From assembly GCA_027490575.1 (NCBI GenBank), contig JAIXXV010000023.1, positions 1 to 39,781 on the forward strand: 39,781 nucleotides of DNA, given 5' to 3'. The notes beneath the pieces are model-generated. The model had not been told where the DNA came from and made no database searches. It saw nothing but the letters and a program-made list of their open reading frames with translations. The stretch is from a bacterium. Its GTDB lineage: Bacteria > Patescibacteriota > Minisyncoccia > Phycocordibacterales > CAIZLB01. Made by a program: the position numbers and the translations under genes. Positions 1-39,781 of this stretch are shown here, one piece after another (positions within the stretch are counted from its first letter, which is position 1; each line of letters starts with the position of its first letter).

Positions 1-1
1 T

Positions 2-667
2 TTATTTAATAGATATGAAGATTTTAAATTTTGAAACTTTGTCTCTATTTGATTCTATGACCAATGATTCTGCTGGAGCGTTGATATCGGCTGTGAAATT
101 CTCTACATCAGCAGTAAGTAATATCATGTCCAAAAGCTCGTCTATACCTTGTCCACTGACACCAGAAAATGCCACAAAAGGTATGGTTCCTCCATATCCT
201 TCAACATATATCTCACTTTCTGCTAGGGATTGCTTGGCTCTGTCTATATTTGCATTTGGCTTGTCTATCTTACTAATACCTACTATGAAAGGTATCGCAG
301 ATGCTTTTATCTCTCTGTATGCATCGAGTGTTTGTGGTTTTACACCGTCCTCAGCAGATACTATAAGTATGGCGATGTCCGCTGCATTAGCGCCACGTGA
401 TCTGATTGCATTGAAACTTTCGTGACCTGGTGTGTCGAGGAAAGTTATTGACTTAGAAATTTCTTTTCCAGCCTCTTTGAACTTGTGCACTACTTCGTAG
501 GCTGACATCTTTTGTGTAATACCACCAACTTCTTTTTGTACTATGTTTGATTTACGAATATAGTCGAGCAAAGTAGATTTTCCGTGATCAACATGTCCCA
601 TAACAACAACCACAGGCGGTCTGCTTTCTATCTGCACTTCTGAAGTTGGTTGTTGTTTTTTAATCAT
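2..667 (-). CDS. infB: Translation initiation factor IF-2, G domain only; ORF stops just after the G domain (interrupted or truncated)
   Basis: VVVMGHVDHGKSTLLD, DTPGHESF and SKIDKPNAN GTPase motifs; homology ends near VIESNRDK, followed by an unrelated tail VSKFKIFISIK and a stop. Confidence 0.9.
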   Translation of the reverse strand: MIKKQQPTSEVQIESRPPVVVVMGHVDHGKSTLLDYIRKSNIVQKEVGGITQKMSAYEVVHKFKEAGKEISKSITFLDTPGHESFNAIRSRGANAADIAILIVSAEDGVKPQTLDAYREIKASAIPFIVGISKIDKPNANIDRAKQSLAESEIYVEGYGGTIPFVAFSGVSGQGIDELLDMILLTADVENFTADINAPAESLVIESNRDKVSKFKIFISIK

Positions 668-1167
668 AGTTTGGTTTGTTTTAGGTTCTTGAAAATTTGT
701 ATTTGCAGTTTTTTAAATGATTTTCACGTTTTGGACTTGCTTATGATTCAGATCCGTGTTGTGTTGATGTTCTTGCTTTAAACAATGGAGCTCTTTTGTG
801 ATTTTGTGTAATAAAATTAACAAAAAAAGCTTTTTAACTTAAAAGTAAAAAAATACGAAGACAAAGGCTCCTTATGTCTATAAGATACAATATTATTGGT
901 GTTTTGGCAATTATCCTATCTTAAAATCCTGCAATACAAGAAATTAATTCAAAGTCAATTTAAAATTTATTATGACGAAATAATGAAAAATTGTTTCAAA
1001 TAAACTATAATGCTTGGGCATGGAATTTTACCTTGCATCCTTTTTTGTTAGCCTTTTTGTCCAACTTGATACTTAACATGTAATAATTGGAAATAAATCC
1101 TGATAACAAATAAGTACTGAGAGGAAAAATATTTATAAATTATCAATCAAATATTAATAAAAAATAA

Positions 1168-2457
1168 ATGAAAAATATATTAAAAATAAGTAAAAAAATC
1201 AGCGCAGGAATAATGCTTTTTGCATTTGCGGTGACATCACTAGGATTCAGTGCATCTGTTCCTACTAGAGTTGATGCGGTCCCTTCAGCAATATGGAATG
1301 TTGCTGGTAGCAAGGTGATAACATTTGAATATCAATCAGCAAACTATGCTCACAATGTAACTTTGTCTCAAAGTGAGACAGGTGAACTTTCTGGTAGTGG
1401 AACATTTGCTGACTATGCTTGGACAATAACAAGTGGAAGTGTAACCGGTACAGCAATAAATTTCACTGCAAACTATACTGCTACTCCAGACGCAGTTGAT
1501 CCACTAACTACAATGACTGTTACTGGAATCATCAATCAAGATGGGTCTGTAACTGGAACTTGGTCTGATAACTATCAGGCCGGCTCTAGAAATGGAACAT
1601 TTACTGCTCCAGCTGGAACAGCTGAGGAAATACCTGTAGTTGTTGTACCGAAGGTTACAACAAACCCGGCTACTGCAATAACTGAAAATGGAGCTACTTT
1701 AAATGGTAGAAATGGAAATTCTCCTGCAACTGGGCACTCTTTCTGGGCTTCACTTAATACATTTAGTACAGAAGATCCGATTCTAGAAGAAGGTGTTTAC
1801 ACAACTCCAGATCTTGGAGCAATAGCGGCAGATACAGATTTTTCAGCGCCACTTTCTGCAACTGGCATAGCAGTAGCTACAAATACACAGTACTACTTCG
1901 CTGCATGGTCATATGTTGACGGTACTTGGCACCCTGGTCAGATAATGACCCTTACAACAGCATCAACAACACCTGTAACTGGTACAACAACTAGTACTTC
2001 TACAGGAGGTATTGATGGTGAAGTCGTATCAGGAAATGGGGAATTAGAAGTTACTTCTATCGTAAAGACAAAAGGAACTGCTATTGCAAACGGTGTCTTT
2101 GAGGATGGATGGGTATACACATTTGACATCACAGTTCCTACAAATGAAAAGAGATTGGCAATGAAATTGGGTGACTGGGTTAATACTTCTAATGCATCAA
2201 ACACTATAGCTACAGCTAATAATGTAAGAATATCATCTGCGCAAGCTGATAATTCTGGTGCAAAAATTGTTTTGACAGAGGCAGATGTTTATTCAGAACC
2301 AGAGCTTACTATGGCTACAGACCTAAACTCTGAGCTTGCTGGTATGCAAGTACAGGTTATTGTAGAGGTCAAAGTACCAACAGGCTCTGCAAATGGAACA
2401 TATTCTACAAGCTATGGAATTAGAACATCACCTGTAATTTCAGAAGAACTAAACTAA
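1168..2457 (+). CDS. Secreted/cell-surface protein with N-terminal signal peptide and beta-rich repeats
   Basis: Basic N-terminus plus hydrophobic segment (KKISAGIMLFAFAVTSLGFSASV); T/S/G-rich extracellular-type sequence. Confidence 0.7.
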   Translation: MKNILKISKKISAGIMLFAFAVTSLGFSASVPTRVDAVPSAIWNVAGSKVITFEYQSANYAHNVTLSQSETGELSGSGTFADYAWTITSGSVTGTAINFTANYTATPDAVDPLTTMTVTGIINQDGSVTGTWSDNYQAGSRNGTFTAPAGTAEEIPVVVVPKVTTNPATAITENGATLNGRNGNSPATGHSFWASLNTFSTEDPILEEGVYTTPDLGAIAADTDFSAPLSATGIAVATNTQYYFAAWSYVDGTWHPGQIMTLTTASTTPVTGTTTSTSTGGIDGEVVSGNGELEVTSIVKTKGTAIANGVFEDGWVYTFDITVPTNEKRLAMKLGDWVNTSNASNTIATANNVRISSAQADNSGAKIVLTEADVYSEPELTMATDLNSELAGMQVQVIVEVKVPTGSANGTYSTSYGIRTSPVISEELN

Positions 2458-2475
2458 GTATAAAGAAGTAAATAT

Positions 2476-3111
2476 ATGAAAAAAATTAAATTGCTAGGCC
2501 TATATATAGCATTGTCACTAGTACTAACACCTTTGTCACAGGTAAGTGCTTCTGAAGTAGAAGGCTTTATACCTGTAGGAATACCTGTGCGTGAGACTAG
2601 AGGTTCAGAAGTCAAAGGATCAATAGATGAATCTATAACAGGCAATGTAGTAGCTCCTACTAATCCTAGTTCAGGAGGTGGCTCAACAGGGGGTTCTTCT
2701 CAAACTCCTGGAAATGTCATAGGTTCACTTTCAGGTTCAGTAACAGGTAGTGTTGGAAGCGGTTCAACTGGTGGAAGTGGGTCTGGAGAAGTACTAGGTG
2801 CTTCTACAGGCGGAAATACATCACAATCAAATCAATCTAATGGAACTGGCTCAACGAATACTTCAAATGGTCAATCGACTAGAAGTGCATCATCATCAGT
2901 AAAAACTACTGGTAGTGAAGCTGGAAGTGTTTTAGGGGCAGAGACATCAGAGAGTGCTGAAGTTGCTACATCAACTGATCAAGCTACAACAAGCACTTCA
3001 ACTGAGGATCAATCGTCATCAGAGTTAAATTGGTGGTGGATAATAATACTTATATTGCTAATACTCGCTGCGATTAGATACTATCTAACTCATCGAAAGA
3101 GCAATAAGTAA
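2476..3111 (+). CDS. Ser/Gly/Thr-rich surface stalk protein with signal peptide and C-terminal TM anchor
   Basis: Signal-like N-terminus, low-complexity GSGSTGG region, C-terminal WWWIIILILLILAAIRYYLTHRKSNK; 18 bp after the preceding gene. Confidence 0.7.
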   Translation: MKKIKLLGLYIALSLVLTPLSQVSASEVEGFIPVGIPVRETRGSEVKGSIDESITGNVVAPTNPSSGGGSTGGSSQTPGNVIGSLSGSVTGSVGSGSTGGSGSGEVLGASTGGNTSQSNQSNGTGSTNTSNGQSTRSASSSVKTTGSEAGSVLGAETSESAEVATSTDQATTSTSTEDQSSSELNWWWIIILILLILAAIRYYLTHRKSNK

Positions 3112-3189
3112 TTCATCTAGTAATTCATCAATCCGGCGCAATTAATACAGCCAATATTGAGATAATTTAACTGGTCTGAAAATACAAAA

Positions 3190-3242
3190 CAAAAACCCTG
3201 CAAGTAATATATCTGAGAAGATACATGAAAGCAGGGTTTTTT
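3190..3242. terminator. Bidirectional intrinsic terminator between convergent genes
   Basis: AAAACCCTGC ... GCAGGGTTTTTT inverted repeat with flanking A and T tracts. Confidence 0.7.
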
Positions 3243-3248
3243 GTGTGA

Positions 3249-3761
3249 TTATTTGCTCAACAACTGACACTTCTTCTTTGCATCCACAAGCGAAGCTTCC
3301 TCTTCTTCTGTAAGCTCATATGTTGATTTGAAATCTTCTACAGGCTTTGCATAGACGCTCATTCTATCACTTGAGTATAGACTAGATAGTATTAGTCCGT
3401 CGCCATTCTCATTTACAAAAGCACATGCGAAACTCTGGTTTCCTCCAGCACCTGTACCTTTGAATGGGTTGAAGCGCTTTGTCTCGATAGCTTGGACTGA
3501 TTTTCGCAGCCTCTTCTCTACAACCTTTAGATATTTTTCAGAATCTTCTTTGAATTCGTTGAGGGTATCAATCTCTCTCGCTAGCTCAATGATAGTATCC
3601 TCAATACTCACAGACTTAGTACTTCTCATCAGTCTGGTGATACGCCTGTTTTGCATTATCAAGACAATCATTAGGACTATACAAAATACAACAAGTACTA
3701 GTATGGCTAGCATTTCTTGAGATAGACCTGGAAATATGTTTTCTGTGAATTGAGTTATCAT
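3249..3761 (-). CDS. DUF4446-like membrane-anchored protein
   Basis: N-terminal TM helix and a C-terminal ENGDGLILSSLYSSDRMSVYAKPV region typical of DUF4446 proteins. Confidence 0.65.
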   Translation of the reverse strand: MITQFTENIFPGLSQEMLAILVLVVFCIVLMIVLIMQNRRITRLMRSTKSVSIEDTIIELAREIDTLNEFKEDSEKYLKVVEKRLRKSVQAIETKRFNPFKGTGAGGNQSFACAFVNENGDGLILSSLYSSDRMSVYAKPVEDFKSTYELTEEEEASLVDAKKKCQLLSK

Positions 3762-3819
3762 TTTTTAGTTTTGACTTATATAATGTATAAGTATACATTA
3801 AGCTTTCAATGCAACAAAT

Positions 3820-5079
3820 ATGTTAAACTTTTTTAAGAAGAAAAATCTAGATTTGGGAGTAAGGGTCGGCAGAAATGTGGCCGATAAAAACATTTACCTA
3901 GACTATGCATCTCTTACGCCGGTGGATAGCAGAGTTTTAAATGTGTTCAATGATACCGTAGTCAATCTACCTTGCAATACATCGTCCCTCTATAAAGGTG
4001 GCGTTGAGGCTTATAAAAAGCTTGAGCAATGTCGAAAAACTGTCGCGGATATACTAGAGGTACAAGCCGAGGAGGTTTATTTTACATCAGGTGGCACTGA
4101 GTCTAATAATTTGGCTATAAAAGGACTTGTACGAGACATATCAAAAAAAGTCTCTTATAAGCCACATGTCATAAGCTCTGTCATAGAGCACCCATCAGTA
4201 GTTGAAGTCATAAAGTCTCTGGTAGCCGAAGGTCTTTGTGATGCGACTTATGTCGCAGTAGGAGAAGACGGACTTTTGGATCTTAAAGAGTTTAAAAAAG
4301 CACTAAGACCTGAAACTGTTCTGGTAAGCGTCCAATATGTAAATAATGAGATCGGAACAATCCAACCAATCAAAGAGATTGCCAAGCTGGTCAGATATCA
4401 TAGAAAAAATGTCACCATGAGTGATTTGCCATATATCCACACAGATGCATGCCAGGCTCCAGTATATCAACCTATGCGTGTGCCAGCTCTTGGTGTAGAT
4501 ATGCTGACTATAGATGCCTCAAAGATATATGGAGTTCGTGGTACTGGCATTTTATACAAAAGACGACGGGTGAAGTTGGAACCACTTATGCAAGGAGGTT
4601 CTCAGGAAAATGATCTTAGGCCTGGCACTGAAAACTTGGCAGGTATCACATCTATCAGTCGCGCGTTTGAGTTGTGCCAGCAAGAGCGTTCCGATGAGTC
4701 TGAGAGAGTAAGGATGCTTAGAGATGATTTACTTGAGCATTTGATAAGAAATGTTCCTAAACTAAAAGTAAATGGTTCTATCAAGGAAGATGAAAGACTA
4801 CCAAACAATATAAATGTATGTTTAGAAGGTATAGATGCAGAGTTCGCAGTACTCAAACTTGATGTTGCTGGTATAAGTGTGTCGTCAGTCACAAGTTGCC
4901 GTTCAAAAAATGAAGATTCTTCATCGTATGTTATAAGTGCAATGTATAATTCAGATTCGGGTGATAGTGCAGACTGCTCAAAGAGTTCTCTCCGTATTAC
5001 CCTCGGTAGATTTACCACCAAAGATGATATTTCCAAAGCAAAAACCCTTATAAGCAAATGCTTGACTAGTATGTTATAA
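3820..5079 (+). CDS. Cysteine desulfurase (class V aminotransferase family, NifS/IscS-like)
   Basis: YLDYAS, TSGGTESNNLAIKG, HTDACQAP, DASKIYGVRGTGILYKRR and RPGTENL motifs. Confidence 0.9.
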   Translation: MLNFFKKKNLDLGVRVGRNVADKNIYLDYASLTPVDSRVLNVFNDTVVNLPCNTSSLYKGGVEAYKKLEQCRKTVADILEVQAEEVYFTSGGTESNNLAIKGLVRDISKKVSYKPHVISSVIEHPSVVEVIKSLVAEGLCDATYVAVGEDGLLDLKEFKKALRPETVLVSVQYVNNEIGTIQPIKEIAKLVRYHRKNVTMSDLPYIHTDACQAPVYQPMRVPALGVDMLTIDASKIYGVRGTGILYKRRRVKLEPLMQGGSQENDLRPGTENLAGITSISRAFELCQQERSDESERVRMLRDDLLEHLIRNVPKLKVNGSIKEDERLPNNINVCLEGIDAEFAVLKLDVAGISVSSVTSCRSKNEDSSSYVISAMYNSDSGDSADCSKSSLRITLGRFTTKDDISKAKTLISKCLTSML

Positions 5080-5094
5080 TCGTTACATAAAACT

Positions 5095-7803
5095 ATGCCA
5101 CCATTCAATCATTTTACAACAAAAGCAAAAGACGCCCTTAAAAAAGCCCATGAATTAGCCATAGAAAGGGCACAGAACCATGTGAGCCCTATGCACATGC
5201 TTACAGCACTGCTAGTCCAAGAGGATAGTATCGTTTTTTCTGTACTTGAGCGTATGGATGTCGACACTATACTTTTGACAGACAATGTTTTGGAGGCTAT
5301 CGAAGGAAGTGACTCAGGATCAACTCTTTCTCCTTCGTATCAACTTTACCTAACACCAGAGCTTGCACAGATTATCGAGAACTCTGCAAAAGTTGCAGCT
5401 TCTATGAAGGATGAGTTTGTGTCTATCGAGCACTTGTTCTTATCTATCTTTGATACTTCAAATGTCGCGCGAGACATGTTGTCTAGATTTAAGATTGATC
5501 GAGAAGGTATTTTGAAAGCTCTACACGAGCTAAAACAAAATAAATCTTCAGGTCAGGAAACTGGCGGTAATAAAAAGATGAAGGCTATAGCAAAGTACAC
5601 ACGTAACTTAACTGCTATGGCACGTGAACATAAACTCGATCCTGTGATCGGTAGAGATATGGAAATCATGAGAGTTATACAAATACTTTCAAGACGTACT
5701 AAAAACAACCCTATACTTATAGGTGAAGCTGGTGTTGGTAAGACAGCTATTGCAGAGGGCTTGGCCAACCGTATTGCCATGGGCGATGTGCCGGACTCAT
5801 TGAAAGATAAAGAGCTAGTGTCGCTAGATCTTGGTATTTTGATTGCAGGTACAAAGTACAGAGGTGAATTTGAAGAAAGATTGAAAAATATTTTAAAAGA
5901 AATTGAGAAGTCTGATGGTAAAATCATTCTCTTTATCGATGAAATACACACTATAGTAGGTGCAGGAGCAGCTGAAGGCTCACTAGATGCTTCAAATATG
6001 CTAAAACCAGCTCTTGCTAGAGGTGAGCTTCGTGCCATAGGAGCAACTACTCTAAAAGAGTATCAAAAGCACATTGAAAAAGACCCTGCTCTACAGCGAC
6101 GTTTTCAGCCTGTATATGTCAATGAGCCTTCTGTAGAAGACGCTGTTGCAATACTTCGTGGTCTAAAGGAAAAATACGAGCTTTATCACGGTGTGCGTAT
6201 CACTGATGATGCTATCGTGTCAGCTGTAAGTCTTTCTAGTAGATACATAAGTGACCGTTTCTTGCCTGACAAAGCAGTGGATCTGATAGACGAAGCTGCT
6301 TCTACTTTGAAGATTTCACTGGAGAATAAACCAGCCGAGTTAGAAGATGCGCATAGAAAGATCATGAGACTTGAGATAGAAAAGCAAGCATTAACCAATG
6401 ATATAAAAGCCACTTCAGATAAAAATGTCGCTCAAAAATCAAAAGATAGACTAAAAGAAGTGGAGGAAGATATAGCAAATCTACGATCTGGTACTACAGA
6501 AATAGAAGCAAAGTGGATAAATGAAAAAGAAACTCTTGCAGATATCAAAAATATCAAGAAGCAACTTGAGTCTTCGAGACAAGAGGCTGAAAGTGCCGAA
6601 GTAAAAGCAGATCTGTCAAAGGTTGCTGAGATAAGATATGGAAAGATACCAATGCTAGAGAAGGATCTAGATATAAAGACTAAGAAGCTAAAAAAACTGC
6701 AAGTGTCTAGACGCATTCTCAAAGAAGAGATCAATGAACAAGAGATTGCCAATGTAGTTTCAAGATGGACTGGTATACCTGTTTCAAGAATGCTTGAAGA
6801 AGAAGCTAGAAAGCTATCTCGTATGGAAGAGGACTTGCAAAAACAAGTTGTAGGCCAAGATCAGGCTGTAAAGCGTATTGCGGACACTATAAAACGTTCT
6901 CGTGCGGGCATAAATGACCCTCAGAGACCTATTGGCTCATTTATATTCCTAGGACCAACTGGTGTAGGTAAAACAGAGCTTACAAAGGCATTGGCCAAGT
7001 TTATGTTTGACGATGAAAAGGCACTTATCAGAGTGGATATGTCTGAGTACATGGAAAAGCATGCTGTTTCAAAGATTATAGGCGCTCCACCTGGATATGT
7101 TGGACATGAGGATTCTGGTTCGCTGACTGAGACTGTAAAGCATAGACCGTATTCTGTGATACTTTTCGATGAGATTGAAAAGGCTCACCCGGAGATTTTC
7201 AACGTGCTTCTACAGGTACTTGATAATGGTCGTCTAACTGACTCTAAAGGTAGAACTATAAACTTCAAGAATACTATCATTATCATGACATCAAATATCG
7301 GTGCTCAATACATCGACAAGATGCAAAAGATAGGATTCTCAGCAAGTACAAGTGATGGTCAAAACTATGAAGAGACAAAAGAGAAAGTTATGGAATCTTT
7401 GAAGGAACACTTCAGACCCGAGTTCATAAACAGACTCGATGAGATTGTTATCTTCGACATCTTAAGTCAAAAAGCTATCCGAAGTATCGTAGAAATAGAG
7501 CTCGACAAGATAAAGAAAAGACTTGAAGACAAAGAGATCAAGCTTGAGTTTACTGAGTCAGCTATCGAGTATCTAGCAAAAGAGGGTTACAACCCACAAT
7601 ACGGTGCTAGACCGCTCAAGAGACTTATACAAAACAAGATACTAAACCAAGTGGCATCTATGATCATTGATCAAGGTGTGCACAAGGGCGGGGTAGTGAA
7701 AGTAGACTTTAGTACTAAGCAGACTGACTTTTCTTTTGAAATAAAGAAGGGGAAGAAGGGTGCGATTCTTGGAAAAAGCCTAGTTGCTACTAGTACTCAA
7801 TAA
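5095..7803 (+). CDS. clpC: ATP-dependent Clp protease ATP-binding subunit ClpC-like
   Basis: Clp N domain, two Walker A motifs (GEAGVGKT, GPTGVGKT), coiled M-domain, and KIGFS at the position of the ClpP-binding loop. Confidence 0.9.
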   Translation: MPPFNHFTTKAKDALKKAHELAIERAQNHVSPMHMLTALLVQEDSIVFSVLERMDVDTILLTDNVLEAIEGSDSGSTLSPSYQLYLTPELAQIIENSAKVAASMKDEFVSIEHLFLSIFDTSNVARDMLSRFKIDREGILKALHELKQNKSSGQETGGNKKMKAIAKYTRNLTAMAREHKLDPVIGRDMEIMRVIQILSRRTKNNPILIGEAGVGKTAIAEGLANRIAMGDVPDSLKDKELVSLDLGILIAGTKYRGEFEERLKNILKEIEKSDGKIILFIDEIHTIVGAGAAEGSLDASNMLKPALARGELRAIGATTLKEYQKHIEKDPALQRRFQPVYVNEPSVEDAVAILRGLKEKYELYHGVRITDDAIVSAVSLSSRYISDRFLPDKAVDLIDEAASTLKISLENKPAELEDAHRKIMRLEIEKQALTNDIKATSDKNVAQKSKDRLKEVEEDIANLRSGTTEIEAKWINEKETLADIKNIKKQLESSRQEAESAEVKADLSKVAEIRYGKIPMLEKDLDIKTKKLKKLQVSRRILKEEINEQEIANVVSRWTGIPVSRMLEEEARKLSRMEEDLQKQVVGQDQAVKRIADTIKRSRAGINDPQRPIGSFIFLGPTGVGKTELTKALAKFMFDDEKALIRVDMSEYMEKHAVSKIIGAPPGYVGHEDSGSLTETVKHRPYSVILFDEIEKAHPEIFNVLLQVLDNGRLTDSKGRTINFKNTIIIMTSNIGAQYIDKMQKIGFSASTSDGQNYEETKEKVMESLKEHFRPEFINRLDEIVIFDILSQKAIRSIVEIELDKIKKRLEDKEIKLEFTESAIEYLAKEGYNPQYGARPLKRLIQNKILNQVASMIIDQGVHKGGVVKVDFSTKQTDFSFEIKKGKKGAILGKSLVATSTQ

Positions 7804-7891
7804 TGATATATTAGTTTTCTAAATACGTAGGTCTGTGTGCTTTCAGCGGATTTTATCTGATCGGCGAACAAACTCAGTGTATTTGGAAAAT

Positions 7892-7975
7892 GCGTCGGTG
7901 GCGGAGTGGTCAATCGCAGTAGACTGTAAATCTATCGCCCATTGGGCTACGCAGGTTCGAATCCTGCCCGGCGCA
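7892..7975 (+). tRNA. tRNA-Tyr (GTA), class II with variable arm
   Basis: GCGTCGG/CCGGCGC acceptor, anticodon loop CTGTAAA, T-arm GGTTCGAATCC. Confidence 0.95.
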
Positions 7976-7981
7976 CATGTG

Positions 7982-8014
7982 AAAACTGTATGGCATTTAT
8001 GCCATACAGTTTTT
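7982..8014 (+). terminator. Terminator hairpin after tRNA-Tyr
   Basis: 14-bp perfect stem AAAACTGTATGGCA-TTTA-TGCCATACAGTTTT ending in T's. Confidence 0.75.
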
Positions 8015-8031
8015 ATGTTATTGGCGCCGTA

Positions 8032-8172
8032 GAAAGGCATTTATGCCTTTCGGGTGGGATTCGAAAGGGTTCTCCTATATTTCTGACCGACCACAATTGC
8101 GATTTTAGATTGGTCGGGAAGAAATAGGAAACTCGTACTGGTCCTGTAAGGACCGAATCCTGCCCAGCGCAC
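8032..8172 (+). other. Hairpin cluster ending in a near-copy of the tRNA-Tyr 3' end
   Basis: Hairpins GAAAGGCA-TTTA-TGCCTTTC (8032-8051), CCGACCA...TGGTCGG (8087-8117), GGTCC-TGTAA-GGACC (8140-8154), then CGAATCCTGCCCAGCGCAC (8154-8172), 18/19 identical to 7958-7976. Confidence 0.6.
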
Positions 8173-8251
8173 CTGCTTAAATTAGGTTTGATTTTAAGCA
8201 AATATATGCTAATATCTTAAAACCTAATAAAATCGAAATAAATACAAAACC

Positions 8252-8407
8252 ATGTCACAAGATAGACTTATAAAAATCGCACATAAGCCAACTGGAGAAA
8301 TTCTTTATACAACAAAGAATAAGAAAGGTGTTGAGAGAAAGATCAAGCTTAAAAAATACAGCAAAAAACTAAGAAAGAGAGTAGATTTTTCAGAAATCAA
8401 AAAGTAA
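8252..8407 (+). CDS. rpmG: 50S ribosomal protein bL33 (51 aa, not in the ORF track)
   Basis: MSQDRLIKIAHKPTGEILYTTKNKKGVERKIKLKKYSKKLRKRVDFSEIKK; YTTKNK and LKKYxxxLRK(R/H)V are bL33 hallmarks. Confidence 0.85.
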   Translation: MSQDRLIKIAHKPTGEILYTTKNKKGVERKIKLKKYSKKLRKRVDFSEIKK

Positions 8408-8424
8408 AACTGAGGTTGGTTTAA

Positions 8425-8460
8425 GACAAAGGGCTCGTATCAAGCGAGTCTTTTGTTTTG
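8425..8460 (+). terminator. Terminator after rpmG
   Basis: ACAAAGGGCTCG-TATCAAG-CGAGTCTTTTGT followed by T's. Confidence 0.7.
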
Positions 8461-8504
8461 AGTAGGTTCTTTTGGCGTGTTGAAATGACAGAGAGTGAAA
8501 AATA

Positions 8505-8532
8505 AAACGCTAACCCTTTTGGGCTAGCGTTT
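8505..8532 (-). terminator. Terminator of the 8545-9171 minus-strand ORFan
   Basis: AAACGCTAACCC-TTTT-GGGCTAGCGTTT; on the minus strand followed by TATTTTT; preceded by a second hairpin TTGAAGCA/TGCTTCAA overlapping the stop. Confidence 0.75.
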
Positions 8533-8544
8533 GAAGCATTTGCT

Positions 8545-9171
8545 TCAATCCTCATCTTTCAATACACCCCTTTCCCAGAATTTCCTAAGGCTCTTTCTTT
8601 TCCAGCGCTCACTTTTCTTTATGTGCCTCAATGATTTTTTGTAGAGCCTTTGCTCAACAGGGCTTCTGGGTTTATTTTTCTTTTCCCTCCTTTCATTCTC
8701 TCTTATCTTGTACCGACTAAATTCAGGATGATTACATCCAATGGATTCAATCAGTCCCCAGCTTGCATGCCTTACTGGCAGGTGAGTAACCCACAAAGAT
8801 TTATGCCATATTTCGATTGCCCACATGCCGTATCTGGCTTTGACAATCTCTACCTGGACCTGGTCCTTGTATCGGTTTATCAACACTTGTATTAGTTGGT
8901 TTTTGACATTGTACAGACTCTTTCTTTGTCCAAGACGACTCTTTTTCGCAGATCTGTTGACTATGAAGATGCAAGTCATGAGATAATTTGCACCAATCAG
9001 CTCAGGGCTCACCAGGCCGCAAAGTAGTATTTTTAAAGCGATCTCATCCATCCTTTTGCGTACCTTCAGGTCTAGGTCTGCATGTCTATTTGATCTGATT
9101 TGCACCAGAAATTGTTGAATGAACCAAAAGACTCTACGGACATCTTTTCTTCTCACAGGTCTCGGCACCAT
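8545..9171 (-). CDS. ORFan, basic 208-aa protein of unknown function
   Basis: Strong SD AAAGGAGGTCAAAATG, consensus promoter, own terminator. Confidence 0.75.
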   Translation of the reverse strand: MVPRPVRRKDVRRVFWFIQQFLVQIRSNRHADLDLKVRKRMDEIALKILLCGLVSPELIGANYLMTCIFIVNRSAKKSRLGQRKSLYNVKNQLIQVLINRYKDQVQVEIVKARYGMWAIEIWHKSLWVTHLPVRHASWGLIESIGCNHPEFSRYKIRENERREKKNKPRSPVEQRLYKKSLRHIKKSERWKRKSLRKFWERGVLKDED

Positions 9172-9246
9172 TTTGACCTCCTTTGTTAGTTGTTTATGAA
9201 TTTGAAAAGTTCTAGCTCTATCTGGAAAAGCGGGTTTCCGCCATTA

Positions 9247-9274
9247 AGCATATTCTTTCCAACAAATTTGTCAA
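9247..9274 (-). promoter_or_regulatory. Sigma70-type promoter of the 8545-9171 ORFan
   Basis: Minus strand TTGACA (9274-9269), 16 nt spacer, TATGCT (9252-9247). Confidence 0.65.
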
Positions 9275-9453
9275 AAGTATTTCTTGCAGAATGATGTATA
9301 AATACGTTTTTATGGCTTGTACCGCTATGTTTTTATGTCAAAAAAACCTTCAATTGAATAAAATCATGTTTTAGAGTAAACTGGTTAAGCTGACATATTA
9401 GTAGATGGGCCAGAGTTCCAAACCCATAAACCTAAGAAATATAAGCATTAAAA

Positions 9454-9525
9454 GGGTCCATAGTTTCAACGGTAAAACATCGCACTCCAAACGCGAGGTT
9501 CGAGGTTCGAGTCCTCGTGGGCCCG
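9454..9525 (+). tRNA. tRNA-Trp (CCA)
   Basis: GGGTCCA/TGGGCCC acceptor, CTCCAAA anticodon loop, GGTTCGAGTCC T-arm, discriminator G. Confidence 0.93.
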
Positions 9526-9603
9526 CAAAAACAAGGAGCAGAACGTAGTTAGTGACTATGTTTTTCAGGACGCAGCTATCTTACGGCTCCGCAGAGCGAA
9601 AAA

Positions 9604-9631
9604 GCATCCAATTTATTTGGGTGTTTTTTTT
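9604..9631 (+). terminator. Terminator after the tRNA-Trp region
   Basis: CATCCAA-TTTA-TTGGGTG followed by T8. Confidence 0.65.
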
Positions 9632-9661
9632 TCATATCCAAAACAACAAAGAAAACAATAA

Positions 9662-10678
9662 TCACCCCACCTTAACAAACCTCTCCACCAAAGGCTTAAT
9701 CTCATCAGAATATCCCTCCTTTCTAATATCAAACCACCTAACATCATTCCGCCTCTTAAACCAAGCCCTTTGTCTTTTTACATAATGCCAAATATCAAAG
9801 TTTAGTCGCTCTATAAAAGCCTCGCGAGTCATCTTTCCTTGAGCCAGGTCGCTTAGTAAGCCATATTCCAGTCCAAATGATTTCATTCGCTTCCATGGCA
9901 CACCTTGAGCATGAAGTTCCTTGGCCTCATTTAGCATGCCTTTCTTCATCCTAACTTCAATTCTTTTTGATATTTTCTTCTTTAAAAATTCATCCCCTGA
10001 CTTATCATCCTTATCATCCTTATTATCACTATTCTTGCCAATGGCATCGATTCCGATACACAATGCTTCGTATTTACTCTTGTGTGTAACTTTTGGAACT
10101 TTGCCAAGTTCTTTTGCAATCTCGATTGCACGTATTAGTCTAACGGGATTTTTTATATCTATCTCTGAGTATCTTACAGGATCTAGTTTTGTTAATGTTT
10201 TCTGCAGCTTCTCTAGAGAATAATTTGATAACCTCTTTCGTAGCTCTATGTTCGCCGTAACCTCAGGAAATACTGTGCCATCAACCACTGCATCTATGTA
10301 AAAACCTGTACCACCACAAAGTATGGGTACGGCTCCACGCGAATATATCTCACCGATCGTTTTATATGCGTAATCCTGAAATTCTGAAACACTAAACATA
10401 TTTTTTCTTTTTGGAGATACTATGTCGAGTCCATGATGTGTGACACCCTTCATCTCTTTCTTGGTAATTTTTCCTGCGCCAATATCCAACCCTGTATATA
10501 TCTGTCTAGAGTCAGCTGAGATTATCTCAGACTTAATACCATGTACTTTTTTGAGGTACTGAGAAATATCAACTGCAAGGTCGCTTTTTCCTGTGGCGGT
10601 AGGGCCTAGTATTACTATGAGTTTTGGCAGTTTTTCTGACCTGACGCTATCTATTATATTTTTTCTATCCAATTTCAT
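9662..10678 (-). CDS. miaA: tRNA dimethylallyltransferase
   Basis: GPTATGKSDLAVDI, ISADSRQIYTGLDIGAGKI, GGTGFYIDAVVDG; C-terminal KRQRAWFKRRNDVRWFD. Confidence 0.95.
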   Translation of the reverse strand: MKLDRKNIIDSVRSEKLPKLIVILGPTATGKSDLAVDISQYLKKVHGIKSEIISADSRQIYTGLDIGAGKITKKEMKGVTHHGLDIVSPKRKNMFSVSEFQDYAYKTIGEIYSRGAVPILCGGTGFYIDAVVDGTVFPEVTANIELRKRLSNYSLEKLQKTLTKLDPVRYSEIDIKNPVRLIRAIEIAKELGKVPKVTHKSKYEALCIGIDAIGKNSDNKDDKDDKSGDEFLKKKISKRIEVRMKKGMLNEAKELHAQGVPWKRMKSFGLEYGLLSDLAQGKMTREAFIERLNFDIWHYVKRQRAWFKRRNDVRWFDIRKEGYSDEIKPLVERFVKVG

Positions 10679-10727
10679 GTTTTTTTGATTTTTTCTAAAT
10701 ACCCCGTGTGTGATACTTACATCTGCA

Positions 10728-11219
10728 ATGAGATACTACAATAACTTTGCCTTCATTGATAGTCAGAATTTGAACATGGGTATAAATGCCCTTGGTTGGA
10801 AATTAGACTTTAGGAGATTCAGAAAATACTTGTTTGAGAAGCATTCAATAACAAAAGCTTACTTGTTCATAGGTTTTATTCAAAAAAACCAAGTATTGTA
10901 TGACAAGCTAAGTGATTGAGGTTATGTGTGCGTATTTAAACCAACTTTAAGTTTAGGACACAACAGAGTAAAGGGGAATGTGGATGCAGAATTGGTATTA
11001 CACACAATGATTCAGATTAACAACTTTGACAAAGCTGTCATTGTTTCAGGTGACGGTGATTTTTATTGCCTCGCTGAATATTTACTTAGTCACGACAAAC
11101 TTGAAAAAGTGCTAGTACCTGATATCAAAAGATATTCTGCTCTGCTAAAGAAACTTAGTATAGAAAATGATAACGTACTTGACTACTTGTGCTTAAAAAG
11201 ATCAAAACTAGAGTTTTAA
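10728..11219 (+). pseudogene. NYN-domain (LabA/DUF88-like) protein interrupted by one in-frame TGA at 10917-10919
   Basis: AFIDSQNLNMGI...FRKYL...AYLFIG then GYVCVFKPTL...KGNVDAELVLHTM...AVIVSGDGDFYCLAEYL; both halves in the same frame. Confidence 0.8.
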
Positions 11220-11310
11220 TAAAAAAGCTCTGGTAGGTACGATACCCTAACAGAACTTTTTCGTCGTGATGTATGTATGATATCAACAACAAATTTTGTG
11301 TCAAGTTTTG

Positions 11311-11391
11311 TGCCGGAGGTGGGACTTGAACCCACATGTCTTTCGACGCTCGATTTTGAGTCGAGTGCGTATACCATTTCGCCACTCCGGC
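11311..11391 (-). tRNA. tRNA-Leu (CAA), class II
   Basis: Reverse complement GCCGGAG...CTCCGGC acceptor, loop CTCAAAA, GGGTTCAAGTCCC T-arm. Confidence 0.93.
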
Positions 11392-11485
11392 AATGTGGTA
11401 GATATTAACTCATTTTCCATTTTTCAACAATATCAAGGAAAAGTAAACTGCAATTCAAGATGTTGTCATGATACAATGAAAATCT

Positions 11486-12790
11486 ATGGAACCAACGAAT
11501 ATCGAACCAGCACCAAAATCATTATATTTCAATAACTCTATCTTTTGGATAGAACTTGAAAAAATTGTACCGAACCCGTATCAACCCAGAAGAGAGTTTG
11601 ACCCTCATGCACTTAGGGATTTGGCTGATTCGATAAGAATGTACGGACTACTACAGCCACTAACAGTTACTCGTAAAGAAAAGATAAAAGAAGACGGTGG
11701 TCTTGTAGTCCAATACGAGCTCATCTCAGGAGAAAGACGTTTGCGAGCTTCAAAGCTAGCTGGACTGGCACAAGTACCTGTTATCATACGCTCTGGTGAA
11801 GCTTCTGATGATGCTAGAGTAAAGCTCGAGCTTGCCATTATAGAAAACCTACAGAGAGAGGACCTAAACGCTGTTGATAGAGCTAGATCATTCCAAAGAC
11901 TTGCAGATGAGTTTGGACTAAAGCACAACCAAATAGCTGAGAAAGTAGGAAAGAGTCGTGAGTATGTATCAAACAGTATACGTCTTTTGATGCTACCTGA
12001 GCATATGTTGCAAGCATTATCAGAAAAGAGAATCACTGAAGGTCACACTAGACCTTTGATGATGCTCACTGCAAAGCCTGAGGAGCAGGAGGTTTTGTTC
12101 AAGGAAATCATTTTCAAAAAACTGACAGTGAGAGAGGCTGAGCAAATATCTAGAAAGGTTGCTGTTGAGAGAGCTAGAAAGAAAGATGCCTTGGGTATAG
12201 ATCCTGAGACAAAAGAGTTTGAGGATAAGCTAAACCAAGCTCTTGGTACTAGAGTTATGATTGAGAAAAAGGAGAAGGGTGGTAAGATTGTTATTGATTA
12301 CTTTAGTAATGATGACTTGAGATATATCATAGAGGCTCTCCAAAAAAACCAAGAACAAGAAAGTGGTGGCGGCTCAACTCTCGCGCAAAAGCTATCAGAC
12401 TCTATGACCAAAGCACTTTCAGGTGTTGATACTGAGTCAGACACAGCTATCCCAGGATTTCATCCAGCATCTATATCAGTTCAAGAGGCCGTAGATCAGA
12501 TCATTAACAACAAAGCCAGCGAAGCTTTTGTAAATGAGGTAGGGCACAGAGAGTCTGGCATTGGTGAGGAGGTGAGTATGGGTGTAAATGCTGTAGGTGC
12601 AGACACTGCTGTTTCTGAAAGGGTTTCTGTCGTCGGTGTTGCGGATGTTGCCGGTGAAGGCGAGTTGAATGTTGCTGACTCTCTAAGCGCGTCTGAGGCA
12701 AATGTTGAAAAAGCTCCAGTTGATGATTCAACACCTGCTGATCAAGTGGATGATGATGAATTGTATTCGATGAAGAATTTTAGTATTTAG
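11486..12790 (+). CDS. parB: ParB/Spo0J-like chromosome partitioning protein with long acidic low-complexity C-terminal tail
   Basis: IVPNPYQPRREFD, LISGERRLRASKLAG, IIENLQREDLNAVDRARSFQRL, HTH KVGKSREYVSNSIRLL. Confidence 0.92.
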   Translation: MEPTNIEPAPKSLYFNNSIFWIELEKIVPNPYQPRREFDPHALRDLADSIRMYGLLQPLTVTRKEKIKEDGGLVVQYELISGERRLRASKLAGLAQVPVIIRSGEASDDARVKLELAIIENLQREDLNAVDRARSFQRLADEFGLKHNQIAEKVGKSREYVSNSIRLLMLPEHMLQALSEKRITEGHTRPLMMLTAKPEEQEVLFKEIIFKKLTVREAEQISRKVAVERARKKDALGIDPETKEFEDKLNQALGTRVMIEKKEKGGKIVIDYFSNDDLRYIIEALQKNQEQESGGGSTLAQKLSDSMTKALSGVDTESDTAIPGFHPASISVQEAVDQIINNKASEAFVNEVGHRESGIGEEVSMGVNAVGADTAVSERVSVVGVADVAGEGELNVADSLSASEANVEKAPVDDSTPADQVDDDELYSMKNFSI

Positions 12791-12958
12791 CGCTGATAAG
12801 TATTTTTCAATAGATTAGCATACCTAAAGTGGTGATAATTATGTAACGCATTTTATTGACGGTCAACTATTTGAAGTGCCTGAGTCCTGATACGATAACT
12901 TCTGAAGATTTCTGTATAACATGGAGATCAAAAACACCGAACAGTTCATTATCACTTT

Positions 12959-13312
12959 ATGAAAAAATCTATTAACTGCCGAGCTGTCAAAGCCGCCGTG
13001 TCTTTTGATGAAGTCTTAAAATGTTATGGTCTCACCACTAACGTTCGTGTCACTCGTAATGGACATGGTCTGAAAATGCCCTGCCCCTTTCATTTACAGA
13101 ACAACGGGAAAGACACCTTCGTGGTTAATCGTTCAGGGCAAAGTTGGTATTGCCATTGTTCAAAATGTAAGCGTGGTGGCAACCACTTTGATTTTGTTCG
13201 GTGCATGGAAAACTGCAGCACAATAGAAGCGGCTTTGATTGTAGACACTTGGTTTAACCTTGGTCTCGCCAAAATAAAGCATCCAAGATTTACAGCGGCT
13301 TCAGCTGAATGA
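12959..13312 (+). CDS. Stand-alone DnaG-type CHC2 zinc-binding domain protein (117 aa)
   Basis: FDEVLKCYGL...CPFHLQNN...TFVVNRSGQSWYCHCSKCKRGGNHFDFVRCMENCSTIEAA matches the primase zinc-binding domain; no TOPRIM region. Confidence 0.75.
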   Translation: MKKSINCRAVKAAVSFDEVLKCYGLTTNVRVTRNGHGLKMPCPFHLQNNGKDTFVVNRSGQSWYCHCSKCKRGGNHFDFVRCMENCSTIEAALIVDTWFNLGLAKIKHPRFTAASAE

Positions 13313-13345
13313 TTTCAAAATGTTCACTAGTAGAGCTTTTACTTC

Positions 13346-13378
13346 CCGTTGCGATACATATCGCGCGGGATTTTTTTA
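13346..13378 (+). terminator. Terminator after the CHC2 gene
   Basis: CCCGttGCGATA-ca-TATCGCgCGGG followed by ATTTTTTT. Confidence 0.7.
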
Positions 13379-15778
13379 TTACTTACCCTCAACCTTCTTC
13401 TTCGCCCATCTACCTCGAGTACTTACTTTTTTAGGTTCAGCTAGTATTGCGCAAGCTCTCTCGTATTTGATTGTATATGGATTGTCCTCACCTTTAAGTG
13501 ATCTGAAGTCTCCGTCATGCACTATATATGGCCCGAAACGTCCAATATTGGCTGTTATAACCTTTCCAGTCTCTGGGTGCTTGCCAAGTTGCTTTGGTAG
13601 ACTTAAGTATGTCATAGCGTCTTCCATGGTCACTGAGGCCAGGTCTTTACCTTTAGGGATACTTGCCATACGTGGCTTGACCGACACTTTCTTTGGCTTC
13701 TTTGCGCGAGGTTTTTTAACCTTCTTCGCTTTGCCAGTCTTTGGATCAATTTCCGGCTCAGCTGATGCGACCGCGCCTGAATCAGCCACGCCACCAGTAC
13801 CATTCACACCAGCGTTCTCAACTACAACATCTTCAACCGGCTTATTTCCAACATCAATACCATCTGCAATAGCTTTTTCAATAGTTTCTTTGTCACCGAG
13901 TTGTACATAAGGACCGTATTTTCCAACTTTCACAAATACTGGTAGGCCAGTTTTCGTATCGTGGCCTATAGGTTCGTCGCCTTTGATCTCTTCACCTTCG
14001 ATAGTAAGCGCGCCGTCACAAGCTGGATATGTAGCACAACTCAAAAACTTTCCACCACGTCCTAGTTTTATAATCATGTGACTTCCGCATTTTGGACATT
14101 TGTATTTTGCATCAGCATCACCTAGGTTTGTGGCTTTTGCTAGAGTTTCTTTTGAAAGTACTTCGGCATGAAAAGGTATATAGAAATCTTTTAGAGTTTT
14201 TTCATAATCAGCTTTTCCAAAAGCAACATCATCGAGTTTGTCTTCCATCTCAGCTGTAAAGTCGTCACTTATGTATGTAGGGAAGTATTCTTCTAAGAAA
14301 CTACTAACAACATCACCTGTATCAGTTGGTATAAGTGCTTTGTTTACTTTCTGTACGTATTCACGTTCCTCAATGGTTTTGATGATACTTGCATAAGTAG
14401 ACGGTCTACCGATACCTCTTTTTTCTAGCTCTTTGATAAGCCCGGCCTCAGTGTATCTGTTTGGCGGCTCGGTCCACTTTTCTGTATTTCTTATATCGTG
14501 AAGTGTCAGGTCTTCGTCAGCAACTACTCGTGGAAGCTCAACATCTTCACCTCGTGCGTCAGGGTCAGCCTTGAGCCATCCTTCAAACTGTAGCTGACTT
14601 CCAGTAACAGTAAAATCAGGAATACCGCCGGTAGTGATGTTTGCAGTTATCTTTGTTCTCAAAAGCTCAGCATCTTTCATCAAAGATGCGAGTGTCCGTC
14701 CTCTGATAAGTCTATAAAGTTTTTTCTCATCATCATTAGCACCAGCTATCTCAGTTCCAAAATGCGTTGGTCTTATAGCCTCATGTGCCTCTTGAGCGTT
14801 CTTGCTTTTTGAAGCATATGTCCTGACTTCTGCCAGGTCTTTGCCATATGACTTTCCTATAACTGCTATTGCATCAGAGATGGCTTGCTTACTGAGGTTC
14901 ACACTATCAGTTCTCATGTATGTGATATGACCTGCTTCGTAAAGCTTTTGAGCAAGACCCATTGTTCTAGATGGAGCAAATCCAAGTCTTGAACTCGCAG
15001 TTTGTTGCAATGTAGATGTGATAAATGGTGCTTTTGGTGAGCGTTTTGCTTTTGTTTGGTCGATTGATACAACTTTCCATGTGCCAGCTTTTGCTTTTTT
15101 AAGTATTTCTTCAGCGTCTGCCAGAGTCTTTGGTTCTTCAACACATGAAAGAGTTATCACGCCTTTGTTTTTCTTACCTTCAAGATCTGCTTGTAGTACA
15201 AAGTATTGAACAGGATTGAAAGCTCTTATCTCTCTTTCTCTTTCCATGATAATACGCAAAGCGGGAGACTGAACGCGTCCTGCAGACAAACCATATCTAA
15301 CTTTTTTCCATATCAAGCCAGACAGGTCATAACCTACAAGTCTATCGAGTACACGTCGTGCCTCTTGAGCTTTTCTCAAGTTCTGATCAATATCTCGTGG
15401 ATGTTTGATAGCTTCTTTGATAGCTGATTCAGTGATCTCATGGAAAACAACACGCTTTGGATTTTTCAGTCCCACAGCCTGTTGAACATGCCATGCTATA
15501 GCTTCACCTTCACGGTCGGGGTCGGTTGCTAGAATCACTTCACTGGCTTTTGATGCTAAGTGAGCAATTTCGTCTATGACTTTTTCTTTACCAATAGAGA
15601 CAACATATCTGGGTACGAATCCACCTTCGATATCGATAGCAGTTTTACTACTTTTTGGTAAGTCTCTAACATGTCCAACAGAAGCAACTACCTTGTATTC
15701 ATCACCAAGATATTTGTTTATAGTTTTTGCTTTTGCCGGTGACTCTACTATGAGGAGTATTTGTTTTTTTGTCGCCAT
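13379..15778 (-). CDS. topA: DNA topoisomerase I
   Basis: TOPRIM IVESPAKAKTINKYL, DPDREGEAIAWH, active-site region YMRTDSVNLS, C-terminal Cys4 finger CPKCGSHM...CATYPACDG. Confidence 0.96.
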   Translation of the reverse strand: MATKKQILLIVESPAKAKTINKYLGDEYKVVASVGHVRDLPKSSKTAIDIEGGFVPRYVVSIGKEKVIDEIAHLASKASEVILATDPDREGEAIAWHVQQAVGLKNPKRVVFHEITESAIKEAIKHPRDIDQNLRKAQEARRVLDRLVGYDLSGLIWKKVRYGLSAGRVQSPALRIIMEREREIRAFNPVQYFVLQADLEGKKNKGVITLSCVEEPKTLADAEEILKKAKAGTWKVVSIDQTKAKRSPKAPFITSTLQQTASSRLGFAPSRTMGLAQKLYEAGHITYMRTDSVNLSKQAISDAIAVIGKSYGKDLAEVRTYASKSKNAQEAHEAIRPTHFGTEIAGANDDEKKLYRLIRGRTLASLMKDAELLRTKITANITTGGIPDFTVTGSQLQFEGWLKADPDARGEDVELPRVVADEDLTLHDIRNTEKWTEPPNRYTEAGLIKELEKRGIGRPSTYASIIKTIEEREYVQKVNKALIPTDTGDVVSSFLEEYFPTYISDDFTAEMEDKLDDVAFGKADYEKTLKDFYIPFHAEVLSKETLAKATNLGDADAKYKCPKCGSHMIIKLGRGGKFLSCATYPACDGALTIEGEEIKGDEPIGHDTKTGLPVFVKVGKYGPYVQLGDKETIEKAIADGIDVGNKPVEDVVVENAGVNGTGGVADSGAVASAEPEIDPKTGKAKKVKKPRAKKPKKVSVKPRMASIPKGKDLASVTMEDAMTYLSLPKQLGKHPETGKVITANIGRFGPYIVHDGDFRSLKGEDNPYTIKYERACAILAEPKKVSTRGRWAKKKVEGK

Positions 15779-15828
15779 ATTTCGTAGTATTACACATATT
15801 TGTCAAATCTAGCAAATATGAGTGCGAC

Positions 15829-16800
15829 TTACTGCTTTAGTTTCCTCATAATAACTCGACCTTTTTCTGTGAGTGAAATCATGCCAAACTCTTCTTTTAT
15901 CATATTCTTAATCTCAAGTATTGATATGAGGATTTGAATCTTTGTAAAGTCTAGTTGGCTTTCTTTATGAAGAAAATCTCTACCCCTAGGCTCATTTAAA
16001 AGCCTGAGTATAACTAGCTCATCATCTGTACTTGAATTGTATGTGAGACTTTCATCTGGTGCATCAAAGAGCAATTTGTCGACCTTTAAGCCGAGCGCTT
16101 CATGAAGGTCTGTAGGACCACATATTGGCACCGCGCCTTTCTTTATGAGATCAAGTGGTCCCAGTGATGCATCTGAAAAGATTGATCCCGGTAGAGCTAA
16201 AACATCTCTATTGTACTCAAGCGCCATCCGAGCTGTGATAAGTGTACCTGAATCATGTTCGCCCTCTATCACCAATACAGCATGAGATAGTCCTGCCATG
16301 ATGCGGTTTCTAAGTGGAAATGACCAAGGCGATGCTCTTGTTGATGGTTCGAATTCAGAAAGTAACAAACCTCCGCTATTGAGAATGCTTTCTGCAAGAA
16401 ATTGGTGGGAGCGGGGATAGAGGACGTCATCATTTATACCTGAACCCGGGACTGCAATGCACTTTATCCCCTCTGATACACATATATCATGCACCAGTCC
16501 GTCTATACCTAGTGCTAACCCAGACACTACTATCACATCTTGACCTTTGAGTGATTTTACCAAGACTTCACAAGCCTCCTTGCCATAGCTAGTAAATCTA
16601 CGAGACCCTACTATACATATATATGTAGCCCCCGGCTGTATCAAAAGTTCTTTGTTGCCACGGACGTACAATATACTAGGTTTGTCAGGTATCTGGGAAA
16701 GCAATGGCGAATAGTCTGCAGGTATTGTTTCTACCGAGTATTCATACTTTTGGCCATTGTATGAGTTGGACATGTGTTTTGAATCATTTATATCTATCAT
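15829..16800 (-). CDS. dprA: DNA processing protein DprA/Smf
   Basis: IVGSRRFTSYGKEA, VVSGLALGIDGLVHD, VPGSGINDDVLYPRSH, SEFEPSTRASPWSFPLRNRIMAGLS. Confidence 0.93.
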   Translation of the reverse strand: MIDINDSKHMSNSYNGQKYEYSVETIPADYSPLLSQIPDKPSILYVRGNKELLIQPGATYICIVGSRRFTSYGKEACEVLVKSLKGQDVIVVSGLALGIDGLVHDICVSEGIKCIAVPGSGINDDVLYPRSHQFLAESILNSGGLLLSEFEPSTRASPWSFPLRNRIMAGLSHAVLVIEGEHDSGTLITARMALEYNRDVLALPGSIFSDASLGPLDLIKKGAVPICGPTDLHEALGLKVDKLLFDAPDESLTYNSSTDDELVILRLLNEPRGRDFLHKESQLDFTKIQILISILEIKNMIKEEFGMISLTEKGRVIMRKLKQ

Positions 16801-16903
16801 TGGCTAAATTGTAGCCATTTGGTATGATGGGAACATAAAATAAAGTTAAAGAAGCGCTGGCTTCAAGGACACAAGTAACATTTAAAAATATTCATAGAAT
16901 TCC

Positions 16904-18169
16904 ATGTTAGATATAAAATTCATAAGAGAAAATAAAGATTTGATAAAGGACGGTGCTAGAAAAAAGCATATGGACTTTGATGTGGACAAACTCATTGAGG
17001 TAGATGCTGCAAGAAGAGAGTTACTTGTGTCTATGGAGTCAAAGAAAGCTGATCAAAATCAAATCAGCCAAAGGATAACTACTGAGTCTGATCAAGAGGT
17101 TAGAAATGCGCTTATAGAAGAGACTCGTACGCTCAAGGAGTCTATAAAAGCAGATGAAGAAAAGTTGGCTGAAGTTATGAAAGAATGGCAACTTCTTATG
17201 GTCTCTACTCCTAACATCCCAGATATATCTGTGCCAGAAGGTGAGTCTGATGCAGACAATATGGAAGTAAAAACTTGGGGAGAAGCAAAGACTTTTCCTT
17301 TTGAAGCAAAGAGTCATATAGACATCATGGAAAAGCTTGACCTTGCTGATTTTAAAAAGGGCACTGATGTTTCTGGATTCAGAGGATACTTTTTGAAAAA
17401 TGCTGGAGCCGAGCTTTCTCTTGCTATATGGATGTATGCAAGAGATTTTTGGACCAAGAAGGGATTTTCTTTCATGATTGTACCTTCACTTGTAAGAAGA
17501 GAAACTTTGTTCGGTACAGGATATCTTCCACAAGGTGAAGAGGATTTATACAAAACTCAGGACGGAGACTTTTTGGCTGGTACTGGTGAAGTTGCAACTA
17601 TGGCTTACTTTGCTGAAAGTGAGATAGCCAAGAGCGAATTACCAAAAAAAGTACTAGCTTTTTCACCTTGTTTTAGAAGAGAAGCTGGTTCACATGGTAA
17701 AGATGTTAAAGGTCTCATACGTGTACATGAGTTTTTCAAGATGGAGCAAGTTGTGCTTTGTGAAGCGAGCCATGAAGAAAGTGTAAAGCTTCACGAAGAG
17801 ATCAACAGAAACACTGAAGAGTTTATTGAGTCTCTAAATATTCCATACAGAACAGTTGTAAACTGTGGAGGCGACTTAGGTCTAGGTCAGGTTAAAAAGT
17901 ACGATATAGAGCTTTGGGTTCCTGGTGAGCAAAAGTACCGTGAGATAAGTTCAGCTTCATATTTCCATGATTTTCAATCAAGACGCTTGAACATCAAGTA
18001 TAGAGATCAAGAAGGTAAGTCTCGTTTTGTTCACTCACTAAACTGTACCGCTATACCTACCCCTCGTATTTTGGTGTCACTTATTGAGAACTATCAAAAT
18101 GAGAATGGTGAGGTTTTGATACCCGATGCCCTCAAACCATATATGGCTGGTAAAGAGATAATCAGATAA
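16904..18169 (+). CDS. serS: Seryl-tRNA synthetase
   Basis: MLDIKFIRENKDLI coiled arm, class II motifs FRREAGSHGKDVKGLIRVHEFFKMEQV, C-terminal NCTAIPTPRILVSLIENYQNENGEVLIPDAL. Confidence 0.96.
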   Translation: MLDIKFIRENKDLIKDGARKKHMDFDVDKLIEVDAARRELLVSMESKKADQNQISQRITTESDQEVRNALIEETRTLKESIKADEEKLAEVMKEWQLLMVSTPNIPDISVPEGESDADNMEVKTWGEAKTFPFEAKSHIDIMEKLDLADFKKGTDVSGFRGYFLKNAGAELSLAIWMYARDFWTKKGFSFMIVPSLVRRETLFGTGYLPQGEEDLYKTQDGDFLAGTGEVATMAYFAESEIAKSELPKKVLAFSPCFRREAGSHGKDVKGLIRVHEFFKMEQVVLCEASHEESVKLHEEINRNTEEFIESLNIPYRTVVNCGGDLGLGQVKKYDIELWVPGEQKYREISSASYFHDFQSRRLNIKYRDQEGKSRFVHSLNCTAIPTPRILVSLIENYQNENGEVLIPDALKPYMAGKEIIR

Positions 18170-18248
18170 CAGTTATCAGATATCAGGTAACAGATATCAG
18201 GTATCAGTTAGCAGATAGCGGTTAACAGGTGACAGATGGTAGGTGGTA
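18165..18248 (+). repeat. Degenerate heptanucleotide tandem array, 12 units in exact phase, spanning the serS stop codon
   Basis: GATAACA GTTATCA GATATCA GGTAACA GATATCA GGTATCA GTTAGCA GATAGCG GTTAACA GGTGACA GATGGTA GGTGGTA. Confidence 0.9.
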
Positions 18249-18281
18249 AAAAGTGTTAGGATAAAAGAACATTAAATAAAA

Positions 18282-19226
18282 ATGAAGTTTAGTTCAAATT
18301 CATCTAAAGATTTTCTAAAATCTCAAGCGGTTTCTCGAAGGAGACGAAAAAAGAAGTTCGTGAGATTGTATTTATTTATTTCTCTATTTATTGTCCTCTT
18401 GATTGGTTTGGTTTTGTTATTGAGACTTGAGAGATTGCAGATAAGAAATGTAGTTGTTACTGGAAATGTGACTCTATCTGAGCAGGAGATTGAAGATTTT
18501 GTAAATAATATTATTGATTCAAATTATTTATTTTTAATACCAAAAAGAAATAGTTTGATATACCCTGCCGACACAATACAGGCTTCTATAAAAAATAAGT
18601 TTTTAAGGGTCGCAGATGTCTCAATGGACACAGAGTCTTTTGAATTTTTAAATGTGAAAATAACTGAGCGTAAAGCTGTTGCCAAGTGGTGTAATCCTGT
18701 GGACTGTTATGTTATAGATGACAATGGATATGCCTTTAGTAAATACGAGGATCCATTAGCTACTGATCAACAAAACCTAGACCTTTTGGTGTTTACAGGT
18801 ATGGATGAAAGCATAGGTAGCGAGCCTTTGGGAAAAAATATAATACCGAAAGAAATGGTTACTAAGTTTCTGGAGCTAAAGGTCGTTCTTGAAGGATTTG
18901 GTCTAACGGCCGAAGAACTTGAGTATAGGAGTAAAGATGAAATTGTCTTCAAGATAGATGGATCTGGGCGAATCATTTTAAATGAAAGACGACCACTTGA
19001 AGAGTCGATGAATAATCTAAAGACTGTTCTTGATTCTGAAGTATTCAAAGGTAAACTGGAAAGTATGGATTATATTGATACTCGTTTTGGTAATAAAGTT
19101 TTCTACAAGTTTAAAAACCAGGAGGCATTGAGTACTGAAGGTGGCAATACAAGCAATACAAATGATACGGGTGCTACAAGTACTACAAGCACTGCGAGGG
19201 CAACCACTACGAGATCTACAAGATAA
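18282..19226 (+). CDS. FtsQ/DivIB-like cell-division protein (TM plus POTRA)
   Basis: Basic N-terminus, single TM, LQIRNVVVTGNVTLSEQEIEDFV POTRA start, KITERKAVAKW. Confidence 0.75.
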   Translation: MKFSSNSSKDFLKSQAVSRRRRKKKFVRLYLFISLFIVLLIGLVLLLRLERLQIRNVVVTGNVTLSEQEIEDFVNNIIDSNYLFLIPKRNSLIYPADTIQASIKNKFLRVADVSMDTESFEFLNVKITERKAVAKWCNPVDCYVIDDNGYAFSKYEDPLATDQQNLDLLVFTGMDESIGSEPLGKNIIPKEMVTKFLELKVVLEGFGLTAEELEYRSKDEIVFKIDGSGRIILNERRPLEESMNNLKTVLDSEVFKGKLESMDYIDTRFGNKVFYKFKNQEALSTEGGNTSNTNDTGATSTTSTARATTTRSTR

Positions 19227-19272
19227 GGTATTTTTTAAAACAAAGCATTTTTATGATAATATGTCTAAGTAA

Positions 19273-20358
19273 ATGAATCTAAACTTTAACTTAGTAAAAA
19301 CAGATATCCACGGCGAGCCAGACTATAAGTCATATATTAAATGGGGTCTGGTTATAATGCTATTTGGAGTATCAACAACTTCTTTCTTGGTTCAAGGTGC
19401 CTTGGCTTTGAAAGACGCAGTCTTTGGACCAAATGATTCGGAACAGACAATGGCTCTCGACGGTCAAAATGGGCGAAATGGATCAGGTCGAGTCGTTGGT
19501 AACAACTCGTATGATAATCCTAGGGGTTCAGATGATATAAACTCGGGTGCTGGTCAGGTGTCACAAGATGCAAATACTGAGATTGTCCCAAATGATTACA
19601 CACTACTAAACAATACTGCTTTTCCAAGAACATCTGGTAGAGCTTTTCTTGCAGCGGATTTGGAAACTGGTGAGATAATCATTGAGCAAAATGAAGACTT
19701 TGTCTCACCCGTTGCTTCAGTGACTAAACTTATGACTGCTTTGATTGCCTATGAGAAAATGGACCTGCAAAAGTACGCTATCGTGTCTAGAGACGCCTAT
19801 AATACATACGGTGGTCAAGGAAAGCTTAACTTGGGGGATAAGATAAAAATATTTGACCTAATGTATCCTGTTTTGATGGAATCAAGTAATGACGGAACTG
19901 AAGTCGTAGCTGAAGCCTACGATACAGGCAGAGCGGGGTTTATGCTTGAGATGAACAGAAAGGCAAAAGAGTTGCAAATGTTCGATACATATTACGATGA
20001 TCCAAGTGGTTTAAGTCCTAGAAATGTTTCGAGTGTGAGAGATTTAATGAAGTTGGGAAGATATATTTATCAAAAAGACCCTTCTCTATACGATATGACC
20101 AGAGTGAGACAGTACTCTATACTCGGAAGAACATGGAATAACCAAAATAGGCTCCTGAACTATAACTATTTCCTTGGTGGTAAAAATGGCTATATAGACG
20201 AAGCTAAAAAGACTACTGTTTCTTTGTTTGAAATACCGATGGCCAAAGGAGGCAATAGAAAAATTATCATTACGCTTTTGAAGAGTGATGACCGAGAAGG
20301 AGATGTACTAAAGATTATTGATTATCTGAAGAAGAATGCGGTTTATAATATAAAGTAG
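19273..20358 (+). CDS. D-alanyl-D-alanine carboxypeptidase (S11 family)
   Basis: SVTKLMTALIA (SxxK), ESSNDGTEVVAE (SxN), GGKNGYIDEAKKT (KTG position reads KNG). Confidence 0.88.
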   Translation: MNLNFNLVKTDIHGEPDYKSYIKWGLVIMLFGVSTTSFLVQGALALKDAVFGPNDSEQTMALDGQNGRNGSGRVVGNNSYDNPRGSDDINSGAGQVSQDANTEIVPNDYTLLNNTAFPRTSGRAFLAADLETGEIIIEQNEDFVSPVASVTKLMTALIAYEKMDLQKYAIVSRDAYNTYGGQGKLNLGDKIKIFDLMYPVLMESSNDGTEVVAEAYDTGRAGFMLEMNRKAKELQMFDTYYDDPSGLSPRNVSSVRDLMKLGRYIYQKDPSLYDMTRVRQYSILGRTWNNQNRLLNYNYFLGGKNGYIDEAKKTTVSLFEIPMAKGGNRKIIITLLKSDDREGDVLKIIDYLKKNAVYNIK

Positions 20359-20366
20359 AGCTCAGT

Positions 20367-20395
20367 TTGACGCATAAACCTATGAATGTTATTAT
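20367..20395 (+). promoter_or_regulatory. Consensus sigma70 promoter of the 20401-20849 unit
   Basis: TTGACG (20367-20372), 17 nt spacer, TATTAT (20390-20395). Confidence 0.75.
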
Positions 20396-20400
20396 TTAGA

Positions 20401-20666
20401 CATCAGAAATCAGTAATGACAGCAAACAAGGTCATTGATAAGGATTGCAAATATGCAACACCTCTCCCGAAAAGGAGTCAATATCAATGACCTTTTGTCA
20501 TTGGTGAGAATCACTCAGGTCCGTCGAGACCTGCTGCGGACGTAGCAAGGGTTACTGCGAAAACGTGCGCAAACAAAATTGACTGTTTTTTGGGAGGGGA
20601 GTTGGCAATGAGCCGACACTTAGCTTAGTCAGCTAAGCGAATAATAAACCCTTCCACCAAAAGCCT
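20401..20666 (+). ncRNA. Candidate structured RNA or long structured 5' leader
   Basis: GGTCATTGATA (20430-20440)/TATCAATGACC (20482-20492) 11-bp stem; competing CAATGAC-CTTTT-GTCATTG; CAGGTC-CGTCGA-GACCTG (20516-20533); GCTGC-GGAC-GTAGC; CTTAGC-TTAGTCA-GCTAAG; mini-ORF with SD GGAGGGGA + ATGAGCCGACACTTAGCTTAG. Confidence 0.6.
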
Positions 20667-20849
20667 ATGTTTAGAGCTATTGGTTTTGTTATCGGTCTCA
20701 TTGCTATCCGAGTGCTAATGCCAGGTGTATTCCATGCACTTGAGCAGGCACTTATCATGTTCTTTAGTTTGATTAGCCATGTGTTTGCATCTGCACCACA
20801 AGATGTCACTCAATTTGGCGCAGTAGGGTACGCCGGATTTTCCTACTAA
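20667..20849 (+). CDS. Small hydrophobic (two-helix) protein, 60 aa
   Basis: MFRAIGFVIGLIAIRVLMPGVFHALEQALIMFFSLISHVFASA...; own upstream promoter and downstream terminator. Confidence 0.6.
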   Translation: MFRAIGFVIGLIAIRVLMPGVFHALEQALIMFFSLISHVFASAPQDVTQFGAVGYAGFSY

Positions 20850-20897
20850 AACAGCCTCGGCTTTAATCAAACATGACTCCTTATGAGTCGAATACAA

Positions 20898-20926
20898 ATA
20901 ACCGTCCTCTATGGGCGGTTTTGTTT
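20898..20926 (+). terminator. Terminator of the 20401-20849 unit
   Basis: AACCGTCC-TCTAT-GGGCGGTT followed by TTGTTTT. Confidence 0.75.
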
Positions 20927-21021
20927 TGGCTAATTATTTATTTGTGATCGAAAATGCTTCGAAAAGAAAAGTGTGAGAATTTCAATCATTTACAAATGTG
21001 TGGTATAACACATGTACATAA

Positions 21022-22359
21022 ATGTCAGCTATAAAATTCAACATAACCAAAAAGCTAAGTGATGAGATTACGGGTGCGAAAGGCCGAGTGGGTGTTTTGT
21101 CGACCAAGCATGGTGATATAAAAACCCCGGCTTTTGTTACTGTCGGTACAAAGGCTACTGTAAAAGGCATTACCCCTGAAATGCTCAAAGATACAGGTGC
21201 TCAAGTCATGCTTGCAAATACTTATCACTTGTATCTACAGCCTGGTGATGAGCTTATACATAAAGCTGGAGGATTAGGAAAATTCTCAGGGTGGACAGGG
21301 CCGACTATGACTGACTCCGGTGGTTTTCAAGCGTTTTCACTCGGTGCTGCATATGGCAAAGATCTTGGTAAGCTTACTAAAGCTAAAGAAGTAGCGGGAG
21401 AACTAGCTGGGCAAGAAGAGATACCGCTAACTGAGCAGACTGAGACAACTATTGCGCAGAAGTCAAAAAAAGATGGCAGGTCAAATGATACAGCACAAGA
21501 CGGCTCACCATTAAAACCTGCTCAGGTTGATGAAAACGGCGTAATGTTTCGTTCGGTCATAGATGGCAGTGTGCATTATTTTACGCCTGAAAAGTCTATT
21601 GATATTCAACACAATATTGGTGCGGATATCATTTTTGCATTTGATGAATGTACTTCGCCAACAGAATCATTTTCATATCAAAGGCAATCGATGGACAGAA
21701 CACATAGATGGGCAAAGCAATGTCTAAGGCATCATCACAGTAAGGATAATGCAGAAAGTCAGGCGCTTTTCGGTATAGTACAAGGTGGAAGATATGAGGA
21801 CTTGCGAAAAGAAAGTGCTGAGATATTGTCTGGATTGACGGTGACGGATAGAAACGGTGTCGAAGTTGGGTTTGATGGGTACGGCATAGGCGGGTCTTTT
21901 GCAAAAGAAGATATGTCTACGGCAGTGCAATGGGTAAATGATGTCCTACCTGAAGATAAACCAAGGCACTTACTTGGCATAGGTGAGCCTGAAGATCTGT
22001 TTATGGCAGTTGAAAATGGATGCGACCTCTTTGATTGTGTACTACCTACTAGAAACGGGCGAACGGGTACACTTTTTACACGTTTTAGAAAAATAAATAT
22101 AGGCAATAAAAAGTTTCGAGATGATTTGTCTCCGATAGACGAAGATTGTCAGTGTTATACATGTAAAAACTATACTCGTGCTTACTTGGCACATCTTTTT
22201 CATGCAAAAGAGATGTTGGCAGGCACTCTTGCATCAGTTCACAACTTGCATTTTTTGATTCACCTTGTGGATGAGATGAGGGAAGCTATTGAGAATGGGA
22301 GGTTTGAGGAGCTTAAAAAGAATTTTTTGGGCAGATATCAGGAAACAGATAGCAGGTAG
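21022..22359 (+). CDS. tgt: Queuine/archaeosine tRNA-ribosyltransferase-like (Tgt) with an internal low-complexity insertion
   Basis: PAFVTVGTKATVKGITPEML, NTYHLYLQPG, MTDSGGFQAFSLG, FGIVQGGRYEDLR, LLGIGEPEDL, zinc site CQCYTCKNYTRAYLAHLFHAKE. Confidence 0.95.
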   Translation: MSAIKFNITKKLSDEITGAKGRVGVLSTKHGDIKTPAFVTVGTKATVKGITPEMLKDTGAQVMLANTYHLYLQPGDELIHKAGGLGKFSGWTGPTMTDSGGFQAFSLGAAYGKDLGKLTKAKEVAGELAGQEEIPLTEQTETTIAQKSKKDGRSNDTAQDGSPLKPAQVDENGVMFRSVIDGSVHYFTPEKSIDIQHNIGADIIFAFDECTSPTESFSYQRQSMDRTHRWAKQCLRHHHSKDNAESQALFGIVQGGRYEDLRKESAEILSGLTVTDRNGVEVGFDGYGIGGSFAKEDMSTAVQWVNDVLPEDKPRHLLGIGEPEDLFMAVENGCDLFDCVLPTRNGRTGTLFTRFRKINIGNKKFRDDLSPIDEDCQCYTCKNYTRAYLAHLFHAKEMLAGTLASVHNLHFLIHLVDEMREAIENGRFEELKKNFLGRYQETDSR

Positions 22360-22368
22360 CAGTTAATT
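22334..22368 (+). repeat. Degenerate heptanucleotide array spanning the tgt stop codon
   Basis: GATATCA GGAAACA GATAGCA GGTAGCA GTTAATT; same family as 18165-18248. Confidence 0.8.
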
Positions 22369-22403
22369 GTATCCGGATTGAATATTGATAAATATAAAAA
22401 TTA

Positions 22404-22432
22404 AAAAGCGGCACAATTTCTTGTGCCGCCAA
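22404..22432 (-). terminator. Terminator of the minus-strand 22464-23213 gene (possibly bidirectional)
   Basis: GCGGCACAA-TTTC-TTGTGCCGC with T's on the minus strand. Confidence 0.7.
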
Positions 22433-22463
22433 ATTTAGACCTATCTATCGGTTCAGTCTAGAC

Positions 22464-23213
22464 TCACTCATCCGAATCGATTTGTGCATCCAGAGCCTTT
22501 ATGCTCAGTTTCGTTCGGCTTTTGTTGCCTTCAATCTCTTCAAGAGTCTTTTTGAGGTCTTGATTCTGCTTTTCATCCTTGCATTCATCTAGCCTCTTTT
22601 GAACGATTTCTCTCCACTCTTCCAAGACCCCTTTTGAAAGGTGTAAAGTGGAAAAACGACTGACAAGTACTTCGAATAGTTGCCTTGCATTTTCATCGCA
22701 CGACATTCTGGATTTTTCACACTCAACCATAGCTTTTGCTATCACATTCTCTACGGTTGGGATAATAGAAAGAATACTCTCGTCACACGCCTTCAAGAAC
22801 TCATGTCCTTCAAGACAACTCGTCATACTAGATGCTAGACTATCTGCCAATTCGTTCAACTTGTCCTGAATCCTTCCATTGAATTCTTCATACCAGTTTC
22901 CGTCTGTGTAGAAGAATCCCCACTTCCTGGCATAATCAAGTTCACCCACTGATTTAGCCTCCTTAATGGAAATACTTGTAAGATTAATCCATTTATCGAT
23001 AGCTTTTTTGAAAAGCGGGTATGGGAAAACAGAACTATCATGATCTACATGGAACAGTCTTTTTAATTTCATTTCGACCAGGATTTTAATCTCCATCAGC
23101 GTATTGGAATTTTCAATAGCCGAAGTAACGTCAGTTTTATCTCGAAGCTTAATTTGTCTAATCTCCAGCTCCACTTCTTTTTGGTCTTTTTCTGCCTTTG
23201 TTGCTGAACTCAT
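22464..23213 (-). CDS. ORFan, 249-aa charged helical/coiled-coil protein
   Basis: SD AAAGGAGGTATAAATG; promoter TTGAAA-N17-TATAGT; own terminator. Confidence 0.75.
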   Translation of the reverse strand: MSSATKAEKDQKEVELEIRQIKLRDKTDVTSAIENSNTLMEIKILVEMKLKRLFHVDHDSSVFPYPLFKKAIDKWINLTSISIKEAKSVGELDYARKWGFFYTDGNWYEEFNGRIQDKLNELADSLASSMTSCLEGHEFLKACDESILSIIPTVENVIAKAMVECEKSRMSCDENARQLFEVLVSRFSTLHLSKGVLEEWREIVQKRLDECKDEKQNQDLKKTLEEIEGNKSRTKLSIKALDAQIDSDE

Positions 23214-23265
23214 TTATACCTCCTTTTTTGGTTGTTTTATCGAGTCAAAGATCGATTTTGTTAAC

Positions 23266-23294
23266 ACTATACTCTTTACAGGGTTAATTTTCAA
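23266..23294 (-). promoter_or_regulatory. Promoter of the 22464-23213 ORFan
   Basis: Minus strand TTGAAA (23294-23289), 17 nt, TATAGT (23271-23266). Confidence 0.6.
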
Positions 23295-23368
23295 GTAATT
23301 GTAGTTAAGGTTATTTAAGGATTAACACATGATCCTTGTGTATTATGAGACATTATAAATCATTTTAA

Positions 23369-23749
23369 CTAAGAATTTTTAATTCCTCTGCTTTTGCCAT
23401 TTTTATACACCGCGCGCATGTACTTCGAAAATGCTTTACCAATCATCTCAAGTTTTTCTGTAGTCAGCTTATTGTAATCTTCCTGGGTAAGCCATCTTTT
23501 CTCATTGATTTCTTGTATGTGCTCTGTTGCGTCGCCTAAAATCTGCATTCTATCCATAAAGAATTCATTTAGTGCTCCTATGTGACGATTATATTCCTCC
23601 ACAGCCTCTTTGCTCAACATTTTCAATATGTTGTCAGATAGTTCCACTGCCATAAATTTATTGTTTGTTTTAATCATCATGTCCACTTGTTTTATTGTTG
23701 CAAAATCGTCAGATTTTTTGCTTTTTTCTTTAACTTTAAATGTTTTCAT
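23369..23749 (-). CDS. Hypothetical helical protein, 126 aa
   Basis: Uninterrupted ORF with coding-like composition; no family recognised. Confidence 0.55.
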   Translation of the reverse strand: MKTFKVKEKSKKSDDFATIKQVDMMIKTNNKFMAVELSDNILKMLSKEAVEEYNRHIGALNEFFMDRMQILGDATEHIQEINEKRWLTQEDYNKLTTEKLEMIGKAFSKYMRAVYKNGKSRGIKNS

Positions 23750-23884
23750 TGTAAATATTAATATTACTAATATCTACAGTCTAGTAAAACCATGTGATGT
23801 AATATTCAATTTAATCTATAGAAAATATGAATAAAATTCGTACTGTGGAAAAAACTCTCCATATCTAGTATCATTGACCTATAT

Positions 23885-26269
23885 ATGCCAAAAGCGCCAA
23901 AAAAACCTTCATCAAAAGTCCCCGACCTGAGCTCAGATAAGTCTAAGGCGGCTAAAAACGCGGATTCCAGTGGCGTGAATGCTAAAAGTGCGAGCGCAAA
24001 CACAGCTGGCCTCTTCAAACTAAACACCGAATTCACTGCAGCGGGCGATCAGCCGACAGCGATAAAGTCACTCGTCGATGGCGTGCATGCTGGTCACAAG
24101 TACCAGACTCTTCTGGGTGTTACGGGCTCGGGTAAGACTTATACAGCAGCGAACGTCATAGCTCAGGTAGGAAAGCCGACTCTTGTTATTGCGCACAACA
24201 AAACTCTCGCAGCTCAACTTGCTCAAGAGTATAAAGAGTTTTTTCCTGAAAATGCGGTGCATTACTTTGTTTCGTATTATGACTACTATCAACCGGAGGC
24301 TTACATATCTCATTCAGATACATATATAGAAAAGGAGGCTCAGATAAACGAGGAGATTGACCGTTTACGACACGCTTCCACGCAAGCCTTACTCACCAGA
24401 AAAGATGTCATCATAGTGGCATCAGTTTCTTGTATCTATGGTTTGGGTTCTCCTGAAGAATACGAAAAGGTAAACCTAAAACTTGCCAAAGGTCAAAACG
24501 CCGACAGAGCAGACTTGATGCGTAAACTTATCTCAATGCAATTCACGAGAACTGCGGGAGATTTGTCACCGGGAACATTTAGAGCCATTGGAAATACTTT
24601 GGAAATCATGCCAATCAATGAGCGTGTGATATTTCGCATGGTTTTTGCGGGGTCTGGACCAAAGAGTTCGATAGAGACAATACACAGTATTAATGAGATT
24701 ACACGTGTCATGGAAAGTGAGATGGATGTTTTCTATCTATTTCCAGCCAAGCACTTCGTAACTCCTGAAGGCGAGAGACAAAGGGCTATTGTGGATATAA
24801 AGGCGGAGCTGGATGCACAGTTGGCGCGTTTTGAAAAAGAAGGCAAGGTTATAGAAGCTGAGCGTATTAAACGTAGGACAAACTATGATTTGGCTCTGAT
24901 CAGAGAGGTTGGATATTGTAGCGGTATAGAAAACTATTCGAGACACTTTTCAGGTATGGCGCCAGGAGAGGCTCCTGATACACTGCTCTCGTATTTTCCG
25001 CACAAGGTAGTTGAGGTGAAAGATCCTAAAACTGGAAAGCTTGTTAGTAAGCGTGTGCCGGATTTTCTAACTATCATTGATGAGTCGCATGTGAGTGTTC
25101 CACAGATAGGGGGAATGTTTGCTGGTGATGCATCACGTAAGAAGAACCTGATAGATTTCGGTTTTAGACTTCCATCTGCAGCTGATAACAGACCTTTGAA
25201 GTTTCCAGAGTTCGAAGAGAGGGTTGGGCAAGTGGTGTTTACTACTGCAACACCTGGAAAGTTTGAGATTGAGCACAGTAAAAATGTAGCGGAGCAGATC
25301 ATTCGCCCTACTGGACTTATAGATCCTGTGTTGGTAGTGAAGCCTGTGACTTCACTTAAGGTTTCTGCTGACAGTACTAGCGCTGAGAAAGGTACTAAGG
25401 GCTCTGGTGCAAAGAGCGCCAAAGGTGCCGATGATAAGGGTGCAAAAGGTTCTGTTGCTAAGGGCGTAGGTGCGAAAAAAACTGATGCGTATGCCGGGCA
25501 AATATTTGACTTCATTGAAGAAGCTGAAAAAGTTATAAAGAATGATCAAAGGGCCATTGCTACGACTTTGACAAAAAAGATGGCAGAGGATTTGACTGCG
25601 TACTTGAAGGATAGAGGTATTAAAACAAACTATGTTCACAGTGATGTGGAGACACTTGATCGAATAAAGATTTTGACTGAGTTTAGAAAAGGTGTTTTTG
25701 ATGTACTAGTGGGTGTTAACTTGCTTAGAGAGGGTCTAGACCTACCCGAAGTATCACTCATAGGTATACTTGATGCCGACAAAGAAGGGTTCTTGCGTTC
25801 TGAAACTGCATTGATACAAACCATAGGTCGTGCTGCAAGAAACATCGATGGTAGGGTTATACTATATGCAGATCGCATGACTGGATCACTTGAGAGAGCC
25901 ATCAAAGAAACCAATCGTCGTAGAACAATACAACTTGTATACAATGAAAAGCATGGCATCACTCCAAAAACCATTGCCAAGAAAATCCACGACATCACTG
26001 AGCAAATACTAAGTGAGCACCAAAAGACTGTGCGAAACATGTTAGTGATAGACGGAGAAGAGTTCAACAAGAGTCCTAAAAAATTTATTAAACAAAAAGA
26101 AGATCAAATGGCCGAAGCGGTAAAGATACTTGATTTTGAAACAGCGGCAATACTTAGAGATGAAGTGCTAGAACTCAAGAGACGTTTTGAACTAACAGAA
26201 AAGAAAGCTAAAAAAGCCGAGAGAGATGCGACGAAGGGGATTAGAGGGAAGAGGCAGAGTTTTCAATAA
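23885..26269 (+). CDS. uvrB: Excinuclease ABC subunit B with N-terminal extension and K/G/A/S-rich insertion
   Basis: GVTGSGKTYTAANVI, VSYYDYYQPEAYI, FTTATPGKFE, GVNLLREGLDLPEVSLIGILDADKEGFLRS, C-terminal UVR motif. Confidence 0.97.
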   Translation: MPKAPKKPSSKVPDLSSDKSKAAKNADSSGVNAKSASANTAGLFKLNTEFTAAGDQPTAIKSLVDGVHAGHKYQTLLGVTGSGKTYTAANVIAQVGKPTLVIAHNKTLAAQLAQEYKEFFPENAVHYFVSYYDYYQPEAYISHSDTYIEKEAQINEEIDRLRHASTQALLTRKDVIIVASVSCIYGLGSPEEYEKVNLKLAKGQNADRADLMRKLISMQFTRTAGDLSPGTFRAIGNTLEIMPINERVIFRMVFAGSGPKSSIETIHSINEITRVMESEMDVFYLFPAKHFVTPEGERQRAIVDIKAELDAQLARFEKEGKVIEAERIKRRTNYDLALIREVGYCSGIENYSRHFSGMAPGEAPDTLLSYFPHKVVEVKDPKTGKLVSKRVPDFLTIIDESHVSVPQIGGMFAGDASRKKNLIDFGFRLPSAADNRPLKFPEFEERVGQVVFTTATPGKFEIEHSKNVAEQIIRPTGLIDPVLVVKPVTSLKVSADSTSAEKGTKGSGAKSAKGADDKGAKGSVAKGVGAKKTDAYAGQIFDFIEEAEKVIKNDQRAIATTLTKKMAEDLTAYLKDRGIKTNYVHSDVETLDRIKILTEFRKGVFDVLVGVNLLREGLDLPEVSLIGILDADKEGFLRSETALIQTIGRAARNIDGRVILYADRMTGSLERAIKETNRRRTIQLVYNEKHGITPKTIAKKIHDITEQILSEHQKTVRNMLVIDGEEFNKSPKKFIKQKEDQMAEAVKILDFETAAILRDEVLELKRRFELTEKKAKKAERDATKGIRGKRQSFQ

Positions 26270-26275
26270 AAAAGC

Positions 26276-26315
26276 GCACTTACCTTTGAGGGGTAAGTGC
26301 GCCGTGGGTGTCAGT
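26276..26315 (-). terminator. Terminator of the 26328-26645 gene
   Basis: GCGCACTTACC-TTTGAG-GGGTAAGTGCGC with TTTTTT on the minus strand. Confidence 0.75.
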
Positions 26316-26327
26316 TGCTTGTGGTAA

Positions 26328-26645
26328 CTAGACGTTGAGGGGGTCTTTCAGGTCGCGAAGCCAGTCAGCAATTAGCGTGTTGTCATCGATCGATCTCAAC
26401 GTGTAGGTATCGAACAAGGTTGCTGATGTTGGAACTTTGGCATTGCTTAGCACGTCTTTAAGTACCACTTTTTCCGCTGGTTCCATAACCCGAATCCAAT
26501 CAGAACGCTCTGTGCCAATGACAACAGACGCCTCATCAAGATTCCTGGTCAAGCTGTTACCGCTTTGAATGACATAACTCTCGAGCGAAGGTATTAAAAC
26601 CGCACCCTTTACTTCTGGTAGGATGTGAATGAGCATAGCCACCAC
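26328..26645 (-). CDS. ORFan, 105 aa, GTG start, immediately downstream of gpmI
   Basis: SD-like AGAGGTG before GTG; own terminator; starts 14 bp after the gpmI stop. Confidence 0.6.
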   Translation of the reverse strand: MVAMLIHILPEVKGAVLIPSLESYVIQSGNSLTRNLDEASVVIGTERSDWIRVMEPAEKVVLKDVLSNAKVPTSATLFDTYTLRSIDDNTLIADWLRDLKDPLNV

Positions 26646-26659
26646 AATCTACACCTCTG

Positions 26660-28231
26660 CTATACCTGTGTCAACAAATTCACACCTGTCATCCCTTCAG
26701 GCACCTTCAATCCATGCAAAGTAAGTATAGTCGGAGCAATATCAGCAAGTGAACCACCGTCGCGCAGTCGCACAGAAACATCAGTCACTATAGCGGGTAC
26801 CGGATTTGTAGTATGAGACGTGTGTTTCTCTCCAGTGATAGGATCAACATTTAGCTCAGCGTTGCCGTGATCTGCTGTGATGAAAGCGACACCTCCTCGT
26901 GCTTCGATGGCATCGATAACTCTTCCTAGCTCGACATCGACTTTTTCTATGGCAGTTATGATAGCTGGAACATTTGCAGTATGACCAACCATGTCTGGGT
27001 TTGCGAAGTTTATAAATATGAAGTTAGTACCAGCATTGATTTCTTCGACTGCTTTGTCTGCTATGGATTGCGCTCTCATCTCAGGTGCTTGGTCGTGAGT
27101 TTGTACGTCTTTTCTACTAGGTAGTAGTAAGTCTTTCTCGCCATCGTATGGAGTCTCTACTCCACCATTCAAAAAATAAGTAGCGTGAGGAAACTTCTCT
27201 GTCTCAGCAATATGAGCTTGAGATAGGCCTGCTTTTGAAATCTCTTTTCCAAGTGTAGTCTCTATATCTATAGGTGAAAATGCGACTAGACATCCTGCTT
27301 CAAGTGAATACTCTGATCCATAAGAGGTAAGTGTGACGAAGCAGATATTTTGATCCTTTGCACGTGCAAGTATTTTTTGTGAAAGCATTCGCGCTCTGTC
27401 TGCTCTGAAGTTGAAGAAAAATACACCGTCGTTTTGACCTATGGCGCAACCTTGTCCATCAGGAGTTGCACATGTCATTGGTTCTAGATGTTCGTCTAGT
27501 TTTCCTTCTTTGTATAATGAGTCTATGAATTCAGACGGCGCTATGTTACAGACACCTCCTTTACAATCAAACAATGCTTGCTCAACTTTAGACAATCTAT
27601 CCCAGTTATTGTCTCTGTCCATGGCGAAGAAACGGCCTGATACAGTGGCAATGAAGGCAATGTGAGTTTCATCATTGATTTCCTTCAAAAGATCCTCGAG
27701 CTCTTTTATATATGCACTTGCACTTTGAGGTGCAGTGTCTCGTCCATCAGTAAATACGTGTATTGCTACTTTTTTAACGCCGGCTCTTTTTGCAGATTTT
27801 ATAAATGCGAAGAGGTGATCAGAGTGACTGTGAACACCGCCTTCACCCAAAAGTCCTTGTACATGAAGCACTGAGTCATGTTGTTTTACATGATTGAAAA
27901 GTTGTTGAAAAGCATGGTTATCAGCGTATTCACCAGAGTCTATGGATTTCTTTATACGCACCAGGTCAGTGTCTATGGCTTTCCCTGCACCTATGGTTGT
28001 ATGACCAATCTCACTATTTCCCATTTGCCCCTCAGGAAGACCAACGGCAAGTCCTGAAGCCTCGAGTAGGGTATGAGGATATTTTGCCCAATACTTATCG
28101 AAGTTTGGCTTGTATGACGCAGCTATAGCATTGTCTTTTGGATCCTCTCTGTAACCCCATCCGTCTAGGACGATGAGCACTGTTTGTTTCGATGTGTCTA
28201 TCTTTGATGTTGTGTTTGTTTGATTAGGCAT
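26660..28231 (-). CDS. gpmI: 2,3-bisphosphoglycerate-independent phosphoglycerate mutase
   Basis: VLIVLDGWGYRE, GQMGNSEIGHTTIGAG, VHVFTDGRDTAP, NFANPDMVGHT, ADHGNAE. Confidence 0.96.
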   Translation of the reverse strand: MPNQTNTTSKIDTSKQTVLIVLDGWGYREDPKDNAIAASYKPNFDKYWAKYPHTLLEASGLAVGLPEGQMGNSEIGHTTIGAGKAIDTDLVRIKKSIDSGEYADNHAFQQLFNHVKQHDSVLHVQGLLGEGGVHSHSDHLFAFIKSAKRAGVKKVAIHVFTDGRDTAPQSASAYIKELEDLLKEINDETHIAFIATVSGRFFAMDRDNNWDRLSKVEQALFDCKGGVCNIAPSEFIDSLYKEGKLDEHLEPMTCATPDGQGCAIGQNDGVFFFNFRADRARMLSQKILARAKDQNICFVTLTSYGSEYSLEAGCLVAFSPIDIETTLGKEISKAGLSQAHIAETEKFPHATYFLNGGVETPYDGEKDLLLPSRKDVQTHDQAPEMRAQSIADKAVEEINAGTNFIFINFANPDMVGHTANVPAIITAIEKVDVELGRVIDAIEARGGVAFITADHGNAELNVDPITGEKHTSHTTNPVPAIVTDVSVRLRDGGSLADIAPTILTLHGLKVPEGMTGVNLLTQV

Positions 28232-28403
28232 ACTTTTGTTAATGAATTAAGTGTACTGATAATATTGAGATGCAAGTATTTTAACATATCTACATAATTA
28301 GATATTATTTGACAAAAATATAAACTGTGTTAATGTTCTGGTCAGAAAGGGATGCGTTTACTCCTTTGATCACAATAACCACAAAAAAAGAAAGGTATAA
28401 AAA

Positions 28404-28589
28404 GTGAGTGAATCCATGATTCGTTACAGAAAAGGCCTAGGACCTTCAACCGTCGAAAAACGTGCTCGTCCCCGGTTCATCGGTCCTGTCCACGCTCCCG
28501 GCACAAGTCGTCGTAAGGAAGAAAATCGTAAGAAGAACCAGAGGCGAGCAGGTCGGCGCAAAGCTGGCTAGCGCAAAGATTCAGGTAAA
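28404..28589 (+). CDS. Very basic 61-aa ORFan (GTG start; absent from the ORF track)
   Basis: MSESMIRYRKGLGPSTVEKRARPRFIGPVHAPGTSRRKEENRKKNQRRAGRRKSWLAQRFR; SD AGAAAGG; TTGACA (28309-28314)-N16-TAATGT; T8 terminator downstream. Confidence 0.55.
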
Positions 28590-28601
28590 TCAAATAATGC
28601 T

Positions 28602-28638
28602 GTGTCATCCATCAAGGGTGATACGGCGTTTTTTTTAA
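28602..28638 (+). terminator. Terminator after the 28404-28589 ORF
   Basis: GCTGTGTCATCC/GGTGATACGGC stem with wobble pairs followed by T8. Confidence 0.65.
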
Positions 28639-28810
28639 TGCAAATATTTCAGAGCTTCAATTTCTTTGACATACCTCATATGAATTTTGTTGTTTAAAAG
28701 CAAAAAATAATGTATATTTCTGCAGTCTCGCCACGGATTGTGGAAGGGGATATTGGACATTTCAGATAATAAGTAAACAACCAACGAATAGAAAATAGGA
28801 GGTCAGTATT

Positions 28811-29515
28811 TTGAAGAAATATTCTGTAGTAAACTTGCAGGAATTGGTCAAGAAGGTCAGGGAGCTCGTTAAATCTGTGATTTTTGTCTTTGGGCCTTCG
28901 GGTGCAGGCAAAGGTTTTGGTATCTGTGATGTGTTCGAGGAGTACCACGCAGGTATTGCATTTATCACAGGTGACTATTGTCGAAATCATCAATCAGAAT
29001 TTTCATCATCTGGAGCACTTGCCCCAGATGATGAGATGTTGGAGTTCGCTCTAGGTTTCTTCGCTAACAAAATCATGGAAAGATCAGGACCAATCAGGCT
29101 TTTGGTCGACATGCCCAGAAAGCAAAGTCAAGTAGAGTCATTCATGGACATGTTTAAGTATATTGGCTATGACGGTCAATTTGGTAGCATTATTTTGAAT
29201 GTTGAACTTGACGACACTGTTGACAGGCTTCATGACAGAGCTAAGCGTCAATCTAGAGGTGATGATCAGAAACCTGAAGTGATTGACCGTCGTGTCACTG
29301 GCTGGTTTGGTTCCCCTTTGGACCAAAAGCTTGATAAACTCGGAATTAATCGAACATTGAAGCGTAATCAGGATGGATACGTCCATACACTGATTCCGTG
29401 GGTCGAAAAAAACACCGTGACTATCAATCTGAATGGGCAGTGTCTGGAAAATCTAAGGAGAACCGTAGAGCTTCAGGTCCCTTACCTGTTCAATGGTTTG
29501 TGGGGTAACAATTAG
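28811..29515 (+). CDS. P-loop nucleotide kinase (adenylate kinase-like), TTG start
   Basis: VIFVFGPSGAGKGFG Walker A; RAKRQSRGDDQKPEVIDRRV lid/NMP-kinase-like segment; SD AGGAGGTCAG. Confidence 0.65.
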   Translation: MKKYSVVNLQELVKKVRELVKSVIFVFGPSGAGKGFGICDVFEEYHAGIAFITGDYCRNHQSEFSSSGALAPDDEMLEFALGFFANKIMERSGPIRLLVDMPRKQSQVESFMDMFKYIGYDGQFGSIILNVELDDTVDRLHDRAKRQSRGDDQKPEVIDRRVTGWFGSPLDQKLDKLGINRTLKRNQDGYVHTLIPWVEKNTVTINLNGQCLENLRRTVELQVPYLFNGLWGNN

Positions 29516-29524
29516 TTATCCAGA

Positions 29525-29575
29525 AGCGCATCTCACGTCCACAAGGACTGTGAGCTCTGCGCTTTTTTTATTTAT
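29525..29575 (+). terminator. Terminator of the 28811-29515 gene
   Basis: AGCGCATCTCACGTCC-ACAA-GGACTGTGAGCTCTGCGCT followed by T's. Confidence 0.75.
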
Positions 29576-29616
29576 ACTTAATCTTTTATTTATCTCATTT
29601 GAGTATAATTTGTTTA

Positions 29617-30015
29617 ATGAAAGATTTTGATAATTGGAATTTCTTAAAGAAGAACATCGAGAACTTCGAGAAGGAAGTGTTTTGTCATACCAGAGAGGTG
29701 TGGTGGTGCTCAATAGGTATCAATATCGGAGTAGAAACAGATGGAAAGAACAAAAATTTTGAAAGACCTGTTGTGGTATTTAAAGTTTATAATATAAACT
29801 CAATATTGATATTTCCAATAACAAGTAAACATAAATACGACAGTTTTCATTGCAAAATATATATAAAAGCTAGGGATCAGGAAGAGTTACAAATAGGATT
29901 TGTTAAGGTAACGCAAGTAAAAGTAGTCAGTACAAAGAGATTGATTAGAAAGATGGGTGTTGTAAACATTGATTCATTTAATGAACTGAGGGATTTCTGG
30001 ATCAGTACTTTATAA
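29617..30015 (+). CDS. MazF/PemK-like endoribonuclease toxin family protein without an adjacent antitoxin
   Basis: REVWWCSIGINIGVETDGKNKNFERPVVVFK...ILIFPITSK...GFVKVTQVKVVSTKRL resembles the PemK/MazF fold; start moved to ATG 29617 just after TATAAT 29604-29609. Confidence 0.7.
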   Translation: MKDFDNWNFLKKNIENFEKEVFCHTREVWWCSIGINIGVETDGKNKNFERPVVVFKVYNINSILIFPITSKHKYDSFHCKIYIKARDQEELQIGFVKVTQVKVVSTKRLIRKMGVVNIDSFNELRDFWISTL

Positions 30016-30168
30016 ACAACATAGAATACCAATAGGGTGGTTATAAAAAAAGGACTCATGAATTGAGTCCTCGGAGGCCGAAGCCATAATACGTACATTG
30101 TACTACTTTATAATTTCAAGTCAAACAAAAATTGTCACAACAAATATTAACTGATAATATATTTACAT

Positions 30169-30828
30169 ATGTCAAATGTATCAAAACAAGATTACAAATG
30201 CCGATACGATGTCATAGCTATCATTGGGCCACAAGGAGCAGGTAAGACGACTCAACTCAAAAAGATTTTAGATAAGACAGATGTAGATTTCGCCCCAGTA
30301 GGCGAAATTTTACGTTCTGTACTTTTGGAATCTGAGAATTTGTCCCCAGAGCTAGAACAAGCAAAGAAAGACATGATAGACGGAAAGATAATATACGATG
30401 AAATAACCTTCAAAATTTTGAAGGATTATTTTTTGCTCAAAAAAGAGAATGGTACAACAAAGGAAACTCTTTTGTTTGAAGGTTTTCCAAGAACCGAGAA
30501 TCAGATAAAGCATTTTTATGAACTATCAAAGACCTACCATGGAAAAGATGAAGAAGGTATAAAGATTGGCATCATACGTTTGAATCTTGATCCAGAGGTT
30601 GCAAAGGACCGCTGTCTGGATAGAGCGAACATACTCGTAAAGAGTGGTGCAAAGGCAAGGCCAGATGATAATGATGAAGCTATTCAAAAAAGACTACAGA
30701 TATATTTTGAAAAAATGAGCCTACTGGAAAATGAGTTTAAAAGTCGTGCTACTGATGTCCATGATTTCCATTGTCATGAGGAAGTGGAGGTTGTGCATGA
30801 GAGGATTATGGACAAGGTTTTTCATTAA
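30169..30828 (+). CDS. adk: Adenylate kinase-like nucleoside monophosphate kinase
   Basis: AIIGPQGAGKTTQLKK, GEILRS, LFEGFPRTENQ, LDRANILVKSGAKARPDDNDEAIQKRLQIY. Confidence 0.85.
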   Translation: MSNVSKQDYKCRYDVIAIIGPQGAGKTTQLKKILDKTDVDFAPVGEILRSVLLESENLSPELEQAKKDMIDGKIIYDEITFKILKDYFLLKKENGTTKETLLFEGFPRTENQIKHFYELSKTYHGKDEEGIKIGIIRLNLDPEVAKDRCLDRANILVKSGAKARPDDNDEAIQKRLQIYFEKMSLLENEFKSRATDVHDFHCHEEVEVVHERIMDKVFH

Positions 30829-30867
30829 CACAGACAAGTTGTTACTTATTAATTAAACTAATTTGTC

Positions 30868-30894
30868 AATAAAAAAAGGAAGCTGGTCAGGCTT
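30868..30894 (-). terminator. Terminator of the 30928-31191 gene
   Basis: AAGGAAGC-TGGTCAG-GCTTCCTT with T7 on the minus strand. Confidence 0.65.
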
Positions 30895-30927
30895 CCTTGG
30901 GTTTTATGACCTTTTTGTGTCATCAGA

Positions 30928-31191
30928 CTAAGCAGGTGTTGATTCTTCTAATCCGAGACGTTTCTTGAGTTCATCGACAATTGCATTTGCCACACTTTCT
31001 AGATCATAGATAAAGACAGATTCGCGAGATTTCATGATATAGGCGGTTGCAAAATCATCGAGAGCATTGTGCACATTGATTCTTAATTCCGATTCATGGT
31101 CTCGGATAAAATTTACAACCTCCTTTCTGTCCAGTTGCATGAAATCTGTCACTACGAAGTCAATTAAACCAGCGTTGTCTGTTCTACTCAT
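30928..31191 (-). CDS. ORFan, ~87 aa acidic helical protein
   Basis: SD GAGGGGG before ATG 31191; promoter TTGACA (31281-31276)-N17-TAATTT (31258-31253). Confidence 0.65.
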   Translation of the reverse strand: MSRTDNAGLIDFVVTDFMQLDRKEVVNFIRDHESELRINVHNALDDFATAYIMKSRESVFIYDLESVANAIVDELKKRLGLEESTPA

Positions 31192-31335
31192 ATTTAACCC
31201 CCTCTGTTGAATGTTCACTTAGCTTTAGCGTCATGCCTTGGCTTTCAATGATAAATTACATATGAATTGAGTCGGTGTCAATACCAGCACTTGAATTCTA
31301 CCTTGAAGTGCATCCAACCTGTTTAAAAATATCCC

Positions 31336-31364
31336 TTGATTTTAATGCTTGCCAGGTGTAATCT
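31336..31364 (+). promoter_or_regulatory. Promoter of the 31427-31996 ORFan
   Basis: TTGATT-N17-TAATCT; GGTGTAATCTT core also at 35009-35019. Confidence 0.5.
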
Positions 31365-31426
31365 TTCCTTTGGCTAATTAGCTATTTGACAATAAACATT
31401 CAACAACAAACAGGAGGATAAATAAA

Positions 31427-31996
31427 ATGTCAGCTATTGATGATAAAAAAGGTGGTGCCCAAACTTTAGCGAGTGACCTTTCCGGAATTAATGCTAGTGA
31501 CGGAAGATTGGTGATCAGGAGGCCGGAACCAACCTATGAACTTAAGGAGTATGACGATGTGCTTAAGCCTGGATGCAGGTTTCATTTCGATTCTGATGGC
31601 TATAGCTTTTTAGGAAGAAGACTTCCACGTGATCCGAAATTTGGAACTTTGTCATTGCAAACTCCAGATGCTGATAAAGGTAGGGTCAAAATCTTAATAT
31701 TCCTCGAATCAGCGGTCCATACTACCTCAGCTGAAAATATGATTTGGGGAGGAGTAAGAGCTTTGAGGTATTTGATGAAAAATGAGTTGGCTCTCTCCGA
31801 CCATACTTTCATCCATCAGACACATACTTTCATCTTTCCCGCTGCGGCACAGATTGATGAGAACGGACAGATGTTTATTCCATCACTTAGGTGGAGGATA
31901 GATGCTGTGCCAGATCTAGACTTCATTTCGACCCATACTGATCATGGTCAACAGATCTTTGATTGGAGATCAAAAGTCGTGATCTGTATGTGGTAA
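31427..31996 (+). CDS. ORFan, 189 aa, unknown
   Basis: SD AGGAGGATAAATAAAATG; own terminator. Confidence 0.7.
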   Translation: MSAIDDKKGGAQTLASDLSGINASDGRLVIRRPEPTYELKEYDDVLKPGCRFHFDSDGYSFLGRRLPRDPKFGTLSLQTPDADKGRVKILIFLESAVHTTSAENMIWGGVRALRYLMKNELALSDHTFIHQTHTFIFPAAAQIDENGQMFIPSLRWRIDAVPDLDFISTHTDHGQQIFDWRSKVVICMW

Positions 31997-32025
31997 CAAA
32001 AAGTCTGAACTCCAAAGTTCAACGA

Positions 32026-32060
32026 AGCCAAGAGACTTACAACCTCTTGGCTTTTTTAAA
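32026..32060 (+). terminator. Terminator of the 31427-31996 gene
   Basis: AAGCCAAGAG-ACTTACAAC-CTCTTGGCTT followed by TTTT. Confidence 0.75.
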
Positions 32061-32126
32061 TTCATAAAACCCAACACAAAACCCCGAAACTATGCTAAAC
32101 TTTGAAAAAAGCCCACCCTCTATGAG

Positions 32127-34937
32127 TTGGCTGTTAAACTTATGTCAAAATCACCGAAATCACCAAAAAAACCTGAAGTAAAACCTGAGCTTAAAACTCA
32201 TGTCAAAAAAATTACCAAAACAGATATGAACCCTGGAAACAGTATCATTGTCCGAGGGGCTCGTACTCACAACTTGAAAGATATTACTGTAGAGATGCCT
32301 AGAAACAAGCTAGTGGTCATCACTGGTCTATCTGGCTCCGGAAAGTCGTCACTTGCCTTCGATACTATTTTTGCTGAGGGGCAGAGACGATATATAGAGT
32401 CACTTTCTTCATACGCGAGACAGTTCTTACGACAAATGCAAAAGCCTGATGTTGATGAGATCGTTGGACTTTCTCCAGCTATATCCATTGACCAAAAGTC
32501 GCGTTCGAACAATCCTCGTTCAACAGTAGCAACTATCACTGAGATATATGACTACTTGCGTATACTTTTTGCGCGTGTTGGTAAGCCGCACTGCTTGGAA
32601 TGTGGTAGATTGATAAAGAAACTTTCAAAAGAAGAAATACTTCAAACAGTTTTCAATATTGTTGATGATGCTACAAAAAATACTGCACAAGACACATCTG
32701 GGTATCCTGCACAAGACACATCCGGCAATACAGCTGGTAAGACATCAAAAACTAAAACCGGCTCAAAACAAATCATGGGTGTAGACCTTGACTCAAGGAT
32801 GTTCAAGATATATGCACCTGTTGTTGTGGGTAGAAAAGGTGAATATTATCAGCTACTTTACGATATGCTCGGTAAAGGGTATGACGAAGCGCGTGTTGAT
32901 GGAAAGGTAAAAAAGTTACGTGAGCAAATCATTCTGACAAAGACAAAGAAACACGATATAGACATCATGGTGGATCAGTTTTATGTAACTGAGGTTAAGG
33001 ACAACTCGGCAAGTTTCCGTGAGCGTCTAAACGAGGCAGTCGAGAGAGCTCTTCACGAGGCTGATGGACTTATACGTATAGTGGTTGATGATGGAAATAC
33101 TGAAAACCCCTCTGCGACTACAGATCAGCTGATATCATCAAAGTTTATGTGTCCTCACGATGGATTTTCATTTCCAGAGGTGGAGCCAAGACTTTTCTCA
33201 TTCAACTCTCCTCATGGTGCATGTCCAGAGTGTAACGGTCTGGGTACAAGACACTTTTTTATAAATGATCCTTGTCCAGTATGTAAAGGCAAAAGACTTC
33301 GACCAGAAGCTCTTCATGTTTTCTTGATGGGAAATTCACAAGACAAAAAGGGGAATCCTGTTACGAAGAAAATCAATATTGTAGACCTGACGGCAATGAC
33401 CATTGCAGAATCATTAGACTTTTTCGCAGACCTTCCACTAAGTGAGGTAGATAAAGAAATCTCAAAGGTTGTTATCAAAGAAATAGTTTCTCGTTTAGAG
33501 TTTATGAACAATGTAGGTATCGAATATCTATCGCTTGATCGAAAAGCCAATACGCTTTCAGGAGGTGAGGCGCAACGTATACGACTTGCATCACAGCTAG
33601 GTTCTGGACTCGTGGGAGCTCTTTATGTACTTGATGAGCCGACCATCGGACTTCACCAAAGAGATAACGATAGACTTATCGAAACATTGACACAACTTAG
33701 AGATCTTGGAAATACGCTCGTGGTTGTAGAGCACGATGAAGATACTATATATGCCTCTGATTATATTATCGATATTGGGCCAGGCGCTGGTATACATGGT
33801 GGTCATGTGGTTGCATCTGGATGGCTTGATGAACTATTGACTGCAAAGACAAATACAACTGGTTCAGTAACACTAGACTATCTACGTGGTGAAAGGGTTA
33901 TAGAAATACCGGAAAATAGACGTGATGCTGACAAAGGTTGGATCAAAGTAGTCGGAGGAAAAGTAAACAATATAGAAAATATGAATGTTGACGTGCCACT
34001 TGGACGTTTAACTACTGTTACTGGTGTATCGGGTTCTGGTAAAAGCTCATTTGTCTATGAAATACTTCACAAAAACTTGCTAGCGAGACTTGATAGAGAC
34101 CATCGTTCTGCAAACATATATAACTGTGCTAGCTTTTCAGGTACAGAATATCTCGGCCGTACAATACTCATTGACCAAAGCCCTATAGGTCGTACTCCTA
34201 GATCAAACCCTGCTACATATACAGGTGCATGGACTCATATACGAGATATGTTTGCTGAGAGTATAGATGCTAGGGCGCGTGGCTGGAAGGCGAGTCGTTT
34301 TTCGTTCAATGTGAAAGGTGGGCGATGTGAGAATTGCCAAGGAAATGGGATGATTGAGGTGGAAATGCACTTCTTGCCAACCGTGTATGTGACTTGTGAT
34401 GTATGTGATGGAAAGAGATTTATGAAAGAGACACTGGAGGTTAGATACAAAAAGAAAAACATTTACGAAATACTAAAAATGACTGTAGAGGAAGGTGTGA
34501 AGTTTTTCGAAGACGTGCCATCTATATATGACAGACTAAAAACTCTCGAAGATGTGGGTCTTGGATATCTTGAGCTTGGTCAATCTGCAACTACGCTTTC
34601 TGGTGGAGAAGCACAGAGAGTCAAAGTCGCTTCTGAGCTTTACCGTCCTCATGTTCAAAAGACTATTTACTTACTCGACGAGCCAACTATCGGACTTCAC
34701 TATGAAGATGTACGAAAGCTCATAGAGATACTTCAAAAGCTTGTTCAGAAAGGAAACACTGTGGTGGTGATTGAGCACAGTATGGATATCATCAAGTCCT
34801 CTGACTATATCATTGATATCGGACCTCTTGGGGGTGTTGGAGGTGGAAAGGTGGTAGCAAAAGGTACTCCTGAAGAAGTTGCAAATAATCCGCATAGTTA
34901 TACTGGGGAGTATTTGAGAAGAGTCCTGAACAGGTAG
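32127..34937 (+). CDS. uvrA: Excinuclease ABC subunit A
   Basis: [33 protein letters not shown], zinc fingers CLECG...CPVC and CENCQGNGM...CDVC, two ABC signature regions. Confidence 0.97.
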
Positions 34938-34981
34938 CAGGTGGCAGATATCAGTTAGCAGATAATAGCTAACAGGTTTCA
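34933..34981 (+). repeat. Degenerate heptanucleotide array spanning the uvrA stop codon
   Basis: GGTAGCA GGTGGCA GATATCA GTTAGCA GATAATA GCTAACA GGTTTCA. Confidence 0.85.
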
Positions 34982-34990
34982 AGTATTGGT

Positions 34991-35018
34991 TTGACACTCA
35001 CATTTTTTGGTGTAATCT
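34991..35018 (+). promoter_or_regulatory. Promoter of the 35105-35494 ORFan
   Basis: TTGACA-N16-TAATCT. Confidence 0.6.
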
Positions 35019-35104
35019 TGATTTGCTGCTTGTTTGCAGCTGATTCAATCCGGCTCCGCTGGTAAATCATTTGTTCAAAATCAAACTAGAAGGGAATTAA
35101 AAAA

Positions 35105-35494
35105 GTGGAAAATCCAATTGAAGGTTCGGAGTTAGCGAAATTCGGATTTCTAAGAGTGGATGGTCTGGCTGGCCAGTTGAAATCCAGTGGGCAATGCCAT
35201 GCGAGAAGAGAGCGCGTTAGAGCGAGCGAAGACCTGTACGGCACTTATGGAACCAGTAGGCTTTATCCAGGAGTGATTGTTGTTATTACCAAGAAAGGTA
35301 GGGTATGGATTGGGTGTGAACAGGACAATCAAAATCTCAATGGCACGATCCTCGGGCTTTGCACCAATAAAGTGGACAATGGATATTCCACTGTGAAGGT
35401 TGTATTCAATGGTTCCAGGCCCGGCTTTAATATTCTCGATATCATGCGTAGATTAAGAGAATGTAGTGAATTGGACCCTTCTGTTACTGCCTAG
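35105..35494 (+). CDS. ORFan, 129 aa, GTG start, predicted beta-rich
   Basis: SD-like AGAAGGG, promoter, own terminator. Confidence 0.65.
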   Translation: MENPIEGSELAKFGFLRVDGLAGQLKSSGQCHARRERVRASEDLYGTYGTSRLYPGVIVVITKKGRVWIGCEQDNQNLNGTILGLCTNKVDNGYSTVKVVFNGSRPGFNILDIMRRLRECSELDPSVTA

Positions 35495-35514
35495 TGCAGA
35501 TTCAAAAAGTTATT

Positions 35515-35550
35515 TCAAAGCCAAAGCGGCACGTTCGCTTTGGCTTTTTA
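35515..35550 (+). terminator. Terminator of the 35105-35494 gene
   Basis: AAAGCCAAAGCG-GCACGTT-CGCTTTGGCTTTTT. Confidence 0.8.
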
Positions 35551-35582
35551 CTATTGTGAAGGTGAGGTGCTATAATATACCC

Positions 35583-35801
35583 ATGTCACCTTTCGCTCTA
35601 TTTATCACAATCAATGTTTTCCTAATATTCGCAGGAGTTGTCTCAGCAATCATTTTGTCTATAAAATCCATAGGTATGAGTCCAAGTGCAGAGAGATCAC
35701 GAACAAGAGCCGCTGCTTTTTGGTCAGTCTTTTGGCCAGTATTTATACTTCTTGCTGTTTCCGGCGCTAGAGCTTTGATAGATGCTTCTGGTCTCATATA
35801 G
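35583..35801 (+). CDS. Small two-TM membrane protein (72 aa)
   Basis: MSPFALFITINVFLIFAGVVSAIILSIKSIGM...FWSVFWPVFILLAVSGARALIDASGLI; TATAAT 35571-35576, 6 nt before ATG. Confidence 0.6.
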   Translation: MSPFALFITINVFLIFAGVVSAIILSIKSIGMSPSAERSRTRAAAFWSVFWPVFILLAVSGARALIDASGLI

Positions 35802-35895
35802 TTTTGCACCAACAGATTGCTAGCAGATATTCTAGCGGATATTGTATAAATTTTTCATGATGATAGTATCTAGAAACTGAACTTCAATTGACATC

Positions 35896-37368
35896 ATGAA
35901 TTTGCAAGATTTTCAAAAACTAAATCTACCTGACACACCTGGTGTATATTTTTTCAGAGATAAAACTGGAAGTGTTTTATATATTGGCAAAGCGACATCA
36001 CTTAGGGATAGAGTTAGAAGCTATTTTTCCGATGATTTGATAAAGACGCGAGGGGTTTTACTAGTGGATATGTTGACTCAGGCGGCAAGCATTACATATG
36101 AGCAGACTGACTCAGTACTAGAAGCTTTCATACTTGAGACTGAGCTCATTAAGAAAAACCAACCTAGATACAATACAAAAGAGAAGGACAACAAGAGCTT
36201 CAACTATGTTGTCTTTACAAAAGAGGACTTCCCAAGAGTGCTTGTTGTTAGGGGTAGAAACCTGAAACTGGCTGGCAAGACTTCAAAAGAACAGATTGAG
36301 ACTCTGGGCTACGAATACACTGATGTTTTTGGACCATATCCGTATGGAGCAGAACTTAAAGAAGCTATGAAAATTATTCGAAGGATTTTTCCTTTTAGGG
36401 ATAAATGTGCTCCGTATACTGGGCCGAAGATAGACAGCAAAAAGATAGAGCTCGATGATTCAGGTGCAAAGATAACATCTAGTGGTGGTCATTATGCAAA
36501 AGCATGTTTCAATCGGACTATAGGACTTTGCCCGGGTGTTTGTACTGGAGAATTTTCAAAAGATGAATATGCTAAGCGTATGAAAGACTTGCGAATGTTT
36601 TTCAAAGGCAAAAAAATGGCTGTAATGAGCGACCTGGAAAAACAGATGAAGATTCATGCAAAAAAACATGAATTCGAAAAGGCGAATGATGTTAAAAAAA
36701 CACTTTATGCACTTTCACATATAAAAGATATTTCAATGATAAAAAATGCTGGGATTGATTCTTTCGGTGGCAGTAGAGGGGGTGGTGGTTCTGCTAGTGA
36801 CGGAGTGTCCGACACCATGACCCAAGAGAACAAGTCTACAAGGGTTGAGGCATATGACATTGCCCACATGTCTGGAAAAAATGCAGTAGGTGTAATGGTG
36901 GTGATGGTAGATGGAGAATTTGAGAAAAAAGAATATAAGATCTTCAATATAGATGATAGTTTGGCGGGAGACGATCTTGGTTCACTCGAACATGTCCTTC
37001 GACGTCGCTTGGCTCATCAAGAATGGGAAACGCCAGATGCAATAGTCATAGACGGTGGTAAGACTCACTTAAAAAGAGCAAGTGAGGTTATAGATGCACT
37101 AAGAAAGAATGCAAAAGCGGGCTCACCTTATCATTATCTAAAAAATACACACATAGAAATGGTTTCTGTGGTTAAAGATGATAAACACAAGGCGAGGGAG
37201 ATACTTAGAAGAAAGGCTGGCGTGAAAAGCGTGGGCTCAAAGGCTGTGCAACAAGCAGGCGAAACTTTCACCTATGTAACCGACAAGGAAGTGGTTGCTA
37301 TAAACGCAGAATGTCATAGATTTGCTATAAAAGGGCACAAAAGGTCTAGAAGTAAGAGTTTTTTGTAA
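35896..37368 (+). CDS. uvrC: Excinuclease ABC subunit C lacking the C-terminal HhH region
   Basis: GIY-YIG DTPGVYFFRDKTGSVLYIGKATSLRDRVRSYF, UVR motif, VIDGGKTHLKRA...DDKHKARE; ends at HRFAIKGHKRSRSKSFL. Confidence 0.95.
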   Translation: MNLQDFQKLNLPDTPGVYFFRDKTGSVLYIGKATSLRDRVRSYFSDDLIKTRGVLLVDMLTQAASITYEQTDSVLEAFILETELIKKNQPRYNTKEKDNKSFNYVVFTKEDFPRVLVVRGRNLKLAGKTSKEQIETLGYEYTDVFGPYPYGAELKEAMKIIRRIFPFRDKCAPYTGPKIDSKKIELDDSGAKITSSGGHYAKACFNRTIGLCPGVCTGEFSKDEYAKRMKDLRMFFKGKKMAVMSDLEKQMKIHAKKHEFEKANDVKKTLYALSHIKDISMIKNAGIDSFGGSRGGGGSASDGVSDTMTQENKSTRVEAYDIAHMSGKNAVGVMVVMVDGEFEKKEYKIFNIDDSLAGDDLGSLEHVLRRRLAHQEWETPDAIVIDGGKTHLKRASEVIDALRKNAKAGSPYHYLKNTHIEMVSVVKDDKHKAREILRRKAGVKSVGSKAVQQAGETFTYVTDKEVVAINAECHRFAIKGHKRSRSKSFL

Positions 37369-37433
37369 GCTTTTGGAGATTTTGTTTAACCAGGCCAGCT
37401 GGACCTTAAACTGCCCAGCGACTTACAAACTGA

Positions 37434-37462
37434 TTGACAAAAGGATGTGCCGTGTTATTATA
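37434..37462 (+). promoter_or_regulatory. Sigma70 promoter of a putative ncRNA unit
   Basis: TTGACA (37434-37439), spacer 16-17 nt, TATTAT/ATTATA (37456-37462). Confidence 0.75.
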
Positions 37463-37465
37463 TAA

Positions 37466-37798
37466 ATGTTCCTTGTCAGCAAGAAAACGTGTTTGCCGAA
37501 AATGAGTCTGGCTGACTCGCAAGTAGGTGTCTGTCGTGTGTGTTTATCTGACAGATCAGCTTTCTCAAGTGCCATGAGGTACTGTGGGGTGTGTGTGCTG
37601 TGTCGCATGTTTCTCTTGTCTGGCAAGGAGCCCCTTCATCGTGAAGGTTCAGTTCTTTAGAACTCATTTGTACCGGACCATTCGAAATGCATTCGAATCT
37701 GTCCACCTGGTCGATGCATCGACCACCTGTCATCATGACAACAAATCCGAGCTCTTAGTTTTCCATGAACGTCACACTTGTGTGGCGTTTTCTTTTTG
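37466..37798 (+). ncRNA. Candidate ~330-nt structured RNA (hairpin chain) with promoter and terminator
   Basis: Hairpins CTTG-TCAG-CAAG, GAGTC-TGGCT-GACTC, CCTTCA-TCG-TGAAGG, AGTTCTTTAGAACT, GGTCGATGCATCGACC, terminator AACGTCACAC-TTGT-GTGGCGTT then TTCTTTTT; overlapping Cys-rich 64-aa ORF (37466-37660) has its ATG at the expected TSS. Confidence 0.55.
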
Positions 37799-37904
37799 CA
37801 TAATTTTTCGAGCATACCTTCAGTGTCGCCAAATATTTCAATCATTTACATAAACTGGGTATTTCTACATACCATAAGTGAGATGGATGGTTTATAATCA
37901 ATAC

Positions 37905-39131
37905 ATGTCGCACATCCGTGTAGGAGTTATAAGAGGTGGACCGTCTCAAGAATATGAGGTCTCTTTAAAAACAGGTCAGCATATACTAAATATGTTGAAG
38001 ACTGAGCCACTTTCTTTGACGTATACAGGAGTGGATATTCTCATAGATAAAGCTGGTATTTGGCACATAGATGGTTTTCAAGTGACGCCTGAGATTGCCA
38101 TGCGCAGGGTTGATGTTGTTTTCAGTACACTCAAAGGCGAGTTTGGTGAAGATGGTAAGATACAAAATATACTAGAGCTTTTTTCAAAGCCTTATGTTGG
38201 CTCAAGAGCTTATGCTTCTGCATTATCACTGAACAAAGGTCTGTCAAAAGAGCATTTTAAAAAACATGGTATAAAGACTCCTTACCACAAAGAGCTGAAC
38301 CTACCTGATGGTGAGGATTTGTCACCGACTGCTGAGGGATTGTTTAAAACATTTCCAATGCCTGTAGTCGTAAAACCCAGAGGGCAAGGTTCATCGCTTG
38401 GAGTGTCTTTTGCATCTACTTTTCCCGAGCTCATAGAGGCTCTTGAGCATGCCAGAGGTTTTTCAAACGAGGTCATTGTTGAAGAATACATAAGCGGTAA
38501 AGAGATCATCTCTGGTTTCATAGAGGATTTTCGTGGACAGGATCTTTACCACATGTTTCCAGTAGAGGTTCATCCTCACAAAAACATGGTAAAGCTCAGT
38601 GATATGGTTGCAGATGAAGAGTCTGTTAATGTTACTGTGGACGACCTCTCACCCGAGGAGAAAGCTATAGCAGAGGAGTTGGTTGAAAATGAGGTTATTG
38701 CCAAAGCCGTGTCTGAGGCTGAAAAGTTGGCGGGTGAGAACGGTGAGTTTTTTGCAGGTGGCCATATAGCGTCAACACAAGATCACGTCGCATCACCTTA
38801 TGCCAAGCATCCTGCACATGAAAAGATGTTTGATTGGGGTAAGAAATACTCAGGTGCATATGACCACAAGTCACCATCGCATTTGACCCATGAAGAAAAA
38901 GAAACCATAAAAGAGGTCATGGAAAAGATCCATAGGGAGTTTAACTTAGATCATTTTGCAACAGCTGACTTTATAGTGAGTCCCAAGAGGGGTGTGTATA
39001 TCCTAGAGGTCAATACGTCACCTCAAATGCACCAAGAATCACCAATATATAAGTCACTAGAGGCTGGGGGAGTAAAAGACCACCAGTTTATAGAGCACCT
39101 CATAAGACTTGCCCTAAAGAGAGGAAAATAG
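37905..39131 (+). CDS. ddl: D-alanine-D-alanine ligase (ATP-grasp), start at ATG 37905
   Basis: VGVIRGGPSQEYEVSLKTG, FSTLKGEFGEDG, VVKPRGQGSSLGVS, VEEYISGKEIISG, YILEVNTSPQM; TATAAT 37893-37898 just upstream. Confidence 0.9.
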   Translation: MSHIRVGVIRGGPSQEYEVSLKTGQHILNMLKTEPLSLTYTGVDILIDKAGIWHIDGFQVTPEIAMRRVDVVFSTLKGEFGEDGKIQNILELFSKPYVGSRAYASALSLNKGLSKEHFKKHGIKTPYHKELNLPDGEDLSPTAEGLFKTFPMPVVVKPRGQGSSLGVSFASTFPELIEALEHARGFSNEVIVEEYISGKEIISGFIEDFRGQDLYHMFPVEVHPHKNMVKLSDMVADEESVNVTVDDLSPEEKAIAEELVENEVIAKAVSEAEKLAGENGEFFAGGHIASTQDHVASPYAKHPAHEKMFDWGKKYSGAYDHKSPSHLTHEEKETIKEVMEKIHREFNLDHFATADFIVSPKRGVYILEVNTSPQMHQESPIYKSLEAGGVKDHQFIEHLIRLALKRGK

Positions 39132-39179
39132 TAATATATCAATCATTGTTTGGAGGATGATTAGAAACAACAAACATAC

Positions 39180-39252
39180 GGGCCCTTAGCTCATTTGGTA
39201 GAGCGCCTCATTTGCACTGAGGAGGTGGCAGGTTCGATTCCTGTAGGGTCCA
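39180..39252 (+). tRNA. tRNA-Ala (TGC)
   Basis: GGGCCCT/AGGGTCC acceptor, loop TTTGCAC, GGTTCGATTCC T-arm. Confidence 0.95.
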
Positions 39253-39259
39253 CCCGAGT

Positions 39260-39292
39260 AGACACAGACGCTGAAAAGGCGTCTTTTTGTGT
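39260..39292 (+). terminator. Terminator after tRNA-Ala
   Basis: ACACAGACGC-TGAAAA-GGCGTCTTTTTGTGT. Confidence 0.75.
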
Positions 39293-39377
39293 TATGCGCA
39301 CTACCCACCAAAACATATGCTACAATTTACACATTAAGCAAAACATAAAAAGCAATCATTTTATAATCCTAAAAAAC

Positions 39378-39781
39378 ATGAATCCTCAAGAAAACAATCA
39401 AAATCAAACTCCTTACCAACCTCAAGCGGATGTTCCAACACCAGCAACGACAATGCCAGTTACATCTCCAGAGTCTCAACCGCAAGCACAACCTACACAA
39501 GTGCCACCTGCTCCTGAAGCCAAGATAGGGAAGTTCAAGGCAAGCCGAATGATAGTAAAAGAGTCTTGGGCAATACTTATGCAAGATAAAGAGTTGGCAT
39601 TGTTTCCGATAGTATCGTCGATTGTTAGTTTGATAGCGCTTATAGTAATGTTTGCTGTGTTTTTCTTTGTATCACTATCTGGTAGTCTGGCCAATATAGA
39701 AAACATGAGCCAGACAGGTGCAGACGCCATCTTCTACGCAGTGCTGTTTGTCTACTATGTCATAATGTTCACAATAACAAA
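39378..39781 (+). CDS. Multi-TM membrane protein with P/Q-rich N-terminus, DUF6159-like (truncated by window end)
   Basis: KASRMIVKESWAILMQDKELALFPIVSSIVSLIALIVMF; TATAAT 39362-39367 upstream. Confidence 0.6.
   Translation, partial: MNPQENNQNQTPYQPQADVPTPATTMPVTSPESQPQAQPTQVPPAPEAKIGKFKASRMIVKESWAILMQDKELALFPIVSSIVSLIALIVMFAVFFFVSLSGSLANIENMSQTGADAIFYAVLFVYYVIMFTIT

Follow-up and report, generated by a model that had tools for sequence, protein, structure and literature searches.

In the analyzed window, that is, the whole 39,781-nt stretch of DNA, the serS gene ends within a tandem array of degenerate heptamers, and the tgt and uvrA genes end within arrays of the same kind. The relevant features are:

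16904-18169, plus strand: serS (serine--tRNA ligase), 421 aa, with a TAA stop at 18167-18169 (NCBIfam TIGR00414, 445 bits)
18161-18244, plus strand: CAGDTRD heptamer array of about 12 units in the orientation of serS, whose stop codon it includes (18165-18248 in the sequence-only reading)
18245-18281, plus strand: leftover spacer up to the next co-directional gene
18282-19226, plus strand: the gene after serS, 314 aa, also located 3' of serS in congeners
22332-22365, plus strand: second array of the family, in the orientation of tgt, beginning 25 nt upstream of the tgt stop TAG (22357-22359) and including it
22407-22430, minus strand: intrinsic-terminator-like hairpin with its U-tract placed to serve gene 22464-23213 on the opposite strand and not the array-bearing tgt
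34929-34985, plus strand: third array of the family, in the orientation of uvrA and including its TAG stop (34935-34937)

The sequence-only reading reported a 12-unit array without phase slips in the serS 3' region, and this array is real. Twelve back-to-back 7-mers with zero phase slips can be read off directly from 18165 (units 1-6, GATAACA GTTATCA GATATCA GGTAACA GATATCA GGTATCA; units 7-12, GTTAGCA GATAGCG GTTAACA GGTGACA GATGGTA GGTGGTA), and TRF also finds the array, at periods 7, 14 and 21. The G..TA..CA unit of that reading is a rotation of the natural CAG-D-T-R-D register (D = A/G/T, R = A/G). In the CAGNTAN register, the top-scoring stretch is 18161-18244, with the final one or two units degraded, and its score is 50.8, whereas 20 first-order shuffles of the window reach no more than 11.9. 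The first full unit indeed supplies the serS stop codon: the TAA is the T-A-D part of this unit, and the next CAG follows it. The serS 3' spacer is 112 nt long here, 75 of which belong to the array, compared to 91-94 nt by the same measure in the congener, which means that the old spacer was partly replaced or lost. No terminator-like site is found between 18161 and 18281, across the array and the leftover spacer, the 314-aa product of the following gene has no NCBIfam or Pfam matches, and an Rfam search of positions 17000-36000 of the window yields no match at the gathering score. The tgt and uvrA arrays match the serS array in motif, orientation and overlap with the stop codon. Elsewhere in the window, there is a short exact repeat of another heptamer, CGAGGTT (2.6 copies, 9494-9511).

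The arrays belong to a family dispersed across the genome. We searched the entire assembly (772 kb in 42 contigs, 93% complete) with a 24-nt heptamer pattern allowing up to 3 mismatches and used the same pattern read backwards as the control. The pattern occurs at 143+102 = 245 places compared to 1+0 for the reversed control. In the 569 kb that were read, there are 48 arrays with 287 units, nearly all located at gene ends; the first 352 kb were picked for containing hits, so that array density is biased there but orientation is not. Among the 287 units, the first three positions are C in 271, A in 274 and G in 261, and positions 5 and 6 are T in 275 and A in 239 (G in 41). Thus, the conserved positions are 83-96% invariant, whereas the two others, position 4 (A90/T88/G104/C5) and position 7 (A97/T68/G120/C2), accept A, G or T nearly equally and almost never C (7 of 574, or 1.2%). 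A neighboring segment in a shifted phase is found in none of the 60 array segments. This strict register, together with the position-specific constraint within the unit, fits selection on the unit and, as suggested earlier, on its spacing. The family shows the hallmarks of heptamer simple sequence repeats (STRR), namely a degenerate tandem 7-nt unit in several copies, dispersal in non-coding DNA and restriction to a lineage.

The units within an array resemble their neighbors no more than random draws would. When the pure (CAGGTAG)n arrays at contig ends are excluded, 9 adjacent pairs are identical compared to 9.8 expected, which, combined with the lack of phase slips, means that simple recent slippage or tandem duplication is not the explanation. 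Copying of long unit strings among arrays also finds no support because shared words are not in significant excess. There is, however, a slight excess of identical units at a lag of 21 nt (13 compared to 5.9-7.2 expected, P ~0.01-0.02).

Several additional repeats were noticed next to these arrays. Arrays made up purely of CAGGTAG units are found at contig ends or close to them (C10:1-66, C30:1-80 and C29:6182-6219, in stretches L052, L059 and L058, respectively) and probably broke the assembly at these points; after those of C29 and C30 comes an imperfect, AT-rich palindrome that is similar in both, TTGAT.TTTGTCAAGTGC. Many arrays are followed on the 3' side by a purine-rich block, GGGGCA(G)GGGGCA, and then by AATTAAG heptamers, so that two heptamer families often occur in series in one orientation (L048 13153-13183, L055 14005-14035, L042 1000-1040 and L052 11507-11540, with minus-strand arrays in reverse-complement coordinates). 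Such a composite of a CAG array and an AATTA array is rarely conserved in other taxa. In one case (L043 5643-5674), an array of TAATTAG heptamers begins right at the TAG stop of a minus-strand ORF (5669-7042) in the absence of a CAG array, which suggests that the second heptamer family may be anchored at stop codons as well.

The sequence-only reading proposed a check for enrichment at gene 3' ends throughout the genome, and the positions of the arrays relative to simple ORF calls show such an enrichment. Among the 42 arrays away from the edges of the stretches that were read, 35 include or adjoin the stop codon of a sense-oriented gene and 3 more are located 27-84 nt past one (together, about 90%); of the other 4, 2 adjoin the end of an opposite gene. 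A stricter count gives 33 sense arrays against 3 antisense ones. In almost every case, a unit provides the stop codon of the gene with its TAA or TAG, and CAG comes next. For three arrays in total, the 3' end falls on the stop of a gene encoded by the other strand, and these arrays terminate in TTA, the reverse of TAA. Comparison with two congeners places the start of the arrays at the ancestral C-terminus of the protein. Syntenic gaps that carry an array are about 40 nt longer than those of the congener, whereas gaps that do not carry one are not longer, a comparison that includes only 5-6 array pairs per congener. Such arrays are absent from 5 congeners and 9 other members of the taxonomic family (14 genomes), with the exception of a single 19-nt stub of 2.7 units, 20 nt after a stop, in one congener. 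Even in this genome, most genes lack an array (30 of the 476 gene ends examined have one), and the genes that bear arrays resemble random housekeeping genes.

Array-bearing gene ends lack intrinsic terminators. Using a heuristic search for a hairpin followed by a U-tract, we found none at 27 such ends, compared to 6.9 expected from gene ends matched for orientation and free spacer length (P ~1.5e-4), and the arrays themselves do not have the GC-rich hairpin and U-tract of an intrinsic terminator. The orthologues of array genes also rarely have a terminator (2 of 24, compared to 9 of 18 orthologues of genes with a terminator in this genome), and the genes downstream are not enriched in promoter-like -10 boxes relative to other genes; hence the exclusion may simply reflect a tolerance for arrays within operons. 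Thus, either the arrays serve terminator-free ends or they are tolerated only there. The genome also has an unusually bare RNA 3'-end toolkit: in the 93% complete assembly, there is no match to the Rho RNA-binding domain, which is found in 9 of 14 control genomes, nor to the Hfq and RNase PH/PNPase families. The lack of Rho and the small size of the genome would be in keeping with a lineage of the Patescibacteria type.

The sense RNA of the arrays folds better than shuffled sequences. The fold of the serS array has a z-score of -3.17, and across 39 arrays the mean z against dinucleotide shuffles is -2.09 for the sense RNA and -1.11 for the antisense RNA. Shuffling the variable letters within arrays makes no difference (z -0.05, or -0.18 against the unit pool), which indicates that foldability stems from the skeleton, GNTANC plus A, and not from matches among the variable letters; these are not arranged for pairing, which gives no support to selection on hairpins. 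GNTANC is a palindrome, and the trailing A contributes one mismatch per unit. There are 23 G3-to-A changes, which do not follow a wobble-pairing rule, and typical arrays of 40-50 nt fold weakly.

The above description of the array family is very likely right. As for its meaning, we tentatively favor, from the sequence comparisons, a dispersed lineage-specific STRR, or heptameric SSR, family that originated by whole-unit expansion and functions at the RNA level in 3' UTRs. The proposed origin is plausible by analogy with CAG/CTG repeats. Single strands of GNTANC with its unpaired A could form hairpins that keep the register, with an A.A or T.T mismatch every 7 nt, and slip-outs would then add or remove whole units; in another organism, two contigs carrying a related array differ in length by one unit (on the 7-nt scale). 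New arrays would survive just past a stop codon, with the TAA or TAG of the array taking over as the stop of the gene, and selection on unit and spacing would keep them. In the sense RNA, the array might serve as a repetitive 3' UTR element, either binding a protein at regular intervals or folding weakly, at ends that lack an intrinsic terminator in a genome where Rho was not detected. Such a function is our best single guess, held with less than even confidence, and the possibility that the arrays are tolerated debris is nearly as likely. The fact that no reader protein was identified for this putative element counts against it, and the lack of PNPase/RNase PH and Hfq matches weakens the versions in which the array is an exonuclease barrier or an Hfq-type site.

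The alternative that comes close to this reading holds that the arrays are neutral or selfish STRR-type repeats, generated by slippage and template switching, seen only where they are harmless, past the stops of operon-internal genes without terminators, and devoid of function. In its favor, heptamers of this class occur widely but erratically from species to species, the array junctions grew out of short operon-like gaps, some arrays at contig ends are homogeneous (CAGGTAG)n, and the bearing genes resemble a random housekeeping set; Rehm et al. (2015; PMC4692102) likewise found no function for their heptamers and cited polymerase slippage. Taken alone, it leaves unexplained the 33:3 sense bias and the near-absence of C at the two free positions, along with the unequal conservation by position, the dissimilarity of adjacent units and the lack of phase slips. 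The strict register with position-specific degeneracy and the slight excess of identical units at 21 nt could also be accommodated if the array were double-stranded DNA bound in 7-bp steps, with 21 bp amounting to two helical turns, by a repeat-binding nucleoid protein or one that blocks transcription. We consider this unlikely given the strand bias relative to genes, the confinement to gene 3' ends and the lack of a candidate protein; furthermore, blocking at a stop codon would shorten mRNAs.

It is quite improbable that the arrays are transcription terminators, with the RNA hairpin ending transcription in place of an intrinsic terminator. The mutual exclusion with such terminators and the fold z-scores of the serS array and of the arrays overall point in this direction, but no U-tract follows the arrays, those of typical length have weak folds, and the junctions look operonic in congeners. 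The explanation to which we give the least credence, as very improbable, is a translation safety net, in which stops of successive units in three frames would catch readthrough or frameshifts. The sequence-only reading emphasized stops in all forward frames, and these are present in the serS array (4, 1 and 2 per frame, so that all three are closed); the stop of an array-bearing gene is itself a TAA or TAG of the array. Nevertheless, closing the frames does not appear to be the point of the arrays because stops in later units are not above base frequencies (157 of the ~241 downstream units listed, with ~62% expected by our estimate from these frequencies), and the great majority of genes have no array.

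The motif is not confined to this genome. The sequence-only reading knew of no comparable family, but CAGNTAN is present at low copy elsewhere in the phylum, as well as in cyanobacteria and other phyla. In a survey of the phylum, 17 of 380 genomes match at one mismatch, with 136 matches in this genome and at most 12 in any other. Among named genomes, CAGNTAN arrays are found in many cyanobacteria (including Okeania, Microcystis, Calothrix and Scytonema), as well as in Bacteroidetes, Chloroflexi, Poribacteria, Verrucomicrobia and other groups. In these genomes, the CAG strand has its 5' end at a sense stop more often than its 3' end at an antisense stop, by 33:11; the ratio is 34:14 in IMG/VR contigs and 33:3 here. 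One IMG/VR contig, IMGVR_UViG_3300035698_022356 (L262), carries nine sense-strand CAGTTAD arrays at gene ends, with no C at the last position, and recurs in a second metagenome (L239), where 10,070 bp are identical; it is probably either a cellular contig or part of an element from a different lineage that places its arrays similarly. The reversed control, GACDATD, gives 10 matches in each of two genomes of the same phylum (G093 and G107, family f78), which may reflect a further heptamer family or a repeat within coding sequence.

To our knowledge, no function has been assigned to intergenic heptamer repeats in the decades since they became known. The present genome is an unusually clean case, in which a unit with both constrained and free positions is combined with strict register, sense orientation, stop anchoring and terminator exclusion. 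It makes two questions testable: whether selection maintains the arrays as 3' UTR elements or they are tolerated debris, and for what reason the heptamer skeleton and its 5'-end polarity recur across distant phyla. A broader conjecture, that a degenerate 7-nt RNA code starting at the stop codon marks or protects terminator-less transcript ends in the absence of Rho, and does likewise in cyanobacteria, xanthomonads and others, appears doubtful.

Among known systems, the CAG/CTG trinucleotide repeats are self-complementary with one mismatched A or T per unit, and their hairpin slip-outs lead to whole-unit expansion. The CAGDTRD arrays share self-complementarity with them but are 7-nt, degenerate and bacterial, and slippage here is inferred. 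REP/PU elements and the Rho-dependent 3' ends that are trimmed to stem-loops are dispersed 3' UTR elements; the CAGDTRD arrays are similarly dispersed at gene ends but are tandem heptamers rather than palindromic 35-mers, and no Rho was found. The STRR repeats of cyanobacteria (Calothrix PCC 7601) are degenerate tandem heptamers located in intergenic regions in many copies. The cyanobacterial CAGNTAN arrays, unlike those described here, are mostly near-identical CAGTTAT, accept C at the variable positions and are more loosely placed; the arrays of named genomes taken together are likewise mostly homogeneous CAGTTAT and accept C. Nothing specific on such repeats was found in the literature on Patescibacteria and the candidate phyla radiation. 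The closest precedent for the placement comes from Xanthomonas and Nostoc, where the heptamers GGGAATC and GGGGA(C/T)T are enriched up to 50 bp past the stop on the coding strand, overlap stop codons and are transcribed, without an established function (Rehm et al., 2015; PMC4692102), so that stop-proximal heptamers are a phenomenon of a known kind. Those repeats share with the CAGDTRD arrays the stop-proximal, sense-strand location but form G-quadruplexes, peak at four units and also occur antisense upstream of genes, whereas the CAGDTRD arrays have no G-tracts (runs of at least 3 G) and are found almost only at gene 3' ends. What is new here is the unit, the rule of its degeneracy, the strictness of placement and the exclusion of terminators.

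Follow-up and report, generated by a model that had tools for sequence, protein, structure and literature searches.

What is encoded in the roughly 265 nt that precede a small hydrophobic protein gene between dacA (Peptidase_S11) and tgt in a patescibacterial genome of about 0.77 Mb, and does this leader control the gene behind it? We address this question for a window of 39,781 nt, by which we mean the whole stretch of DNA analysed, and give all coordinates for its plus strand, on which every window feature given with coordinates lies. The near-consensus promoter proposed in a first-pass annotation, TTGACG-N17-TATTAT, is present at 20367–20395 with 10/12 consensus matches. Sequences of this grade occur twice in the window against 6.3 expected from shuffles, so that chance could account for the consensus match by itself; a relative (L002) carries TTGACG-N17-TATATT at the equivalent position. 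A transcript start near 20402 is predicted. The leader of about 265 nt is likewise present as described, followed by a 60-aa ORF (20667–20849) with no Shine-Dalgarno (SD) sequence upstream and by an intrinsic-terminator-like hairpin 3' of the gene (20900–20928). The leader (20402–20666) folds with −91.9 kcal/mol compared with −63.4 ± 5.4 kcal/mol for shuffled sequences (z −5.3). At the gathering threshold, Rfam models detected four tRNAs and nothing else in the whole window, and scanning the leader alone at a permissive E ≤ 10 gave only implausible sub-threshold matches. Among 13 relatives, the scan found tRNAs and a tmRNA elsewhere and nothing on the leader, which agrees with the initial impression that the leader does not match tmRNA, RNase P, SRP or common riboswitch motifs.

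All comparisons with relatives are sequence analyses of metagenome-assembled genomes. A DNA-level search of 61 genomes gave matches in five of five same-genus relatives and in no other genome. The leaders of the genus share two conserved blocks, an element E1 behind the promoter and an element E2 ahead of the ORF, and both blocks recur with altered sequence in another genus (g2) of the window's family, found via a protein profile; E2 was present in all six g2 genomes searched. This comparison changes the picture drawn from the window. In general terms, the idea of a new, structured leader whose pairings exclude one another stands, but the hairpins originally named as exclusive are not the conserved ones. 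The proposed alternative pairing of TATCAATGACC with the downstream GTCATTG (20497–20503) exists in the window and looks like chance, since GTCATTG is missing in the relatives. The stems CAGGTC/GACCTG and GCTGC/GTAGC (about 20517–20548) sit in window-only sequence as well. Three other stems of the first-pass annotation proved durable: GGTCATTGATA/TATCAATGACC has an equivalent with altered sequence in the relatives, and both CTTAGC/GCTAAG and GGGAGGGG/CCCTTCC correspond to genuine, conserved helices, namely hairpin B and helix P1 of a three-way junction. Hairpin A of this junction (20601–20617) had been missed, as had the conserved competition of 20461–20468 and 20649–20655 for 20592–20599.

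E2 (20592–20655) is a conserved three-way junction of P1, hairpin A and hairpin B. In the window, P1 consists of GGAGGGG/CCCTTCC (20593–20599 with 20649–20655), followed inwards by hairpin A, GTTGGC-AATGA-GCCGAC, and hairpin B, CTTAGCT-TAGTC-AGCTAAG (20619–20637), which has a conserved NGUC loop. The covariation check on homologues that had been suggested at the outset revealed stems and loops conserved, with covariation. In a 12-sequence alignment, 10 of the 19 E2 pairs show compensatory changes, for example column pair 37–47 of hairpin A (AU in six sequences, GC in five, GU in one), and in a 19-member alignment six of six hairpin A pairs vary on both sides. The covariation score of E2, computed from an alignment of 19 diverse members, was 0.412 versus 0.254 ± 0.022 in shuffles (0/500), and partners slid against each other reached at most 0.297. 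The loops, AAUGA/AUUAG and UNGUC, are conserved too. Of 39 E2 segments whose borders were set by hand, as also for the swap tests and form energies described below, 37 contain GTC in the region of hairpin B, where 14.3 would be expected, and 26 have TTAG or ATGAG in that of hairpin A (expected 4.5). Every one of these 39 segments folds as a three-way junction, a count that depends on the cutting, and the loop motifs are the more independent sign of E2. In single-sequence folds the junction appeared in 42/58 leaders versus 110/348 shuffles. A pseudoknot between the hairpin B loop (UAGUC) and an upstream GACUG was considered and dropped; it fits five genus members and neither g2 nor other families.

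How far E2 extends, and which gene it accompanies, was assessed with two covariance models. The first (R1) was searched against 397 genomes of the order. Beyond the window's family it matched G029 (twice), G058 and G148, each time immediately before the gene of the independently found protein; three matches at E 0.03–0.04 (L113, L114 and L043) lie in unrelated context and were treated as chance. In G029, the small gene is present twice through a tandem duplication (L110:777-1485), and an E2 precedes both copies. Because the R1-based structural alignment was gappy for distant members, a second model (R2) was built from a separate alignment of 19 training sequences, with rough E-values obtained from a short calibration; leaders were collected from 58 loci. 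R2 found a match just before the ATG in 7 of 12 class-level leaders outside the training set (L131, L133, L134 and L138–L141), five at E ≤ 0.002 and two weakly (E 0.09 and 0.5). In 65 whole genomes it produced 30 matches at E ≤ 0.1 (19 sequences had served to train the model), and 29 of the 30 lie directly upstream of the small gene, which indicates that E2 is dedicated to this gene in about one copy per genome, the duplication in G029 being the exception. As far as these alignments and searches reach, E2 is conserved class-wide, with strong covariation. Several leaders of family f41 (L055, L056, L058, L063, L066 and L070) precede shorter proteins of about 50 aa and have an E2-like junction whose P1 differs in sequence and polarity; they are possibly a simpler version of the leader.

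The competition for one strand emerges from the comparison across families. In the window, the purine-rich strand 2, GGGAGGGG (20592–20599), is shared between two partners: it can pair with strand 1, CCTCTCCC (20461–20468), to give helix H1 (form I), or, through 20593–20599, with strand 3, CCCTTCC (20649–20655), to give P1 and thereby E2 (form II). Most families contain such an upstream pyrimidine-rich strand 1 complementary to the 5' strand of P1. In swap tests with 30 family representatives and a 110-nt upstream region, cognate combinations paired better than non-cognate ones both for strand 2 with the upstream region (z −8.4) and for strand 2 with strand 3 (z −3.8), and the control combination of strand 3 with the upstream region gave no signal (z +0.5). 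That strand 2 covaries with both partners is the hallmark of a switch. Single H1 or P1 pairings are weak evidence, because purine- and pyrimidine-rich strands pair easily; the strength lies in the cross-family statistics. The estimated energy difference between the two forms ranges from roughly −15 to +9 kcal/mol and is below 10 kcal/mol in most leaders, with form I usually favoured. Other members illustrate this leader family better than the window does: in the window, H1 has only 8 bp including one G-U pair, and its two strands are separated by an insertion of about 120 nt; strand 1 lies outside the 110-nt region of the swap test and was paired by eye; and E2 is favoured by an estimated 2.3 kcal/mol. 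In f41 no obvious strand 1 was seen by eye, and H1 is therefore not universal.

The position of E2 relative to the start codon is nearly constant. Strand 3 of the window ends 11 nt before the ATG, and the distance from the end of P1 to the ATG has a median of 13 nt, falling between 11 and 18 nt in 28 of 31 non-f1 leaders. With compensatory structure and a constant position before one gene, the leaders have the features of cis-regulatory elements. The familiar route of sequestering an SD sequence does not fit them. An SD-like motif precedes the small gene in only 2 of 71 leaders, and the CCUCC anti-SD core is absent from the seven resolvable 16S tails of the order, which end in GUGGAAUCAUUCAAUUUG or similar (loci L115–L121 of G012, G001, G113, G000, G003, G023 and G309, respectively); together, these two observations make SD-based control unlikely. 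An A at position −6 is common ahead of the start codons of the family (48/71 leaders). One 16S-like sequence (L124, G086:C68) ends in GGATCACCTCCT, unlike the order's other genomes, and is possibly from a contaminant contig. Two readings that involve SD-like sequence were rejected. Strand 2 (GGAGGGG) could be taken for the SD of a mini-ORF (ATGAGCCGACAC..., MSRHLA*), but relatives preserve neither its frame nor its AUG: the reading is contradicted by an MS* product in L006, by the AUUAG loop of many families and by 16S tails without anti-SD. P1 as a built-in imitation of the SD helix fails on the P1 strands of f41, GUGUUCGC/GCGUACAC and GCGCCUC/GAGGUGC, which are unrelated or swapped in composition.

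The 5' element bears on further explanations. E1 (20430–20492) is a long hairpin of GGTCATTGATA (20430–20440) and TATCAATGACC (20482–20492) directly after the promoter, kept in relatives, and carries strand 1 near its tip. Between E1 and E2, four of the six genus members (L002, L004, L005 and L006) have a terminator-like hairpin, computed for L006 and recognised by eye in the others, with a compensatory change between L002 (CTGCTCA/TGAGCAG) and L004 (CTACTCA/TGAGTAG). E1 could be released as a small RNA via this hairpin in the four members. The same hairpins are what speaks for a transcription attenuator, in which the alternative forms would decide whether an intrinsic terminator is made. They are absent in L003, in g2 and in other families, however, and U-tracts follow P1 in only 6 of 39 leaders and strand 2 in only 3 of 39. 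A terminator formed by one of the two alternatives was thus not found, the exception being the separate hairpin of the four genus members, where a transcriptional contribution may exist; attenuation cannot be the general mechanism, and we regard it as the least probable of all readings considered.

The 5' arm of E1 (20430–20440) also contains a boxA-like ATTGATA, which reads CNTTGAMA in relatives. In 37/76 leaders the 5' part contains TTGA[ACT]A against 8.1 expected, a count for a short motif that is partly confounded with the −35 sequence TTGACA, and the boxA-like leader sequences resemble stretches, such as CTTCTTTGACAACT and GTTTTTTGACAACA, that precede 16S in the respective genomes. A boxA within an mRNA leader has a precedent in E. 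coli suhB (PMC5725501). The leader could accordingly be read as a boxA/Nus leader, in which NusB-S10, bound to the boxA-like sequence in the 5' part, would act on translation or termination, with the structures serving only as insulation. Likeness to suhB is confined to a boxA-like sequence at the 5' end of the mRNA leader; regulation of suhB rests on neither a conserved three-way junction nor a three-strand competition, and boxA is assigned here by sequence resemblance alone. The motif is moreover missing from some leaders, and the class-wide conservation of E2 is left unexplained; this explanation appears improbable.

The gene downstream offers few hints of its own. Its product, about 50–80 aa in length with the consensus MxIFRAIGLGLxIIxLxxLMPxVFxAFExTLxxFF, has only weak matches below any cut-off in Pfam, NCBIfam and PHROGs. 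A first profile detected it in 71 of 397 genomes of the order and a broader one in 53 of 297; beyond the order it occurs in 14 members of the class, and beyond the class in a single genome. By these profile searches, the 60-aa protein is the founder of an undescribed class-wide family of membrane-type small proteins. AlphaFold2 predicted two helices (pLDDT 65, pTM 0.28), a model of low confidence and too weak for a fold search. Neighbouring genes, identified by eye from translations, vary and include tgt, dacA, a prfB-like gene and aminoacyl-tRNA synthetases, with tgt and dacA shared in some families. A small hydrophobic ORF behind a heavily structured leader with alternative folds recalls hok and aapA1, and with E1 releasable as a separate RNA in four of six genus members one might think of a type I toxin-antitoxin-like system, i.e. 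a small hydrophobic toxin whose mRNA is silenced by a metastable leader and an antisense or trans RNA. Unlike those systems, the leader described here is spread class-wide over reduced genomes in about one copy each. This distribution, together with the neighbours shared in some families, makes the gene look vertically inherited rather than mobile, and we consider a toxin-antitoxin origin very unlikely.

Altogether, we favour the interpretation, with a probability of roughly 0.6, that the leader is a cis-acting and probably translational switch between two forms, dedicated to one small-protein gene. In form I, strands 1 and 2 would pair and strand 3 beside the start codon would stay single-stranded; in form II, strands 2 and 3 would pair and close E2 with hairpins A and B. 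Form I could arise first during transcription, ahead of E2. Stabilised E2 would place a helix 11–16 nt before the AUG, within the expected 30S footprint, and lower translation, with form I as the presumably permissive form. The simplest reading of the comparative data would be a helix that is shifted into or away from the region of initiation. E2 may serve as the receptor for a trans-acting partner, either the gene product itself or a ribosome- or Nus-linked factor, and it is the likely receptor because it holds the conserved loops.

The nature of this partner is the point at which a metabolite riboswitch has to be weighed, with E2 as the putative aptamer, its loops and junction binding a small molecule, and H1 as the expression platform. 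The combination of a competing helix and a compact three-way junction whose loop nucleotides are conserved is riboswitch-like. The conserved bases lie mainly in the two hairpin loops and not in the junction, however, and the leader serves one gene per genome that is not a recognisable enzyme or transporter gene. We prefer a protein over a metabolite because E2 occurs in about one copy per genome, at the small gene only, and because that gene has no enzyme or transporter signature; a riboswitch proper seems unlikely, if less so than the boxA/Nus explanation. A broader formulation, in which E2 would be the receptor of a class-wide RNA that governs initiation without an SD/anti-SD step, via the helix 11–16 nt before the AUG, with a specific cellular ligand, be it a protein or a metabolite, as the signal, is conceivable and is offered tentatively.

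Among known systems, the preferred two-form switch shares with translational riboswitches and alternative-fold attenuators one strand that takes part in two exclusive helices near the start codon, along with a compact multi-helix domain with conserved loops. It differs from them in having no Rfam match, in serving one small-protein gene and in having no SD to sequester. Similar to the autoregulatory leaders of ribosomal proteins such as S15 and L20 (see also PMC7247131), it is a dedicated leader of one gene per genome with a three-way junction and probably a protein partner, but the gene downstream of E2 is not a recognised ribosomal protein gene.

On the strength of the comparative analysis, we consider these leaders to represent a real and well-supported new family with a conserved strand switch: an undescribed RNA family of class-wide reach, for which the gene partner is defined, a covariance model exists and the base pairs can be put to the test. 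Patescibacteria make up a large part of bacterial diversity. A search of the open-licence literature on Patescibacteria and riboswitches yielded a single paper, in which riboswitches figure only as a possible engineering tool. Since the seven resolvable 16S tails have no anti-SD, the family would provide a natural case for how structured leaders may govern initiation without SD pairing, and the function of the small protein may become approachable through the regulation of its gene.
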